Source: Glycomyces sp. YM15 (lineage in GTDB: Bacteria; Actinomycetota; Actinomycetes; Mycobacteriales; Micromonosporaceae). From it: a stretch of DNA of 64,000 nucleotides. The stretch is taken from contig NZ_JAERMK010000019.1 of assembly GCF_016918015.1 (NCBI RefSeq), positions 1 through 64,000 on the forward strand, given 5' to 3'. Below, piece after piece: positions 1-64,000 of this stretch. Each line of letters begins with the position of its first letter. The first letter of the stretch is position 1. The translations under genes were made by a program, and so were the position numbers. Below the pieces are notes generated by a model that did not search any database, was not told the DNA's origin, and saw only the letters and a list, made by a program, of their open reading frames with translations.

Positions 1-499
1 GGTCCTTGAAGGAAGCATGAGCGCAGTACTCGACCACCATCGCCTCCGGCGTCGCGCAGAGGGTCTCGGGGTCGAAGGGGGAGGGGACCGGGGCCTGGAA
101 GGGGGTGCGGGCGAACAGGCGCATGGCCGGGGTCTGGTCAAGCTGGCGGACGGCGTAAGCGACCTGGTCAATCCGGGCCCTCCCCGACACCGCCGCCTGG
201 GCCAAGAGACGGAACTTCCCTGAGAGCCGGGCGATGGCGGCGATCGCGCTGGCGGTGTTGAAGGTGAAGTCGAACTGGGACAGGAGCAGGTCGCGGAGGG
301 CGGAGAACCCGAACTCGGAGCGGTGCAGGTTCGCCTCCTTCATCGCGATCACCGCAGACAGGACCCGGGCGTGAAAGGCGTTGATGCCTGCGGCGGCCTC
401 ATCGAGGGTCGAGCGGATCGCCGCAGCTTGGGAGCGGCGGTCGGGGCGGGAGCCGGTGAGGGGGCTCGGGGTGGTGGTGGTGCTGGTGCAGTGGCTCAT
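1..499 (-). CDS. DUF222 domain protein (HNH endonuclease type), C-terminus cut by window edge
   Basis: Reading leftwards from an ATG at 499, 166 codons are open to the window edge. The protein starts MSHCTSTTTTPSPLTG and continues with the helical pattern typical of DUF222 (ARVLSAVIAMKEANLHRSEFG, FTFNTASAIAAIARL, ARIDQVAYAVRQL). In actinobacteria DUF222 is usually the N-terminal part of 400-500 residue proteins ending in an HNH nuclease domain. That C-terminal half would lie outside the window, so nuclease identity is inferred from the family. An AAGGA-like ribosome site sits just before the ATG. These genes are multicopy in many actinobacterial genomes and their role is unknown. Confidence 0.75.
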   Translation of the reverse strand, partial: MSHCTSTTTTPSPLTGSRPDRRSQAAAIRSTLDEAAAGINAFHARVLSAVIAMKEANLHRSEFGFSALRDLLLSQFDFTFNTASAIAAIARLSGKFRLLAQAAVSGRARIDQVAYAVRQLDQTPAMRLFARTPFQAPVPSPFDPETLCATPEAMVVEYCAHASFKD

Positions 500-961
500 G
501 GTTCCTTCGCCTCCCTTCCCTGTTCTCGAATGTCCTGCCAGTTTTCGGTTCCTTGTTCGTAGTTCAATGATGACAGAATGCTGTGCCGGTGTCATCACCC
601 AACCGGGTGAACATTCCATGAGGGACACTCGCGCCAGGCCGTCACTCCACCTGGGGCGCAATGCAAACCAGGGGTCATATGAACCTCCGCCGCCCCTCCC
701 CCCGCGCTGCCGGGCAGCCGCACCGCACACCCCACCACCACGAGACCCTTTTGTCGCCGCCCGCCTGAACCTCAACCAAGACGGCGCAGGAGGGCCTGGG
801 TAGGCTGCGCTGCAACCGTCTTCGCGAGAAGCGCCGATGAAGGCCTAGCTTGATCCGATCCGACGCGTCTTGGTCCTCAATGCCGGTGCGGCCTTCACTC
901 CTCCGGAGCATGTCGGTCCCACTTGGAAGTCTCGTTCGGTTTGGGAGAAGGCGTCTGCACC
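500..961. other. Intergenic region of about 460 bases
   Basis: No convincing gene is present. Open frames here have GC-skewed composition without recognisable domains. The part nearest the DUF222 gene (520-650) is less GC-rich and holds the inverted repeats described separately, so it is probably that gene's promoter region. In the rest I see nothing. Confidence 0.5.
568..597. promoter_or_regulatory. Inverted repeat upstream of the DUF222 gene
   Basis: TGATGACA (568-575) and TGTCATCA (590-597) are perfect 8-bp inverted arms separated by 14 bases. They lie 69-98 bases upstream of the DUF222 start. A second small dyad, TCACCC-AACC-GGGTGA, follows at 595-610. The position fits a regulator binding site, but no regulator can be named. 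Confidence 0.35.
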
Positions 962-1423
962 TCACTCGTCCTCGGCGCGGGCTGCCTGGCGATAGCGTTC
1001 CAGGGTCTCGACCGTCTGCCGCAGCGATCTCGGCTGGCCGAGCCAGCGCAGGCATTTCAGGGCGCTGGGCCGATGGTTGCCGCTCGTGGTGCGGATTTCG
1101 ACGTCCCAGGTGCGGGAGTCGCCGCCGACTTCGATCGCCGTGATGTCGTTCCAGGCCAGGCGGATCTCGCTCATCGGTTGGACGAAGGTGACGCCTTCGT
1201 CATCGAGGATCATCTTGCAGCGCAGGCCGAAGGCGTTCCCGATGGCTGCGGCGACGATGACCAGGTAGAGGCAGCCGCCCAGCAGCGTCTCGATGATGCC
1301 CTCGTCGTTGCCTCCGATGATGAGGAACACCGGCACGGCGATGGACATGTAGCCGAGCAGGACGACGGCGATGAGCTTCCGCGCGAGCGCCGCGCGGCAG
1401 CGGAGGGTGAGAGGTTCGTCCAC
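962..1423 (-). CDS. Small membrane protein with PH-like domain
   Basis: The GTG start at 1423 (VDEPLTLRCRAALARK) gives 153 residues. Two hydrophobic helices (about residues 17-58, LIAVVLLGYMSIAVPVF and a second after NDEGIIE) are followed by a soluble part (CKMILDDEGVTFVQP, IRLAWNDITAIEV). That part resembles the bacterial PH-like domains that follow two membrane spans in many actinobacterial proteins. The frame is open further upstream, but the upstream codons run through the hairpin at 1463-1495, which makes a longer protein unlikely. It lies downstream of the ABC exporter on the same strand, separated by that terminator. Function is unknown. Confidence 0.6.
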   Translation of the reverse strand: MDEPLTLRCRAALARKLIAVVLLGYMSIAVPVFLIIGGNDEGIIETLLGGCLYLVIVAAAIGNAFGLRCKMILDDEGVTFVQPMSEIRLAWNDITAIEVGGDSRTWDVEIRTTSGNHRPSALKCLRWLGQPRSLRQTVETLERYRQAARAEDE

Positions 1424-1462
1424 GACATTCGAGGATAGGAGCCGCCGCCCAGCGGGCAGGGC

Positions 1463-1495
1463 GTCGGCCCCGGACCTGCGTGGTCCGGGGCCGAC
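1463..1495. terminator. Strong hairpin downstream of ABC exporter operon
   Basis: A perfect 14-bp stem (GTCGGCCCCGGACC with its complement) closes a 5-base loop 17 bases after the permease stop codon. There is no clear T-run, as is common in high-GC bacteria. It most likely ends the ABC exporter transcript. Confidence 0.75.
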
Positions 1496-1511
1496 GGTTT
1501 CCTGGTGGTGG

Positions 1512-2330
1512 TCAGACGTCGGATCGCTTGATGCGCCAGGCCGCCGCTCCGACGGTCGCGGCGATGTAGCCGCCGAACACCGCGAGTCCGGCCAGCGGCG
1601 AGAGCGTCCCATCCGCCTGCGTCACAGCGGTGAACGCGTTGCCGGCCTCGGAAGGCAGGTACTGGACGGCGTCGCTCCAGCTCTCCGGGATCAGCAGCGC
1701 GGCGACCATCGCGAGCAGGAACATGACGCCGAACAGTGTGGTGATCGCGCCCGGCGTGGAGCGCAGGAGCGCGCCGAGACCGAGGCCGAGGAGCCCCGAA
1801 CCGGTGAGCAGGCCCGCGGTGCCGACGACCGCGCGTGTCACGCCCGGGTCGGACCAGGACGCGCCGCCGTCGCCGATGATCGCTTGGCCCGCAGTGAAGA
1901 CGATGGCCGACGCGGCCAGCGCGACCGTGAAGACCACGACGGTGAAGACCGCGATCTTCGCCCACAGCATGGGCAGTCGCTTCGGCACGGCCGCGAGTGA
2001 GGAGCGGATCATGCCGGTGCTGTACTCGCCGGCCATGAACAGGACGCCGAGTGTGCCGAAGGCGAGCAGCGCGAAGTTCGTTCCGGTGAGGCTCGCGGAG
2101 ATCGGATCGGTCGGTTCGTTGCCGGGAGGCCCGCCCGGTTCGGAGCCGTCGCCGAACATGGAGGAGGCGAGGAGGCCGAAGCCGATGAGGAGGACGACGG
2201 CGACGAGCAGGGTGATCACGGTGGAGCGCACGGACCAGAACTTGATCCATTCGCTCCTGATGACCCGGGCCTGGTCGACCCGCTTGCGGGGCCGGGCGGT
2301 CGCGACCGGTTCGAGCGTTGCCGTGGTCAT
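1512..2330 (-). CDS. ABC-2 type exporter permease
   Basis: 272 residues. A short basic N-terminus ends in RVIRSEWIKFWSVRST, the usual entry motif of ABC-2 permeases of drug or lantibiotic exporters. About six membrane spans follow (around residues 38-55, 100-120, 135-160, 180-205, 215-235 and 245-265). It is the membrane partner of the ATPase encoded upstream, whose stop overlaps this start by four bases (ATGA). Export of a peptide or drug is the usual job of such pairs. The divergent two-component system suggests it responds to an envelope or antibiotic signal. The substrate cannot be read from the sequence. Confidence 0.85.
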   Translation of the reverse strand: MTTATLEPVATARPRKRVDQARVIRSEWIKFWSVRSTVITLLVAVVLLIGFGLLASSMFGDGSEPGGPPGNEPTDPISASLTGTNFALLAFGTLGVLFMAGEYSTGMIRSSLAAVPKRLPMLWAKIAVFTVVVFTVALAASAIVFTAGQAIIGDGGASWSDPGVTRAVVGTAGLLTGSGLLGLGLGALLRSTPGAITTLFGVMFLLAMVAALLIPESWSDAVQYLPSEAGNAFTAVTQADGTLSPLAGLAVFGGYIAATVGAAAWRIKRSDV

Positions 2331-3247
2331 CGTGCTTCTCCGATCAGCGTGGACTGGTATTCGACGGCGTCCTTGGTGAGCTCCATGAACGCCTCCTCAA
2401 GGGACGGCCGCACCACGGTGAGTTCGTGGATGGGGATCCCGGCGGCGGCGGCGCGGTCGCCGATGTCCTCGGCGCTCATGCCGGTGACCTCGAACAGGCC
2501 GCGGTCGACGCTGAGGACGGTGGTACCGGGGCCGGTGATGAGGTCGTGCAGGGCGTTGGCGTGGGGCGAGCGCACGCGGACGCTCTCGTTCGCGGCGGTC
2601 TCGATGAAGCCGCTCACGGAGGTGTCGGCGATCATGCGGCCCTTGCCGATGACGATGAGGTGCTCGGCGGTCAAAGCCATCTCGCTCATCAGGTGCGAAG
2701 AGACGAAGACGGTGCGTCCTTGCGAGGCGAGGTCACGCATGAGGTTGCGGATCCAGAGCACGCCTTCGGGGTCGAGTCCGTTCGTCGGCTCGTCGAGGAT
2801 GACGACGTCGGGGTCGCCCAGGAGCGCGGAGGCGATCCCGAGGCGCTGGCCCATGCCGAGCGAGAACCCGCCGACCCGCTTGCGGGCGACCTGGTGGAGG
2901 CCGACGATGTCGATCACCTCGTCGACGCGTGACTTCGGGATGCCGGTGGTGGCCGCGAGCGCGTGCAGGTGCCGGTACGCGGAGCGCCCGGTGTGGACGG
3001 CCTTCGCGTCGAGCAGTGCGCCGGCCTGGTGGAGCGGGTCCGGGTGGTCCTCGTAGGGCCGCCCGTTGACGGTGGCGGTTCCGGCGGTGGGCCGGTCGAG
3101 GCCGAGGATCATCCGCATGGTGGTGGACTTGCCGGCGCCGTTGGGGCCGAGGAAGCCGGTGACGATGCCGGGCTTGACGGTGAAGGTGAGACCGTCGACG
3201 GCGGTCTGGTCGCCGTAGCGCTTGGTGAGGTCGTGTACTTCGATCAT
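2327..3247 (-). CDS. ABC exporter ATP-binding protein
   Basis: The start MIEVHDLTKRYGDQTAVDG at 3247 gives 306 residues. Walker A is GPNGAGKST, the signature is the variant FSLGMGQRLGIA, Walker B is VVILDEPTNGLDPEG, and the switch is VFVSSHL. A C-terminal domain of about 90 residues is typical of DrrA/BcrA-like ATPases of ABC-2 exporters. The longer open frame upstream runs antisense through the histidine kinase gene and is not coding. It is co-transcribed with the permease, and an 18-bp palindrome lies 60 bases upstream of the start. Confidence 0.92.
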   Translation of the reverse strand: MIEVHDLTKRYGDQTAVDGLTFTVKPGIVTGFLGPNGAGKSTTMRMILGLDRPTAGTATVNGRPYEDHPDPLHQAGALLDAKAVHTGRSAYRHLHALAATTGIPKSRVDEVIDIVGLHQVARKRVGGFSLGMGQRLGIASALLGDPDVVILDEPTNGLDPEGVLWIRNLMRDLASQGRTVFVSSHLMSEMALTAEHLIVIGKGRMIADTSVSGFIETAANESVRVRSPHANALHDLITGPGTTVLSVDRGLFEVTGMSAEDIGDRAAAAGIPIHELTVVRPSLEEAFMELTKDAVEYQSTLIGEAR

Positions 3248-3306
3248 GCGGTCAAGTCTCGGATCCGGCGGCCGTAATCGTCGTCCTCCAGGCGCGGGCC
3301 GTCGAA

Positions 3307-3324
3307 CTACCGCAGTTGCGGTAG
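3307..3324. promoter_or_regulatory. Palindrome between ABC exporter and two-component genes
   Basis: CTACCGCAGTTGCGGTAG is a perfect palindrome with 8-bp arms and a 2-base centre, between divergently transcribed genes. It is 60 bases from the ATPase start and about 70 bases from the kinase start. This is the usual place and form of a site for a NarL/LuxR-family response regulator that controls its neighbouring exporter. That the adjacent regulator (4594-5271) binds it is inference. Confidence 0.6.
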
Positions 3325-3391
3325 ACGCGCCGTGCACTGCTACTGCGCGTGGACGATGACCTGGGAACACGTGCGCGCGTACGATTTCGGC

Positions 3392-4597
3392 ATGGCATGG
3401 GGGAAGGCTCGGGCGTGGGCGCGCAGGCACGCGGCGGTCATCGACGCGGTCTTCGCGGTCCTGTTCGTGGGCCTGTTCTTCATGGGCTATTTCTTCGGCG
3501 ACAAGGACCACGGCCCCGGGCCCGGGCCCGGTCCGGGATTCGCCGTCGCCGACTCGGCTCCGGTGCACGTCATCGCGGGCGCGACGGCGCTGTTCGTTCT
3601 GGCGATGCGGCGGCGCTGGCCCGAGCGGCTGCTCATCCTCGACACCGCGGTCTCGGTCGGCGTCATGGCCGCCACCGGGTACCGCCATCCGCTGCTGATC
3701 GTGGCCTGGCTGATCGTCGCCTACACGTTCGCGCGGCGCACCAATCGGGGCCGGGCCTGGCTGGTCGCGGGCGTTTGCATCGCGGCCATGTACCTGGCGG
3801 CGGGGGTGTTCGGCGCCGGCGGATGGCTCGCTCCGGACAACTTCGGCGTCGCCGCGTGGTCGATCGCCGTCGTGGCGATCGGCGACGCCACCCGCAGCCG
3901 CCGCGCCTATATCGACTCGGTCGAGGAGCGCGCCCGTCGTGCGGAGGCGACCCGTGAGGAGGAGGCCCGCCGCCGGGTCGCCGAGGAGCGGCTGCGCATC
4001 GCCCGTGAACTCCATGACGTTGTGGCCCATCACATCGCGGTGATCAACGTGCAGGCCGGGGCGGCCGCACACGTGCTGCGGACGCGTCCGGAGGCGGTCG
4101 GCCCGGCGCTGGCCCACATCCGGCGCGCGGCGGACACGGTGATGCAGGAGCTGGGTTCGGTGGTCGGGGTGCTCCGAGGCGAGGACGAGCTCGACGAGCC
4201 CACCGAGCCGACCCGGGGCCTCGCCCGTCTCGCCGAGTTGCTGGACTCCTTCGCCGCCGCCGGGCTCCAGGTCGAGCACCGTCAGAGCGGCACCGCGCGC
4301 GACCTGCCCGCGGTGGTCGATCTGGCCGCGTACAGGATCGTGCAGGAGTCGCTGACGAACGCCCAGAAGTACGGCACCGGCCGGGCGCAGCTGGCGATCA
4401 CGTACGCGCCGGAGTCGATCAGGATCGACGTGGGCAACGCGATCGACGAGGGCGCCAAGACGAACGGTTCAGGCTACGGACTGGTCGGGATGCGCGAACG
4501 CGCTGCTGCCACGGGCGGCACCGTCACCGCCGGAGCCGTGGACGGCCGTTTCGACGTCCACGCCGAACTGCCCGCCACCGTGAAGGAGACGTCGTGA
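3392..4597 (+). CDS. Sensor histidine kinase (HisKA_3 type)
   Basis: 401 residues from the ATG at 3392 (MAWGKARAWARRHAAVID). In-frame starts also exist at 3332 and 3356, and none has a good ribosome site. Hydrophobic spans fill about residues 18-165, interrupted by a Gly-Pro-rich loop (GPGPGPGPGF). A coiled-coil linker rich in Arg/Glu follows. The HisKA_3 dimerisation domain has the phosphorylated histidine in ARELHDVVAHH, and the ATPase domain shows RIVQESLTNAQKYG and GSGYGLVGMRERA. The family passes phosphate to LuxR-type regulators such as the one that overlaps its 3' end. It probably senses an envelope or antibiotic signal and controls the divergent ABC exporter. Confidence 0.9.
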   Translation: MAWGKARAWARRHAAVIDAVFAVLFVGLFFMGYFFGDKDHGPGPGPGPGFAVADSAPVHVIAGATALFVLAMRRRWPERLLILDTAVSVGVMAATGYRHPLLIVAWLIVAYTFARRTNRGRAWLVAGVCIAAMYLAAGVFGAGGWLAPDNFGVAAWSIAVVAIGDATRSRRAYIDSVEERARRAEATREEEARRRVAEERLRIARELHDVVAHHIAVINVQAGAAAHVLRTRPEAVGPALAHIRRAADTVMQELGSVVGVLRGEDELDEPTEPTRGLARLAELLDSFAAAGLQVEHRQSGTARDLPAVVDLAAYRIVQESLTNAQKYGTGRAQLAITYAPESIRIDVGNAIDEGAKTNGSGYGLVGMRERAAATGGTVTAGAVDGRFDVHAELPATVKETS

Positions 4598-5271
4598 CCA
4601 TCCGAGTCCTGCTGGCCGACGACCAGGCGCTCATCCGTGCGGGCTTCGCCATGATCATCGGCTCCGAAGCCGACCTGGAGATCGTCGGCGAGGCCACGAA
4701 CGGCCGCGAAGCGGTCGAACTGGCCCGCTCCGAACGCGCCGACGTGGTCCTCATGGACCTCCGCATGCCCGAGGTCGACGGCATCGAGGCCACCGAGCGG
4801 ATCGCCGCCGACGAGGACCTCGCGGGCGTGCGCATCCTCGTCCTCACCACGTTCGAGAACGACGACAACGTCGTCCTCGCCCTCCGCGCGGGCGCGAGCG
4901 GCTTCCTCGGCAAAGGCGTCGAACCCGCCGATCTCGTGCGCGCCATCCGGGTCGTCGCCGGGGGCGAGGCCCTCCTCTCGCCGAAAGCGACCCGCAGCAT
5001 GATCGGCCGGTTCCTCAGCCAGAACGAACCGGGCCCGATCCCGACCCCCGAACCCCTTGCGGCCCTGACCGAACGCGAACGCGAGGTCCTCGCCCTCGCC
5101 GCCCACGGCCTCTCCAACGACGACATCGCCGCGAAGCTCTACGTCTCGCCGTTGACCGCCAAGACGCACGTCAACCGGGCCATGACCAAACTCGGCGCCC
5201 GCGACCGCGCCCAACTCGTCGTCATCGCCTACCAGACCGGGCTGGTCAGGCCGGGCGACCCGCTGCCCTAG
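4594..5271 (+). CDS. LuxR/NarL-family response regulator
   Basis: 225 residues from a GTG that overlaps the kinase stop by four bases, with AAGGAG upstream. The receiver domain (1-120) has the acidic pair in LLADDQ, the phosphorylated Asp in VVLMDLRMPEVDG, and the conserved Thr (VLTTFEND) and Lys (FLGKGVE). The LuxR-type helix-turn-helix spans about 150-215 (LTEREREVLALAAHGLSNDDIAAKL, TAKTHVNRAMTKLGARDRAQL). It forms a two-component pair with the kinase. A likely target is the palindrome at 3307-3324. The frame continues 33 codons beyond the TAG stop, but no domain is recognisable there. Confidence 0.95.
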   Translation: MTIRVLLADDQALIRAGFAMIIGSEADLEIVGEATNGREAVELARSERADVVLMDLRMPEVDGIEATERIAADEDLAGVRILVLTTFENDDNVVLALRAGASGFLGKGVEPADLVRAIRVVAGGEALLSPKATRSMIGRFLSQNEPGPIPTPEPLAALTEREREVLALAAHGLSNDDIAAKLYVSPLTAKTHVNRAMTKLGARDRAQLVVIAYQTGLVRPGDPLP

Positions 5272-5493
5272 AACGAACACCGCAAGCCCCGGCGGGCCGC
5301 CGCGAAGGACCGCCTCGGAGCCGCGGCCGCCACCACCGTGCACGTCGCGGCGCACCTGGCCGCGCGCAACCGCTGACCGTCACCGTCCTCAGCCTCCCGA
5401 TTGCGCCCGTACCCGGGTGAAACGGGAGGTAGTGTCGGTGCGGGAGGGGTTGGAGCTTGGTTATGCGAACCGAAGACGCAAGGGTGATCGGCG

Positions 5494-6732
5494 ATGGTGG
5501 ACCTCGATTACGAGGCGCTGTTCGCGGCCGCACCCAGTCCGTATCTGATCATCGATCCGGACCTCGTCATCGTGGAGGTCAACCAGGCCTATCTCGCCGC
5601 CACCGCCCGCACCCGCGAAGACCTCATCGGGAAGCACATCTTCGTCGCGTTCCCCGACAATCCGGCCGACACCGCCGCCGACGGCGTGCGCAATCTGAAC
5701 GCCTCGCTGCAGCGCGTCCTCGAACTGCGGCGGAAGGACGCGATGGCCATCCAGAAGTACGACATCCCCATCGCGGGTCGACCGGGGGAGTTCGAGGAGC
5801 GCTGGTGGTCGCCGATCAACGCGCCCGTCCTCGGCCCGGACGGCACGGTCGACCTGATCATCCACCGGGTCGAGGACGTGACCCCGTTCCTCAAGGCCCT
5901 CGCCTCCGGCGGCTGGCCCCCGGCCCGAGGGGCCGTCGACCGGGAGGCCGTGGTCGCCGAGCTCTACACGCGGGCCCGCGAACTGCAGCGCCTCAACGAG
6001 GAGCTGCGCCTGGCCCACACCCGCGAACGCCAGGTGGCCCTCACCCTTCAGGAGGCCATGCTGCAGGCACCGGACCTCGCCCTCCACGACAACGTCGCGC
6101 TGCGGTACCTGCCCGCCGCCGGTTCCCTGTCCGTGTGCGGCGACTGGTTCGACATGGTCGACCTGCCGGACGGCCGCTTCGGGGTGGCGGTCGGCGACGT
6201 GGTCGGCCACGGTCTGAAGGCCGCCGCCGTCATGGGGATGCTGCGCAGCGCCCTGAGCGCCACCATCCGGTCCCTGGAGCGGCCCGCCCAGGCGCTCGAC
6301 GTCCTGAACCTGTACGCCCGCTCGATCGAAGGCGCGCAGAACACCACCGTCGTGTGGGCCATGGTCGACCCCCGCAGCAACCTCATCGTCTACAGCAGCG
6401 CCGGCCATCCGCCGCCGATCCTGGTGCACCCGGACGGCTCCTGCACCATGCTCGACCAGGCCGCCTATCCGCCCTTGGGCGCCCGCCCCCAGAACGTGCC
6501 GCACCCCCAGGCCGGGTTGGCCTATGACCGCGGCGACACGCTCGTGCTGTACACCGACGGGCTCTTCGAGCGCCGCGGCGAGGACATCGACGCGGGGCTG
6601 GCCCGCCTGGTCGACACCCTCGGCCGCCACGTCACCGAGAGCCCGGAACTGCTCGCCGACGACGTGCTGGCCGACCTCAGCGTGGCCGAGGGCGCTAGGG
6701 ACGACATCGCCTTGCTCGTCGTCCGACTCTGA
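5494..6732 (+). CDS. PAS domain - SpoIIE/PP2C phosphatase (RsbU-like)
   Basis: 412 residues. The N-terminal PAS domain (about 5-130) starts YEALFAAAPSPYLIIDPDL and includes the NQAYLAATARTREDLIG motif. A short coiled coil (about 150-185) leads into a PP2C-like SpoIIE domain (about 190-412). That domain has the metal-binding acidic motifs CGDWFDMVDL, VAVGDVVGHG and ARDDIALLVVRL. Such phosphatases dephosphorylate anti-sigma-factor antagonists (STAS proteins) in partner-switching networks, with PAS sensing a ligand or redox state. No antagonist or anti-sigma gene is adjacent, so its partners lie elsewhere. It is a single gene, convergent with the MFS gene. Confidence 0.9.
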   Translation: MVDLDYEALFAAAPSPYLIIDPDLVIVEVNQAYLAATARTREDLIGKHIFVAFPDNPADTAADGVRNLNASLQRVLELRRKDAMAIQKYDIPIAGRPGEFEERWWSPINAPVLGPDGTVDLIIHRVEDVTPFLKALASGGWPPARGAVDREAVVAELYTRARELQRLNEELRLAHTRERQVALTLQEAMLQAPDLALHDNVALRYLPAAGSLSVCGDWFDMVDLPDGRFGVAVGDVVGHGLKAAAVMGMLRSALSATIRSLERPAQALDVLNLYARSIEGAQNTTVVWAMVDPRSNLIVYSSAGHPPPILVHPDGSCTMLDQAAYPPLGARPQNVPHPQAGLAYDRGDTLVLYTDGLFERRGEDIDAGLARLVDTLGRHVTESPELLADDVLADLSVAEGARDDIALLVVRL

Positions 6733-6747
6733 GCGCCGCCCGCGCGG

Positions 6748-8154
6748 TCAGACGCCCGTGAGCGCCGGTTCCTCTTGCGCCGCGACTGCACCGCGGTCCT
6801 TGCGCCGGAGGTTGAACGCCCCGATGGCCACCGCGATGACGGCGGCCGCGAGCGGGACCAGGAGCGCGGCCCGGTAGCCGTCGAGCAGTGCGCCGGGCTC
6901 GCTCGAAGCGGTCGCGGCGACGTTCACCGCTGCGACGCCCGCGAGTCCGATCGCCGCTCCGAACTGGAACGAGGTGTACAGGAGACCTCCGGCGAGCCCC
7001 TGCTCCGACTCCTCGATCCCGTTGGTGGCGATGATGGTCAGCGGGCCGTATGCGAGCGTGAACGCCAGGCCCATCGACACCAGGCTCGGCAGCATCGCCC
7101 AGTAGGAGGTGTCCGCACCGGCGGTCTGGAACAGCGCGAACGCGAGCGCCGCGAACCCGAGCCCGGCCAGGAGCACCGGGGCATTACCGAAGCGCCGCAT
7201 CAGCTTCGGCGTCAGCGTCGGGGCGAGCGCCACGTCGACGCCGATGACCAGCATCGCCAGGCTCGCCTCGATCGTCGACCAGCCGCGCAGTTCCTGCAGG
7301 TACAGCACCACCAGGAACTGGAAGCCGAAGAACCCGGACATGAACAGCATCCCGATCAGGTTGGCGCGCACCAGTGAACCGGACTTGAGGATCCCGAGGC
7401 GCACCAGCGGAGCCGGGTGCCGCCGTTCGATCGCAATGAACAGCGCGAACAGCGCGAGGCTCGCCGCGACCGTCCCGGCCGTCCATTCCAGACCCACATG
7501 GGAGGCGCGCTCGACTCCGAGCACGAGCAGCACCACCGCCGCCGTGATCGTCAGGCCGCCGAGCACGTCGAAGCGCTGGCCGTCCCGTTCCGGGCGCGGC
7601 GACTTCGGGATGAGCACGAGCGCCGCGACCAGCAGCACCAGCGACAGTCCCACCGGCATGAAGAACACCCACCGCCAGTCGAGCGAGGTCAGCAGCCCGC
7701 CGATGACCATGCCGAGCGTGAATCCGCCCGCGCCGATCGCGCCGTAGACCGTCAGGGCCCGATCGCGTTTCGGCCCTTCGTCGAAGCCGGTGGTGATGAT
7801 GGACAGGCCGGCGGGGGTCATGAACGCGGCGGCGAGGCCGGTGATGAACCGGGCCGCGACGAGCGTCGCCCCGTTCTCGGCGAGCCCGCCGAGGCCGGAG
7901 AACAGCAGGAACACGAGCAGCGCGACCAGGAACACCTGGCGGCGGCCGAGGAGATCGGCGGCCCGGCCGCCCAGCAGCATGAAGCCGCCGTAGCCGAGGA
8001 CGTAGGCGCTCACGACCCACTGCAGCGACCCGGTCGAGAGGCCGAGTTCGGTGCGGATCGAGGGCAGGGCGATGTTGAGCATGGCGACGTCGATGCCCTC
8101 CAGGAAAATCGCTCCTGAAAGGACGAGCAGCACACCCCATTCACGGGCTTTCAC
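6748..8154 (-). CDS. MFS exporter (DHA2-like)
   Basis: 468 residues from a GTG at 8154 preceded by AAGGAG at a spacing of about six bases, which favours this start over ATGs upstream. The protein is almost entirely hydrophobic helices. MFS motifs are GGRAADLLGRRQVFL (loop 2-3, motif A) and RFITGLAAAFMTPAGLSII, and the N-terminus SGAIFLEGIDVAMLNIALPSI is typical of drug:H+ antiporters. It is divergent from a LysR-type regulator with a palindrome between them, the common layout of a regulated efflux pump. Substrate unknown. Confidence 0.9.
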   Translation of the reverse strand: MKAREWGVLLVLSGAIFLEGIDVAMLNIALPSIRTELGLSTGSLQWVVSAYVLGYGGFMLLGGRAADLLGRRQVFLVALLVFLLFSGLGGLAENGATLVAARFITGLAAAFMTPAGLSIITTGFDEGPKRDRALTVYGAIGAGGFTLGMVIGGLLTSLDWRWVFFMPVGLSLVLLVAALVLIPKSPRPERDGQRFDVLGGLTITAAVVLLVLGVERASHVGLEWTAGTVAASLALFALFIAIERRHPAPLVRLGILKSGSLVRANLIGMLFMSGFFGFQFLVVLYLQELRGWSTIEASLAMLVIGVDVALAPTLTPKLMRRFGNAPVLLAGLGFAALAFALFQTAGADTSYWAMLPSLVSMGLAFTLAYGPLTIIATNGIEESEQGLAGGLLYTSFQFGAAIGLAGVAAVNVAATASSEPGALLDGYRAALLVPLAAAVIAVAIGAFNLRRKDRGAVAAQEEPALTGV

Positions 8155-8242
8155 AGGTGACTCCTTGGGAAGTGGAAATTTCCGTAGCCCGGCAATCATC
8201 GATCCGCCCGCGCGCGGGAACAACGGCGAAGAAAGCAACGTT

Positions 8243-8261
8243 CGGTAAGTCAGACTTACCG
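8243..8261. promoter_or_regulatory. Palindromic operator between MFS and LysR genes
   Basis: CGGTAAGTCAGACTTACCG has perfect 8-bp arms and a 3-base centre and contains the T-N11-A pattern of LysR sites. It ends 15 bases before the regulator start and lies about 90 bases upstream of the MFS start. Binding by the neighbouring regulator is inferred. Confidence 0.6.
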
Positions 8262-8276
8262 ATGCGGAGGAGCCCG

Positions 8277-9178
8277 ATGGAACGCGACGAACTCGAATGC
8301 TTCTTGATCCTGGCCGAGGAATTGCACTTCGGCCGCACGGCAGTGCGGATGCGGCTCTCCCGCGCCCGCGTCTCCCAGCTCGTCCAGCGCCTCGAACGCC
8401 GCCTCGGCGCGCCCCTCTTCGAACGCACCAGCCGCAATGTGCGCCTCACCGAACTCGGCGCGGGCTTCCGCGAGGAGGTCGAACCGCACCACCGCGCCAT
8501 CGAACGCGCCCTCGCCCGCACCGCCGCGGCCTCGGTGGGACCCTCCGCGTCGGCTTCGTGAACTCCCTCACCGGCGAGATCGCCATCCGCGCCGTCGACC
8601 GGCTGCGCGCCGACCACCCCGAACTGGCCGTGGAGATCTGCGAGACCTCGTTCACCGACCCGTTCGCGCAGCTGCGCGACCGCTACTACGACGTCCAGTT
8701 CATGGAGTTCCCCGTCCGCGAGGACGACCTCGCCAAAGGCCCGACCCTCCTCACCGAGGCCCGCGTCCTGGCCGTCGCCACCGGCCACCCGCTCGCGAGC
8801 CGCCCCTTCCTCACCATGGACGACCTCGCCGAGACCGCCCTCCTCGCGATCGAAGGCGACCTCCCCGACTACCGCCGCGCCCCCGTGCGCACCCCGGACG
8901 GCCGCCCCATCCCCGCCGGGCCCGGCGCCACCAGTCTCCAGGAGGCCCTGATGCTCACGGCCGCAGGCAAAGGCGCGCTCCTCACCGGCGCCCACACCGC
9001 GGCTCACCAGCCGCGGACCGGCATCGCCTACGTCCAGATCCTCGACGCCCCGCCCGTCCGCTACGGCCTCGCCTGGCGCTCGGACGAACACACCGCCGCC
9101 GTCGAAGCCTTCGCCGTCCGCGTCGCCGCCGAGATCGAAGCAGGAGACCGCCTGATCACGGACTTCGCCAACGCCTGA
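8277..9178 (+). pseudogene. LysR-family regulator interrupted by a frameshift
   Basis: The ATG at 8277 follows GGAGGAG. The first 85 codons encode a normal LysR winged helix-turn-helix (MERDELECFLILAEELHFGR, SRARVSQLVQRLERRLGAPLFERTS split over two stretches). That frame stops at 8561. The substrate-binding domain (GTLRVGFVNSLTGEIAIRAV to LITDFANA) is open in another frame to 9178. The switch is near 8533-8537, where TCGGTGGGA would need one more G to restore Ser-Gly-Gly-Thr-Leu. Total length (about 300 residues) is normal after correction. Either the gene is freshly inactivated or the base call is wrong. If dead, the divergent MFS pump has lost its local regulator. Confidence 0.8.
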
Positions 9179-9188
9179 GTTCGGCGCA

Positions 9189-9217
9189 TTGACTTGATAT
9201 TGATTGAAATCTATACT
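9189..9217 (+). promoter_or_regulatory. Near-consensus promoter of the TmpL-like operon
   Basis: TTGACT (9189-9194), a 17-base spacer and TATACT (9212-9217) match the main vegetative sigma-factor consensus unusually well for this genome. The spacer is AT-rich. Just downstream, TGTGAGCGCTACCACA (9226-9241) is an imperfect dyad around AGCGCT that resembles LacI-family operators, close to the expected transcription start. The first gene starts at 9308, so the leader is about 85 bases. Confidence 0.7.
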
Positions 9218-9307
9218 TTCTCTCGTGTGAGCGCTACCACAACGGGCGTGTGCACTGTTCGAAAGGGTTGGGATTCAAGCAAGAAGCAGCGGACTGGAGG
9301 GTGACCT

Positions 9308-10891
9308 ATGCCCGAAGTTGACTACACACCGAAACTCATCAACTACAGAACGAGGAGCGGCGGGCAAGATCCTGCGACAGCCGCATTGGACGCACGGGAT
9401 CGGCGGCTCTTCCGCCAGTTCGGATGGGGCCCCGCTCGGGCCGTTCCCCGAGTCGCGATCCACGAGATGATCGAGACACAAGCGGCCGCAGCGCCTTCGG
9501 CGACGGCCGCCGAGCACCGCGGCGAACGGATCACCTACGGCGAGCTCGAGCGGCACGCCAACCGGCTCGCCGCCCGCCTCGTCAAGGAGGGCGTCCGCCC
9601 CGGCGACCGCGTCGCGCTCGTCGTGCGGCGAGGGATCCCGATGGTGGTCGGCATCCTCGCGATCCTCAAAGCCGGCGCCGCGTACGTACCGCAAGACGCC
9701 AAGATGATCCGGAACCCGGTACTCCGGCACATACTCAGCACCACGCGCAGCACGATCGTGCTCACGCAATCCGATGCGCCCATTGCCATTCCGGCCGGGA
9801 TCCTGGGCATCGACATCGACGAGGCCTGCGCCGAAGGCACCGATGTCCCGGCCCCGCGCATCGACGCCGACCCCGGGCGGGCCTGCTACGTCCTGTTCAC
9901 CTCGGGCACCACGGGTTGCCCCAACGGGGTCGCGGTGACCCACGCGAACCTTGCGAACCTGCTCCTGACCGAACCGGGCGACCTCGGCATCAGGCCGGGA
10001 ACGACGGTCGGCCAGATCCTCAACATCGCGTTCGACATGGCCGCGTGGGAGATCCTCGGCTGCCTCTCGCACGGCGGCACGCTGGTCATCCGCGGCGACG
10101 ACATCGGCGAGACGGCGAGCAGGGTCGAAGTCCTGATCGCGACGCCGACGATCCTGTCCCGGATCGATCCCGACTCATGCGAACGGGTGCGGACCGTGGC
10201 CGTCGCCGGTGAGCCGTGTCCCCGGGCGCTCGCCGACCGATGGGCGCGGCGGTGCACGTTCTACAACGGCTGCGGCCCGACGGAGACCACCATCGTGAAC
10301 ACGATGCAGCGCCACCGCCCGAACGCGCCTCTCACGATCGGCAGGCCGACGCCCAACAACACCGTCTACATCCTCGACGAGCATCGCAATCCGTGCCCGA
10401 TCGGCGAGGTCGGCGAGATGTGGGCGGGCGGCGACGGCGTTTCCGCGGGCTACCTCGCCAACCCCGTGCTGAACGCCGAACGGTATGCGCCCGATCCGTT
10501 CCTCGGCGGTGGCAGGAGCATGTTCCGCACCCGCGACCTGGGGCGATGGACCCTGGACGGCGAGCTCGAGCACTTCGGGCGCACTGACGACCAGGTGAAG
10601 ATCCGCGGCTTCCGGGTCGAGCTCGACGCCGTGTCCGCGGTGCTGGAGGGCGTGCCCGGATGCGTCCGGGCGGCCACGGTCAGACTCGACGACCGCTCGC
10701 TGGCGTCGTTCGTCCAGCCCGCCACCGTCGATCCGGTGCTCGCACGGAAGATCGTGGCCGAGGCCCTGCCGTACTACTGCGTCCCTGAGTCCGTTCACCC
10801 GATGGAAGCGCTCCCGTTGACGGATCGCGGCAAGATCGACAAGCCGCGTCTGCTGCGACTCGCCCGGCTCGGACGGGAGGCGACGGCATGA
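9308..10891 (+). CDS. Stand-alone adenylation (AMP-forming) enzyme
   Basis: 527 residues, with GGAGGGTGACC before the ATG. It is an amino-acid-adenylation-type ANL enzyme: A2-like LAILKAGAAYVPQD, A3 FTSGTTGCPNGVAVTHAN, A5 NGCGPTETTI, A7/A8 RTRDLGRWTLDG and GRTDDQVKIRGFRVE, and A10 LTDRGKIDKPRL with the catalytic Lys. It has no carrier-protein or condensation domain. The usual Lys of the A3 loop (TGxPKG) is Asn here. The stop overlaps the next gene by four bases (ATGA). The pairing with a TmpA-like oxidoreductase matches the domain order of fungal TmpL (AMP-binding, membrane, FAD/NAD). Substrate unknown. The product may be an adenylate handed to the membrane partner or to the crotonase. Confidence 0.88.
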   Translation: MPEVDYTPKLINYRTRSGGQDPATAALDARDRRLFRQFGWGPARAVPRVAIHEMIETQAAAAPSATAAEHRGERITYGELERHANRLAARLVKEGVRPGDRVALVVRRGIPMVVGILAILKAGAAYVPQDAKMIRNPVLRHILSTTRSTIVLTQSDAPIAIPAGILGIDIDEACAEGTDVPAPRIDADPGRACYVLFTSGTTGCPNGVAVTHANLANLLLTEPGDLGIRPGTTVGQILNIAFDMAAWEILGCLSHGGTLVIRGDDIGETASRVEVLIATPTILSRIDPDSCERVRTVAVAGEPCPRALADRWARRCTFYNGCGPTETTIVNTMQRHRPNAPLTIGRPTPNNTVYILDEHRNPCPIGEVGEMWAGGDGVSAGYLANPVLNAERYAPDPFLGGGRSMFRTRDLGRWTLDGELEHFGRTDDQVKIRGFRVELDAVSAVLEGVPGCVRAATVRLDDRSLASFVQPATVDPVLARKIVAEALPYYCVPESVHPMEALPLTDRGKIDKPRLLRLARLGREATA

Positions 10892-12180
10892 CGCAGCTGA
10901 AGAACGAAATCGTCGACGACGTCGAACTCCCGCCGCTCCTCCCGCTCGCGCGGCGCGCCTTCAAACATCCGGCGCTCATGCACTTCAACCGGTTGGCCGC
11001 CATCGTGATCGCGGTGAACCTGGCGGTCCTGATCGCAGTCGTCCCCGAGGGCGTCACGGCCGAGTTCGCCTCGCGCGCTGCGCTGTGCAACTTCGCCTTC
11101 GCGGTGCTCGTCCGCCGCCAGCGCCTCATCAACCTGCTGTTCCGGATGGCGACCGCCGCGCCGGTCACGTGGCCGCTCAAGGTGCGCTGGACGCTGGCGA
11201 AGGTGTATCACTTCGGCGGCATGCACGTCGGCGGAGCGCTCGCGGGCTCGCTGTGGTTCGGCGCGTTCGTCGCACTGGCCACAGTGGAAGGTGCACCAAC
11301 TGATGCGCTGGTGCTGGCGTATCTGCTGGTAGGGATCTTCGCCGCCATGGTGGTGACCACGGTCCCGAAGCTGCGGGCCAGGCACCACAACCGGTTCGAG
11401 CTGGTCCACCGATTCGGCGGCTGGCTGTCGCTGGTGCTGCTGTGGGCCCTCCAGCTCGTGCAGGTCGGGCACAGCGGCGCGCCGCTGCTCTCCACATTGG
11501 AATTCTGGGTGCTGGCGGTCGTCTCCGCCGCGATCATCGCTCCGTGGACGCGGCTGCGCCGCGTCCCGGTGGACATCAAGCGGCCGTCGTCGCATGTGGC
11601 GATCGCGCGGTTCACACACGGCCGCAAGCCCTTCGCCGGCTCCTCGACCGCGATCAGCCGTTCGCCGCTGCTGGAATGGCATTCGTTCGCGAACATCCCC
11701 TCGCCCGGCGAGCACGGCTTCCGGTTGACGATCTCCCGCGCGGGGGACTGGACGGGCCGGTTCATCGACGACCTGCCGTCGCACGTGTGGGTCAAGGGCA
11801 TCACGACCGCGGGCGTGGCGAACATCGAGGTTCTGTTCCGCAAGGTCGTCTACGTGGCCACGGGCAGCGGCATCGGCCCGTGCCTGCCGCACCTGCTGGC
11901 CCAGGAGGTCCCGGCGCTGCTGGTCTGGTCGACGCGCGCGCCGCGCGACACGTTCGGCGACGAGCTGGTCGACGAGATCCTCGCCGTCCAGCCCGAAGCG
12001 CGGATCTGGGACACCGCGCAGCACGGCAAACCCGACATGGTCCGCCTGGCCTGCGCGGCCTACCGCGATTTCGGCGCCGAGGCGGTCATCTGCATCTCGA
12101 ACAAGAAACTCACCTGGCAGGTCGTCCACGGGCTCGAACGCAGGGGCATCCCCGCGTACGGCGCCATCTGGGACTCCTGA
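10888..12180 (+). CDS. TmpA-like membrane FAD/NAD(P) oxidoreductase
   Basis: 430 residues. About six membrane spans lie between residues 30 and 235 ([82 protein letters not shown]). His residues occur at [12 protein letters not shown] and [14 protein letters not shown]. The cytosolic C-terminal half resembles a ferredoxin-reductase module: EWHSFANIP (FAD-binding type), a substrate loop, [18 protein letters not shown] (NAD(P)-binding) and a terminal [10 protein letters not shown] / YGAIWDS region. The best family match I recognise is fungal TmpA/TmpL, flavo-oxidoreductases linked to redox balance and signalling. It sits between the adenylation enzyme and an enoyl-CoA hydratase in one transcript. 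Confidence 0.75.
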
Positions 12181-12194
12181 GGAAGGCAGACATC

Positions 12195-12959
12195 GTGCGA
12201 CTGAAAATCGAACGCATCGGCCGGGTCGTGCGGGTCCGCCTGCACCGGCCCGAGGTCCTCAACGCCCTCGACGCCGCGCTCATGACCGAGCTGTGCGAGG
12301 CGCTGGCCCCGCTCGACACCGATCCCGGGGTCGGCTGCTTCGTGATCACCGGGTCCGATCGCGCCTTCGCGGCGGGCGCGGACATCACCGAGATGTCCGA
12401 GAAGTCCGCGGCGGACATGATTGCCGAGGACTACTTCGCGGGCTGGGAGTCCTTCGCGGCCTTGCGAACCCCGAAGCTCGCCGCCGTCGCCGGGTACGCG
12501 CTCGGCGGCGGCTGCGAACTGGCGATGATGTGCGACATGATCATCGCGGCCGACAACGCGACGTTCGGGCAGCCGGAGATCACCCTCGGCGTGATCCCCG
12601 GTATCGGCGGCACGCAGCGGCTGACGCGGCTCGTCGGGAAGGCCAAGGCGATGGACATGATCCTCACCGGCCGCCTCATCGACGCGCACGAGGCCGAGCG
12701 CATCGGCCTCGTCTCCCGGGTCGTCCCCGCCGATCGCCTTGCGGCCGAGACGGATGCGATCGCCAAGCAGATCGCTCGGTACGGCAAGCTCGCCGCGATG
12801 GCGGCCCGCGACTGCGTCGACCGGGCCCTCGAGACGGGTCTCGCCGAGGGGATCCGCTACGAGCGCAGGGCGTTCCACGCGCTCTTCGCAACGGAGGACC
12901 AGAAGGAAGGGATGCGCGCCTTCAAGGAGAAGCGGGAGGCGTCGTTCAACGGGAGATGA
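12195..12959 (+). CDS. Enoyl-CoA hydratase/isomerase (crotonase)
   Basis: 254 residues from GTG at 12195, with GAGGAAGG overlapping the upstream stop. It is a typical crotonase: [19 protein letters not shown] (oxyanion region), [16 protein letters not shown] with the first catalytic Glu, and [20 protein letters not shown] with the second. Both hydratase glutamates are present, so an active enoyl-CoA hydratase is likely. The only neighbours in the transcript are the adenylation enzyme and the TmpA-like reductase. This suggests a CoA- or acyl-type substrate for the operon, although the adenylation enzyme looks like an amino-acid type. The annealed dyad at 12966-12992 ends the operon. Confidence 0.9.
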
Positions 12960-12965
12960 GCAGAG

Positions 12966-12992
12966 GGGCGCCGCGACCCGGTCGCGGTGCCC
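12966..12992. terminator. Convergent hairpin between crotonase and idi
   Basis: GGGCGCCGCGACC and GGTCGCGGTGCCC pair with one G-T wobble across a very short centre, in the 33 bases between two convergent stop codons. It can serve both transcripts. Confidence 0.55.
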
Positions 12993-13541
12993 TCAACGCT
13001 GCAGGTACCGCTCGACGAGCCCCCACTGCTGCAGCTGCGCGACCTGGAGCCGCGACCAGGGCGACAGGTCGGAGTCCGCTCGCGTCGCCCGGTCGACGTA
13101 CGCGGGCCAGTCGACCCACTCGTGCTCGGCGACCTCCTCGGCGTCCAGGGCGGGCTCGCCCGCGACGCGGCACAGGTAGACCGGGCAGATCTCGTTCTCG
13201 ACCACGCCGTTCGACTCGGCCCGGTACCGGAAGGTCGGCAGCGCGCACACCAGGTCGCGGGCCTCGATCCCGAGCTCCGAGCGCAGTCGCCGGCCGACGG
13301 CCGCCTCCATGAACTCGCCGGGCCCGGGATGCCCGCAGCATGTGTTCGTCCACACCCCCGGGAACGCCCGCTTCCCCAGCGCCCGCCGGGTCACCAGCAG
13401 CCGCCCCTCGGGGTCGAACCCGTAACAGGAGAACGCGAGATGCAGCGGCGTCGCCGCCCCGTGCACCCGGTCCTTGCGTTCGCTTCCGATCGGCGCGCCG
13501 TCCTCGCCGAGCAGCACGACCTTCTCCGTCGCTTCCCTCAC
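12993..13541 (-). CDS. idi: Isopentenyl-diphosphate delta-isomerase, type I
   Basis: 182 residues from GTG at 13541 (VREATEKVVLLGEDG) with a G-rich ribosome site. It is a Nudix-fold IDI: GSERKDRVHG, LHLAFSCYGFDPEGRLLVTRR, the active-site Cys in GVWTNTCCGHP, the Nudix-like Glu-rich helix AAVGRRLRSELGI, and the second catalytic Glu in AEHEWVDWPAY. It interconverts IPP and DMAPP for isoprenoid synthesis in the cytosol. No other isoprenoid gene is adjacent. The open frame extends upstream to 13598, but the extra 19 residues are not family-like. Confidence 0.93.
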   Translation of the reverse strand: MREATEKVVLLGEDGAPIGSERKDRVHGAATPLHLAFSCYGFDPEGRLLVTRRALGKRAFPGVWTNTCCGHPGPGEFMEAAVGRRLRSELGIEARDLVCALPTFRYRAESNGVVENEICPVYLCRVAGEPALDAEEVAEHEWVDWPAYVDRATRADSDLSPWSRLQVAQLQQWGLVERYLQR

Positions 13542-13676
13542 ACACGCCCCCGTAGTCGATCGGGCACCGATGGTATCCCGCCCCTGGGCACCCCGCATCC
13601 GCCATCTGGGACGCCTGCCGCGACGGCGCTAGCATTGGCGGTCTTGCCCCGATTTCCCGCCCGGAGGACACACCGC

Positions 13677-14192
13677 ATGCGACGCCTGTTCAGCTTCCCC
13701 AACCCCGTGAACGAGGTCTCGGCCCGACTCGTCGCCGGGGGCGTGGTCGCCATGAGCGCGGCCGCGCTCGCGTTCCAGCTCGAATGGCTGGTCGCCGTGA
13801 TCGCGCTCGGCTTCATCGCCCGCGTCGCGTCCGGCCCGAGCCTCAGCGTCCTCGGCCAGCTCGTGACCAGGGTCGTCACACCCCGCCTCCCGGCCGCCCC
13901 GAAGATGGTCCCCGGCCCGCCCAAGCGCTTCGCCCAGGGCATCGGCGCGGTCTTCTCCGTCACCGCCGCGCTCCTGCTGCTCGTCTTCGACCTTCCCGTG
14001 GCCGGCTGGTTCGTGCTCGGCGCGCTGACCGTGGCCGCCTCGCTCGAGGCGTTCTTCGCGTTCTGCCTGGGCTGCAAGATCTTCGCCCTGCTCACCCGCG
14101 TCGGGCTCATCCCCGACTCGGTCTGCGAGGCCTGCAACGACATCCAGGCCCGCACCGAGGCGGCCCTGGAACGGGCCGCCGCCTCCAGCTGA
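13677..14192 (+). CDS. DUF4395 membrane protein
   Basis: 171 residues with GGAGG nine bases before the ATG. It starts FSFPNPVNEVSARLVAGGVV, the typical DUF4395 opening. Four membrane spans follow (about 20-38, 40-58, 95-115, 118-140), with a conserved FCLGCKIFALLTRVGLIPDSVCEAC segment in which three cysteines (CLGC and VCEAC) cluster near the last helix. DUF4395 proteins often accompany thioredoxin-like or rhodanese genes and are suspected in thiol metabolism. No such partner is next to it. Function unknown. Confidence 0.8.
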   Translation: MRRLFSFPNPVNEVSARLVAGGVVAMSAAALAFQLEWLVAVIALGFIARVASGPSLSVLGQLVTRVVTPRLPAAPKMVPGPPKRFAQGIGAVFSVTAALLLLVFDLPVAGWFVLGALTVAASLEAFFAFCLGCKIFALLTRVGLIPDSVCEACNDIQARTEAALERAAASS

Positions 14193-14203
14193 ATCTCGGC
14201 GGT

Positions 14204-14683
14204 TCAGTCGCCGCCGCTGCCGTTGTCCAGGGCACTGCCGTTGCCCATGGCGCTGTCGGCGTGCATGGCGCGGAGCAGGGCAGGGAGCCCGGCGGTGAGT
14301 CCGTCGCGTTCGGCCGGCGTCATCGCGGCGGTCCAGCGTTCGTAGCGCTCGTGCAGCACACCGGCGGCGCCGCGGTGGAGTCGCCGTCCCTCCTCGGTGA
14401 TCTCGAGCCGGTAGAGCCGCCGATTCTCCGGGTCGCGCTCGCGTGTGAGCAGGCCGTCCGATTCCAGGTCGGCCACCAGACGGCTGACGCTGCTCTTCTC
14501 CAAGCCGAGGCGCTCGGCGAGCTCGCGCTGGGAGATCCCGGACCGGTGGTCGAGTTCATGCAGCGCGAACAGCTGCGACATGGAAAGGGCCCGTCCGGGG
14601 AACACTGCTTCGAGCAGCGCGAACTCGGCGGTCCGGACGAGGTCCATGAGCAGGTGGTGCAGGTGCTCGGCATCGGCCTTCAT
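14204..14683 (-). CDS. MarR-family transcriptional regulator
   Basis: 159 residues from the ATG at 14683 with GGAGGAG upstream. It shows the MarR winged helix: MSQLFALHELDHRSGISQREL, the recognition helix LGLEKSSVSRLVADLESDGLL, and the wing TRERDPENRRLYRLEITEEGR, with a helical dimer interface at both ends. It is divergent from a methyltransferase. Two GGTTG-N7-CAAC dyads lie between the genes and are its likely operators, giving autoregulation and control of the methyltransferase. Confidence 0.92.
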   Translation of the reverse strand: MKADAEHLHHLLMDLVRTAEFALLEAVFPGRALSMSQLFALHELDHRSGISQRELAERLGLEKSSVSRLVADLESDGLLTRERDPENRRLYRLEITEEGRRLHRGAAGVLHERYERWTAAMTPAERDGLTAGLPALLRAMHADSAMGNGSALDNGSGGD

Positions 14684-14705
14684 CGCCGCTCCTCCCGAAT
14701 CGCAG

Positions 14706-14722
14706 GGTTGTGTGCTGCAACC
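14706..14722. promoter_or_regulatory. MarR operator 1, overlapping methyltransferase -35
   Basis: GGTTG-TGTGCTG-CAACC, a 17-base dyad. It overlaps a promoter facing the methyltransferase: TTGTGT (14708-14713), a 17-base spacer and TAGACT (14731-14736). It has the same spacing as the second site 39 bases away. Confidence 0.6.
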
Positions 14723-14744
14723 ATGCATCGTAGACTGATCTGAA

Positions 14745-14761
14745 GGTTGTAGAGCGCAACT
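14745..14761. promoter_or_regulatory. MarR operator 2, at the methyltransferase leader
   Basis: GGTTG-TAGAGCG-CAACT repeats the GGTTG-N7-CAAC form of the first site. It sits just downstream of the -10 hexamer, 14 bases before the methyltransferase ATG, where binding would block transcription. Attribution to the adjacent MarR protein is inference from position. Confidence 0.55.
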
Positions 14762-14774
14762 ATTGGAGGCCGTC

Positions 14775-15356
14775 ATGCCGCACCGCTCACACCAGCACCA
14801 GCATGGCAGCGGCGCCATCGAGGGGCGCCACAGCGACCACTACGACACGATCGCCCGCCTGTTCGCGAGGCCGTTCTACCGCCGGATGGCCAGGGACATC
14901 GCCGCGCTCGCGCCTCGGGACGCCGCGGTCCTCGACGTCGGCACCGGCCCCGGCATCCTTCTCAGGATGCTCGGCCAGGCCCGGCCCGATCTGCGGCTCA
15001 CCGGCATCGACATCGCCGCCGACATGATCGAGCACGCGAAGCACAACCTCGCCGGGCTCTCGACCCCACCGGACCTGCTCGCCGCCGACGTCGCCGCCCT
15101 GCCGTTCGAAGACGGCCGCTTCGACCTCGTCGTCGCCACCTTCAGCTCCCATCACTGGGAGGACCCCGACGCCGGGGCCGCCGAGATCGTCCGCGTCCTG
15201 CGCAGCGGCGGCCGCCTGCGGATCTACGACTTCCGCGACGCGCCCTTCGACGCGGTGGCCGGCCGGCCCGGGCTCACGAACCTCCAGCGGGCGCCGTTCC
15301 GATCCGTCTGGACCATGTTCATGAAGGCCACCCGCTTCGACGCCACCGCCACCTGA
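14775..15356 (+). CDS. Class I SAM-dependent methyltransferase
   Basis: 193 residues from the ATG at 14775 with GGAGG five bases upstream. The N-terminus is His-rich (MPHRSHQHQHGSG). The Rossmann-fold motifs are VLDVGTGPGILLRMLGQ (motif I, SAM binding), LTGIDIAADMIEHAK, a DVAALPFEDGRFDLVVATFS block and ILRSGGRLRIYDF-like VRVLRSGGRLRIYDF. This is the UbiE/small-molecule methyltransferase group. The substrate is unknown. Control by the divergent MarR regulator suggests a xenobiotic or stress role. Confidence 0.87.
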   Translation: MPHRSHQHQHGSGAIEGRHSDHYDTIARLFARPFYRRMARDIAALAPRDAAVLDVGTGPGILLRMLGQARPDLRLTGIDIAADMIEHAKHNLAGLSTPPDLLAADVAALPFEDGRFDLVVATFSSHHWEDPDAGAAEIVRVLRSGGRLRIYDFRDAPFDAVAGRPGLTNLQRAPFRSVWTMFMKATRFDATAT

Positions 15357-15358
15357 CC

Positions 15359-15915
15359 TCAGCCGGACTTCTCGGTGGTCGCGTGCGAGGTGCCCACCAC
15401 CGGCTTGGACTCGGGTGAGCCGCGCTGGCGCAGGTACACGCTCAGCACGGCGAGCGAGCCCACGGCCAGGAACTCCGACTGCCAGTTCTCCGCGACGTTC
15501 ACGGCGAAATCGCTCGAGGCCACGTACTGGAGCAGCGAGAGCCGCCTGCCGCCCTGCGAACGGCATCCGGCGGTGGCCACCTTCCAGCCCTCCTCGAGCT
15601 CGACGAGGAACAGCAAGTCGTCTTCGGTGCGGGCCAGGGCGCGATCGCCCCACACCTGGACTTCCCCGACCGCGCCGCTCGCCAGCTCCCGCGAGCCCAG
15701 CGACGCCTCGCACGGCTCGCCTTCGGAGGCGAGGATCGCCTCCACGGTCTCCGGTGCGAGCGCGGCGCACGCGGAGCCGCGTCCCCGCGCCCGACCGCCG
15801 TGGTGAACTCCTCGGCCACGGCCGAAGCTCCGGACTCCCGCTGGCCGGTCCCGCAGGCCGCGGCTCCGCAGGGCACTACCAGGCCACATGCGGTGGCGAG
15901 CGTCTTCCGAAACAT
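15359..15915 (-). pseudogene. Conserved actinobacterial lipoprotein interrupted by a frameshift
   Basis: The N-terminus (MFRKTLATACGLVVPCGAAACG, then AVAEEFTTAVGRGD) is a lipoprotein signal and the start of a domain that counts cysteine-bonded GDG-ACxxLAP motifs. The matching continuation (GSACAALAPETVEAILA, EGEPCEASL, GDRALARTEDDLLFLVELEEGWKV) lies in another frame and stops at 15359. The shift is near 15776-15784, where one surplus base in GACGCGGC breaks Gly-Asp-Gly. After correction the protein is about 185 residues, normal for this family of unknown function. Either a recent pseudogene or a sequencing error. Confidence 0.72.
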
Positions 15916-16017
15916 CCCTCCATAGTTCCCCCGGCCCGATCACGGCAAACCGGCCGCCGTGGCGACGCCCGGCCTCTTGACCGCAGGCCAATACATTGAC
16001 AAACTCCGATGTAGTAC

Positions 16018-16034
16018 TTGGGAGCGCTTCCCAA
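16018..16034. promoter_or_regulatory. CebR/CelR-like box before the cellulase gene
   Basis: TTGGGAGCGCTTCCCAA is close to the 14-bp TGGGAGCGCTCCCA operator of CebR/CelR, cellobiose-responsive LacI-family repressors of actinobacterial cellulase genes, but carries one extra T in the right arm. It lies 22 bases before the ATG and 16 bases after TTGACA (15996-16001), so it would block the promoter or early elongation. No CebR gene is in the window. Confidence 0.65.
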
Positions 16035-16056
16035 GCGGATCGACGAAAGGCAGCAC

Positions 16057-17451
16057 ATGCGACTCGACCGAAGAAGAAAGCCCATCGCGATCATCGGCGC
16101 GGCCGCAGCCGCGCTCACCGCCGGCGCCATCACGATCGCCGCGTCCCAAGGCGCGAACGCGGCGGCAGGCTGCGAGGTCGACTACAACGTCGTCAGCAGC
16201 TGGAGCTCGGGCTTCCAAGCCAACATCAGCATCACCAGCGACTCACGAATCGACGACTGGACCGTCGAATGGGACTTCACCAGCGCTGTCTCCGGCATCA
16301 GCGCCTGGAACGTCACCGACGCCGACCTCAGCGGCTCCCACTTCACCGCCTCCGACGCAGGCTGGAACGCCGCCATCGCGGCCGGCCAGACCCGCGAGGT
16401 CTTCGGGTTCACCGCCAGCGGCACCCCCGGCGACATCGAGAACGCCGAGCTCAACGGCGTCCTCTGCGGCGAAGGCGGCGGCGAGCAGACCACCGAACCC
16501 GAACCCACCACCGCCGAACCCACCGAGGAGCCCACCGACCCCGCACCCGAGGGCACCCCGGTCGAAGCACACGGGAAACTCCACGTCTGCGGCGCCCGGA
16601 TGTGCGACGAATCCGACGCCCCCGTCCAACTCAAGGGCGTCTCGAGCATGTGGCTGCACTGGCAGACCCAGCCCTACGCGCAGAACCTGCAGGCGCTCGA
16701 ATGGATGCGCGACAACTGGAACCTCGAGGTCTTCCGCGTCGCCATGGGCGTCGAGCCCGAAGGCGCCTACCTCTCCGACCCCGCAGGCTGGAAGGCCGAA
16801 GTGGAGACTGCGATCAACAACGCGGCCGCCGCGGGCACCTACGTGATCGTCGACTTCCACGCGCACGAAGCGCACCTGCACCAGGCCGAGGCGGTCGCGT
16901 TCTTCAGCGACCTGGCCGAACGCTACGGCCACCTGCCGAACGTCATCTGGGAGCCCTACAACGAGCCTCTGCAGGTCTCCTGGAGCGGCACCGTCAAGCC
17001 GTACCACCAGGCCGTCGTCGCCGCGATCCGCCAGCACGACCCCGACAACATCGTCGTCCTCGGCACCCCGAGCTGGTCCCAGGACGTCGACGTCGCCGCC
17101 GGCGACCCGGTCTCCGGCACGAACCTCATGTACACGCTGCACTTCTACTCGTGCACCCACGCCCAGTGGAACCGCGACAAAGCCGACGCCGCCATCAACG
17201 CGGGACTCCCCCTCTTCGTCACCGAATGGGGCGCCAGCCACGCCGACGGCGGGCTCGACGGCCGCGTCTGCCTCGACGAGGCGCAGCGGTGGGTCGACTG
17301 GATGGAGACCAACGGGATCTCCTGGACCGCTTGGAAACTCGACGTCGGCAACGACTCGACCAACCTCCTCTCCGCCGGTGCACCCGTCACCGGCGGCTGG
17401 GACGACCACCTGCACGGCCACGCCCCGTTCGTGATCGAGAACCTCCAATAG
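16057..17451 (+). CDS. Secreted GH5 cellulase with N-terminal CBM2
   Basis: 464 residues from the ATG at 16057. A twin-Arg/Lys-rich signal (MRLDRRRKPIAIIGAAAAAL) is cleaved near ANA-AAG (about 36). A CBM2 cellulose-binding module spans about 38-145, bounded by Cys in AGCEVDY and NGVLCGE. A Thr/Glu/Pro-rich linker follows (about 148-173), then the GH5 barrel. The acid/base is Glu303 in WEPYNEPL and the nucleophile is Glu390 in FVTEWGAS. It most likely hydrolyses cellulose internally outside the cell (endo-1,4-beta-glucanase). It is a single gene ending in a strong terminator. The CebR-like box suggests induction by cellobiose. Confidence 0.93.
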   Translation: MRLDRRRKPIAIIGAAAAALTAGAITIAASQGANAAAGCEVDYNVVSSWSSGFQANISITSDSRIDDWTVEWDFTSAVSGISAWNVTDADLSGSHFTASDAGWNAAIAAGQTREVFGFTASGTPGDIENAELNGVLCGEGGGEQTTEPEPTTAEPTEEPTDPAPEGTPVEAHGKLHVCGARMCDESDAPVQLKGVSSMWLHWQTQPYAQNLQALEWMRDNWNLEVFRVAMGVEPEGAYLSDPAGWKAEVETAINNAAAAGTYVIVDFHAHEAHLHQAEAVAFFSDLAERYGHLPNVIWEPYNEPLQVSWSGTVKPYHQAVVAAIRQHDPDNIVVLGTPSWSQDVDVAAGDPVSGTNLMYTLHFYSCTHAQWNRDKADAAINAGLPLFVTEWGASHADGGLDGRVCLDEAQRWVDWMETNGISWTAWKLDVGNDSTNLLSAGAPVTGGWDDHLHGHAPFVIENLQ

Positions 17452-17460
17452 CCCCTACGA

Positions 17461-17494
17461 CGGACGGCCCGGACCCGAAGGTCCGGGCCGTCCG
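17461..17494 (+). terminator. Terminator of the cellulase gene
   Basis: A perfect 15-bp stem (CGGACGGCCCGGACC and its complement) closed by a CGAA tetraloop, ten bases after the stop codon. Confidence 0.85.
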
Positions 17495-17525
17495 CCTTGC
17501 TCGCGGCTCGATGGCGAAGCGGCAA

Positions 17526-17539
17526 AGTTACCGCTATCA
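17526..17539. promoter_or_regulatory. Weak arabinan-type operator before GH127
   Basis: AGTTACCGCTATCA matches 11 of 14 positions of TGTTACCGGTAACA, the palindrome found before the arabinan genes at 27-40 kb, and shares the variant GCTA centre with the site at 29683. It lies about 60 bases before the GH127 start. Regulation by the LacI protein encoded at 29.8 kb is a hypothesis. Confidence 0.4.
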
Positions 17540-17599
17540 TCCTGGGGCGGATCGATGACACCCTCCGGTCCGACACGTCGACCTCGCAAGGACCGCTCC

Positions 17600-19852
17600 A
17601 TGAAGCAATTCCCGCTCGACCGCGTCACCCTCCTCGACGGGCCGCTCGCCCGCGCCGCACGCACCGACCTCGAGTACGTCCTCGCGATGGACCCCGACCG
17701 GCTGCTCGCCCCGTTCCTGCGCGAAGCCGGGCTCGAACCCCGCGCCGCCGGCTACGGCAACTGGGAGGACACCGGCCTCGACGGCCACATCGGCGGCCAC
17801 TACCTCTCCGCGCTGGCCCTCCTCGCGGTCGTCACCGGTGAGCCCCAGCCGCGGCGGCGGCTCGACCACATGCTCACCGAACTCGAACGCGCCCAAGACG
17901 CTTTGGGCACCGGCTACATCGGCGGCGTGCCCGGCGGCGCGGCCCTCTTCGAGAACCTGCGCGAGGGCGGCGCCCAGGCCGCCCGCGAGCTGGGATGGGC
18001 GGGCGGCAACTGGGTGCCCTGGTACAACGTGCACAAGACCTTCGCCGGGCTCATCGACGTCCACCGACTCATCGGCGACGAGCGCGCGCTGGCCATGGTG
18101 ACCCGCCTCGCCGACTGGTGGCTCGGCATCGCCGCGGGGATGGACGACGAGGCGTTCGAGACCATGCTGGACACCGAGTTCGGCGGCATGAACGAGGCGT
18201 ACGCCGACCTCGCCGCGCTCACCGGGCGCGAGGACTACGCCGACATGGCGGTCCGCTTCTCCCACAAGGCCGTCCTCGACCCGCTGCTGGAGCGGCGCGA
18301 CGCCCTCACCGGCCAGCACGCGAACACGCTGATCCCCAAGGCCATCGGCTACGCGGCCACCGCCGCAGTCCGAGGCGACAAGGACCTCGAGGCGGCGGCC
18401 CGGTTCTTCTGGCACGAGGTGGTCGAAAAGCGCTCGGTCGCGATCGGCGGCAACAGCGTCCGCGAGCACTTCCACGCCGTGGACGACTTCTCGCCCATGA
18501 TCGAGGACCGTGAGGGCCCCGAGACCTGCAACACCTACAACATGCTCAAGCTGACGAAGCTCCTCGCCGAGGCCGAGCTGGAACCGGCCCACTTGGACTA
18601 CGTCGAGCGGGCGATCCTGAACCACCAGTTGCCTTCCCAGCATCCCGAACGCGGCGGGTTCGTCTACTTCACTCCGATGCGGCCGCGCCATTACCGGGTC
18701 TACTCGCAGCCGCACCTGGGCATGTGGTGCTGCGTCGGCACCGGCATCGAGGCGCAGGCGAAGTACACCGAATGGGTCTTCGGCGAGCACGAGGGCGCCC
18801 TGGCGGTGAACCTGTACGTCCCGGCGCAGCTCGAAACCCCCGAGTTCGGCGGCCGGATTCGTATCGAGACCGCCTTCCCCGCGAGCGAACACGTCCAATT
18901 GATCCTCGACCTGGACGGGCCGAGCGAGTTCACGCTGCGCCTGCGAGTCCCCGGCTGGACCGACGCGCTCGCCGATCTCGAGGTCAACGGCGAACCGGTG
19001 GAAGCCGAAATCCTCCCGGGAGCGGTCCTCATCGGACGGACCTGGCGGCCGGGTGACACCGTCGCGTTCCGCCTCCCGCTGCGCCTCCGGGCCGAGCGCC
19101 TGCCCGACGGCTCGCCGTGGCAGGCCTACTTCGCCGGCCCGATCCTCCTCGCCGCCCGCGACGGCGCGGAACACCTGACCGGGCTCATCGCCGACGACAG
19201 TCGCATGGGCCACGTCGCCTGGGGCCCGCTGCGCGGCTTCGCCGACGTGCCCATCGTCGCCGACCGCCCCGCCGACGACGTCCTCACCAGTGAAGGGCCG
19301 CTTCGCTACCGGCTCGCCACCGCCGACCCGGACGACACCGTGGAACTGGTCCCGTTCTACGAAGTGCACGACACCCGTTACACCCTCTACTGGCCGGTCG
19401 CTTCCGAAGACGAGATCGCGGAGCGCCGCGAGGCACTGATCGCGATCGACCGCGACCTGCCGCTCGACGCGATGACCGTCGACAAGGTCGCGTTCGGCGA
19501 GCAGCAGCCCGAAACCGACCACCGCTTCCAGGGCGAGGCCACCGAGGTCACCATGGACGCCAACGGCAGGCGCGCGAGGAAGACCACGGCCGCCATGTCC
19601 GTCGTCCTGAACGACGCCGACAACGAAGGCCGCCGGCTCCGCATCGGCTACCGACTCGGCGGCGAGCCCGCCGCAGTCGCGGTGCGCCTGGGCGGCGTGC
19701 TCCTGGCGGAGGAGCGCTGGGACGCGGCCGAAGGCGACTTCGACTTCGACTACCACCTGCCCGAAGGGCTCACCTCGCCGCTCGACCTCGAATTCGAAGC
19801 ACGCGACGGCCGCCCGACCCCCGCGATCACCATCGTCCGCCTCATCCGCTGA
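17600..19852 (+). CDS. GH127 beta-L-arabinofuranosidase
   Basis: 750 residues from the ATG at 17600. It is a DUF1680/GH127 protein: an alpha/alpha barrel (about 20-420) followed by beta-sandwich domains. The zinc and catalytic set of this family is present, with Glu308 and Cys310 in GPETCNTYN and the Cys pair 377-378 in GMWCCVGTG, where the first is the family's nucleophile. No signal peptide, so it acts in the cytosol on short beta-linked L-arabinofuranosides taken up from outside. The C-terminal 150 residues (about 600-750) look like the extra beta domain of GH127/GH146 proteins. It is followed after 15 bases by a GH43-like gene in the same transcript. Confidence 0.92.
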   Translation: MKQFPLDRVTLLDGPLARAARTDLEYVLAMDPDRLLAPFLREAGLEPRAAGYGNWEDTGLDGHIGGHYLSALALLAVVTGEPQPRRRLDHMLTELERAQDALGTGYIGGVPGGAALFENLREGGAQAARELGWAGGNWVPWYNVHKTFAGLIDVHRLIGDERALAMVTRLADWWLGIAAGMDDEAFETMLDTEFGGMNEAYADLAALTGREDYADMAVRFSHKAVLDPLLERRDALTGQHANTLIPKAIGYAATAAVRGDKDLEAAARFFWHEVVEKRSVAIGGNSVREHFHAVDDFSPMIEDREGPETCNTYNMLKLTKLLAEAELEPAHLDYVERAILNHQLPSQHPERGGFVYFTPMRPRHYRVYSQPHLGMWCCVGTGIEAQAKYTEWVFGEHEGALAVNLYVPAQLETPEFGGRIRIETAFPASEHVQLILDLDGPSEFTLRLRVPGWTDALADLEVNGEPVEAEILPGAVLIGRTWRPGDTVAFRLPLRLRAERLPDGSPWQAYFAGPILLAARDGAEHLTGLIADDSRMGHVAWGPLRGFADVPIVADRPADDVLTSEGPLRYRLATADPDDTVELVPFYEVHDTRYTLYWPVASEDEIAERREALIAIDRDLPLDAMTVDKVAFGEQQPETDHRFQGEATEVTMDANGRRARKTTAAMSVVLNDADNEGRRLRIGYRLGGEPAAVAVRLGGVLLAEERWDAAEGDFDFDYHLPEGLTSPLDLEFEARDGRPTPAITIVRLIR

Positions 19853-19867
19853 CCCGAAAGGCCGACG

Positions 19868-20860
19868 ATGACCGCCATCCCCAAACCCCTGTTCCGCGAC
19901 CCGATCCACGACGGAGCCGCCGACCCCACCGTGATCTGGAACCGCGAGGCGGGGGAGTGGTGGATGTTCTACACCAACCGCCGCGTCACGGCGCCCCCGC
20001 TCGACGACGTCTCGTGGGTCTTCGGCACCGACATCGGCATCGCCACCACGGCCGACGGCGGCGCGACCTGGGCCTACCGCGGCATCGCGCAGGGCCTCGA
20101 GACCGGTTGGGGCCGAGACACCTTCTGGGCGCCGGAGGTCATCGACGACGGCGAGACCTACCACATGTACGTGAGCTTCATCGAAGGCGTGCACGCGGAC
20201 TGGGGCGCACCGGCGGAGATCCGGCACTACACGAGCGCCGACCTCGCGCACTGGGACTATCAGTCCACACTCGACCTCGACTCGGAGCACGTCATCGACG
20301 CGTGCGTCCTCCCGCTCCCCGAAGGCGGCTGGCGCATGTGGTTCAAGGACGACGACCACGGCACCCACACCTACACCGCCGACAGCCCCGACCTCTACGA
20401 GTGGACCACCGGCGGCGCCGCAGTCGAGAACGCGCCGCACGAGGGCCCCAACGTCTTCGCCCTCGGCGGCGCCTACTGGATGCTCACCGACGAATGGTGC
20501 GGCCTTCGCGTGCACCGCTCAGACGACCTGCGCACCTGGGAGACCCACGACTGCATCCTCGCCGAATCCGGTGCGGGTGAGGACGACGGCGGCAACGGGC
20601 TCCACGCCGACGTGGTCGCCGTCGGCGACGACGCGTTCGTCTTCTACTTCACCCACCCCGGCCGTGTCCCCGGCGAGCCCGGCGACGACCGCTACGAGCA
20701 CCGCCGCACATCGCTCCAGGTCGCCCGTGCCCATATCGTCGACGGCCGCCTCGTATGCGACCGCGACGAGGCCCTGACCGCGCCGATCCTGCCGCTCACC
20801 GGACACGCCGAGGCCTCTGCGTTCCAGCTCGGTCGCGCAGCGGCGATGCATATCCTGTAG
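19868..20860 (+). CDS. GH43-like glycosidase, five-bladed beta-propeller
   Basis: 330 residues, with no signal peptide. It shows the repeated Trp/Asp blade pattern of clans GH-F/GH-J: an N-terminal Asp in GAADPTVIWN (usual general base), WWMFYTNRR, WAPEVIDDGETYHMYVSF, RMWFKDDDHG, and a late acidic stretch. The subfamily cannot be fixed; GH43 or a related arabinosidase or galactosidase family is most likely. It is co-transcribed with GH127 and so probably works on the same arabinose-containing oligosaccharides in the cytosol. The promoter of the next gene overlaps its last codons. Confidence 0.78.
   Translation: MTAIPKPLFRDPIHDGAADPTVIWNREAGEWWMFYTNRRVTAPPLDDVSWVFGTDIGIATTADGGATWAYRGIAQGLETGWGRDTFWAPEVIDDGETYHMYVSFIEGVHADWGAPAEIRHYTSADLAHWDYQSTLDLDSEHVIDACVLPLPEGGWRMWFKDDDHGTHTYTADSPDLYEWTTGGAAVENAPHEGPNVFALGGAYWMLTDEWCGLRVHRSDDLRTWETHDCILAESGAGEDDGGNGLHADVVAVGDDAFVFYFTHPGRVPGEPGDDRYEHRRTSLQVARAHIVDGRLVCDRDEALTAPILPLTGHAEASAFQLGRAAAMHIL
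20829..20856 (+). promoter_or_regulatory. Promoter of the VOC gene, inside the GH43-like 3' end
   Basis: TCGGTC (20829-20834), 16 bases and TATCCT (20851-20856). The truncated VOC copy at 48.5 kb keeps the same arrangement (TTGGTC, 16 bases, TATCCT) and a 25-base leader with only four differences. That conservation, in otherwise unrelated surroundings, supports it as a real promoter. Confidence 0.55.
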
Positions 20861-20937
20861 CAGTGCCGTTTTCGCCGCGTCGGCTTCCCGCGGGCGCATC
20901 GGAGTCGAGCGCACGGGATTCGACTGCGAGGAACCGG

Positions 20938-21324
20938 ATGAGCATCGAGCTGAACCACACGATCGTCTACGCCGAGGACAAGTGGGCCTCCGCGGAGTTC
21001 CTGGCCGGTCTGCTGGGACTCGGCACTTCGACGTTCGGACCGTTCGTACAGATCACCACCGCCAACGGCGTCGGTCTCGACTATGCGACCGCCCCGAAAG
21101 GCCGCATAACCCCGCAGCACTACGCCTTCCTGGTCTCCGACGAGGAGTTCGACGCGGCCTTCGACAGGATCAAGGCGCAGGGCCTGACCTACTGGGCCGA
21201 TCCGCACCACCGGCGCGAGGGCGAGATCAACCGCAACGACGGCGGCCGCGGCGTGTACTTCCTCGATCCGAGCGGCCACAATCTGGAGCTGATCACCGTC
21301 CCCTACGGCGGATGGCCGACATAG
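20938..21324 (+). CDS. VOC-family protein (glyoxalase/dioxygenase fold)
   Basis: 128 residues from the ATG at 20938. It has the two beta-alpha-beta-beta-beta units of the vicinal oxygen chelate fold: NHTIVYAEDKWASAEFLAGLLG at the N-terminus and RGVYFLDPSGHNLELITVPYGG at the C-terminus. Metal-ligand candidates are His (N-terminal NHT), His in TPQHYAF and Glu in NLELIT. The pattern fits small VOC proteins annotated as glyoxalase or bleomycin-resistance-like. The true substrate is unknown. A truncated paralogue lies at 48.5 kb. Confidence 0.88.
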   Translation: MSIELNHTIVYAEDKWASAEFLAGLLGLGTSTFGPFVQITTANGVGLDYATAPKGRITPQHYAFLVSDEEFDAAFDRIKAQGLTYWADPHHRREGEINRNDGGRGVYFLDPSGHNLELITVPYGGWPT

Positions 21325-21327
21325 CGG

Positions 21328-22686
<1,359 letters not shown>

Positions 22687-22758
22687 TCAGGAGTGACAAC
22701 GGTGGGCGGCCGCGGCGAGCGCTGTCCCTGGCAATGTTGTCGTTGATCGCCCACACGT

Positions 22759-22769
22759 CGAAATTTTCG
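22759..22769. promoter_or_regulatory. CGAAA-N-TTTCG dyad upstream of the esterase
   Basis: CGAAATTTTCG is an exact CGAAA-N-TTTCG palindrome, 87 bases upstream of the esterase start. A dyad of this form has been described upstream of Streptomyces xylanase genes (from memory). That fits an acetylxylan esterase. The surrounding 22740-22800 is AT-richer than the rest and probably holds the promoter. Confidence 0.5.
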
Positions 22770-22952
22770 GTCTGGTCCACGAAAATGACGAATCGTCCAC
22801 ACAGCATAGCCAGGAGGGTCTAGGTATGTAAATAGATCGAGGTAAGGGCCGATGTCCTCACATGGAGCTCCAAACCTTGGCGTGCATCGTCCACCGCCTG
22901 CCGCTGCGCAACTGCATCACCTGGCGCAAGAGGAAAGAGCCAGCGGGCTTCG

Positions 22953-23465
22953 TCAGATCTGGGCGCTCCAGGCGACCACGAACAATCCGGTCGCCGCGCA
23001 GGCCACCACGGCGACGAGCCATGCCCACCACGGGTTCCTCCCGCCACCGAATGACGCCGAGAGTCTCCGGTTGAGCGCGCCGATGCCGATGACGACTGCC
23101 AGGACCGCGAGCTGGAAGACCGTCGAAGTCGCGAAGTGCACCGCCCAGGCCCCGGCGAGACTCGGTCCGCCCCAAGCGTCGTCGTAGGGTCCGCGATCGA
23201 ACAGTCCATAGAGCGCCCCGCGCGCGAAGGTGAGGACGACGAAACCCAGCAGGATCCATGCCGCGAGGCCCAGGCCCAGTCCGATCAGCGCGTGCCCCCA
23301 CACGGAGGCCCGCTTCGGTGGAGGCCCCTCACCGATCCCGAAGACGCGGCGCGGCAATGCGGCATTCGGTGCGAGAACGAGCGCGACGCTCGCCACCGGG
23401 AGTGCGGCGGCGTCGGCGACCAGGCGGAGCGCCCGACCGAAGCGGTTCCGTGGAGTGGCGTCCAT
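22953..23465 (-). CDS. Membrane protein of unknown function
   Basis: 170 residues from the ATG at 23465 (MDATPRNRFGRALRLVADAA). Four hydrophobic spans are visible, at about 15-35, 58-80 (GLGLGLAAWILLGFVVLTFA), 105-130 (HFATSTVFQLAVLAVVIGIG) and 145-168. It has no recognised domain. The 280 bases between it and the esterase start hold no gene I can support. The longer open frame upstream of this ATG is not membrane-protein-like and is left out. Confidence 0.55.
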   Translation of the reverse strand: MDATPRNRFGRALRLVADAAALPVASVALVLAPNAALPRRVFGIGEGPPPKRASVWGHALIGLGLGLAAWILLGFVVLTFARGALYGLFDRGPYDDAWGGPSLAGAWAVHFATSTVFQLAVLAVVIGIGALNRRLSASFGGGRNPWWAWLVAVVACAATGLFVVAWSAQI

Positions 23466-23685
23466 GGGTCGATCGTAACGACGGCGGGACCGACGCGGGG
23501 TTCCACAGGCCGGGACGCCTTCCCCCGTTCGGCTTCGGGTTGATGCCCACTCGGTCACGAGGTGGAGCCAGCGGTCGGCTGGCGTTCCGGCGCTTGTCGT
23601 GACGCTGCTCCGCGAAGGCCCGGCGCGGGTCACAGCGAAGTGTGCGCAGTAGGCGCCACCTCTTGACGAGGCGGTCGGCCGTGTC

Positions 23686-24864
23686 TCACTCGCCGACGTC
23701 CGCCAGTGCCGCTTCGAGTTCCTCCAAGTAGGCCCGCTGCGCCGGGGCGGTGTTCATGATCGACTCGACAACGGCCTGCTCCCACTGCGCGCTCGCCGCT
23801 GCGGTGTAGCCGACGGCTTCGTCGCATGCGGTGACCGCGGCGGCGGCCTCGAACTCGGCGGCCTTCGCCGTCTCGTACCGTTCACGGTCGGCATCGGTGA
23901 TGTCCGAATGGGAGTATTCGGTAACGCCGTCCGAGGTCTGCTGGGCGGCCTCGGGCAGGTACTGCTGCTGCCAGTGGTCGTACATGTCGAGGCCGCCGGA
24001 TTGGGAAAGCGTCCAGTCGCCGTAGCCGGCGTCGGCGAGACAGGTGAGGAACTCGTCGGCTTCAGGTGCAGGGTCGACCGTGAACGGCGCGGAGCTCTCG
24101 CCGAGTTCCAGCACTGGTCCCCAGACCCAACGCGACCCGGTGAACACGTCGTCGACTTCGCGCGGTTCGCCGTGCAGCTCGGTGAGCGTCGCGCCCTGGC
24201 AGCCTTCAGGGGGACGCTTCACAGTGCCGGCCGGCGCCCATTCGCCGCCTGGCATGCCCGCGGCCTCCCAGTCGTCAGCGTTGAGGATGCTCGCCGTCTT
24301 GCTGGTGACGGCCCAGTCCACCCCGCGGTAGGCGATCTCCCATCGCATCTGTTCGACAGCGGGAAGGCCCTCCCAGCCTTCGCCCGCGGCTTCGAGCTCG
24401 GGCACGTTGACCGCGGTCATCTCCGTCTCGTCCGCATCGGAGGCAGCGGCGAGTTCCGTTTCCTGCAGGTCGATGCCGTCCTGGTCGCCGTAGGCGTCGG
24501 CGAAGTCGAGCCAGTGACCGAGCGCGCGAGTCGCGGCCTCCGCCGTGTCGGGGAGCCCGACCGGGCCCTCGATGCTCGCGAGCGTCGCACTCGGCGAAGG
24601 ACCCTGCATGTTCCATCCACTGGTCATCGCCTCGACGTTGTGGGCGGTGAAGCCTTCGCCCGCCAAGCATTCGATGACGGCTTCGGTTTCGGCGACTCGC
24701 AGTTCCAACTGCGCTGACGCGACGTCCGCCCAGAGTTGGTCGAGCTGCTCGATTTCGTCCAGGGGCGGCGTCGGATCCGCGGCCTCAGGTCGGGTGCCCT
24801 CGCCACAAGCGGCGGCGGTCAGCAGGGCAAGGGCAATGAATGGGGCGAATCGGCGCGTGAGCAC
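23686..24864 (-). CDS. Large secreted lipoprotein of unknown function
   Basis: 392 residues. A lipoprotein signal has its lipobox at LLTAAAC (Cys20), followed by an acidic, Pro/Thr-containing tether (GEGTRPEAADPTPPLDEIEQ). The mature part is mostly helical and rich in Ala, Glu and Trp. Two segments repeat a similar theme, AVIECLAGEGFTAHN near 62 and FLTCLADAGYGDWTL near 285, each a single Cys followed by a Gly-Tyr/Phe turn. These may be paired subdomains. This resembles many actinobacterial lipoproteins without assigned function. It is a single gene. 24865-25135 downstream of the next gene's end holds nothing I can support. Confidence 0.7.
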   Translation of the reverse strand: MLTRRFAPFIALALLTAAACGEGTRPEAADPTPPLDEIEQLDQLWADVASAQLELRVAETEAVIECLAGEGFTAHNVEAMTSGWNMQGPSPSATLASIEGPVGLPDTAEAATRALGHWLDFADAYGDQDGIDLQETELAAASDADETEMTAVNVPELEAAGEGWEGLPAVEQMRWEIAYRGVDWAVTSKTASILNADDWEAAGMPGGEWAPAGTVKRPPEGCQGATLTELHGEPREVDDVFTGSRWVWGPVLELGESSAPFTVDPAPEADEFLTCLADAGYGDWTLSQSGGLDMYDHWQQQYLPEAAQQTSDGVTEYSHSDITDADRERYETAKAAEFEAAAAVTACDEAVGYTAAASAQWEQAVVESIMNTAPAQRAYLEELEAALADVGE

Positions 24865-25135
24865 GGCAGGGGTTCCGTTCGGTTGCCGAACAACGATGAT
24901 CAGAGATGCCGATGCTACCTGCCCGGCGATGCGCTGTCAGTCCCGCCGTTTCGTCAGATATGCGTTGCGCTGCAAGCCAAGCCGCAGGGACGGCGTCGTC
25001 CGCGGCCCGGCGCGGGTTCGCGAACGGACACCGTCCGAGCCCGGGTCCTGACCGTGCTCGGCCCCTTCGCATGCGAACGCGGCCAGTACGAGTCGGCCCT
25101 CCGCGCCGCACGGCGGTTCTGGCACCCCGCCTGTT

Positions 25136-26710
25136 TCAACCCCGGCCGAGCGCCGCGGTGCCGTCCTCGCTTTCGGCGATCGCCACGATCCGGCGCGCCA
25201 TGCCGGAGAACACCAGGCCGTGGAACGGCATCACCGCGAGCCAGTAGAGCCGGCCCGAGAGCCCGCGCGGGAAGAAGACCGCCCGTTGGCGGTACCGCGT
25301 GCGCGCGTTCGTCTCGCACGAGAGATCCAGCCAGGCGAGGCCGGGGAGCCGCATCTCGGCGCGCAGCCGCAGCAGCCGACCCGGCTCGCACACCTCGACC
25401 CGCCAGAAATCGATCACGTCGCCGACCCGCAGCCCTGAGCGGCTCCGGCGCCCCCGCTTGAGCCCCACCCCGCCGAACACGCGGTCGCTCCACCCCCGAA
25501 GCGCCCACAGCAGCGGTGTCGAATACCAGCCGTTCTCTCCGCCGATACCCTCGATCACCCTCCACAGTGCCTCCGGGCTCGCCGTCGTCTCGACTGCGCG
25601 GACATCGGTGTAGACCACCCGCCCGGCCCACTCGGGGTCGCTCGGCAGCGGGTCGCTCGGCGCCTGCGCCACCGTCGCGTCGGCCCAGCTCGTCTCGACC
25701 TGGTCGACCTCGATGCTCCCCAGCGCGAGTCGCAACGCGTCGTCATACGAGGTGAGTCCGCCGGGCGGCGGCGGGATGAGCCCGTCGATGCGGTGGTCGT
25801 GCATGACGCAGTCGTGCTGCAGGGATTCCACGAGCGGCCGGGCGAGGTTGCGCGGCACCGGCGTCACGAGACCGACCCAGTGCGACGCGAGGCGAGGCGT
25901 CAGCACCGGCAGCGCCAAGATACGGCGGCGCGGCAGGCCGGCGAGCCGCGCGTACCGGTTCATCATCTGGTCGTAGCGCAGCACGTCGGGACCGCCGATG
26001 TCGAACGCGCCGTTCGCGTCGTCGCCCACTTTCAGCGCGCACAGCAGGTAGTGCAGGACGTCGCGAATCGCGATCGGCTGGATGCGGTTGCGAACCCATC
26101 GGGGCGCGGTCATCACCGGCAGCACCTCGGTCAGATGCCGGATCATCTCGAACGAGGCCGACCCCGAACCGATCACCACGCCCGCTTGGAGCACCAGCGT
26201 GGGCACCCGCGAGCTACGAAGGATCTCGCCCACCTCACGCCGCGACGCCAGATGCGCGGAGAGCGGCCCCGATCGCGGGGAGAGGCCCCCGAGGTACACC
26301 AGCCGCCGCACGCCGGCCGCCTTGGCGGCAACGGCGACGATCCCTGCGATGGCGCGGTCGATACGCCGGAAATCACGGCTGCCGGTCATCGAGTGGACCA
26401 GGTGGTACGCGAACGTGACGCCCTCCATCGCGCGCCGCACCGCGTCCGCGTCGGTGGCGTCGCCTATGACCACCTCAACGCCGTCGGACCTCGCGAAATC
26501 GCGCGCCCGCTCCGGCCGCCTGGTGAGCAGACGGACCCGGTACCCGGCGTTGAGCAGCCGCGGCAGCAGCCGCCCGCCGATGTACCCGGTGGCACCGAGC
26601 AGCAGCACCAGCGGCGCGGTCGTATCCGCGCCGGCGGGCGTCCAGCGATACAGCGGCTCGGCACCGCTCGGCGCCGTGATGTCCGCTCGCGGCTCGTTCA
26701 CTCCTGTCAC
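25136..26710 (-). CDS. SDR-family NAD(P)-binding protein with DUF2867
   Basis: 524 residues from GTG at 26710, preceded by GGGAG at eight bases. An atypical SDR Rossmann domain (about 28-330) has LLLGATGYIGGRLLPRLL, EVVIGDATDADAVRRAM and YLGGLSPRSG. It is followed by DUF2867 (about 380-515; VYTDVRAVETTASPEALW, WYSTPLLWALRGW, LPGLAWLDLSC, LSGRLYWLAVMPFHGLVF). This SDR-DUF2867 fusion is widespread in actinobacteria and often annotated as NAD-dependent epimerase or complex-I-assembly-like. Its reaction is unknown. It is divergent from the arabinan locus. Confidence 0.82.
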   Translation of the reverse strand: MTGVNEPRADITAPSGAEPLYRWTPAGADTTAPLVLLLGATGYIGGRLLPRLLNAGYRVRLLTRRPERARDFARSDGVEVVIGDATDADAVRRAMEGVTFAYHLVHSMTGSRDFRRIDRAIAGIVAVAAKAAGVRRLVYLGGLSPRSGPLSAHLASRREVGEILRSSRVPTLVLQAGVVIGSGSASFEMIRHLTEVLPVMTAPRWVRNRIQPIAIRDVLHYLLCALKVGDDANGAFDIGGPDVLRYDQMMNRYARLAGLPRRRILALPVLTPRLASHWVGLVTPVPRNLARPLVESLQHDCVMHDHRIDGLIPPPPGGLTSYDDALRLALGSIEVDQVETSWADATVAQAPSDPLPSDPEWAGRVVYTDVRAVETTASPEALWRVIEGIGGENGWYSTPLLWALRGWSDRVFGGVGLKRGRRSRSGLRVGDVIDFWRVEVCEPGRLLRLRAEMRLPGLAWLDLSCETNARTRYRQRAVFFPRGLSGRLYWLAVMPFHGLVFSGMARRIVAIAESEDGTAALGRG

Positions 26711-26941
26711 GTCGTCGACTCCCAACTCGCAACGCCATCGGGCGCGGCGTCCCGCCCCCGAACGAGCCTCGCACGCGCGCGGGGCGCACGAGCCCCGAAC
26801 ATGCGAACCGCATCCGCTGCCGCCGGCGGACACCGCATTCGGCAGCGGCGGCGTAACCGTCGCATTCGGATCTGTACCAACCGGCCGCCGGGCGCTCTCG
26901 GCGACCGGCCGGGCCGTCCGTACGACCTACGGGTTCGGGTC

Positions 26942-26971
26942 TTGACCGAACTGAATTGTTCCCGGTAACAT
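26942..26971 (+). promoter_or_regulatory. Promoter and LacI operator before the first GH43 gene
   Basis: TTGACC (26942-26947), 18 bases, TAACAT (26966-26971). The operator TGTTCCCGGTAACA (26957-26970) covers the -10 region, so repressor binding would exclude polymerase. The same operator and the same 18-base geometry recur before the binding-protein gene. The rest of 26711-27039 holds no gene. Confidence 0.75.
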
Positions 26972-27039
26972 ATGCTGGCCTCGGCCCATCGCGGTCCGTC
27001 CGCCGGTGGCCGCTGCGGCGATGATCAAAGGAGATCGAC

Positions 27040-29658
27040 ATGGGTGATCGGATTGCCCGCGGGAGGATACTGGCCGGAGTCACGGGCCTGGCCGTCCTCG
27101 GGGCACTGCTCGCGGGTTCCCCCGCCACGGCGGAGGTGCCGACGACGGGCCTGCTCGCTTCGTATGACTTCTCGGAGACATCGGGAACGGTGCTGCGCGA
27201 CGGCTCCGGAGCGGGACGCGACGCGACCGTCGTCGGCGGTGAGGACTGGCACGCGGGGTACATGCAGTTCGACGGGGCCAACCACGTGAAGCTGCCCGAC
27301 GGCATCCTGCAAGGTCAGGAAGCCGCCACGATCGTCATCGAGACGAGTCCCGAAAACCTCACCGGGCCGCAGTTCCTGTGGAACCTCGGCGGCTCGGGCA
27401 ACGCCGGCACCGGCCAGTTCTTCGTCCAGCCCGTCGCGCCGCGGCTGTCGATCTCGAAGACGAACTGGTCGGGGGAGCAGACGGCGCTCGCGACGCGCAA
27501 GCTCGCGCAGGACCGATGGCAGTCGATCGCCGCCACCATCTCGCGCAACGGCACCGGAGCGACCTCCACCCTCCGCCTCTATGTCGACGGTGAACTGTGG
27601 GCGGAGAAGACCGGCTCGACGGTCAACCTCGCGGACCTCGCGACCCACACCCTCAACTCCATCGGCAAGAGCGCCTACACGGCCGACGCGCTCTACCGCG
27701 GCAAGGTATCGGCGTTCCGCATCTACGACACGGCGCTCACGGCAACGCAACTCGGCGACATCGCCGCCGCCGACGCCCCGGCGTCCGCCGCCGAGACGGT
27801 CGCGGGCGTCGACCTCGACGCCGTCAACGAGCAGGACCTCGCGCGGATCGAATCGGACCTGGTGCTGCCCGCAGCGGGCGGCGTGACCTGGACGGCCGAG
27901 CCCGCGGGTGTCATCGCCGCCGACGGCACCGTCACGCAGCCTGCGACCGACACCGACGTGACGCTCACCGCCACAGCAGAGGTGCGCGGGCAGACCGCCT
28001 CACGCACCTTCGACGTCACCGTGCTGCACGCGCCGAGCGCGATGGAGCAGGCGCAGAAGGACCTCGCCGCCGTCGTCATCCCCGGCTCGGACGACATCCG
28101 CGGCAGCATCGCCCTTCCCGAGACGGGTTCGCGGTACGGATCGGTGCTCACCTGGTCGACCGACCGACCCGAGATCATCGATGTCGACGGTGACGGCGGC
28201 GTCGCAGCCGGCGTGGTGACCCGGCCCGCCGCCGACACACCCGTGACGCTCACCGCGACCGCGACGAACGGCGCCGCCGTCGAGACGCGCGAGATCGAAC
28301 TGCTCGTGCGCGGGGCCTACGACATGCCCGAGACGACCGACTACCTCTTCGCGCACTTCACCGGCACTGAGGGCGGCCACACCGACGAGCAGATCTACTT
28401 CGCGACCAGCCAGGACGGCGCGACGTTCACCGACACGAGACCGAACGGCTCCCCGGTGCTCTCCCTCGCCCCCGACGAGGGCGACGGCGGCGTCCGCGAC
28501 CCGTTCCTCGTGCGCTCCCCGGAAGGCGACCGCTTCTACCTCATCGCCACCGACCTCAGCATCTACCACCGCGGTGGCTGGGGCGCCGCGCAGGCGACGA
28601 CGACCGGCTCGACGAAGATCGTCGTCTGGGAGTCCCACGACCTTGTCAACTGGAGCGAGCCGCGCCTGCCCGACCTCGCCGGATCGATCCCCGGCGCCGG
28701 GATGATGTGGGCGCCTGAGGCTTTCTGGGACGAGACGACCCAGCAGTACTACCTCTACTGGGCGACCAGGTCCGTCGAGCAGAACACGTTCGGCGACCCC
28801 GTGAACATGTACATCGCCACCACGCGCGACTTCGTCACCTTCTCGGAGCCGCACGTCTGGATCGACCGGCAGACGTCCATCATCGACACGACGATGTTCA
28901 AGGTCGGCGACTGGTACTACCGCGCCTCGGGCGACGGCCAGATCACGATCGAGAAGTCGAAGGCCATCGACGTCCCGACGGTCTCGGCGACCGCCCCCGC
29001 GACGGGCTCGGAGCAACAGTGGGTGCTCGTCGGCACGCTCCAGTCCATCCTGGGCGGCACCACCGAGTCCTGCGGCACCGGCCGCAACTACTCGGGAGGC
29101 TGCCTTGAAGGTCCGGAGTTCTTCCGCTACAACGACGACGACAGGGGCGCCGCACAGGAACTGTACGGCCTCATGGCCGACCAGTACGCGGCCGGTAAGG
29201 GCTACCTGCCGTTCCGCACGACCGACCCGGGGTCGACTTCGACCGCTGACTGGAGCAAGGCGACCGATGTGGACTTCGGCGTCTTGAAGAAGCGCCACGG
29301 CGCCATCCTGCCGATCACGCAGCGCGAGTACGAACGCGTCATGTACCACTACGCCGGCGTCGGCGAGGACCCCGACGCGGGCCCCGAACTCGACGCGACC
29401 GTTTCGACGCGGTGCGCGGCAGGCAAAGTCCTGCTCGCGGCATCCGTGCGGAACGACGGCGACACCGCGGCGGACGTCGTCGTCGCGACGGCCTACGGCA
29501 CGAAGACCCTTGCGGCCGTGGCACCCGGGGGCAGCGTCTCGGCCGTCTTCACGACGCGGGCGACCTCGATCGCCGCCGGCACCGCGACCGTGACGGGAAC
29601 CGACGCCAGGGGCGCGACCGAACTCGCCGTGTCGTACGCCGCCGCTTCCTGCGGCTGA
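27040..29658 (+). CDS. Secreted LamG - Ig-like - GH43 arabinan-type hydrolase
   Basis: 872 residues with AAAGGAG before the ATG. A signal peptide (about 1-31) is followed by a LamG-like lectin domain (about 37-245; LLASYDFSETSGTVLRDGSG, LRLYVDGELW). Two degenerate bacterial Ig-like repeats (about 255-425) precede a GH43 propeller (about 428-775), with the general-base Asp in GGVRDPFLVRSPEG and the blade motif MMWAPEAFWDE. The C-terminal module (about 785-872) carries RCAAGKV and ends AAASCG, as in its two paralogues here. It probably cleaves arabinan or arabinoxylan side chains at the cell surface. Controlled by the operator at 26957. Confidence 0.88.
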   Translation: MGDRIARGRILAGVTGLAVLGALLAGSPATAEVPTTGLLASYDFSETSGTVLRDGSGAGRDATVVGGEDWHAGYMQFDGANHVKLPDGILQGQEAATIVIETSPENLTGPQFLWNLGGSGNAGTGQFFVQPVAPRLSISKTNWSGEQTALATRKLAQDRWQSIAATISRNGTGATSTLRLYVDGELWAEKTGSTVNLADLATHTLNSIGKSAYTADALYRGKVSAFRIYDTALTATQLGDIAAADAPASAAETVAGVDLDAVNEQDLARIESDLVLPAAGGVTWTAEPAGVIAADGTVTQPATDTDVTLTATAEVRGQTASRTFDVTVLHAPSAMEQAQKDLAAVVIPGSDDIRGSIALPETGSRYGSVLTWSTDRPEIIDVDGDGGVAAGVVTRPAADTPVTLTATATNGAAVETREIELLVRGAYDMPETTDYLFAHFTGTEGGHTDEQIYFATSQDGATFTDTRPNGSPVLSLAPDEGDGGVRDPFLVRSPEGDRFYLIATDLSIYHRGGWGAAQATTTGSTKIVVWESHDLVNWSEPRLPDLAGSIPGAGMMWAPEAFWDETTQQYYLYWATRSVEQNTFGDPVNMYIATTRDFVTFSEPHVWIDRQTSIIDTTMFKVGDWYYRASGDGQITIEKSKAIDVPTVSATAPATGSEQQWVLVGTLQSILGGTTESCGTGRNYSGGCLEGPEFFRYNDDDRGAAQELYGLMADQYAAGKGYLPFRTTDPGSTSTADWSKATDVDFGVLKKRHGAILPITQREYERVMYHYAGVGEDPDAGPELDATVSTRCAAGKVLLAASVRNDGDTAADVVVATAYGTKTLAAVAPGGSVSAVFTTRATSIAAGTATVTGTDARGATELAVSYAAASCG

Positions 29659-29682
29659 CCAGCCGCTGTGCCATGCGGATGA

Positions 29683-29696
29683 TGTTCCCGCTACCA
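29683..29696. promoter_or_regulatory. Degenerate LacI operator before the regulator gene
   Basis: TGTTCCCGCTACCA matches 12 of 14 positions of the operator TGTTCCCGGTAACA. It lies 104 bases before the LacI start, consistent with weak autoregulation. Confidence 0.5.
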
Positions 29697-29799
29697 GAGT
29701 CCGGATCGGTAGGCTTGAGGAGTCGCGCAGCACCCTACGCGGCTCCCCGGCTCGCGAAGAGGACGGACCCGATGGAGAAGAGCCCTTTGGAGGACGTGC

Positions 29800-30822
29800 G
29801 TGGCGAACACGAGCGCTGACAAGCCGAACATCCGGCAGGTCGCGCGGCTCGCCGGAGTCTCCCACATGACCGTGTCGCGGGTGCTCAACGAGTACCCGCA
29901 CATCAAGGAGGCGACGAGGCGCCGCGTCCTGGAAGTCATCGAAGAGCTCGACTACCGCCCCAACATGGCCGCGCGCGCACTCGCGACCCAGAAGAGCCAG
30001 CGCATCGGCGTCATCGTCGAGAGCGCCGTCGAGTTCGGCCCGACGAGCACGCTCCGCGCGCTGGAGGCCACAGCGCGCGGGACGGGCTACGCCGTCAGCT
30101 CGATCGCTCTCGAAGACGGCCACCGGATCTCGCCGCAGGAGGCCGTCGACAACCTCACGACCCAGGGCGTCGACGCGCTCTGCGTCGTCGCTCCGCGCTC
30201 GTCGTCGATCGCGGCCCTCCGCAAGATCTCGATCAACATCCCCGTCCTGGTCGTCAAGCCCGACAAGGATCCGTCGTTCCTCACCGTCTCGCTCGACCAG
30301 AAGGAGGGGACGACGCTCGCCGTCGACCATCTCGTCTCCCTCGGGCACCGCGACATCCTCCATCTCGCGGGCCCCCTCGACTGGCTCGACGCACGGGCCC
30401 GCGAGCGCGCGTTCCACGCGCGCGCGAAGTCGTGGGGGGTCCGCGAGCGGCCGATCGTCGTGGGCGACTGGAGCGCCGATTTCGCCTACGACTTCGCCAA
30501 GGGCATCAGGGATCGTCCCGACTACACGGCGGTCTTCGTCGCCAACGACGACATGGCGGTGGGGCTCATCCACGGCCTGCACGAGCGCGGCATCGAAGTG
30601 CCCGGCGACCTCAGCGTCGTGGGTTTCGACGACGTGCCCCTGGCCGCGCACGTGCTGCCGCCGCTCACGACCGTGCGGCAGAACTTCCGGGCGCTGGGCG
30701 TCGCGATCGTGGACCTGCTCCGCGCGGCCATCGAGGAGCGAGAGATCCCGCGCGTGACGAAGATTCCCGCCGAGCTGCTGGTACGGTCGTCGACAGCCGC
30801 GCCCAGGGGGGAGGATTCATGA
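29800..30822 (+). CDS. LacI-family regulator of the arabinan locus
   Basis: 340 residues from GTG with GGAGG six bases upstream. The LacI helix-turn-helix and hinge occupy the N-terminus (NIRQVARLAGVSHMTVSRVLN, YRPNMAARALATQ). The effector domain shows RIGVIVESAVEFGP, VDALCVVAPRSSS, LGHRDILHLAGPLDWLDA, TAVFVANDDMAVGLIHGLHE and LSVVGFDDVPLAAHVLPPLTTV. It probably represses the surrounding genes until an arabinose-type sugar binds. The likely targets are the TGTTMCCGGTAACA sites before the GH43 and transporter genes. The last four bases overlap the next gene (ATGA), so regulator and ATPase are co-transcribed. Confidence 0.93.
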   Translation: MANTSADKPNIRQVARLAGVSHMTVSRVLNEYPHIKEATRRRVLEVIEELDYRPNMAARALATQKSQRIGVIVESAVEFGPTSTLRALEATARGTGYAVSSIALEDGHRISPQEAVDNLTTQGVDALCVVAPRSSSIAALRKISINIPVLVVKPDKDPSFLTVSLDQKEGTTLAVDHLVSLGHRDILHLAGPLDWLDARARERAFHARAKSWGVRERPIVVGDWSADFAYDFAKGIRDRPDYTAVFVANDDMAVGLIHGLHERGIEVPGDLSVVGFDDVPLAAHVLPPLTTVRQNFRALGVAIVDLLRAAIEEREIPRVTKIPAELLVRSSTAAPRGEDS

Positions 30823-32357
30823 CCGCGACTCGGCCAGTGGTGGAGATGTCGGCGATAACGGTCGATTACTCCGGAGTGCGGGTGCTCGACGACGTCGACC
30901 TCACGCTGTACGCGGGCGAGGTCCACGCGCTCATGGGGGAGAACGGCGCCGGGAAGTCGACGCTCATCGGCGCGCTGACCGGCACGGTCCCGATCCTCTC
31001 CGGCGAGGTGCGCATCGAAGGCGAGGAGCGGATGCCCGCGGGCGTGGCGCGCAGCCGCGCCGAGGGCATCGCGACGGTGTTCCAGGAGACGCACCTGAGC
31101 CCGCACCTCACGGTCGCCGAGAACGTGATGATCGGCAACGAGGTGCGCGGGCCGTTCGGCATCGACTGGAAGGCGAACCGCGCGCATGCCGCCGAAGTGC
31201 TCGCCCGCCTGGGCCTGGACGACCTCGACCCGCGCAGCCCTCTGTCGGCGCTGTCGCCGGCGGTGAAGCAGCTCGTGGCCGTGGCGCGGGCGCTCGTGGT
31301 GGAGCCGCGCGTGCTCATCCTCGACGAGCCGACGTCGAGTCTCGATGCGGCCGAGGTGCGCACCCTCCTGCGCGTCGTGCGCGGCCTGCGCGACCACGGT
31401 GTCGCCGTCCTCTTCGTCTCGCACTTCATCGAGCAGGTCTTCGAGGTCGCCGACCGGATGACCGTGCTGCGGGGCGGCCGCTTCGTGGGGGAGTTCCTGG
31501 CCGACGAGCTCGATCGCGCCGAACTCATCTCGAAGATGATCGGCGAGGACATCGAGGCGCTCAAGGCGCTGCGGTCGGAGCGGCTGGCGCACCACTACTC
31601 GGCCTCGGGCGAGCCGACGCTGCGGGCCTCCGAGCTCGGTCGGCGCGGCACGCTGGATCCGACCGACATCGAGCTCTCCCGCGGCGAGATCGTCGGCTTC
31701 GCGGGGCTGAACGGTTCGGGAAGGTCCGAGCTCGCGCGCCTCATGGGCGGCGCCGAGCGGGCCGACAGCGGCGAGATCTGGATGGACGGCGCCCGCGTGC
31801 AGCTTCGCAGTCCCGGGGCGGCGTTGCGCCGCCGCGTCGCGCTGTCGACCGAGAACCTCCGCGACGAGGGGATCATCCGCGGGCTCACGGCCCGGGAGAA
31901 CATCGTGCTCGCGCTGCAGGCGATGCGCGGATGGTCGCGCCCGCTGTCGGGCGGCGAGCGGGCCGGGCTCATCGAGACGTACCTGGACGCGCTGCATCTC
32001 TCGCCTGACGACATCGACCGTCCCGTCGAGGAGCTGTCGGGCGGCACGCAGCAGAAGGTGCTGCTCGCGCGCCTCCTCGCGACGCGGCCCCACGTGCTCA
32101 TCCTCGACGAGCCGACGCGCGGCATCGACATCGGCGCCAAGCTCGACATCCAGCGGCGCGTGGCGCGGCTGGCGGGAGAGGGCGTCGCCGTCGTGTTCAT
32201 CTCCTCGCAGTTGGAGGAGGTCGTGCGCCTGAGCGACCGGATCGTGGTGCTCAAGGACCGGGAGAAGATCGGCGAGCTCAGCAACGGTCCCGGAGTCACC
32301 GTCGACACGATCGTCGAGATGATCGCGGCGGACCTCGACGGAGCGATTGAGGAGTGA
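30819..32357 (+). CDS. Sugar ABC transporter ATPase, extra copy
   Basis: 512 residues, two fused ATPase domains of the AraG/MglA/YtfR family. The first has Walker A GENGAGKST, a degenerate signature (LSPAVKQLVAVARAL) and Walker B LILDEPTSSLD. The second has a reduced Walker A (GLNGSGRSE, usual in the family), signature LSGGTQQKVLLAR and Walker B LILDEPTRGID. No permease or binding protein is encoded between it and the next promoter. It is a close paralogue of the ATPase at 33591-35156, so it may share the same permeases or be a leftover of duplication. Confidence 0.92.
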   Translation: MTATRPVVEMSAITVDYSGVRVLDDVDLTLYAGEVHALMGENGAGKSTLIGALTGTVPILSGEVRIEGEERMPAGVARSRAEGIATVFQETHLSPHLTVAENVMIGNEVRGPFGIDWKANRAHAAEVLARLGLDDLDPRSPLSALSPAVKQLVAVARALVVEPRVLILDEPTSSLDAAEVRTLLRVVRGLRDHGVAVLFVSHFIEQVFEVADRMTVLRGGRFVGEFLADELDRAELISKMIGEDIEALKALRSERLAHHYSASGEPTLRASELGRRGTLDPTDIELSRGEIVGFAGLNGSGRSELARLMGGAERADSGEIWMDGARVQLRSPGAALRRRVALSTENLRDEGIIRGLTARENIVLALQAMRGWSRPLSGGERAGLIETYLDALHLSPDDIDRPVEELSGGTQQKVLLARLLATRPHVLILDEPTRGIDIGAKLDIQRRVARLAGEGVAVVFISSQLEEVVRLSDRIVVLKDREKIGELSNGPGVTVDTIVEMIAADLDGAIEE

Positions 32358-32382
32358 GTCGGTCACGATTGTGACACGGGTC

Positions 32383-32412
32383 TTGTGTTCCTGATTTTGT
32401 TCCCGGTAACAT
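32383..32412 (+). promoter_or_regulatory. Promoter and LacI operator before the binding-protein gene
   Basis: TTGTGT (32383-32388), 18 bases, TAACAT (32407-32412), with the operator TGTTCCCGGTAACA at 32398-32411 over the -10 region. The geometry is identical to the promoter at 26942. Confidence 0.75.
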
Positions 32413-32511
32413 AAATCGCGGCGCATCCCCTGCGCCACTGCGATCGGCAGCGGACCCGTCCGGGTCCGGCCGTCGGACTTCCCTGCGTCCGACATCTCAA
32501 GGAGGAGAACC

Positions 32512-33495
32512 ATGTCTGCAAAGCAGCGCCTTGCCCAGGTGGTCGGTATCGCGACCGTCGGCGCCCTCTCGCTCGGCCTCACCGCCTGCTCCGGCGACGA
32601 ATCCGGCGGCGACGACCTGACGACGATCGGCTTCGTCGCGGTCGGCCCCGAGGGCGCCTGGCGAGAGGCGAACGAGACCAACATCCAGGACACCTTCACC
32701 GAGGAGGCGGGGTACGAGCTCAAGTACGCCCCCGCGACCAACCTCGACCAGAAGTCGCAGATCGACGCGTTCACGTCGTTCGTCGACGAAGGCGTCGACG
32801 TCATCCTGCTCTCGGCCACCGAGGCCACCGGCTGGGAGGACTCGCTCAAGCGCGCGCAGGAGGCGGAGATCCCCGTGATCCTCCTCGACCGCGGCATCGA
32901 GCCCGACGACACCGACCTCTACGTCACGCGCATCGCCCCCGACAACATCGAGGTCTCCACCGCCGTCGCCGACTGGGCCGTCTCGGCCTTCCCTGACGGC
33001 GCCAACTACTTCGTGCTCGAGGGCCCCGCGGGCGTCTCGGTCGTCAACGAGCGCAACGAGGGCTTCGACGCCGTCGCCGGCGCGCAGCCGAGCCTGGTGA
33101 AGGTCGGCGCTCAGACCGCCAACTGGTCCACCGAAGAGGCCAAGGGCGTCGTCGAGACCGTCCTCAAGTCCAACGGCAACGACATCCAGTTCATCTTCGC
33201 CCAGAACGACGAGATGGGTCTCGGCGCCGTCCAGGCCGTCCAGGAGGCCGGACTCACCCCCGGCGTCGACGTCAAGATCGCCACGATCGACGGCACCAAG
33301 AACGCCCTCACCGCCCTCGCGGCCGGCGAACTGAGCTTCGTCGCCGAGTACAACCCGCTCTTCGGCGAGACCGCCCTCGACGTCGTCGAGAAGGTCCTCG
33401 CCGGCGACGAGGTCGAGTCGAGCATCGTCGTGCCGAGCGCGACCTTCGACTCGCCCGAGGCGGCCGAGACGGCCCTGCCCGACCGCAAGTTCTAA
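32512..33495 (+). CDS. Sugar ABC transporter binding lipoprotein (YtfQ-like)
   Basis: 327 residues with AAGGAGGAG before the ATG. A lipoprotein signal has its lipobox at LGLTAC (Cys26) and a Gly/Ser/Asp tether. The type I periplasmic-binding fold shows TTIGFVAVGPEGAWREANET, VDVILLSATEATGWEDSL, EIPVILLDRGIEPDD, IQFIFAQNDEMGLGAVQAV and VKIATIDGTKNALTALAAG. The gene order binding protein - ATPase - permease - permease is that of YtfQRT-YjfF, a galactofuranose importer, and of arabinose importers of the same family. A furanose or arabinose substrate is inferred from the locus. Controlled by the operator at 32398. Confidence 0.92.
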   Translation: MSAKQRLAQVVGIATVGALSLGLTACSGDESGGDDLTTIGFVAVGPEGAWREANETNIQDTFTEEAGYELKYAPATNLDQKSQIDAFTSFVDEGVDVILLSATEATGWEDSLKRAQEAEIPVILLDRGIEPDDTDLYVTRIAPDNIEVSTAVADWAVSAFPDGANYFVLEGPAGVSVVNERNEGFDAVAGAQPSLVKVGAQTANWSTEEAKGVVETVLKSNGNDIQFIFAQNDEMGLGAVQAVQEAGLTPGVDVKIATIDGTKNALTALAAGELSFVAEYNPLFGETALDVVEKVLAGDEVESSIVVPSATFDSPEAAETALPDRKF

Positions 33496-33509
33496 GCGGC
33501 GACACCTCC

Positions 33510-33540
33510 CGGCGCGGGGTCCCCACCGGACCCCGCGCCG
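33510..33540 (+). terminator. Hairpin between binding-protein and ATPase genes
   Basis: CGGCGCGGGGTCC pairs perfectly (13 bp) with its complement across a 5-base loop, 15 bases after the stop. Partial termination here would give more binding protein than membrane components, a common arrangement in ABC importers. Confidence 0.7.
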
Positions 33541-33590
33541 CTCAGACCACCCCCGCGGCGCGGCCGCGGCGACAGCATGTGGAGCACGCG

Positions 33591-35156
33591 ATGTCAGAAT
33601 CGCTTCCGATCGTCGAGATGGCCGGCATCTCGATCTCGTTCCCCGGCGTGAAGGCGCTCGACGAGGTGGGGCTCCGGCTCTTCCCCGGCGAGGTGCACAC
33701 CCTCATGGGCGAGAACGGCGCCGGGAAGTCGACGCTCATCAAGGCGCTCACCGGCGTCTACAGGATCGACGAGGGCGAGATCCGGATCTCGGGCGAGCCG
33801 CGGCTCCTCGGCGGCACGGCCGACGCGCAGCACGCGGGCATCTCGACCGTCTACCAGGAGGTCAACCTCTGCTCCAACCTCACCATCGGCGAGAACGTCA
33901 TGCTCGGCCACGAGGTCAGGGGAGCGGCGGGCATCAACTGGCGGGCGACGCACCGCGCGGCCGGTGAGACCCTCGAGAAGCTCGGGCTCGGCCACCTCAA
34001 CCCCAAGCAGGCGCTCGCGACGCTGCCGCTGGCCGTCCAGCAGCTCGTCGCGATCAGCCGCTCGATGGTGGCGCAGTGCAAGGTGCTCATCCTCGACGAA
34101 CCGACCTCCAGCCTCGACGCCAACGAGGTCGAGCAGCTCTTCACCGTCATCCGGAGTCTGCGGGACCAGGGTGTCGCCATCCTCTTCGTCTCGCACTTCC
34201 TCGACCAGGTGTACGCGATCAGCGACCGCCTCACCGTGCTGCGCAACGGCCGGTTCGAAGGCGAGTACCGCACCCATGAACTCGACCGGGCCCAGCTCAT
34301 CTCCAAGATGATCGGCAAGGACGTCGACGCCCTCAAGTCCCTCGACGCGAAGGGCGCCCGCCGCGTGCGCTCGGACGCCGCGCCGCTGTACTCCGCGAAG
34401 GGCATCGGCCGCAAGGGCGCGATCGAGGAGATCGACATCGACCTCCACCGCGGCGAGGTCGTCGGCCTCGCCGGGCTCCTCGGCTCCGGGCGCACCGAGC
34501 TCGCGCGCCTCATCTACGGCGCCGACCGCCCCGACACGGGCGAGGTGACCATGAACGACGAGAAGGCCGAGATCACGTCCCCCGCGAAGGCACTCGCCCG
34601 GCGCATCGCCTTCTCGAGCGAGAACCGCCGGGACGAGGGCATCATCCGCGACCTCAGCGTCCGCGAGAACCTGATCCTGGCCGTCCAGGCCCGCCGCGGC
34701 TGGGCGCGTCCGCTGCCCCGCCGCGAGCAGGACGCCATCGTCGAGAAGTACGTCTCGGCGCTCGGCGTGCGACCCGCCGACCCCGAGCGGCCCATCCGCC
34801 TGCTCTCGGGCGGCAACCAGCAGAAGGTCCTCCTCGGCCGCTGGCTCGCCACCGAGCCCGACATCCTCATCCTCGACGAGCCGACGCGAGGCATCGACAT
34901 CGGGGCGAAGGCCGAGATCCAGGAGTACGTCGCGGGTCTGGCCGACGACGGCCTCTCGGTCCTCTTCATCTCCTCCGAGATCGAGGAGGTCGTCCGGCAG
35001 AGCGACCGCATCGTCGTCCTCAAGGACCACCGGAAGATCGCCGAACTCGAAGGCGGGCAAGGCGTGTCCGCCGAATCCATCGTCAATGTCATCGCCGAGG
35101 ACGGTCTCGGCGACCCGAGCGCGGACACTGCGGTCCGCGAGGAGGTCACCACATGA
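33591..35156 (+). CDS. Sugar ABC transporter ATPase (YtfR-like)
   Basis: 521 residues from the ATG at 33591, with GGAG seven bases upstream; an in-frame GTG at 33579 is less likely. It has two ATPase domains: Walker A GENGAGKST with LILDEPTSSLD, then GLLGSGRTE with signature LLSGGNQQKVLLGRW and LILDEPTRGID. The first-domain signature is degenerate (LPLAVQQLVAISRSM), as in its paralogue at 30819. It energises import through the two permeases encoded next, and its stop overlaps the first by four bases. Membrane-associated, cytosolic face. Confidence 0.93.
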   Translation: MSESLPIVEMAGISISFPGVKALDEVGLRLFPGEVHTLMGENGAGKSTLIKALTGVYRIDEGEIRISGEPRLLGGTADAQHAGISTVYQEVNLCSNLTIGENVMLGHEVRGAAGINWRATHRAAGETLEKLGLGHLNPKQALATLPLAVQQLVAISRSMVAQCKVLILDEPTSSLDANEVEQLFTVIRSLRDQGVAILFVSHFLDQVYAISDRLTVLRNGRFEGEYRTHELDRAQLISKMIGKDVDALKSLDAKGARRVRSDAAPLYSAKGIGRKGAIEEIDIDLHRGEVVGLAGLLGSGRTELARLIYGADRPDTGEVTMNDEKAEITSPAKALARRIAFSSENRRDEGIIRDLSVRENLILAVQARRGWARPLPRREQDAIVEKYVSALGVRPADPERPIRLLSGGNQQKVLLGRWLATEPDILILDEPTRGIDIGAKAEIQEYVAGLADDGLSVLFISSEIEEVVRQSDRIVVLKDHRKIAELEGGQGVSAESIVNVIAEDGLGDPSADTAVREEVTT

Positions 35157-36220
35157 GCGCGAACGCGCACGGCCCGTTCGAGGCGCTCAAGGGCCTCGTC
35201 CGGCGCCAGTACTTCTGGGGCATCGTGGCCATCGCGCTGCTGCTCCTCGTCAACCTGGCCAAGGACCCCGGCTACCTGGCCGTCTCCGTCGGCTCGTCCG
35301 GCAACCTCGTCGGCAACGTCATCGACATCCTGCGCGCCGCGGCGCCCATCATCCTGATCTCCGTCGGCATGTGCCTCGTCGTGGCCACCCGCGGCATCGA
35401 CCTCTCGGTCGGTTCGGTCATGGTCGTGGCCGGGGCCGTCTCGATGGAGTTCCTCAAGGGAGCGCCCGACACGGTCGGCTCCGGCCTCGCCGCGATCGGC
35501 CTCGTCGTCGTCGTGAGCGCGGCGCTCGGCGCGGTCAACGGCATGCTCGTGTCGGTGGTGGGGCTCCAGCCCTTCATCAGCACCCTCGTCATCATGCTCG
35601 CCGGCCGCGGCCTCGCCAAGGTCATCACCGGCGGGCAGAACACGACCGCCACGAACGAGATGTTCCGGTGGACCGCGAACGGCCACGTCCTCGGACTCCC
35701 CGCCGTGTTCCTCCTCGCGCTGCTCCTCGCCGTCGCCATGGGGCTCCTCGTGCGGCGCAGCGCGCTCGGGCTCATGCTCGAAGCGCTCGGGATGGACGCC
35801 AAAGCGGCCCGGCTCGCGGGCGTCAACCGCCGCGCGCTCCTGTTCACCGTCTACATCCTCAGCGGCGTGCTGGCGGGCTTCGCGGGCGTGTTCGCGACGG
35901 CGAGCGTGATGACCGTGGACGTCTCGCGCACGGGGTACCAGCTCGAACTCGACGCGATCCTCGCCGTCGTCATCGGCGGCACCTCGCTCGCGGGCGGCAA
36001 GTTCAACATCACGGGGGCCGTCATCGGCGCGATCCTCATCGCCACGCTCGACAAGACGGTCGTCTTCCTCGGCGTCTCGTCGTCGGCGACGCCCGCCTTC
36101 AAAGCCGTCGTCATCGTCGCGCTCTGCCTCCTGCAGTCGGAGCGGGTGCGGCGCGCATTCCGCAAGCGCCGCTCCGCGGTCGCCGTCCGCCCGGCCGAGC
36201 GAGAGAAGGTCGCCGCATGA
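35153..36220 (+). CDS. Sugar ABC transporter permease (YtfT-like)
   Basis: 355 residues, eight to ten hydrophobic spans, of the AraH/RbsC family. It has the conserved membrane motif VATRGIDLSVGSVMVVAGAV and the C-terminal loop ELDAILAVVIGGTSLAGGKFN that contacts the ATPase. It forms a heterodimer with the next gene product; the two overlap by four bases (ATGA). No signal peptide. It belongs to the furanose importer of the arabinan locus. Confidence 0.92.
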   Translation: MSANAHGPFEALKGLVRRQYFWGIVAIALLLLVNLAKDPGYLAVSVGSSGNLVGNVIDILRAAAPIILISVGMCLVVATRGIDLSVGSVMVVAGAVSMEFLKGAPDTVGSGLAAIGLVVVVSAALGAVNGMLVSVVGLQPFISTLVIMLAGRGLAKVITGGQNTTATNEMFRWTANGHVLGLPAVFLLALLLAVAMGLLVRRSALGLMLEALGMDAKAARLAGVNRRALLFTVYILSGVLAGFAGVFATASVMTVDVSRTGYQLELDAILAVVIGGTSLAGGKFNITGAVIGAILIATLDKTVVFLGVSSSATPAFKAVVIVALCLLQSERVRRAFRKRRSAVAVRPAEREKVAA

Positions 36221-37248
36221 GCACGCTCACCACCACCCGGACGGAGCCCACGGGCGCGCGCGCCCTCGCGAAGCGCCTGTCGCTGCACCTGGACACGCTG
36301 CCCACCGCGGCGGCGGTCGCGATCTTCATCGGCATGATCGTCTACGGCGAGGCCGCGTACGGGCGCATCGTGCAGTTCAACACGCTGTCGAACCTGCTCA
36401 TCAACAACGCGCACCTCATCATCCTGGCCGTGGGCCTGACGTTCGTGATCCTCACCGGCGGCATCGACCTCTCGGTCGGCGCGGTCATCGCCTTCAGCAG
36501 CGTCGCGGGCGTCATGCTCATGAACGCGGGCTGGAACCCGTGGCTCGCGGTGCTCCTCATGGTGCTCATCGGCACGGCGTTCGGCGCCGCCTCGGGCGTG
36601 CTCGTCCAGCACTTCCACGTGCAGCCGTTCATCGCGACCCTCGCGATGATGTTCCTGGGGCGCGGTCTCGCGTCGATCCTCAGCACGGTGCCCGAACGGC
36701 TCGCCGACGACTCCCCGGTCCGCTCGCTGGGCGCGCAGATCAAGGTCTACGACGGGCCGAAGGTCAACGACGTCGTCCTCACGCCCGGCGTGATCATCGC
36801 GGCCGTCGTGGTCGTGGCGGCGTTCTTCGTCCTCCACCGCACGCGCATGGGCCGCACGGTCTACGCGATCGGCGGTTCCGAGCAGTCGGCGGCGCTGATG
36901 GGGCTGCCCGTCGCGGCCACGAAGATGTGGGTCTACATCATCAGCGGCACCCTCTCCGGCCTGGCCGCGGTCGTCTACACGGCCCGCCTCGGCAGCGCCC
37001 AGAACATCACCGGCATCGGCTGGGAGCTCGACGCGATCGCCGCGACCGTCATCGGCGGCACGCTGCTCACCGGCGGCGCCGGCTTCGTCCTCGGCTCGGT
37101 CGTCGGCGCCCTCGTCCTCGGTCTCATGAACGTCCTCATCACGCGCGACGGCGGCATCCCGCCCGAGGCGACCACCATCATCACCGGGGGCATCCTCCTG
37201 GTGTTCGTCCTGCTCCAGCGCGCCGTCCTGGCACGACGCCGCGAGTAG
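36217..37248 (+). CDS. Sugar ABC transporter permease (YjfF-like)
   Basis: 343 residues, second permease of the importer and related to the first: VILTGGIDLSVGAVIAFSS, QPFIATLAMMFLGRGLAS and the ATPase-contact loop LDAIAATVIGGTLLTGGAG. The presence of two different permeases rather than one homodimer is the mark of the YtfQRT-YjfF type. The transcript may end at the imperfect hairpin 37256-37301 or continue into the GH43 gene 107 bases further on. Confidence 0.92.
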   Translation: MSTLTTTRTEPTGARALAKRLSLHLDTLPTAAAVAIFIGMIVYGEAAYGRIVQFNTLSNLLINNAHLIILAVGLTFVILTGGIDLSVGAVIAFSSVAGVMLMNAGWNPWLAVLLMVLIGTAFGAASGVLVQHFHVQPFIATLAMMFLGRGLASILSTVPERLADDSPVRSLGAQIKVYDGPKVNDVVLTPGVIIAAVVVVAAFFVLHRTRMGRTVYAIGGSEQSAALMGLPVAATKMWVYIISGTLSGLAAVVYTARLGSAQNITGIGWELDAIAATVIGGTLLTGGAGFVLGSVVGALVLGLMNVLITRDGGIPPEATTIITGGILLVFVLLQRAVLARRRE

Positions 37249-37255
37249 CCCCCAG

Positions 37256-37301
37256 CCCGCCGGCACCTCACCGACCCGGCTCCGAGCGAGGCGCCGGCGG
37301 G
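37256..37301 (+). terminator. Imperfect hairpin after the permease genes
   Basis: CCCGCCGGC and GCCGGCGGG pair over 9 bp with a 28-base loop. It is weaker than the other terminators here, and read-through into the GH43 gene, which has no operator of its own, is plausible. Confidence 0.4.
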
Positions 37302-37354
37302 ACCCCCATCCGCAACACCAAAGCGTTCATCTCAATGACGAGAGGCGAAATCCC

Positions 37355-40243
37355 TTGAGAAGCATGCTCCGTCTGGCCGCCGCCGGCGTCGCCGCCCTGA
37401 CCGTCGGGCTCGCCGCGACGGCGGTCCCCGCGTACGCCGTCGATGCGGCGCCCCTCATCCACTACTCCTTCGACCAGGTGCCCGCGGACGGCGTCACGAT
37501 CGCGGACGAATCCGGCAACGGCAACGACGGCGTCGTGCGCCAGTCGGGCGCCGTGGTCGCGGACGGCGTGCTGTCGCTCCCCGGCGGCTCGTCGACGAGC
37601 GCCGCGGCGTACGTCGAGATCCCGACCGCCGACCTCGTCGGGCTCAACGATGTCACCGTGTCCACCTGGGTCTCCAGCCGCTCCGGCGCCGCCAACGTCG
37701 CGGCCGCCTTCGTCGGCGCGCCCGTCGCGTCGGGCGAGTCCTTCTCGAGCGGGTACTGGCTGCTCAACCCCTCGAACCCGAGCGGATACGTGAAGTCGGT
37801 CGTCACGAACTCGACGAACGCCTCGGCGCCCTGGGGCACCGAGGTGGGCGCCGGCTCGACCGCGACGCCGACGGCGGGCGTGCGGACCCCTGCCGGAACG
37901 GCGCTCTACACCACCGTCATCGACGGCACCAACGGTCTGCTCACCCTCTACGTCAACGGAGTGAAGACCACCGAGCACGCGATCGCCCGGAACCTCTCGA
38001 GCTTCGGCGGCAACCTCGTCGCGTACCTCGGGCGCTCGACGTACAACGACGCGTTCTTCGCGGGCGACTTCGACGAGCTCACGGTCTACGGCTCGGCGCT
38101 CACCGCCGCCGACGCGCAGGCGCTCTACGCCGACGGGGCGCTCGACCGCGCCGTCGCCTCCGTGTCGGTGCCGGGCACCGCGGACACGGACTTCGATCTC
38201 CCCACTTCGGCCTACGGAGCGGCGATCACGTGGACCTCGGACGACGCCGCCATCGCCGTCGACGGCGGCGCGGCGTCGGTGGTCCGGCCCGCTCCCGGCT
38301 CCGGCGACGCGACGGTCACGCTGACGGCGACGTTCACGGCGCTCGGCGAGACGCGGACCGGGTCGTACACGGTGATCGTCCCCGAGGACCTGACCGACGC
38401 CGAGAAGGCCGACGCCGATCTCGCGGCGATCGCGATCGCGACGGCCGACGACGTGCGCACCAACGTCTCGGTGCCGACCTCCGGCGCGAACGGCGCGGCC
38501 ATCGAATGGACCGTCCCCGCGGGCGCGCCCATCACCCTCCGCAGCGGGGCCGCCGACGGCACGCAGACGCTCGTGGTCGACCGCCCCGCGGCGGGCGAGG
38601 ACGCGGTGTCCGTGGTCGTCACCGCGACGGCGCGCATCGGCGACGCCGTCCGCACGCGCGACATCACGCTGGCCCTCCAGCCCCTGCCCGCCGCAGGAGT
38701 CGAGGAGGAGGCCTACGTCTGGGCGTTCTTCACCGGTGAAGGCGACGGCGCCGAGCAGGTGAGCCTCGCGGCATCGCGCGGCAACGACGCCCTCAGCTGG
38801 AACACCCTCAACGACGGAGAGCCGCTCTTCACCTCGACCCTGGGCACCCAGGGCCTGCGCGACCCCTTCATCATCCGCTCGGCGGAGGGCGACCGCTTCT
38901 ACATGCTCGCGACCGACCTCAAGATCGCCGGTCTCGCGGGCGGCTTCGACGCCGCCCAGCGCACCGGGTCGCTGTACATGGAGGTCTGGGAGTCCAACGA
39001 CCTCGTGCACTGGTCCGAGCAGCGCCACGTCAAGGTGTCGAGCGACTTCGCCGGCAACACCTGGGCGCCCGAGGCGTACTGGGACGAGGAGCTCGACACG
39101 TACGTCGTCTACTGGGCCTCGAACCTCTACGACACGACCGACGCGTCGTCGCGAACGGCCGTCACCTACAACCGGATGATGTACGCGACGACCGACGACT
39201 TCGTGACCTTCTCCGAGGCGAAGCCCTGGGTCGACGTCAAGCGCGGCACCGGCCGCGGCACCATCGACGCGACCATCGCGCGCGTCGACGACACCTTCTA
39301 CCGGTTCATCAAGGACGAGGCGTCGATGACCATCCGCCAGGAGCGGTCGGACGACCTGCTCGCGACCGTCACCGGCACGCTCCCGGGCACGACCGGCGCC
39401 GCCGACGAGTGGACGCTGGTGAAGGACCGGGTCGCCACGGGGCTCCCTAACGGGGAGCCGGGCGGTACCTTCACCCAGGGCGAGGGCCCGAGCATCTTCC
39501 CCGCCAACGAAGGCGATGTGAACGGCCACGAGTGGTACCTCTTCATCGACCAGCCCTCGTACCACGCCGGACCGAACTATTACATCCCGTTCGCGACCGA
39601 CGACATCGCCGACGGCGACGCGTGGGAGCCGGTCGGTGCGACCCTGCGCGAGAACCTGCCGCAGAACGCCGACGGCGGCAAGCCCCGCCACGGCACCGTC
39701 ATCCCGGTGACGCGCGCCGAGTACGAGGCCGTGCTCGCGGCCTTCGCGCCGGACATCGCGGTGACCGGCGCCGCCGACATCGCCGTCACCACGAAGGCCG
39801 GCACGGTTCCGGTCCTGCCCGGCGCGCACCTCACCAAGGCCGACGGCTCGGAGCAGGACGTCGCCGTCGTGTGGGACGCGATCGACGCGTCACAGTACGC
39901 GCAGCCCGGCACCTTCACGGTCGCCGGTGTCGCGCAGGACGACTCGCGCGCTCCCGTCACGGCCCAGGTCACCGTGACCGCTCCGCTCACGGTCGTCGCG
40001 TCCGTGCGGTGCCTCGCCGGCAGGGCGGCCGTGGTCGTCAAGACGACGAACGTCGGCGACGCCGGCGTGGACGTCGTGCTCACGTCCGACTTCGGGGCGA
40101 GGGCCATCGCCGATCTGGACGCCGGCGCGACCTCGTCGGTCGTGTTCTCGACGCGGCAGGCCGCCATTCCCGCCGGAGCGGTCCTCGCGACCGCGGACGG
40201 CGCCTCGCTCGAAGCCGCCTACCCGGCCGCGAACTGCGGCTGA
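37355..40243 (+). CDS. Secreted LamG - Ig-like - GH43 hydrolase with Ig-like C-terminal part
   Basis: 962 residues from TTG at 37355, chosen because AGAGG lies nine bases upstream; the ATG at 37364 is the alternative. A signal peptide (about 1-29, AVPAYAV) leads to LamG (about 32-245), degenerate Ig repeats (about 255-445) and the GH43 propeller (about 450-795: QGLRDPFIIRSAEGDR, NTWAPEAYWDE). A Big_4-type Ig domain (about 800-878: VLPGAHLTKADGSEQ) and the shared Cys-Gly-ending module (about 885-962: VRCLAGRAAV to AANCG) complete it. It is an extracellular arabinan-active enzyme. No operator precedes it, so it is probably expressed with the transporter. Confidence 0.88.
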   Translation: MRSMLRLAAAGVAALTVGLAATAVPAYAVDAAPLIHYSFDQVPADGVTIADESGNGNDGVVRQSGAVVADGVLSLPGGSSTSAAAYVEIPTADLVGLNDVTVSTWVSSRSGAANVAAAFVGAPVASGESFSSGYWLLNPSNPSGYVKSVVTNSTNASAPWGTEVGAGSTATPTAGVRTPAGTALYTTVIDGTNGLLTLYVNGVKTTEHAIARNLSSFGGNLVAYLGRSTYNDAFFAGDFDELTVYGSALTAADAQALYADGALDRAVASVSVPGTADTDFDLPTSAYGAAITWTSDDAAIAVDGGAASVVRPAPGSGDATVTLTATFTALGETRTGSYTVIVPEDLTDAEKADADLAAIAIATADDVRTNVSVPTSGANGAAIEWTVPAGAPITLRSGAADGTQTLVVDRPAAGEDAVSVVVTATARIGDAVRTRDITLALQPLPAAGVEEEAYVWAFFTGEGDGAEQVSLAASRGNDALSWNTLNDGEPLFTSTLGTQGLRDPFIIRSAEGDRFYMLATDLKIAGLAGGFDAAQRTGSLYMEVWESNDLVHWSEQRHVKVSSDFAGNTWAPEAYWDEELDTYVVYWASNLYDTTDASSRTAVTYNRMMYATTDDFVTFSEAKPWVDVKRGTGRGTIDATIARVDDTFYRFIKDEASMTIRQERSDDLLATVTGTLPGTTGAADEWTLVKDRVATGLPNGEPGGTFTQGEGPSIFPANEGDVNGHEWYLFIDQPSYHAGPNYYIPFATDDIADGDAWEPVGATLRENLPQNADGGKPRHGTVIPVTRAEYEAVLAAFAPDIAVTGAADIAVTTKAGTVPVLPGAHLTKADGSEQDVAVVWDAIDASQYAQPGTFTVAGVAQDDSRAPVTAQVTVTAPLTVVASVRCLAGRAAVVVKTTNVGDAGVDVVLTSDFGARAIADLDAGATSSVVFSTRQAAIPAGAVLATADGASLEAAYPAANCG

Positions 40244-40250
40244 GCAGCGA

Positions 40251-40275
40251 CCCGGCCTCGGATGCCGAGGCCGGG
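40251..40275 (+). terminator. Terminator after the second GH43 gene
   Basis: CCCGGCCTCGG and CCGAGGCCGGG form a perfect 11-bp stem with loop ATG, starting seven bases after the stop. Flanking GCAGC/GCTGC extends it. Confidence 0.75.
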
Positions 40276-40315
40276 CCGCTGCCCTTGCCTCCTGAGCTTC
40301 ACTCCCGTTAGTATC

Positions 40316-40329
40316 TGATACCGGTAACA
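40316..40329. promoter_or_regulatory. LacI operator before the double-GH43 gene
   Basis: TGATACCGGTAACA, 13 of 14 positions of the palindrome TGTTACCGGTAACA, ending 33 bases before the ATG at 40363. It is the third strong copy in the locus and lies right after the preceding terminator, so this gene has its own promoter. Confidence 0.7.
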
Positions 40330-40362
40330 ACGTCGTTGCCACGTCCCCTCGAAGGAGAGCGC

Positions 40363-43300
40363 ATGGACCTCCCATCCCGTGCGAGCCGCTTGATACCCCG
40401 ATTCCTCGCCGCCGCAACGGCATTCGGCCTCGCGGTCGCGGGCGCCGGCCCGGCGCAGGCCGCGGCCGACGACCACCTCGTGGCGCACTACGCGCTCGAC
40501 GAGACCACCGGCACCGTCGCCGTCGACAGCTCCGGCAACGGCCGCGACGCCCAGATCGCCGGAGGCGCGACGCTCACCGGCGGCGAGGGCGTCCGCCTCG
40601 ACGGCGCCGACGATCACGTCAAGCTGCCCGACAACATCCTCGCCGGGCTCACCTCGATCACGGTGAGCACCGAGGTGCTCGTGCGCCCGGAACAGGGCAC
40701 GCCCTATTTCATCTACGGTCTGGGCAATCCCGCCACCTCGAGCTCGGGCACCGGCTACCTGTTCTCGACGGGCAACGCCTACCGCGCCGCCATCACGACG
40801 GGCAACTGGTCGGGCGAGCAGAACACCTCGAGCGGTGCGAACCTCGCTCGCGGCGTGTGGAAGACCATCACCTACACGCTGGACGACGCGACCGACACCG
40901 CGACCCTCTACCTCGACGGCGTCCAGGTCGCGCAGAACACCGGCGTCACGGTCACTCCGGCGCAGATCGGCGGCGGCACCACGACGTCGAACTACATCGG
41001 ACGTTCGAACTACGCCGCCGACAAGCACCTCTCCGGCAGCGTCCGCGACTTCCGCATCTACGACGTGGCGCTCTCGGCGTCCGAGGTCGCCGCGCTCCAG
41101 CCGTCCGATGAGACGAAGGTGCAGCGCGACCTCGACGCGATCGCGCTCGGCGACCTCTCGAACGTGACCGCCGACCTCACGCTGCCGACGGCGGCGCCGA
41201 ACGGCTCGACGATCACTTGGGCCTCCAGCGACGAGGCCGTCATCTCGACCAGCGGCCGAGTGACGCGACCCGCGAGCGGCACCGCCGAGGTCACGCTCAC
41301 CGCGACGGCCGTGAAGGGCTCCGCGACGATGACGCGCGCCTTCGTCGCCACGGTGCCCGCGACGGGCGAGGCCGATCTCCAGGCCGATCTCGACGCCATC
41401 GCCATTCCGAACGCCGACGACATCCGCGGCAACATCACACTCCCCGCCACCGGCGCGGTGACCGGGAGCGCCATCACCTGGACCGCGTCCCCCCAAGGCG
41501 TCGTGTCCACTGTGGCCGACGGCGAGATCGCTCCCGGCGTCGTCACCCGCGGCGCCACCGACCAGAACGTCGTCCTCACGGCGACCGTCGGCGGCCTGAC
41601 CCGCGAGTTCGCCCTCACGGTGCGGGCGGCCCACACGCAGGAGGAGTACGAGGGCTACGCCTTCGCCTACTTCACCGCGAGCAGCGTGGCGGGCGAGAAC
41701 ATCCACTTCGCCGCGAGCGAGGGGAACAACGCCCTCGCCTGGAACGAGCTGAACGGCGGACTCCCCGTCCTGTCCTCGCAATACGGCGAGCAGGGCCTGC
41801 GCGACCCCTTCATCATCCGCTCGCCCGAGGGCGACAAGTTCTACCTCATCGCGACCGACCTCTCGATCGGCTCCGGCACGTCGTGGGACACCTCCCAGCG
41901 CCAAGGCAGCCGGTACCTCGAGGTGTGGGAGTCGCACGACCTCGTGAACTGGTCGGCGCAGCGGCACGTGCTCGTCTCGCCCGAGACGGCCGGCAACACG
42001 TGGGCGCCCGAGGCGTTCTACGACGAAGGCCTCGGCGCCTACGTCGTGTTCTGGGCCTCGAAGCTGTACGCGGAGAGCGACCCCGGGCACACCGGCAGCA
42101 CCTACAACCGCATGCTGTACGCCACGACGCGCGACTTCGTCACGTTCAGTGAGCCGCAGATCTGGCAGGACGGCAAGTCGCGCATCGACTCCACCGTCAC
42201 GCTGCACGACGGCGTCTACTACCGCTTCACGAAGGACGAGGGCGCGGGAACGACCGGATGCTCTGACATCATCCAGGAGTCCTCGGCCTCCCTGCGCGCC
42301 CCGCTTCCCGAGTGGACCATGATCGACTCGTGCATCGGCCGCGACGCCGGCACGAGCGCGGTCGAGGGACCCTCGATCTTCCAGTCCAACCCCGGCGACG
42401 TGAACGGCGGCGGCAAGCACTACCTGTTCGTCGACGAGTACGGCGGACGCGGCTACATCCCGCTCGTCACCGACGACATCGCGACCGGCGGATGGACCGT
42501 CGCCTCTGCATACGACCTCCCCGCGAGCCCGCGCCACGGCACCGTCATCCCCGTGACCGCCGCGGAACTGGCGGGCCTCTACGAGGGCCGGGAGCCGATC
42601 TCCTCGAACGAGAACGGCGAGGTCGTGCGCTACGACTTCTCCGACGGCGCGGGGACGACGCTCACGGACGTGTCGGGCAACGGACGGGACGCCACGATCA
42701 ACGGGGCGACCTGGTCCGACGGCGCCCTCGCCTTCGACGGCACGGACGACTACGTCGACCTGCCGGACGACCTCATGGCCGGCCTCACCGACATCTCGGT
42801 CGACGCCGACGTCTGGGTCGACACGACGCAGTCGGGCAGCTACTTCATCTGGGGGCTCGGCAACACCGACGCCGCGGGCGCCGGACGAGGGTACCTCTTC
42901 ACGACCGGCAACGGCTCGTACCGCACGAGCATCACGGCGAGCACGTACTCCTCGGAGCAGACGGCGAGTTCGGGTTCGGCGTTGCCGCGCGGACGCTGGG
43001 CGCACCTCACCTACACGCTCCAGGGGGAGACGGCCCGCCTGTACCTCGACGGCGTGCTCGTCGCTGTGAAGGACGGCGTGACGATCGATCCCGGCGACAT
43101 CTCGGGCGGCGAGACCTGGGCGAACTACCTCGGTCGCTCGCTGTACGAGCAGGACGCCCGCTTCAAGGGCAAGTTCCGGTCGTTCGCGATCTACGACCGC
43201 GCGCTGAGCTCGGCCGAGGTGCTCGACGCCGCGGGCGCGACGGGCGCGATCACCGACGTGTCGCTCACCGACGCCGCGGCGCTCGCGACCGCGCCGCTCG

Positions 43301-44694
43301 TCGACGCCCAGGCGCACACCGTCGTCCTCCCGGTAGTGAAGGGCACCGACGTCTCGGCACTCGCGCCGATCTTCAGCTCGGCGACCGGCGCCACGGTCTC
43401 GCCTCCGTCGGGCACGGTCGTGGACCTGTCCGCGCCCGTCGAGTACACGGTCACGGCCGGCGCGGCGACCACGACGTGGACGTTCTCCGCCCAGATCGTG
43501 AACAGCCCGGTGCTGCCGGGGCTCTACGCCGACCCGAACATCGCGGTGTTCGGCGACACCTACTACATCTACGCGACCACCGACGGGTACCCCGGCTGGG
43601 GCGGCAAGGACTTCTACGTGTGGTCCTCGAAGAACCTCGTCGACTGGACGCGCTCCGATGAGCCCTTCCTGACCCTGGACGGCGCGAACGGCGACGTCCC
43701 CTGGGCGAGCGGCAACGCGTGGGCGCCGACGATCATCGAGCGGGACGGGAAGTACTACTTCTACTTCAGCGGCCACAACACGGCCCTGAACCGCAAGACC
43801 ATCGGCGTCGCGGTCGCCGACAGCCCCGAGGGGCCGTTCACGGCGCAGCCGACGGCGATGATCCTCAACAACGAGGCCGTCACCTCGGGCCAGGCGATCG
43901 ACCCCGCGGCCTTCCACGACCCGGTCTCCGGGAAGTACTACCTCGCCTGGGGCAACGGCAGCCCCGTCATCGCGGAGCTGAACGACGACATGGTGTCGAT
44001 CAAAGCCGGCACCTACCAGCGGATCTCGGGCCTGACCGACTTCCGCGAGGGCGTGTTCCTCAACTACCGCGACGGCCTGTACCACCTGACCTACTCGATC
44101 GACGACACCGGCTCGGAGAACTACCGCGTCGGCTACGCGACGTCGACGAGCATCGACGGACCGTGGACGTACCGCGGCGTGATCCTCCAGAAGGACACGT
44201 CGCTCGGCATCAAGGGGACGGGCCACAGCTCGATCATCAACGTGCCCGGCACGGACGACTGGTACATCGCCTACCACCGGTTCGCGCTCTCGGGCGGCGA
44301 CGGGACCCACCGCGAGACGACCATCGACAGGCTCGAGATCGGCGAGGACGGCCTGTTCCAGACCGTCACCCCGACCCTTTCGAGCGTCGAGCCGCAGACC
44401 GTGCCCTCGCCGGGGCCGGAGTTCGCGGTGGCGATGGGATCGCGGTGCATCGCGGGCAAGGTCGTGCTGACCGTGTCGGTCATGAACCAGAGCGAGGGAC
44501 CGGTGTCGCTCGTGGTGTCGACGCCTTACGGCGACAAGACGATCGCGTCGGTGTCCGCGGGCCGCACGGCGACGAGCGGGTTCACGACCCGGGCGGCGCA
44601 GATCGAGGCGGGCACGGTGACCGTGACCGCGACGGCGGCGGACGGCGCCGCCGCACTGCAGGAAGTCGCCTTCCCTGCCGCGAACTGCGGCTGA
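40363..44694 (+). CDS. Secreted hydrolase with two GH43 domains and two LamG domains
   Basis: 1443 residues from the ATG at 40363 with GAAGGAGAG upstream. The order is signal peptide (about 1-37), LamG (about 38-245), two degenerate Ig repeats (about 250-420), GH43 number one (about 426-740: GLRDPFIIRSPEGDK, NTWAPEAFYDE), LamG number two (about 750-950), an Ig-like spacer (about 955-1045), GH43 number two (about 1046-1345: LPGLYADPNIAVFGDTYYI, GTGHSSIINVPGTDDWYI) and the shared terminal module (about 1355-1443, ending AANCG). The two GH43 domains are of different subfamilies, suggesting arabinofuranosidase plus arabinanase activity in one chain. Controlled by the operator at 40316. Confidence 0.9.
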   Translation: MDLPSRASRLIPRFLAAATAFGLAVAGAGPAQAAADDHLVAHYALDETTGTVAVDSSGNGRDAQIAGGATLTGGEGVRLDGADDHVKLPDNILAGLTSITVSTEVLVRPEQGTPYFIYGLGNPATSSSGTGYLFSTGNAYRAAITTGNWSGEQNTSSGANLARGVWKTITYTLDDATDTATLYLDGVQVAQNTGVTVTPAQIGGGTTTSNYIGRSNYAADKHLSGSVRDFRIYDVALSASEVAALQPSDETKVQRDLDAIALGDLSNVTADLTLPTAAPNGSTITWASSDEAVISTSGRVTRPASGTAEVTLTATAVKGSATMTRAFVATVPATGEADLQADLDAIAIPNADDIRGNITLPATGAVTGSAITWTASPQGVVSTVADGEIAPGVVTRGATDQNVVLTATVGGLTREFALTVRAAHTQEEYEGYAFAYFTASSVAGENIHFAASEGNNALAWNELNGGLPVLSSQYGEQGLRDPFIIRSPEGDKFYLIATDLSIGSGTSWDTSQRQGSRYLEVWESHDLVNWSAQRHVLVSPETAGNTWAPEAFYDEGLGAYVVFWASKLYAESDPGHTGSTYNRMLYATTRDFVTFSEPQIWQDGKSRIDSTVTLHDGVYYRFTKDEGAGTTGCSDIIQESSASLRAPLPEWTMIDSCIGRDAGTSAVEGPSIFQSNPGDVNGGGKHYLFVDEYGGRGYIPLVTDDIATGGWTVASAYDLPASPRHGTVIPVTAAELAGLYEGREPISSNENGEVVRYDFSDGAGTTLTDVSGNGRDATINGATWSDGALAFDGTDDYVDLPDDLMAGLTDISVDADVWVDTTQSGSYFIWGLGNTDAAGAGRGYLFTTGNGSYRTSITASTYSSEQTASSGSALPRGRWAHLTYTLQGETARLYLDGVLVAVKDGVTIDPGDISGGETWANYLGRSLYEQDARFKGKFRSFAIYDRALSSAEVLDAAGATGAITDVSLTDAAALATAPLVDAQAHTVVLPVVKGTDVSALAPIFSSATGATVSPPSGTVVDLSAPVEYTVTAGAATTTWTFSAQIVNSPVLPGLYADPNIAVFGDTYYIYATTDGYPGWGGKDFYVWSSKNLVDWTRSDEPFLTLDGANGDVPWASGNAWAPTIIERDGKYYFYFSGHNTALNRKTIGVAVADSPEGPFTAQPTAMILNNEAVTSGQAIDPAAFHDPVSGKYYLAWGNGSPVIAELNDDMVSIKAGTYQRISGLTDFREGVFLNYRDGLYHLTYSIDDTGSENYRVGYATSTSIDGPWTYRGVILQKDTSLGIKGTGHSSIINVPGTDDWYIAYHRFALSGGDGTHRETTIDRLEIGEDGLFQTVTPTLSSVEPQTVPSPGPEFAVAMGSRCIAGKVVLTVSVMNQSEGPVSLVVSTPYGDKTIASVSAGRTATSGFTTRAAQIEAGTVTVTATAADGAAALQEVAFPAANCG

Positions 44695-44701
44695 GGGGGC
44701 A

Positions 44702-44726
44702 GGGCGGCGGCCCCTGGCCGCCGCCC
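44702..44726 (+). terminator. Terminator after the double-GH43 gene
   Basis: GGGCGGCGGC and GCCGCCGCCC pair perfectly (10 bp) with loop CCCTG, eight bases after the stop codon. Confidence 0.75.
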
Positions 44727-44831
44727 GGCCCCGTCGGCGCCGAGTCCGGCGGGGCATTCCCGGATGACGCGAGCGTCGTCCGGTCTGGAGGGCGACGGTC
44801 GCCCACGCAAGTCCAAGAGAGGTCTCTCGAA

Positions 44832-45449
44832 ATGAATCGTGGAATGGTGAAGCGGGTGTCGGTCGCCGCGTTCGGCGGCGTGATGCTCGCGGGGGTAGCG
44901 GGTGCGGCGTTCGCGGAGGAGCAGGTCGGCACCGGTTCTGATGTGGATGTGAACGTGACCATCGAAGACACCGAACCGGGTGTGCTGGCGATGAGCGTGG
45001 CGGGTACGACGACGACGCTGGCCGAGAACGGGTCGACGGAGACGGTGCGTCAGTTCACGGGCGAGCTGCCGACGGTGACCGTGACGGACACGCGGACCGC
45101 GGAGGAGATCCCGGACGGTGCGTTCTGGTGGGTCGAGGGCACGGCCTCGAGCTTCGTGGGCGATGCGGGACAGGCGCCGATCGGGGCCGAGAACCTGGGC
45201 TGGTCGCCGTCGCTCGTGGACGACGGCTCCGGTGCCGTCGCCGTGGGCCCGGACGTCGCTCCGGCACTGGACACCGACGGGGCCCCGAACAACGTCGGCC
45301 TTCAGGGTCGCGAACTGCTGGCGATGGCGCTCACGAGCGAGGAGGCGATCGGATCGTGGGAGGCGAGCGCACTGCTGACGCTGCAGGTTCCGGCGGACGT
45401 CGAGCCCGGCTCGTACACCTCGAACATCACGCTCTCGCTGTTCGAATGA
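44832..45449 (+). CDS. WxL-domain surface protein
   Basis: 205 residues from the ATG at 44832. A signal peptide is cleaved near AAFA-EEQ (28/29). The mature part is one WxL-type domain: GELPTVTVTDTR, FWWVEGTASSFV, IGAENLGWSPSLVDD, and a C-terminal ALLTLQVPADVEPGSYTSNI / LSLFE strand pair. In Gram-positive bacteria WxL domains bind peptidoglycan and associate with DUF916/DUF3324 membrane proteins, displaying partners at the surface. The next gene encodes such a partner. A GAGAG-GT-CTCTC dyad overlaps the ribosome-site region. It is possibly the display component for the secreted GH43 enzymes upstream, which is inference from position. Confidence 0.85.
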   Translation: MNRGMVKRVSVAAFGGVMLAGVAGAAFAEEQVGTGSDVDVNVTIEDTEPGVLAMSVAGTTTTLAENGSTETVRQFTGELPTVTVTDTRTAEEIPDGAFWWVEGTASSFVGDAGQAPIGAENLGWSPSLVDDGSGAVAVGPDVAPALDTDGAPNNVGLQGRELLAMALTSEEAIGSWEASALLTLQVPADVEPGSYTSNITLSLFE

Positions 45450-45457
45450 GGCCCGTC

Positions 45458-45489
45458 GGGCGGGTGCCGGCCCTTCGCGGCACCCGCCC
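45458..45489 (+). terminator. Hairpin between WxL and DUF916 genes
   Basis: GGGCGGGTGCCG and CGGCACCCGCCC form a perfect 12-bp stem with an 8-base loop, eight bases after the WxL stop. Partial read-through would make the WxL protein more abundant than its membrane partner. Confidence 0.7.
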
Positions 45490-45538
45490 CTCAGCGAACG
45501 CCCGCGTTCGGGCCGCCTCCTGATCTCCGGAAAGGCCG

Positions 45539-46597
45539 ATGATGGTTCCCTCGTTCTCCTCCCACGCGGTGCGCGGTCTGTGCGCCGCCGCCGCGGTGTT
45601 CCTGGTCGCCTCGGGACCCGCGGTTCCCGCCGCCGCGCAAACGCCGGGTGAGGACTCGGGCACGGTGACCTGGTCGGTGCGTCCGGCGGACGAGGCGGGC
45701 GAGGACGGCCGGTCCTGGGTGGAGCAGGAACTCGACCCGGGCGAGACCGCGACCGAATACCTGGCGGTCCGCAATCTGTCCGACCAGGACGTGACGTTCC
45801 GCCTCTCCGCGGCGGACGGCTACTTCCAGGACAACGGCCGCTTCAGCATGCTGCCCTCCGACGAGGAGTCCGTGGACGCGGGGCTGTGGATCGAGGTGCA
45901 GGACGAGGTCACGGTCGGCGCGGACGAGACCGTGACCGTGCCGTTCACGACCACGGTGCCGGAGAACGCGACTCCGGGCGACCATGCCGCGGGGATCGCG
46001 GCGTCGGTCCTGTCGCAGCAGGTGGGGGAGGACGGCGCGACGGTCGGTGTGGAGTCCCGGGTGGGGTTCCGCGTGATGACCCGTGTGACCGGCGAGCTGG
46101 CGCCCGCCGCGTCGGTCGAGGCGGTGGCGTCCTCATACGACCTGTCGTGGAATCCGCTCGCGCCCGGCGCGGCGCAGGTGTCGTTCGAGGTCGTGAACAC
46201 CGGCAACGCCCGCCTCCTGGTGACCGGGGTCGTGGCGGCCGGCGGGCGGGAGGTCGCCTTCCCAGGGCCGGACGAGATCGACCAGGAACTGCTGCCGGGG
46301 GACCGGCGGGCGTTCACGGTGACGGTCGACGACGTGTGGCCGCTGGTGTTCGTGCCCGGTTCGGTCACGGTCACGCCGACCGTGGTCGGCGAAGGCGAGG
46401 ACACCGTGATCGAACCCGTGAAGGCGGACGCCGGATTCTGGGCCGTCCCGTGGCCGCAGCTGTTCGTTCTGGCCGGCATCGCGCTGCTGATCGGTTCGAG
46501 CCTGCGGGGCCGCCGCCGGTCGCGAGCGCGGCTGGAGGGCAAACTCGAGCAGGCCCGCGAAGAAGGACGCCGCGAGGCATTGGAGCAACACGCCTGA
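45539..46597 (+). CDS. DUF916-type WxL-partner protein with C-terminal membrane anchor
   Basis: 352 residues from ATG ATG at 45539, with GGAAAGG upstream; the second ATG at 45542 has better spacing. A signal peptide (about 1-33) is followed by a DUF916-like domain (about 40-165: VTWSVRPAD, GETATEYLAVRNLSDQDVTF, ENATPGDHAAGIAASVL) and a second beta domain (about 185-295: LAPGAAQVSFEVVNTGNARLL). A membrane span (about 300-322) leads to a basic cytosolic tail (RGRRRSRARLEGK). This is the layout of WxL-interacting proteins of Firmicutes, whose first domain contacts peptidoglycan and whose second contacts WxL. Pairing with the preceding gene supports the call. Confidence 0.85.
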   Translation: MMVPSFSSHAVRGLCAAAAVFLVASGPAVPAAAQTPGEDSGTVTWSVRPADEAGEDGRSWVEQELDPGETATEYLAVRNLSDQDVTFRLSAADGYFQDNGRFSMLPSDEESVDAGLWIEVQDEVTVGADETVTVPFTTTVPENATPGDHAAGIAASVLSQQVGEDGATVGVESRVGFRVMTRVTGELAPAASVEAVASSYDLSWNPLAPGAAQVSFEVVNTGNARLLVTGVVAAGGREVAFPGPDEIDQELLPGDRRAFTVTVDDVWPLVFVPGSVTVTPTVVGEGEDTVIEPVKADAGFWAVPWPQLFVLAGIALLIGSSLRGRRRSRARLEGKLEQAREEGRREALEQHA

Positions 46598-46689
46598 GCT
46601 TCCGGTGCGCTGTCGGGCAGGGCACTCGACCAGATCCACTTCGTGGACTTGGTCGCTCGTGCGTCGATCGCCGGCGCAGCCGCCCGGGT

Positions 46690-47568
46690 TCAACCTCGGC
46701 GAAGATCCTGCAGCAGGAGGCCGATCAGACTCTCCTCCATCACCGCTCGCCCCTCGGCGGCCATGCACTCGCCCAGCCGATGATCCCAAGGGGTCTCGAC
46801 GCCGCTTCCGCGAAGGGCGATGTCTTTGGCGCCAGAGCGGTAGTCCTCAGCCGACATGCGCCATGGTTCGGCGTTGGCGAACCGCTCGAGCCCGCGCTTG
46901 ACGATGCGAAGGCCCGCCCAGTCGAAGTCGGCCCTCCGAAGGAGCCGCGCCGTGCTTGCGGCTCCAAGGAGCCGGCTGTCGGAGGGATTGCGCCCGATCG
47001 ACGAAAATCGTCGTCGATGCCGCGAAGTCCTTCGAGGACATGGAGGAGGTCGCCGAGACGCTCGCGAACCCGTGTCGCCGTCGCCGCTTCGATTGGCCGT
47101 CGCAAGCTGTTCGAGGTCCTCCAGCAGGTCCCGGAACACGATGCGGGACAAGGACGTCTCCTCCATCGTCGCCCCGAGCACCGACTCCACCGCGGTGAAG
47201 GCCCGGTGGCCGGCCTCGGTGAACTGGTAGACCGAGTGGCGGCGCCGGTACTCGGCGATCGTGGCGGCCCGAGCCGCGTCCTGGGTCCGGTCGAGTACGC
47301 CCCAGTCGTCGAGCGCGTCCAAGCGGGCGGCCAGATCGACCTCGCCGCCGCCGGGGCAGCTGCTGTCCCGCTCGGCGAGCTCGTCGAGCGCCTGTGAGAC
47401 CGCCTCGGTCGACAGCACGACCTGGTAGTTAGCGCGGGCCCGGTCGATGGCGCGCAGCACCCAAAGGTAGTCGTGCCGTTCAGGGGCGGTGATGAAGCTG
47501 AACAGCCGCATGCGGTCGTCGAGCCCGACCGCGTCCAGCCCGAAAGCGTACGTAGGGGAGTCGGTCAC
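46690..47568 (-). pseudogene. Scar of a Wadjet-type system: jetA 5' end joined to jetD 3' end
   Basis: The first 155 residues (MRLFSFITAPERHDYLWVLR, DALDDWGVLDRTQDAAR, YRRRHSVYQFTEAGHRAF) match the start of DUF2397 (JetA). After a frame slip near 47105 the family sequence continues in another frame (ATRVRERLGDLLHVLEGLRG, IDDDFR). From about 46985 the text becomes the C-terminal part of DUF2399 (JetD): RADFDWAGLRIVKRGLERF, EPWRMSAEDYRSGAKDIAL, TPWDHRLGECMAAEGRAVM and EESLIGLLLQDL. In Wadjet operons of this set jetA is first and jetD last, so jetB, jetC and most of both ends have been removed. Not functional. The 880-base open frame may be annotated elsewhere as one hypothetical protein. Confidence 0.75.
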
Positions 47569-47644
47569 TGCGAAGTCTTCCGGTCACGGAATGGAAGCGA
47601 CCTCAACAACGGTAGCAGCGGCCGCTCGCACACCGCTGACCGGT

Positions 47645-48394
47645 TCACTGGCGGAGGCGCCCCGCGACCAGGTCTTGGAGGCGGTTCTTGAGCTGAGCGA
47701 CCGGCCGATGCAGTCGGTTCTCGCGCTTGAACGCCCGCTCGGACTTGCGGGCCCCGCGCGGCCTGTCGGCCCGGTAGCGCCATCGCGCCCAAGGCGACTG
47801 CGGCCGCGCCAGCCGGATCGCGCCCAGCAGCAGCGGCAGCAGCAGGAACACACCGAACACCGCGGTCCAGATCTTGCCCTTGAGCACGGTGATCACGGCC
47901 AGGCCGAGCCCGATCAGCAGGGGCCACGCCTGCCAGACGCCCGAGAGGTTCTCGTCGGGTTCGAACCCGAAGAACGGATGCAGGCCCAAGAGCAGCAACG
48001 CGGTGACCGCGATGATCCCGAACACGGCGTCCACCGAGATCCGGCCCTGTTCGGACCAGTAGACATCGTCGAGATGGAGGATCAGGGCGAACTCGTCGAT
48101 CACGAGCGCGGTGCCTATGCCGAAGAGCGCGGCGGCGGCCGCCGTCCATCCCTCGAGCTCGTCGGGGACGGCCAGCCCGGCGACTCCGCCGACGACCATG
48201 AATCCGAGTCCGAACACCATATGGTGGAGGTGCATGCCTCCGGGCGTGACATTGCCCGGCCACCAGCGCACGTCGGCCCTGATCATGCGGACCGACAGGC
48301 GGATGAACAGGAACCCGACCACGATGCCGGAGAAGAAGCAGAACAACGGCAGTCGCCCTGCGTCGATGATCCGGTCGCTGAACCACGCACCCAT
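47645..48394 (-). CDS. Integral membrane protein of unknown function
   Basis: 249 residues. Six hydrophobic spans lie between about 15 and 205, with conserved-looking polar motifs at membrane edges: GGMHLHHMVFGLGFM and ALVIDEFALILHLDDVYW. These are characteristic of an actinobacterial family of integral membrane proteins with clustered His and acidic residues that could bind a metal. The basic tail (about 210-249) is cytosolic. Function unknown. It lies downstream of the Wadjet scar's start and is probably a separate transcription unit. Confidence 0.72.
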   Translation of the reverse strand: MGAWFSDRIIDAGRLPLFCFFSGIVVGFLFIRLSVRMIRADVRWWPGNVTPGGMHLHHMVFGLGFMVVGGVAGLAVPDELEGWTAAAAALFGIGTALVIDEFALILHLDDVYWSEQGRISVDAVFGIIAVTALLLLGLHPFFGFEPDENLSGVWQAWPLLIGLGLAVITVLKGKIWTAVFGVFLLLPLLLGAIRLARPQSPWARWRYRADRPRGARKSERAFKRENRLHRPVAQLKNRLQDLVAGRLRQ

Positions 48395-48498
48395 GGCCGT
48401 CAGCCGATCAACCGCATGACGACGGTGCCTCGCCCTGCTGCCTGCCTGTTCATCTGGACATGGTCACACAGGCTTCCCCTGGCCGGGCCGCTTCCGGC

Positions 48499-48786
48499 TT
48501 GGTCACGCAGGGATGGCGCCTATCCTGTGGAAGAGCCGTCTTCGCGACCGCGCCGAAGGGCGGCATCGCCCCGCAGCACTACGCCTTCCTGGTCTCCGAC
48601 GAGGAGTTCGACGTAGCCTTCGTCAAGATCAGGGAGCGGGGCATCACCTACTGGGCCGACCCGGGGCACCGGCGCGAAGGCGAGATCAACCGCAACGACG
48701 GCGGCCGCGGCGTGTACTTCCTCGATCCCAATGGCCACAACCTGGAGCTGATCACCGTCCCCTATGGTGGATGGCCGACCCGATAA
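48499..48786 (+). pseudogene. Truncated copy of the VOC gene at 20.9 kb
   Basis: From 48546 the sequence matches the second two-thirds of the VOC gene at 20938-21324 at high identity (PQHYAFLVSDEEFD, EINRNDGGRGVYFLDP, GHNLELITVPYGGWPT). Upstream, 48499-48545 matches the promoter and leader of that gene (TTGGTC, 16 bases, TATCCT, 25 bases with four differences). The stretch between, with the start codon and about 49 N-terminal codons, is missing. No in-frame start follows the promoter, so it is probably dead. The open frame to 48460 begins upstream of the promoter. Confidence 0.75.
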
Positions 48787-48878
48787 GCGGTCCGCTCGGC
48801 GGCCTGCCGCATCTCAGCCGATCGGCGGGACGAAACGCGGGCGGACGCAGGCGAGCATTGAGCACATAACATGCCGTT

Positions 48879-49562
48879 GTGGCCGATGTTCTGATCACCG
48901 GAGCGAGCCGCGGTATCGGATTTGCGCTGACCCGCGAGTATCTGAAGCGGGGTGCTCGAGTATTCGCGGGTGTCCGTGACCCCGAGAACGCGTCGGCCTT
49001 GCACGCCTTGGCCGCAGACGAACTCGTGATCGTGCCTCTCGACGTCCGGTCACAGCGAGACATCGAGGACGCCGCGGATGTCATCGCGTCCCACGGCGGA
49101 CTCGATCGCCTCGTCAACAACGCAGGGGTTTTCGAGCCGAGCTCCGGGCTCGCCGAAGTCGACGGGCCGCGGATGCTCGAAGTGTTGCGCGTCAACACGG
49201 TCGGGCCGATGCTGATGGCCCAGCGGTTCCTCGACCTGCTGCGCCCGGACGCTCGGCTGGTGAACCTCACGATGCCCACCAGACCGATCGGCAGCCTCAC
49301 CCGCACGGAGAACCACGCGTTCGTCGCCAGCCGATACGCGCTCAACGCGCTGACGAAGATGATCGCCGTCGAAGTGGCCGACACCGGACCGATCGTGGCG
49401 GCCCTGTGGCCCGGCTACCTGCAGACCGATATGACAGGCCATGCCGAGAAGGCCACCCCGCTGGAGGAGGCGATCCCCGGCGTGGTCGACCTCATCGAGC
49501 GACTCGGCCCCGCCGATCACGGATCATGCCTGCTGCCCGACGGTTCGCACGCGCCCTGGTAA
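48879..49562 (+). CDS. Short-chain dehydrogenase-like protein with altered active site
   Basis: 227 residues from GTG at 48879. A Rossmann fold of classical SDR type shows VLITGASRGIGFALTREYLKRG (TGxxxGIG), VIVPLDVRSQRDIEDAA and DRLVNNAGVF (NNAG). At the position of the catalytic YxxxK the text reads HAFVASRYALNAL, with Phe for Tyr and Arg for Lys, and the catalytic Ser region (VNLTMPTRPIG) is also unusual. It resembles the C-factor (CsgA) group. It probably binds NAD(P) but may not catalyse the usual reaction. The next gene remnant starts ten bases after the stop. Confidence 0.82.
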   Translation: MADVLITGASRGIGFALTREYLKRGARVFAGVRDPENASALHALAADELVIVPLDVRSQRDIEDAADVIASHGGLDRLVNNAGVFEPSSGLAEVDGPRMLEVLRVNTVGPMLMAQRFLDLLRPDARLVNLTMPTRPIGSLTRTENHAFVASRYALNALTKMIAVEVADTGPIVAALWPGYLQTDMTGHAEKATPLEEAIPGVVDLIERLGPADHGSCLLPDGSHAPW

Positions 49563-49571
49563 CTCCGTGAC

Positions 49572-50093
49572 GTGGCGCTGAACGACGGGTTCCGCGTTCC
49601 GGTCCGGCCGCCGTCAGCGAAGCAACTGTTCGAGAGCAGCCGCATCCTGGACGAGTCGATCAGCCGGCACCTCACGCATGGGCCCGTTGTATACATGCGC
49701 CAGCAGCTCACCAGCGCCGAGATCATCGCCGGCCTAGTCGAGATGGCGAAGCAGATCGCCGAGGACGCCCGCCGCGGCGAGCAGTTGACCCCGCCGCTGA
49801 GCAATGACGAACTCGCCTTCTACGACGCCGTCGCCGATCTCGGCAGCGCCCGAGAACTGATGGGCGACGAAGTCCTCTCAGGTATCGCCCGGGACCTGGT
49901 CGTCCAGGTCCGAAAGAACCTCAAGCCGGACTGGATCTCCCGCGAACCGATCCGCGCCAACCTCCGCTCGACCATCAAGCGCCTCCTCGCCCGCCACGGC
50001 TACCCGCCCGAGCAGTCCGAGGACGCGATCAAGCTGGTGCTGCGCCAGATGGAGCACTTCGCCAACGAATGGTCGACCGACCCCACGTCCTGA
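49572..50093 (+). pseudogene. C-terminal remnant of type I restriction subunit HsdR (DUF3387)
   Basis: 173 residues from GTG at 49572. From about residue 45 it matches the C-terminal helical domain (DUF3387) of HsdR: LTSAEIIAGLVEMAKQIAED, LSNDELAFYDAVADLGSARE, MGDEVLSGIARDLVVQVRKN and IKRLLARHGYPPEQSEDAIK. Intact HsdR has about 1000 residues with a nuclease and a helicase, neither of which is present. No hsdM or hsdS lies nearby. It may be expressed as a stand-alone domain but is best read as a scar of a lost type I restriction system. Confidence 0.78.
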
Positions 50094-50212
50094 GGAGCGG
50101 CCTCCTTCGAGAGTTTCCCGCAAAAGCATTGCACCACATACAATGTCGATGATCTGCCCGATTCGAACGTTGTGCCCCTGGGCGCTGTACCCCACCGAGA
50201 ACGGACATCCTC

Positions 50213-50881
50213 ATGAACCCCACGAACGAACCCGACCTGGCTGAGCGCATTGATGATGCGATCGCATTCGCTGAAGATGACATCAAGAGGGCGCTCGAAG
50301 CTGCGACCGAATCCTATGGCTGGACGATCAACGCCTGGACTCTTGGCGACTACCTGTCCGAACAGAAGCCCGCCATCGTAGGCGAGTGGATCAGCTGGGT
50401 CGAATCACTCGCGACGATCGACTTCCACGCACGCGCAATTGCCTGGGCCGAGCTGGTCGCCCTGCGCGATGGTGTCGGATCAGCGGACTCGAACATCGTT
50501 GAAGCCCCGGTGCTGACGCTCGCAGAGCTCGAGAAGGAATACCCCTTCGAAGGGATCGACGAGATCACCGAGGAGGAACGCGACCCTGACGAAGTCTGCA
50601 GGGATCGGGTTGGCAGGTGCCACCACGTCCTTGAGAATCAGCTGTCCTACCTTGAGGACCAGGGCGGCCATCTCAGATGGGCCGCCAGTGTCGGCAATAC
50701 AGGCCAAGTCGTGGAGGCGCTCGCAGCGATCGATCGAACCGCCTCGGCCATGGCACGCGCATACGGGCTCTGGATGCGCCACCTTGAACCGATCTGGTCA
50801 CCTCCTACTGGAGCGCCTGATGACATCGCCGCGGAGTACGGCGATTGGACCGCGTTCGCGGCGTTCATAAACGCGGAGTAG
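50213..50881 (+). CDS. Hypothetical acidic helical protein
   Basis: 222 residues from an ATG at 50213. Rich in Glu, Asp, Ala and Trp; predicted mostly helical; no signal peptide or membrane span. Stretches such as IDDAIAFAEDDIKRALEAA and VVEALAAIDRTASAMARAYG suggest a helical bundle. I do not recognise a family. It sits between the HsdR remnant and a cluster of three small genes in the defence region and has noticeably lower GC than its neighbours (ATG-, GAT- and AAT-containing codons), which suggests recent acquisition. Confidence 0.55.
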   Translation: MNPTNEPDLAERIDDAIAFAEDDIKRALEAATESYGWTINAWTLGDYLSEQKPAIVGEWISWVESLATIDFHARAIAWAELVALRDGVGSADSNIVEAPVLTLAELEKEYPFEGIDEITEEERDPDEVCRDRVGRCHHVLENQLSYLEDQGGHLRWAASVGNTGQVVEALAAIDRTASAMARAYGLWMRHLEPIWSPPTGAPDDIAAEYGDWTAFAAFINAE

Positions 50882-51313
50882 GCGCCGCTCCGGACTCGAA
50901 GCCGAGCACTCCCCGCTCTATACCCGTGTCCGGCCGAGTGATGACAAGGCGACCCTGCGCCCGTGAGGAACAGCGGGCGCGATCGCTTCTGTTCGGCTCC
51001 GCCGCAAGGGCTCGCGGTCGGCTCGTGCTCGTCCGCAGCGGCGACACGAGCTCGCTCCTCAACGGCTTGCGAGTGTGATTCCGCCTACTGCGTTGGCGGA
51101 GAAGGAGCTCCGTCAGGCGTATTACGACCGCCCGAACTAGACGCTTTCGTCTAGACGGCGTGTCGTGCCTTGAAAACGACGAAAGGACGTGGAACAGTTT
51201 CAGCACGCGTGTATCACGCGTCCCAGAGAACCAACTGAATAGAAACGCGGCGGGCCGCCTGAGGCCTTGGCAGAAATCCGGCGGCCCGCCCCTTACCAGA
51301 GAGGAAACCTCCC
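50882..51313. other. Intergenic region of about 430 bases with a strong hairpin
   Basis: No convincing gene. It contains a small dyad, CTAGAC-GCTTTC-GTCTAG (51137-51154), and the long hairpin at 51249-51290 listed separately. The part 51150-51245 is comparatively AT-rich and may hold a promoter for the small-gene cluster. Confidence 0.45.
51249..51290. terminator. Long hairpin before the small-gene cluster
   Basis: GGCGGGCCGCC and GGCGGCCCGCC pair perfectly over 11 bp with a 20-base loop, ending 23 bases before the first small gene. It could end an upstream transcript or act as an attenuator in the leader of the cluster. Confidence 0.5.
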
Positions 51314-51565
51314 GTGGTCCGCTCCAGCCTACGCTATGACCCGGTCCCAGCCTCGGTCAAAATCGACCTCGAACTCCACAAGCCGTACCGCACCTGGTTC
51401 GGTCTCGGCCGCCTGCGGTGCGAATGGTGCCACCACAAGTGGGGCGCCCACGGATGCCCCAAACGCCGCAGCGCGGTCAAGTTGCTCGCCGCGAACATCA
51501 ACTCCGACTCGCTCCGCGACGTGCTCACCACCCTCATCGGCTTCTCCTGGGGCGGTGCGGCATGA
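51314..51565 (+). CDS. Small protein with Cys/His cluster
   Basis: 83 residues from GTG at 51314, preceded by GAGAGGAAA. The middle carries RCEWCHHKWGAHGC, a Cys-x2-Cys-His-His pattern followed by His and Cys that could hold a zinc ion. The rest is basic at the start and helical at the end. I do not recognise a family. It overlaps the next gene by four bases (ATGA) in a three-gene cluster. Such tight clusters of small genes are common in actinobacterial mobile elements, but no integrase or replication gene is present. Confidence 0.6.
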   Translation: MVRSSLRYDPVPASVKIDLELHKPYRTWFGLGRLRCEWCHHKWGAHGCPKRRSAVKLLAANINSDSLRDVLTTLIGFSWGGAA

Positions 51566-51840
51566 ACCCCGAACGCATCGTCCTGGGCCGCTTCACCCTC
51601 GAACACCGCCGCATCGAGGTCTACCAACTCGCCGGAGGCTCCACCACCTCCGTTCGCCTGCGGCGCATCGCACCCGAACCGGCCGTCGACCTCGGCTATA
51701 TCAACCGCATCGGCTCCCCGTTCGCCCGCCTCCACCTCTACCGGGCAGAATGGCCCGCCGCGCTCCGCCGAGTCGCCAAGGAAAAGGCCACCGCGATCTG
51801 GCACCACGCCGCCCGCCACGAAGCGGAGGTCGAAGGATGA
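51562..51840 (+). CDS. Small hypothetical protein, second of three-gene cluster
   Basis: 92 residues, strongly basic with many Arg and His (RFTLEHRRIEVYQLAGG, RAEWPAALRRVAKEKATAIW). The pattern suggests a short beta-hairpin region followed by a helix. It is not recognised. Overlaps of four bases with both neighbours show that the three genes are translated together. Confidence 0.55.
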   Translation: MNPERIVLGRFTLEHRRIEVYQLAGGSTTSVRLRRIAPEPAVDLGYINRIGSPFARLHLYRAEWPAALRRVAKEKATAIWHHAARHEAEVEG

Positions 51841-52133
51841 CCCTCCGCTTCATCGACGGCCTCCCCGTCCTCGGCTACCTCGAACTTGACAACCGATCCC
51901 TGACCTTCGTCTGGAACTGGCATGAACCGGTGCTCCGCGTGACCTTCACCGAGGATGACCCGCCCCTCATCGGCCACGTCACCCACCTCGACTGCCTCCC
52001 GCGCTTGGCCGCCGCCCCCGACAACCTCGCCTGGCTGGGTCAAGACGACCCGGTCCGCACCCGAGCCGTCCTGGATCACGCGATCGACCTGTGGCGCAGG
52101 AAAGAGCGCCTGTTCCGTGACTGCGAGGGCTGA
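51837..52133 (+). CDS. Small hypothetical protein, third of three-gene cluster
   Basis: 98 residues, acidic and aromatic (LELDNRSLTFVWNWHEPVLR, TFTEDDPPLIGHV), predicted beta strands followed by a C-terminal helix (VLDHAIDLWRRKERLF). It is not recognised. It ends 90 bases before the promoter of the type ISP gene, so the cluster is probably not part of that transcript. Charge complementarity with the basic second product may mean a complex; this is a guess. Confidence 0.55.
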   Translation: MTLRFIDGLPVLGYLELDNRSLTFVWNWHEPVLRVTFTEDDPPLIGHVTHLDCLPRLAAAPDNLAWLGQDDPVRTRAVLDHAIDLWRRKERLFRDCEG

Positions 52134-52222
52134 TCACATGCGGATTCGGTCGAGCGGTTCCCCGGCCGGTGTAGCGCGGGCTCGTCCACCGCCCCTTGGC
52201 AGTTCGGCTCCGAGTTTGAGGG

Positions 52223-52251
52223 TTGTAGACAGAAGCGCAATACGCTAACGT
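52223..52251 (+). promoter_or_regulatory. Putative promoter of the type ISP gene
   Basis: TTGTAG (52223-52228), 17 bases, TAACGT (52246-52251), 75 bases before the ATG. It lies in a less GC-rich stretch. Moderately supported. Confidence 0.45.
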
Positions 52252-52325
52252 CCCTCATGTATTGAAGGCGTTACGCAAAGTGGTGGGCAAGTCTGACGCC
52301 GTTCCTTCCCCTGGGAGGCAGCGCC

Positions 52326-55300
52326 ATGGCCGGAACCGTCCGAGACATCCTCGACAACATTCGCGAGACCTCGCAGAGCAACGCGGAGCGCGGCCGTCGA
52401 TTCGAGCAGCTCATGCTCGCCTTCTTCCGTACTGATCCGCAATGGAGACAGCAGTTCTCCGAAGTGTGGATGTGGGCCGATTCCCCTCTCGCCGAGCACA
52501 ACGCCACCGACACCGGTATCGACCTCGTCGCCCGCGAAGCGGGATCCGAAGCGTACTGCGCGATCCAGTGCAAGTTCTACGGACCGGACAAGGTCATCCG
52601 CAAGGCCGACCTCGACTCCTTCTTCACCGCCTCGGGAAAGAGGGGTATCAACCGCCGCATCATCGTCTCGAGCACCGACAAGTGGGGCCCGAACGCCGAA
52701 GCCGCTCTTGTGGACCAGCAGATCGAGGTGACCAGAGTCGGGATGTCCCAGCTCGACACGAGCCCGATCGACTGGGACAAGGTCGCCTCCGAGTACGCAT
52801 GGGCCGAGGGAGCGCGCCTCGGCCCGCAGTACCTGCACGCCAAGAAAGCGCCCATGCCGCATCAAGAGGAGGCGATCGAAGCAGTTCTCAGCGGGTTCGA
52901 GACGCACGACCGTGGCCGACTCACCATGGCCTGCGGCACCGGCAAGACACTGACCGCGCTCAAGATCGCCGAACGACTCGCCTCCACGCAGGAGGAGCCG
53001 CTCAGCGTGCTGGTCCTGGTGCCCTCGATCTCCCTGCTGTCCCAGAGCATCCGTGAATGGGTCTCCGAGGCCGAGACCGCCCTGCGGCCGTTCGCGGTCT
53101 GCTCGGACCCGAAGGTCTCCAAGCACGCCAAGCAGACCGACTCCGGAGACCAGTCGGTGCACGACCTCGCCCTGCCTGCCACGACGAGCGCCGCGAAGCT
53201 CGTCGATCGGATCCGCGGCGGCGATTACGGGCCCGGCATGACAGCGGTCTTCTGCACCTACCAGTCCCTGCCGACCATCGCCGCAGCCCAAGCCGCCGGA
53301 TTTGACGCGTTCGACCTCGTCGTCTGCGACGAGGCGCACCGCACCACCGGTGCCGCCCTGACCGATCGGGACGAATCCAACTTCATCCGAATCCACGATC
53401 CGGCCTACATCGCGGCCGAACGGCGCCTCTACATGACCGCTACACCGCGGATCTACACGGAGCCCGCCAAAGTCGAGGCCCAACGGAGGAGCGCCGAGCT
53501 CTGCTCGATGGACGACGAGGCGAGATTCGGACCCGAGTTCCACAAGCTGGGCTTCGGGGAAGCGGTCGAAGCCGGACTCCTCGCGGACTACAAGGTCCTG
53601 GTGCTGGGCGTCGATGCGGGCTACGCGGCCAGGACCATGCAGGCGGAGCTCGCGGACGACAACATGGAACTCAACGTCGCCGACGCCGCCAAGATCATCG
53701 GAGTCTGGAACGGCCTGCGCAAGCGCCTCGGACCCTCGATCGAGGAGAACGGGTTCCGACCCGGCGAGGCGCCCATGCGGCGCGCCGTCGCCTTCGCGCG
53801 GAACATCGCCGCGTCGAAGCACCTGACCGAAGTCTTCCCGCAGGTGACCGAGCGGCTCGGCGCGTCGCCCGAGGGCGGTCTGCGTTGCGAAATCGAGCAT
53901 GTCGACGGAACGATGAACGCCCTGGAACGCGGTAGGGCACTCGAATGGCTGAAGTCCGACCCCGGCGAGGGGACCGCCCGGATCCTCTCCAACGCCCGAT
54001 GCCTGTCCGAAGGAGTGGACGTCCCGGCGCTCGACGCGGTCCTGTTCCTACACCCGCGCAACTCGGTCATCGATATCATCCAGGCCGTGGGCCGCGTCAT
54101 GAGGCGAGCTTCAGGGAAGGAGTACGGCTACATCATCCTCCCCGTCGCCGTTCCGGAAGGCATTCCTCCGAACGAGGCCCTCGACGACAACGAGCGCTAC
54201 CGGACCGTGTGGCAAGTTCTCAACGCCCTTCGCTCCCATGACGATCGATTCAACGCCGAAGTCAACCGGATCGGACTCGGCAAGTCCCGTTCCGATCGGA
54301 TCAAGATCGGCCACATCGCCGACGACCACGACTCGGGCGACCTCGGGAATCTCGTGCGGGTGGCCCGGGACGGCATCCCGTCGGTCGAAGAGTGGCGCAA
54401 CGCCATCTACGCGCGAATCGTGCAGAAGGTCGGCACGCGGGCATATTGGAAGGAATGGGCCAAGGACATAGCGGCCATCGCGGGCAGCCACATGACCCGC
54501 ATCCGAAACGCCCTCGACCTCCCGGGCAAGCGAGGGGTGTTCGACTCGTTCGTCGCAGCACTGCGCTCGAACCTCAACCCCTCCATCTCAGAGCTTGATG
54601 CAATCGAAATGCTGGCTCAGCATCTGATCACGAAACCGGTCTTCGACGCCCTTTTCGACCAGTACGAGTTCGCAGCCCACAACCCGGTCTCCGCGGCCAT
54701 GGAGACCGTGCTCGAAGCTTTGGACGACCAGGCCCTGGACTCCGAGCGCGACACGCTCAAAAGGTTCTACGAGCAAGTCCGGGCTCGCATCGAAGGCATC
54801 AACAACCCTGAGGGGCGTCAGAAGATCCTGCTGGAGCTCTACGAGCAGTTCTTCAAGAGCGCCATGCCGGAGGTGTCCGATCGACTCGGCATCGTCTACA
54901 CCCCGGTCGAAGTCGTGGATTTCATCCTCCACCTCACCGATCAAGCCCTGCGGAAGTACCTCGGCGCCTCACTGAGCGACGAAGGGGTCCAGGTCATCGA
55001 TCCGTTCGCGGGCACCGGCTCATTCCTCGTCAGGCTGCTCCAGTCGGGGCTCGTCCGCCCCGAGGATCTCGTCAGGAAGTACGGCAGTGAACTGCACGCG
55101 AACGAGATCGTCCTGCTCGCCTACTACATCGCCGCCGTCAACATCGAGGAGGCGTTCCACAGCAGGTCCGCGGAAGCGGGGTACCGGCCGTTCGACGGCA
55201 TGGTCTTGACCGACACGTTCCAGCTCTACGAGAGCCGGCCTGAGGCTGCGGAGGGTGTGCTCGGCGGCAACACCGAACGCGCGGTGCGCCAGCAGAGCGT

Positions 55301-57164
55301 CCGCATCATCGTCGTCATCGGCAATCCGCCGTACTCCGTCGGCCAGAACAACCAGAACGACCGCAACCAGAACCTGAAGTACCCCGAGCTCGACCGGCGC
55401 ATCCGCGAGACATACGTGGCCAGGTCGACCGCCACCAACAAGAACTCGCTCTATGACTCGTACGTGCGCGCGCTGCGCTGGGCGAGCGACCGGATCGAGG
55501 ACGACGGCGTGATCTGCCTCGTCCTGAACAACGGGTTCATCGACGGGAACACCGCCGCAGGGCTGCGCCGCACCCTCACCGAGGAGTTCGACGCGATCTA
55601 CTGCTTCAACCTCCGAGGAAATCAGCGGACCGCCGGCGAGCTCTCGAAGAAGGAGGGCGGCAAGATCTTCGGTTCGAGCAGCCGGGCGGGAATCGCGGTG
55701 CTCCTGCTCGTCAAAGGCGGCAGTGCGGCTGAAGGCGAAGCGTGCCGCATCTTCTACAGGGACGTGGGCGACTACCACAGTCGAGGTCGGAAGCTTGAGA
55801 TACTCGAACACGAGGTCACCCGTCTCAGCTACAGAGGGCTGGACGCGCTGGATTGGCAACTAATCGAAGCAGACGAGGTCGGTGACTGGATCAATCAGAG
55901 GGATAAGCGGTTCCGGACATTCCGGCCTGCCGGAAGCAGGGCCGCCGTGGAAGACGCGACACCTATCTTCCAAACGATCACTCCGGGGCTGCAGACAAAC
56001 CGAGACTCATGGGTATACGGCTACTCCGAAGGGAAGATCGTAGAAAACGTTCGATCGATGATTGACTTCTACAACAGCGAAACCACAAGACTTACGAATC
56101 TTATGCCTACGCATGACGATTCGACGGCAGAACGGGCGCCGCGAGCCGCTGATCTGGTCGACGGGAATTCCAGACGAATCAGCTGGTCTTCCAGCCTGCT
56201 CACAAAGGCGGTGCAGGGAAAAGGACTCGAGTTTGACTCAAGAAACGTTAACGTGGGGATCTACCGTCCGTTCAACAGGCAGGTCGTCTACTTCAACCAC
56301 GACCTCAACCATCGAGTCGGACAGCTGCCGCAAGTGTTCCCGGGCATTTCGCACCAGAATTGCGGCTTCTACATCACCGGCGCAGGCTCTGAGGAGCCGT
56401 TCTCGGTACTTGCCGTCGATGCAGTCCCAGATCTTCATGCGGTGGGGACCAAGAGCGTCGGCCCTCTCTTCGCCCGCTACACCTATCACCGTGTAGATCC
56501 CGACACCCTGATACTTGCCGATAGCTGCGAGGGTCACGTGCGGACGGACAACATCACCGATGCCGCTCTCAGGGACTACCGGGAGACCTACCGAGACGTT
56601 TCGATCTCGAAGGACGACATCTTCCACTACGTCTACGGCATCCTGCACTCGCCGAGCTACCGGTCGGAGTTCGAAGCGGACCTTCGAAAGTCGCTGCCCA
56701 GAATTCCCAAAGTCATGCGGTTCCACGAGTTCGCCCGCTTGGGCAGTCGGCTCATGAGGCTGCACCTCGCTTACGAGACGGTCGAACCGTGCTCTCGCAT
56801 CCGGGAGATCGTAAGTGCGACCGCCACGGTCGACCCTGGGGACCTCTATCGCGTCGACCGCAAGATGCGATTCGCGTCCAGGCAGGATCGCACCCGGATC
56901 GTCTACAACTCCCACGTCACACTTGCCGACATCCCGGAAGCCGCTTACCGCTACCAGATCGGCTCGCGTTCGGCCGTCGAGTGGATCATGGACCGCTACT
57001 ACGTCCGGACCGACAAGGCGAGCGGCATCGTCAACGACCCCAACGACTGGTCCGAGGATCCGCGCTACATCATCGACCTGCTCAAAAGGATAGTGACCGT
57101 GAGCCTGGAGACCATGAAGATCGTCGACGCGCTTCCCGCGCTCGAGATCCTTCCGGACCAATAA
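52326..57164 (+). CDS. Type ISP restriction-modification enzyme (single chain)
   Basis: 1612 residues. An Mrr-like nuclease (about 20-145) has the metal site Asp66 and Gln81-x-Lys83 in TGIDLVAREAG and AIQCKFYG. A superfamily 2 helicase (about 175-660) has MACGTGKT at 201-208, CDEAHRTTG near 335, MTATPRIY and QAVGRVMRR. A helical coupler leads to an N6-adenine methyltransferase (about 800-1200) with DPFAGTGSFLVRL from 892 and NPPY from 1000. The C-terminal third is the target recognition domain. This is the order of LlaGI/LlaBIII-type enzymes, which methylate one strand of a short site and translocate to cut foreign DNA. All catalytic motifs are present, so it is likely active. The last 926 bases are overlapped by an antisense extension of mcrC. 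Confidence 0.94.
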   Translation: MAGTVRDILDNIRETSQSNAERGRRFEQLMLAFFRTDPQWRQQFSEVWMWADSPLAEHNATDTGIDLVAREAGSEAYCAIQCKFYGPDKVIRKADLDSFFTASGKRGINRRIIVSSTDKWGPNAEAALVDQQIEVTRVGMSQLDTSPIDWDKVASEYAWAEGARLGPQYLHAKKAPMPHQEEAIEAVLSGFETHDRGRLTMACGTGKTLTALKIAERLASTQEEPLSVLVLVPSISLLSQSIREWVSEAETALRPFAVCSDPKVSKHAKQTDSGDQSVHDLALPATTSAAKLVDRIRGGDYGPGMTAVFCTYQSLPTIAAAQAAGFDAFDLVVCDEAHRTTGAALTDRDESNFIRIHDPAYIAAERRLYMTATPRIYTEPAKVEAQRRSAELCSMDDEARFGPEFHKLGFGEAVEAGLLADYKVLVLGVDAGYAARTMQAELADDNMELNVADAAKIIGVWNGLRKRLGPSIEENGFRPGEAPMRRAVAFARNIAASKHLTEVFPQVTERLGASPEGGLRCEIEHVDGTMNALERGRALEWLKSDPGEGTARILSNARCLSEGVDVPALDAVLFLHPRNSVIDIIQAVGRVMRRASGKEYGYIILPVAVPEGIPPNEALDDNERYRTVWQVLNALRSHDDRFNAEVNRIGLGKSRSDRIKIGHIADDHDSGDLGNLVRVARDGIPSVEEWRNAIYARIVQKVGTRAYWKEWAKDIAAIAGSHMTRIRNALDLPGKRGVFDSFVAALRSNLNPSISELDAIEMLAQHLITKPVFDALFDQYEFAAHNPVSAAMETVLEALDDQALDSERDTLKRFYEQVRARIEGINNPEGRQKILLELYEQFFKSAMPEVSDRLGIVYTPVEVVDFILHLTDQALRKYLGASLSDEGVQVIDPFAGTGSFLVRLLQSGLVRPEDLVRKYGSELHANEIVLLAYYIAAVNIEEAFHSRSAEAGYRPFDGMVLTDTFQLYESRPEAAEGVLGGNTERAVRQQSVRIIVVIGNPPYSVGQNNQNDRNQNLKYPELDRRIRETYVARSTATNKNSLYDSYVRALRWASDRIEDDGVICLVLNNGFIDGNTAAGLRRTLTEEFDAIYCFNLRGNQRTAGELSKKEGGKIFGSSSRAGIAVLLLVKGGSAAEGEACRIFYRDVGDYHSRGRKLEILEHEVTRLSYRGLDALDWQLIEADEVGDWINQRDKRFRTFRPAGSRAAVEDATPIFQTITPGLQTNRDSWVYGYSEGKIVENVRSMIDFYNSETTRLTNLMPTHDDSTAERAPRAADLVDGNSRRISWSSSLLTKAVQGKGLEFDSRNVNVGIYRPFNRQVVYFNHDLNHRVGQLPQVFPGISHQNCGFYITGAGSEEPFSVLAVDAVPDLHAVGTKSVGPLFARYTYHRVDPDTLILADSCEGHVRTDNITDAALRDYRETYRDVSISKDDIFHYVYGILHSPSYRSEFEADLRKSLPRIPKVMRFHEFARLGSRLMRLHLAYETVEPCSRIREIVSATATVDPGDLYRVDRKMRFASRQDRTRIVYNSHVTLADIPEAAYRYQIGSRSAVEWIMDRYYVRTDKASGIVNDPNDWSEDPRYIIDLLKRIVTVSLETMKIVDALPALEILPDQ

Positions 57165-58382
57165 GACACCGGATGCTCTAGCGTTTGCCCTGGTGGTGGA
57201 AGCGGCCCTTGAGGAACGGTCGAGCAGTTCCACGGCGAGCTGGGCGATCGTTCGAAGGATCGCTGTCGGCGGGGCGGCGAGATCGAGCGGGAACCGGAAG
57301 ATGCGGATGGGGGAGTTCCGGATGCTCAGCCATTCGGGATCCTGCAAGCCGTGGGCGTACACCAGGCAACCGGTCGTCGCACCGAGCGCGGTGCAGTACG
57401 ACACGATCTGGAAGTGATCGCCGTTCGTTCCTCGCCTGTCCTGGAACTTGTACTTGGCGTCGACGACCGCATTCGGTGCTCCGTCGACGGAGACGACCAT
57501 GTCAGCTCTGATTCGGACGGTCCGCTGATCATCGAGGTGGCCGTTGAACTGGTCGTCGACCCGACCTCGGAAGCGAGCGAACGACTCTCGCAGCGCTACG
57601 GTCACGAACTCCTCGAAGACCTGGTGCACCGGGACCACGAACGACGCCACGTTCAAACCGCCCGAGCTGGTCTCTGAGGATTGGTGGCGAAGCACGATTT
57701 CCGCGATCCGGAGCGCATCGGTGTAATGGGCGTTGAGTCGCGTGGGCGACCAGGCCTGGTCCGACGTCACGCCGGCCAGGTAGCTGGCCTCACGAAGGCG
57801 CGCATCGAGACGGGCGATCCGCGCCGGAATCCCGTCGGGAAGCCTCGGGACGCGGGCCATGCTCCGCAACGCGGTCTTGAGCAACCGATTCTCGAACACG
57901 TCGGTCGAGTACTCGTCGTGTCGCACTTCCAAGGGGAACGACTGCCCGGGACGGGCGGCGATCTGGTCGGCCACCCTCAGGCGGCCCCGGACCAGCGGCA
58001 ATGTGGAGTCGACGGCCGCATAGCCCCGGATCGGTCCGCGAGCCAGCGCGCGCTCCGAGTACCGGACCAGCGACTCGGCCAGTGCAGGCCAGAGATCGTC
58101 CTCAGCAGTGCCGGGTGCGTCCTCGGGAAGGAAATTTGGGTTCTTGGCGTACCCGAGCAGGAACAGCAGCCGCGAGATGCCCATCTTCGGCTTCACTTGG
58201 ACGTCCAGGTCGCCGATGCGAACCGCGCCCACCTTGCCGGTGCCGCTCAGCCGCCACCGTCCACCCGACTCGGGTGCGATCTTGACGAGTCCGGTTGCCG
58301 AAAGCGCGGCAGCGGTGCCGTGATCGATGGCGCGGACCACGGGCTCCTTCTGGAATTCGCCCAGCACCACGGGTTCGGTCAC
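56238..58382 (-). CDS. mcrC: McrC nuclease subunit, reading frame lacks the expected stop
   Basis: Starts with GTG at 58382, overlapping the mcrB stop by four bases. About 390 residues are recognisable as McrC: N-terminal beta domain, KVGAVRIGDLDVQVKPKMGI, RHDEYSTDVFENRLLKTALR, and the PD-(D/E)xK nuclease centre ADMVVSVDGAPNAVVDAKYK near 300, ending about AQLAVELLDRSS. The gene should stop near 57180, where a TAG exists in another frame. Instead the frame stays open to 56238, adding about 315 residues antisense to the type ISP gene. The extension is probably meaningless, and a small indel near 57180-57215 (real or a base-call error) is likely. McrC cuts DNA with McrB, restricting modified DNA. 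Confidence 0.75.
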   Translation of the reverse strand: MTEPVVLGEFQKEPVVRAIDHGTAAALSATGLVKIAPESGGRWRLSGTGKVGAVRIGDLDVQVKPKMGISRLLFLLGYAKNPNFLPEDAPGTAEDDLWPALAESLVRYSERALARGPIRGYAAVDSTLPLVRGRLRVADQIAARPGQSFPLEVRHDEYSTDVFENRLLKTALRSMARVPRLPDGIPARIARLDARLREASYLAGVTSDQAWSPTRLNAHYTDALRIAEIVLRHQSSETSSGGLNVASFVVPVHQVFEEFVTVALRESFARFRGRVDDQFNGHLDDQRTVRIRADMVVSVDGAPNAVVDAKYKFQDRRGTNGDHFQIVSYCTALGATTGCLVYAHGLQDPEWLSIRNSPIRIFRFPLDLAAPPTAILRTIAQLAVELLDRSSRAASTTRANARASGVLLVRKDLERGKRVDDLHGLQAHGHYPFEQVDDVARILGPVVGVVDDAARLVGPDVVAVHDPLDGRTRADLVAVSGFRDVGKCDVGVVDDPGAILPGRESHLAVDAIEVPRVDRGGRTYDLPDARARFDRLVSEVQPHEPTAQAGELVEPHDFGNSGQRLSKVRFELRPVARRVQDAVDVVEDVVLRDRNVSVGLPVVPESGIGDVVRPHVTLAAIGKYQGVGIYTVIGVAGEERADALGPHRMKIWDCIDGKYRERLLRACAGDVEAAILVRNAREHLRQLSDSMVEVVVEVDDLPVERTVDPHVNVS

Positions 58383-60613
58383 GTCGAAGGACGCTCCTCG
58401 GCCGCGTCGGGGCGCACCGCCACACCGGCTGTTCGCCTGATGGTTTCGAGCCCGAACCGGTCGTGAATGTCGGCGCGGCTGAACCTGCCGTGGAAATGCT
58501 CCTCCAGCAGCGGCAGCAGATCATGCCGCCATATCCTCTCGAGCCCGGCGTCGGTTCCGGCATCGGAGCGCATGAGATACGAAGGACCGATCTTGAAATC
58601 GTGGTCCGACTCGGGGATCGCCGCATTCAGGGCCTGCAACAGCGCGGGACGGGGATCTCCGGAACCGTTCGGTCCCAGCCATCGACTGAGCAGCTCCCGT
58701 ACGGGCGGCACTTCGGGGTGCATCTCCTCGAACGCAAACCGTCGCCGGATCGCGGCGTCGAGCAGTGCGATCGACCGGTCGGCGGTGTTCATGGTGCCGA
58801 TGACGTAGATGTTCTCCGGCAGCGAGAAAGACTCACCGGGCGAATACTGGAGGCGGACCGAGCGGTCCCGGTACTCCAGCAGGAAATAGAGCTCCCCGAA
58901 CACCTTGGCCAGATGGGCGCGGTTCATCTCGTCGATGATGAGCACGTGCGGACGCGGGTCATTGCGGGCCTTGCGGACCAGGTCGCGAAGCGGGCCGGGA
59001 GTCAGGACGAACCCGACCGATCCCTCCTCGGCAGGAGCCGGCCGGAAGCCTTCGACGAAGTCCTCATAGGCATAGGAGGGGTGGAACTGGACCAGTGTCA
59101 CCGCGTCACGATCGGTGAGATGCTCGGCCAGTTCCTGAGCGAGAAAGGTCTTGCCGGTCCCCGGCGGTCCGTAGAGCACGACCTGCTTGCGGCTCTGGAG
59201 CAGTGAAATCAGGTCCCGCAGCCACGCCGCATCGAAATGAAGGCGTCCGGAAAGCCGTTGCAGCAGTTGAGGATCGAGAGGGTCGACCTCCGGTGTCTTC
59301 TCCTGCTCCTCCTCTGCCGAGTCGGCTTCGACACCCAGCAGCTGCGACAGCTCGGTCAGCTCACCTGAGATGTCGGCGATCCTGTCCGAGCGTTGGAGCT
59401 CGACCCGCAGCGATTGCGGGAGGTTGGGCAATGCGGTCGGCTTCTTGCTGTACCAGTCGACCTCGCGCCGCAGCTCCGAGCCAGACCCGGTGTCGATCGT
59501 CGGATCGCTCTTGAGCACACCGATCCAGACCTGGTCGCCGACGGCGGTCGCCACCAAGTCGTCCGGTTGCATCAGCGACCAGAACGAATGGATCTCCGTG
59601 GTCAGCGCGGCGCGCTCCGCGTAGTCGAGGTGGCCGTAGCCGCTTTCGACCGCGTTCCTGATCACCGCCCGGTCCGTTGTCATCTGAAGTGGACCGAGGC
59701 GGCCGCCAGGGAGGGTGACTATGCCCTGGTCCGTCCAACGCGAAGGTTCCGTGTCGCTGCCCTGGGGTGGACGTAGGAACCAGGCTCGCCGTTCCCCGCT
59801 GGGACGTATCGCCGTCCGCCAATCGTCCTTGAACGGGCGCTTGTAGAAGTCGATCCGATCCCCGTACTGCTGTTGCAGTCGCAGCGTGATCGCGAAGAGG
59901 TCTCGGTCGAGATCTTCGGTTGCCACCTCGTCGGGGAGCAGGCGATTGAAGGCGGCGCGGATCTTCCGTTTGTGCTCGACGTTGACGATCGGGAGGAACT
60001 GCTCAGGGAAGCCGAGATAGAGCAACGCTTCGGTCAGGGAGGGCATGCCTCCGGCGGTACGAACCCAATCGCGCCACTCCCAAGGATCTGCGATGATGTG
60101 CAACCGCTGATCCTCTGGCAGCTGAAACCAGCCCATGAGCAGTTCCACTGCGTCGGACAGCCACTTCCAGAGCATCGTGTGCGCTCCGGTGCCGCCGTTC
60201 CAAGTCCCCTCTTGGAATGCCGCCAAGACCTGGTCGGGCAGCTCGACACGGTTGTGCATCCAGCGGAGCACCGGCTCCACTCGGTCGACCTTGCTGCTCG
60301 GTTTGAGGTTGCCCTTGCTCAGCGGCAGCGCTTGCAGCGCCAGCAGTTCCGCCATGAGGAGCTTGGCGTCGTCCGAAGCATCGGCGAGCTGGCGTTCGAG
60401 TTTCTCGTGGAACCTGTCGCTGCCTTCGTCGGGCCGCTGGTTGTAGCAGCGGTGGAGTTCGCTGACCGTACGGAGGTTCCACAGCGGTCTACCTGGGGCA
60501 AACAGCGACTCCCCTTGGCCGAAGCCGAGGTCGATGTAGGCACGGCCGACCGCGCGAACGCTGTCGTCGTCGCGGGCCGGGATCAGGACATTGCTTGTCG
60601 AGGGGTCGATCAC
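58379..60613 (-). CDS. mcrB: McrB-type GTPase (AAA+) subunit
   Basis: 744 residues. The N-terminal half (about 1-440) is a large helical and beta region without the usual McrB DNA-binding domain in recognisable form, and it probably reads the DNA target. The AAA+ motor (about 460-720) has Walker A VVLYGPPGTGKTF near 480, Walker B HVLIIDEMNRAH, the McrB-specific GTP-recognition motif MNTADRS near 608, and ALLDAAIRRRFAF. The family hydrolyses GTP and drives the McrC nuclease. The two genes overlap by four bases. The different N-terminal domain suggests a target other than that of E. coli McrBC. Confidence 0.9.
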   Translation of the reverse strand: MIDPSTSNVLIPARDDDSVRAVGRAYIDLGFGQGESLFAPGRPLWNLRTVSELHRCYNQRPDEGSDRFHEKLERQLADASDDAKLLMAELLALQALPLSKGNLKPSSKVDRVEPVLRWMHNRVELPDQVLAAFQEGTWNGGTGAHTMLWKWLSDAVELLMGWFQLPEDQRLHIIADPWEWRDWVRTAGGMPSLTEALLYLGFPEQFLPIVNVEHKRKIRAAFNRLLPDEVATEDLDRDLFAITLRLQQQYGDRIDFYKRPFKDDWRTAIRPSGERRAWFLRPPQGSDTEPSRWTDQGIVTLPGGRLGPLQMTTDRAVIRNAVESGYGHLDYAERAALTTEIHSFWSLMQPDDLVATAVGDQVWIGVLKSDPTIDTGSGSELRREVDWYSKKPTALPNLPQSLRVELQRSDRIADISGELTELSQLLGVEADSAEEEQEKTPEVDPLDPQLLQRLSGRLHFDAAWLRDLISLLQSRKQVVLYGPPGTGKTFLAQELAEHLTDRDAVTLVQFHPSYAYEDFVEGFRPAPAEEGSVGFVLTPGPLRDLVRKARNDPRPHVLIIDEMNRAHLAKVFGELYFLLEYRDRSVRLQYSPGESFSLPENIYVIGTMNTADRSIALLDAAIRRRFAFEEMHPEVPPVRELLSRWLGPNGSGDPRPALLQALNAAIPESDHDFKIGPSYLMRSDAGTDAGLERIWRHDLLPLLEEHFHGRFSRADIHDRFGLETIRRTAGVAVRPDAAEERPST

Positions 60614-60767
60614 GAGCCAACCTTTCGGCTTCCGGTGCTCTCTGTCCTCATGCTACGTCCGTCCCTCGAAGCGGTCTCGCGGCCGGTCTCCGGGTAGGAG
60701 CGTCTCGCCCGGTCCAACCCCGGGGTACCGACCTGGCCGGGGCTCGCGGAAGCGCGATACTGGGCCC

Positions 60768-62711
60768 ATGCAGTGGTACTACCCCGGTGGCGACGCCGAC
60801 GAGTTCGAGCAGACGATCGAGATGCGCCTCAGACGGGCCGAGGTCTGGGCAGATGCCAACGGCCGCGTCTTCGACCCGGGTATGACGCGGGAGGCGCTCA
60901 AATTCCGCCACGAGAGCCGCGACGGCCGCCTCGGGTACTGGACCCCGGACCTGGTGCGGGAGTTCCTGACCGAGATCGTCCCCGAGCGCTTCACCGGCGG
61001 CATCGAGCACTACGCGCACGTCCCCGAGGCGCTGCGCACCTGGCTGCGGTTCCTCGAATACGCCGCCGCGCTCCACCCGCTCGGGTCGAGCGCGGACGCT
61101 CTGGAAGCGGCCGTGGACGAATGCGCCGAAGACTTCCCGTCCGCGTTCACCGACCCCGGCAACTGGGGACCGGCGCGGATCGCGGCGGAAGCCGCGCTCA
61201 GGTCCGGCATCGACCCGGCCTCGCCAGGCGGTTTCGAGCGGTTCAACGCCTTCATGATGGACGAGAACGTCCGCTACGACCGCGTAGCGAGCGCAACCGC
61301 CATAGCCCGGCAGGCCGCCCGGCAGGTCCGCAACGAACGCATGCCCGCACTTCCCGCGGCCGAACTGCCTGAGCCTCAACGAATTCCCGCGCTCGCGGGC
61401 GACGCCGCAGCCGTCCGCGGCGCGGCGGCCTTCCTCGACTGGCTCGGCGAAGGCCGAGCCATCACCCAGCGCGGCAACCTCCGCAAGGCGGACGCGGTCG
61501 CGCTCGTCCAGCTCATCGGCACCGGCGACGACACCGAGAGTTTCACCAGCGCAACGGACCTGCCGGTCCTGAACTGGTACGTGGAACTCCTGCTCGGCAC
61601 CGGTCTGGTACGGCGCGTCAAGCAGCGTCTCGTGCCCGTCGCCAAGAACGCGCGGCTCGCCCGCGACCCGCACGCGCTGCTGCTGGCGGCATGGGAGGCC
61701 GAGCCGCTGTGGCGGCCCCGGCAACCTGGCCTGCTCGCGCCGTCGCGTTCGGAAGAGCACTATTCCTTCCTCCGAATGCTCATCGAAGCGCTGCTCGGGA
61801 CGAACGTGGCGCTTCCGGTCGCCGAGGTGAAGGAACGGATCGGTGCGGCAGCCTCCGGCGGCGACGACGGTCCCGACGGTCTCCGCCGCCTGGCCGTTTC
61901 ATTGACACTCCACCCGGAGATCGACCACGTTCTCACCGTGGTGCACCGGCTCGGCGCGGTCGGATTCGACGGGGAATGGGCACCCGACGAGTTCGGCCTC
62001 ACCGACCCGGACGAGGAGGTGTCGGTCCGGCTCACCGAACTCGGTCGCGCCCTGGTGTGGGCCAAATGGCGCGAGGCTGGTCTGACCGCCCCGGTCGTAG
62101 GGGAGTTGACCGGGTGCCCGGCGGCGGTGATGCTGGTGAACGTCGTCGATTACTACGACGAGGACACCGGCGTCGAGGAGATCCGACGCTGGCTCGCCGC
62201 GAACGGCGACGATCCGGCCCCACTGCTGGAAGGGATCGCCGCGAACCCGTTCCGCTCCCGCCAGAGCGCCATGTTGGGCGCCGCCGCGGACGCGGTCGGC
62301 CCGGAGCTGCTCGACCGCGCAGGACAGGACCGTCGTCTGGCGCCGATCGCACTGATGCTCAACGGTCTCCGGGGACGCGTCGATCTTGAAGCGCTGATGG
62401 CGGGAACCGAGGCCGAGCGTGCCCAGTCGGCGCTCGGCATCGCCGAGCAGATCCTGGAAATGGTCGAAACCCTCGGGCCGGAGGGGTACGTCGAGTCTAT
62501 GGAGGACATGCCGCGCGAAGCGCGGGAGGGAATGGCGCGACTGATCGCCGAGAGCGGCCACCCCGACCAATGGCTGGTCGACTTGTTCGCTGCGGAGATC
62601 GTGCCGCTCATGGCCGGTCCGGGAGCGCGCCGCCGGGCCGGCCTGGAGGATGCCCGCAACCGGGCCAAGCACCTGAAGCGCAAGAAGAAGCGCCCGAAGC
62701 GCCGACGCTGA
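60768..62711 (+). CDS. Large protein of unknown function
   Basis: 647 residues from the ATG at 60768; upstream in-frame codons to 60591 overlap the divergent mcrB start and are not counted. The frame GATACTGGGCCC just before the ATG looks like a leaderless actinobacterial promoter end (TACTGG). The protein is mostly helical and acidic with a very basic tail (KHLKRKKKRPKRRR). Notable segments are YYPGGDADEFEQTIEMRLRR, LGEGRAITQRGNLRKADAV and DEEVSVRLTELGRALVWAKW, with a plausible winged-helix character in the middle. I recognise no family. It is divergent from mcrBC at the edge of the defence region. Nucleic-acid contact through the basic tail is a guess. Confidence 0.7.
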   Translation: MQWYYPGGDADEFEQTIEMRLRRAEVWADANGRVFDPGMTREALKFRHESRDGRLGYWTPDLVREFLTEIVPERFTGGIEHYAHVPEALRTWLRFLEYAAALHPLGSSADALEAAVDECAEDFPSAFTDPGNWGPARIAAEAALRSGIDPASPGGFERFNAFMMDENVRYDRVASATAIARQAARQVRNERMPALPAAELPEPQRIPALAGDAAAVRGAAAFLDWLGEGRAITQRGNLRKADAVALVQLIGTGDDTESFTSATDLPVLNWYVELLLGTGLVRRVKQRLVPVAKNARLARDPHALLLAAWEAEPLWRPRQPGLLAPSRSEEHYSFLRMLIEALLGTNVALPVAEVKERIGAAASGGDDGPDGLRRLAVSLTLHPEIDHVLTVVHRLGAVGFDGEWAPDEFGLTDPDEEVSVRLTELGRALVWAKWREAGLTAPVVGELTGCPAAVMLVNVVDYYDEDTGVEEIRRWLAANGDDPAPLLEGIAANPFRSRQSAMLGAAADAVGPELLDRAGQDRRLAPIALMLNGLRGRVDLEALMAGTEAERAQSALGIAEQILEMVETLGPEGYVESMEDMPREAREGMARLIAESGHPDQWLVDLFAAEIVPLMAGPGARRRAGLEDARNRAKHLKRKKKRPKRRR

Positions 62712-62867
62712 GAGCGCTGGAGTCCCAACGCAGCGGCAAGGAGCGCACCCGCCGTTGCTGCGATCCGGCGCGTCGAACCGAGGGAACGAGGAGACGGCGG
62801 GTGTACCGGTGGCCAAGACGTGCAACCGGCTCGTCGGCCGGGGCACCGCCGAGGTACTCCAGGCGAT

Positions 62868-62897
62868 ACGCTCGGCCGGGAGATCCCGGCCGAGCGT
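62868..62897. terminator. Terminator between the unknown gene and the GNAT gene
   Basis: A perfect 13-bp stem (ACGCTCGGCCGGG and complement) with loop AGAT. It can end the leftward GNAT transcript (69 bases after its stop) and the rightward one (157 bases after its stop). The rest of 62712-62965 holds no gene I can support. Confidence 0.7.
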
Positions 62898-62965
62898 CTA
62901 CCGAACCTCGCCGCAAGCGGTACCCCAAGCTCAAGGTCGATGACGGGCACGCCCGGTCCGCGCTC

Positions 62966-63583
62966 TCACGATCCGGCAGGCTCACGCCACATCGGAATCA
63001 GCCGAGGTCCGCTCTCGGGCAGCTGGATGCGCTCGCCGGTCTCCTCGAACCCGCACCGCTTGTACAGGCGCGCCGAGTCCTCGGTGCTCGCCTCCAGATA
63101 TGCGGGCGTCCGCTCGCGGTCGGCCACCGCCAGCCGCTCGCGGAGCATCGCCCCGCCCGCGCCGGCCCCGCGATGCTCGGGCGCCACGGCGATCAGGTAC
63201 AGGTACAGGTGCGGGAACCGGTCGGGATGCGCCGCGCCGGTGGCGCGCAACGCCGTCTCGGCCCGGCGCAGGACCGCCAAGCCGGTAGACTCGGCCAGAG
63301 CCGCGGCCCGGTCGGCCTCGAGCTTGAGCTGATCGGCCGAGACCACCTGCCGCCACACCGAGATGCCCGCGATGTCCCCGTCCCGCTCGGCGACCCACAC
63401 CTCGTCGTCGGTCAGGTGGTCCCGAAGTGACTCGGTCAGGTACTGCGCATACGCGTCCTCCGGTACCGGCCCGGCCGACGCCACCCACGCATTGGTCGCT
63501 TCGTCGGCGGTCGCCGCCGCGTAAGCGGGCACCAGGGCCTCCAAGTCGGCTCCGCCGGCCCTGCGGATCGTGATCGCACTCAT
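62966..63583 (-). CDS. GNAT-family N-acetyltransferase
   Basis: 205 residues. It has the GNAT fold: ITIRRAGGADLEALVPAYAAA at the N-terminus, a central EVWVAERDGDIAGISVWRQ strand pair, and the acetyl-CoA site LYLIAVAPEHRGAGAGGAMLR (Arg/Gln-x-x-Gly-x-Gly/Ala type). The C-terminal LEASTEDSARLYKRCGFEETG is also typical. It acetylates an amine of unknown identity in the cytosol. It is divergent from the TetR-type gene that follows, which may regulate it. Confidence 0.9.
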   Translation of the reverse strand: MSAITIRRAGGADLEALVPAYAAATADEATNAWVASAGPVPEDAYAQYLTESLRDHLTDDEVWVAERDGDIAGISVWRQVVSADQLKLEADRAAALAESTGLAVLRRAETALRATGAAHPDRFPHLYLYLIAVAPEHRGAGAGGAMLRERLAVADRERTPAYLEASTEDSARLYKRCGFEETGERIQLPESGPRLIPMWREPAGS

Positions 63584-63652
63584 GATGCCTCCTCGAAAAT
63601 GTACGTCGTATCGACATCACGAAACTATCCCTCGCTGCCAGGAAGGTCTATG

Positions 63653-63684
63653 ATTTCGTCACACGATGAGCCTTGTGACGAAAT
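63653..63684. promoter_or_regulatory. Long inverted repeat before the TetR gene
   Basis: ATTTCGTCACA (63653-63663) and TGTGACGAAAT (63674-63684), perfect 11-bp arms 10 bases apart, between the divergent GNAT and TetR genes and nine bases before the TetR start. It is a good candidate for an autoregulatory site. A related half-site TCACGAAA occurs at 63616-63623. Confidence 0.6.
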
Positions 63685-63693
63685 GGAACCGCC

Positions 63694-64000
63694 GTGGACC
63701 GCTGCTCCCAATGCGGCACCGAGATCGACCAGCCAGAGCGCGGGCGCCGCCGCCGCTACTGCTCCCGCTCCTGCCAGGCGCGCGCCTACCGCGCCCGCGC
63801 CGCCGCCCCACCGGTGGAACGCGTCGCCCGGCCCCGAACGCTCACCTCCGGCCGCATCGCCACCGCCGCGATCGCGCTGGCCGACCGCACCGGGTTCGCG
63901 GGACTCACCATGCGCCGCCTGGCCACCGAACTCGGCATCGCCACCATGAGTCTCTACCGCCACTTCCCTTCCCGGGACGCGCTCGTCGTCGCCATGACCG
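63694..64000 (+). CDS. TetR-family regulator with N-terminal zinc ribbon, cut by window edge
   Basis: From GTG at 63694, 102 codons are open to the window end. Residues 4-27 form a zinc ribbon, CSQC and CSRSC with 15 residues between (CxxC-x15-CxxxC), followed by an Ala/Pro/Arg linker. The TetR helix-turn-helix follows (about 47-102: SGRIATAAIALADRTGFAGL, TMRRLATELGIATMSLYRHF). The ligand domain lies beyond the window. The zinc ribbon is an unusual addition to a TetR protein and could add DNA contacts or metal or redox sensing. The inverted repeat at 63653-63684 is its probable site. Confidence 0.75.
   Translation, partial: MDRCSQCGTEIDQPERGRRRRYCSRSCQARAYRARAAAPPVERVARPRTLTSGRIATAAIALADRTGFAGLTMRRLATELGIATMSLYRHFPSRDALVVAMT

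Follow-up and report, generated by a model that had tools for sequence, protein, structure and literature searches.

A three-piece scar with an inverted jetC fragment points to the collapse of a type II Wadjet operon in Glycomyces sp. YM15

Introduction

Wadjet is an SMC complex composed of the kleisin JetA, the KITE protein JetB, the SMC protein JetC and the Toprim nuclease JetD, and in B. subtilis suppression of plasmid transformation is described as requiring all four Jet proteins (PMC10586767). Losses of such systems have been reported. In Clostridium cellulovorans, jetABCD was lost spontaneously, through a deletion of approximately 23 kb in a laboratory mutant whose account includes measured effects on plasmid uptake (PMC12287153). 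A Mycobacterium smegmatis laboratory strain used for its plasmid uptake carries a null mutation of EptABCD (PMC10586767), likewise a Wadjet-type loss in an actinobacterium, which we liken to the present case on the basis of its description.

Glycomyces also belongs to the Actinomycetota. Here we describe a locus within a 64,000-nucleotide stretch of the Glycomyces sp. YM15 genome (hereafter the window) that holds pieces of a type II Wadjet operon (JetABCD; DUF2397-DUF2398-SMC-DUF2399). The type II system is the source of all three pieces of the scar; unlike such a system, the scar lacks jetB, retains only fragments of jetA, jetC and jetD, and carries the jetC fragment in inverted orientation. 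It also differs from the C. cellulovorans case in that residual pieces and an inverted insert remain, and in being known from sequence alone. The decay of defence operons is already known; this case stands out by its inverted jetC piece and by the loss of a type I restriction-modification system next to it.

Results

The frame at 46690-47568 on the minus strand is open for 292 codons without a stop. Pfam identifies DUF2397 at residues 23-165 (profile positions 1-139 of 483, E 8.2e-35) and DUF2399 at residues 203-289 (profile positions 64-152 of 152, E 1.3e-20). The best PADLOC models for the two halves are JetA2 and JetD2, both of type II Wadjet, with JetD2 covered from position 325 to 419 of 423; the NCBIfam models TIGR02677 and TIGR02679 both match as well, below their cut-offs. 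The first-pass annotation had read this frame as the 5' part of a DUF2397 gene and the 3' part of a DUF2399 gene, and the agreement between the Pfam and PADLOC matches, with a profile hit in each half, bears this out. In annotation, such a frame may be recorded as hypothetical or as a partial match to Wadjet.

To place the pieces, we aligned the locus with the operon of Glycomyces buryatensis (genome G009, locus L022), whose genes are typed by PADLOC as JetA2-JetB2-JetC2-JetD2 (jetA 5812-7350, jetB 7347-8657, jetC 8654-12691, jetD 12621-13880). By BLAST, window 47070-48419 corresponds to L022 6310-4946, from jetA through the adjoining 249-amino-acid gene, in a continuous match of 88% identity with small gaps, and window 46700-46975 corresponds to L022 13843-13568 within jetD (78% DNA identity). 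Between them, window 46976-47070 matches L022 9263-9359, a stretch of jetC, on the opposite strand (84%, E 2.0e-21). The locus thus consists of three pieces (Table 1), whose order and orientation are identical when compared with each of four intact operons (genomes G009, G021, G001 and G004). Missing relative to G. buryatensis are L022 6311-9262 and 9360-13567, together 7160 bp, including jetB. The 249-amino-acid gene itself matches no Pfam family at E <= 0.001.

Table 1. Coordinates of the scar and neighbouring features in the window
Feature	Position	Strand	Description and basis
jetD 3' end (DUF2399, C-terminal part)	46690-46975	-	Runs through the stop codon; Pfam, PADLOC, alignment with G009
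Joint 2, inverted jetC/jetD	46975/46976		0 bp shared seen; BLAST limits and junction letters
Inverted internal jetC piece	46976-47069	+	About 95 bp, codons about 204-236 of 1345 in G009; blastn and local alignment, four intact operons
Joint 1, jetA/inverted jetC	47069/47070		About 1 bp shared; BLAST limits and junction letters
jetA 5' end (DUF2397)	47070-47568	-	Roughly codons 1-166 of 512, start codon kept; Pfam, PADLOC, alignment with G009
249-aa gene	47645-48394	-	Immediate upstream neighbour of jetA here and in G009, whose copy is 90% identical as a protein
Small 5'-truncated frame	48460-48786	+	108 aa, versus 129 (G009) and 133 (G014)
Second scar, 173-aa frame	49572-50093	+	Other DNA to 49689; hsdR 3' end from 49692
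Type ISP restriction-modification gene	52326-57164		Apparently full-length
AAA_5 ATPase	58379-60613		Partial PADLOC type II restriction matches

Several observations support the inverted jetC assignment. In alignments with the four operons, the stretch scored 95-112 in inverted orientation, compared with 25-26 in the other orientation and 33-35 at most when 200 mononucleotide shuffles were scored for each operon. When segment ends were set by hand, the jetC piece showed a 2-bp gap against all four intact copies, which fits decay. The jetA piece is 86% identical at the DNA level to jetA of G. buryatensis, with no indel across the first 496 bp; the frame slip that the first-pass annotation had placed in this part is therefore not there, and its appearance arises because the inverted jetC starts at that point. 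Inspection of the junction letters by eye revealed no repeats at either joint. Thus, of the earlier proposal that strains with the full operon would give the endpoints and repeats of a deletion, the endpoints could be mapped in four operons and no direct repeats were seen. The locus still reads as the remnant of a deletion, but as three pieces with an inverted jetC rather than a plain jetA-jetD fusion, and because of this insert a single simple deletion is insufficient to produce it.

When the full frame was searched against 61 genomes (its own and 60 relatives), 21 matched at E <= 1e-5. A DNA search of 22 Glycomyces genomes gave matches in five, namely the genome itself and G009, G021, G001 and G004, which represent four species. 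In each of these four, the jetA, jetC and jetD pieces are spaced as in an intact operon, and a protein search found a full-length jetC. A separate contig scan, seeded by exact 8-residue patterns and therefore liable to miss the genome of the window itself or one very close to it, found no match past residue 191 in four relatives that correspond to these genomes (Glycomyces buryatensis, G. salinus, Glycomyces sp. L485 and G. paridis). G. buryatensis also encodes a second, distant jetC (46% identity; G009, contig C85, 45083-49117), with jetA and jetD matches adjoining.

We examined the coding pieces for relaxed selection by counting changes private to one taxon, at sites identical in all the others, expressed as nonsynonymous:synonymous; several tests were made, and the p values are raw and one-sided. 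For jetA in five taxa, the counts were 8:2 in the window, 1:10 in G009, 2:4 in G021, 9:11 in G001 and 30:30 in G004. Comparison of the window with the pool of G009, G021 and G001 (12:25) gave p = 0.009, and with the pool to which the most distant taxon, G004, is added (42:55) p = 0.029. With four taxa, p was 0.17 for jetA alone and 0.18 for jetD alone (window 12:5 versus 28:24); pooling both genes gave 21:16 versus 48:70 (p = 0.064), and in this pooled set the intact G021 operon, at 20:16, has a ratio equal to that of the window. Relaxed selection on what is left of the coding sequence is thus possible, and the signal is weak, with p running from 0.009 to 0.18 according to the gene and taxa chosen. 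The case for a dead remnant comes from the anatomy of the scar, not from the selection tests.

These data bear on whether the frame might be a retained gene, in which the JetA N-terminal and JetD C-terminal parts were fused and took on a new role, for instance interference with other SMC complexes. The reading frame has stayed open with the jetA start in place, as it would in such a gene, and the selection tests do not clearly speak against one. Against it, the middle of the frame consists of jetC sequence read in antisense and carrying a 2-bp gap, and the whole-length fused protein occurs only in its own genome among the 61 searched and in none of the four relatives scanned, so we consider this explanation very improbable. 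The same result upholds the earlier expectation that the fused protein is not a widespread intact gene; a conserved fusion gene, looked for in both sets of genomes, was found nowhere beyond its own and was rejected.

The fragmentation of the assembly into 62 contigs raises the further alternative that pieces of an operon present elsewhere in the strain were wrongly joined. However, the genome, at 99.65% completeness, has one DUF2397 place and one DUF2399 place, both inside the scar, and no jetC protein match at E <= 0.001 in a search that was positive in four of five other genomes. The scar also sits within a contig of 117,827 bases, with no second Wadjet copy found that could serve as a source, and there is accordingly very little chance that it is an assembly artefact. 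The remaining alternative, a simple jetA-jetD deletion accompanied by a frame slip within jetA, accounts for the outer pieces being the 5' end of jetA and the 3' end of jetD on the same strand, but is ruled out for practical purposes by the match of 46976-47069 to opposite-strand jetC in all four intact operons and by the gap-free jetA alignment.

To determine whether similar remnants occur elsewhere, we surveyed DUF2397 in an even sample of 298 genomes from the order, each at least 90% complete, with at most five candidates scored per genome. Matches at E <= 0.001 were found in 85 of these, and 83 pass the cut-off. Among the matches listed, two places above the cut-off are confined to the N-terminal part of the profile, one in the window (1-139) and one in genome G061 (1-180). 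The G061 piece (L080 6023-6637, there matching profile positions 1-178 of 483) may be another Wadjet remnant within the order; the two following frames that were scanned gave no Jet match. In genome G171, one jetA lies in two adjoining pieces (profile positions 2-113 and 122-482), and G050 has one DUF2397 place that starts at profile position 83. A literature search for Glycomyces together with Wadjet returned no paper, and among the matches listed for pseudogene, degraded or remnant defence islands, Wadjet was not mentioned.

A second scar lies approximately 2 kb from the Wadjet scar and was recognized by comparison with another Glycomyces species (genome G014, contig C13, locus L078; flank matches here and to G004 at an E cut of 1e-6). 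Window 48544-49689 corresponds to L078 1605-2749 (93.8%) and window 49692-51838 to L078 17751-19901 (93.5%), so that the window lacks 15.0 kb of G014 sequence and has a 2-bp filler at the joint. Approximately the last 133 codons of hsdR are kept in the window, where they match the Pfam family T1RH-like_C. In G014, the 15.0-kb stretch encodes a type I restriction-modification operon with hsdM (12018-13655) and hsdR (14862-18152, kept after 17751); a 405-amino-acid frame between them (13648-14865) occupies the hsdS position and is a candidate by place alone. The DNA beyond the hsdR remnant is the same as in G014 and, for approximately 1.2 kb, as in G004. Because the remnant is still flanked by the same downstream DNA in these genomes, the stretch is more likely to have been lost from the window than gained by G014. 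The G014 stretch also contains frames of 717 (L078 4811-6964) and 844 amino acids (9466-12000) without a Pfam match. The G014 genome has no DUF2397 match, nor any jetC protein match in the search that detected jetC in the four operon genomes.

Between the two scars, BLAST limits and junction letters show 359 bp fewer than in G. buryatensis around 48502/48537, where the small frame is shortened. Part of this frame (48544-48779) is 89% identical to window 21085-21320, within a frame at 20755-21324.

On the other side of the Wadjet scar, window 40209-46599, which ends with a 352-amino-acid gene, matches G014 contig C4 at 91% identity, and C4 continues with other genes beyond that point (E cut of 1e-8 and alignments of at least 90 columns, for this contig and for C64 below). 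The G014 match ends at 46599/46600, just past the stop codon of the 352-amino-acid gene, and the scar and the flank shared with G. buryatensis begin beyond it; this position may be an island edge. Window positions 9381-12964, 14255-14689 and 51130-52133 match G. buryatensis contig C64 near its Wadjet operon in scattered order, a sign of much rearrangement in the island. Further along, a 647-amino-acid frame without a Pfam match (60768-62711) adjoins the AAA_5 ATPase, the two forming a candidate further defence pair. Taken together, the locus resembles a defence island in which two systems have collapsed and at least one other may be intact.

Discussion

We conclude that the frame is very likely what remains of an ancestral type II Wadjet operon that was collapsed by rearrangement into three pieces with jetC inverted; in each of four relatives, all three pieces trace to a single operon. 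A working system would need a complete JetA kleisin, of which only the first 139 of 483 DUF2397 profile positions are matched; JetB, whose whole gene in G. buryatensis falls within the missing stretch 6311-9262; the JetC SMC motor, of which 95 bp remain in inverted orientation, with no other jetC protein match in the genome; and a JetD nuclease with CAP and Toprim domains, of which the C-terminal part alone is left. Without jetB, nearly all of jetC, two thirds of jetA and about three quarters of jetD, the locus can encode no working Wadjet. The frame probably makes no working part of one either, having stayed open by chance in G+C-rich DNA.

In the history that we propose, the ancestor would have carried a complete jetABCD operon beside the 249-amino-acid gene. 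Rearrangement would then have removed the 7160 bp, leaving the 5' end of jetA, the turned 95-bp jetC piece and the 3' end of jetD, and the breaks would have been sealed by Ku-dependent end joining. This could have happened in one event, with a broken jetC fragment sealed the wrong way round, or in two, the DNA from jetA to jetC (L022 6311-9359, about 3.05 kb) being inverted first and about 7.16 kb deleted afterwards; template switching during repair could also have been involved. Both the jet and the hsdR joints probably arose by end joining, because no repeats were seen at the three (two Wadjet, one hsdR), which show approximately 1 bp and 0 bp of shared sequence and a 2-bp filler, respectively, and because the genome encodes two Ku homologues.

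A broader, and in our judgement unlikely, scenario is that the defence island has been losing systems in series by end joining, with the Wadjet operon, the 15-kb type I stretch and a third, small loss between them going one after another, possibly after breaks made by its own nucleases. The joints at the Wadjet, hsdR and small-frame positions suggest such a series; the cause of the breaks is conjecture. If defence nucleases did inflict this damage on their own genome, such scars would be a record of autoimmunity.

For the frame itself, the three-piece map means that it should not be taken for a working system. More generally, scars of this kind show which natural lineages have dropped the plasmid barrier, and their joints show how. 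With two defence losses within approximately 2 kb in one genome, the linkage of such losses becomes testable in further strains.
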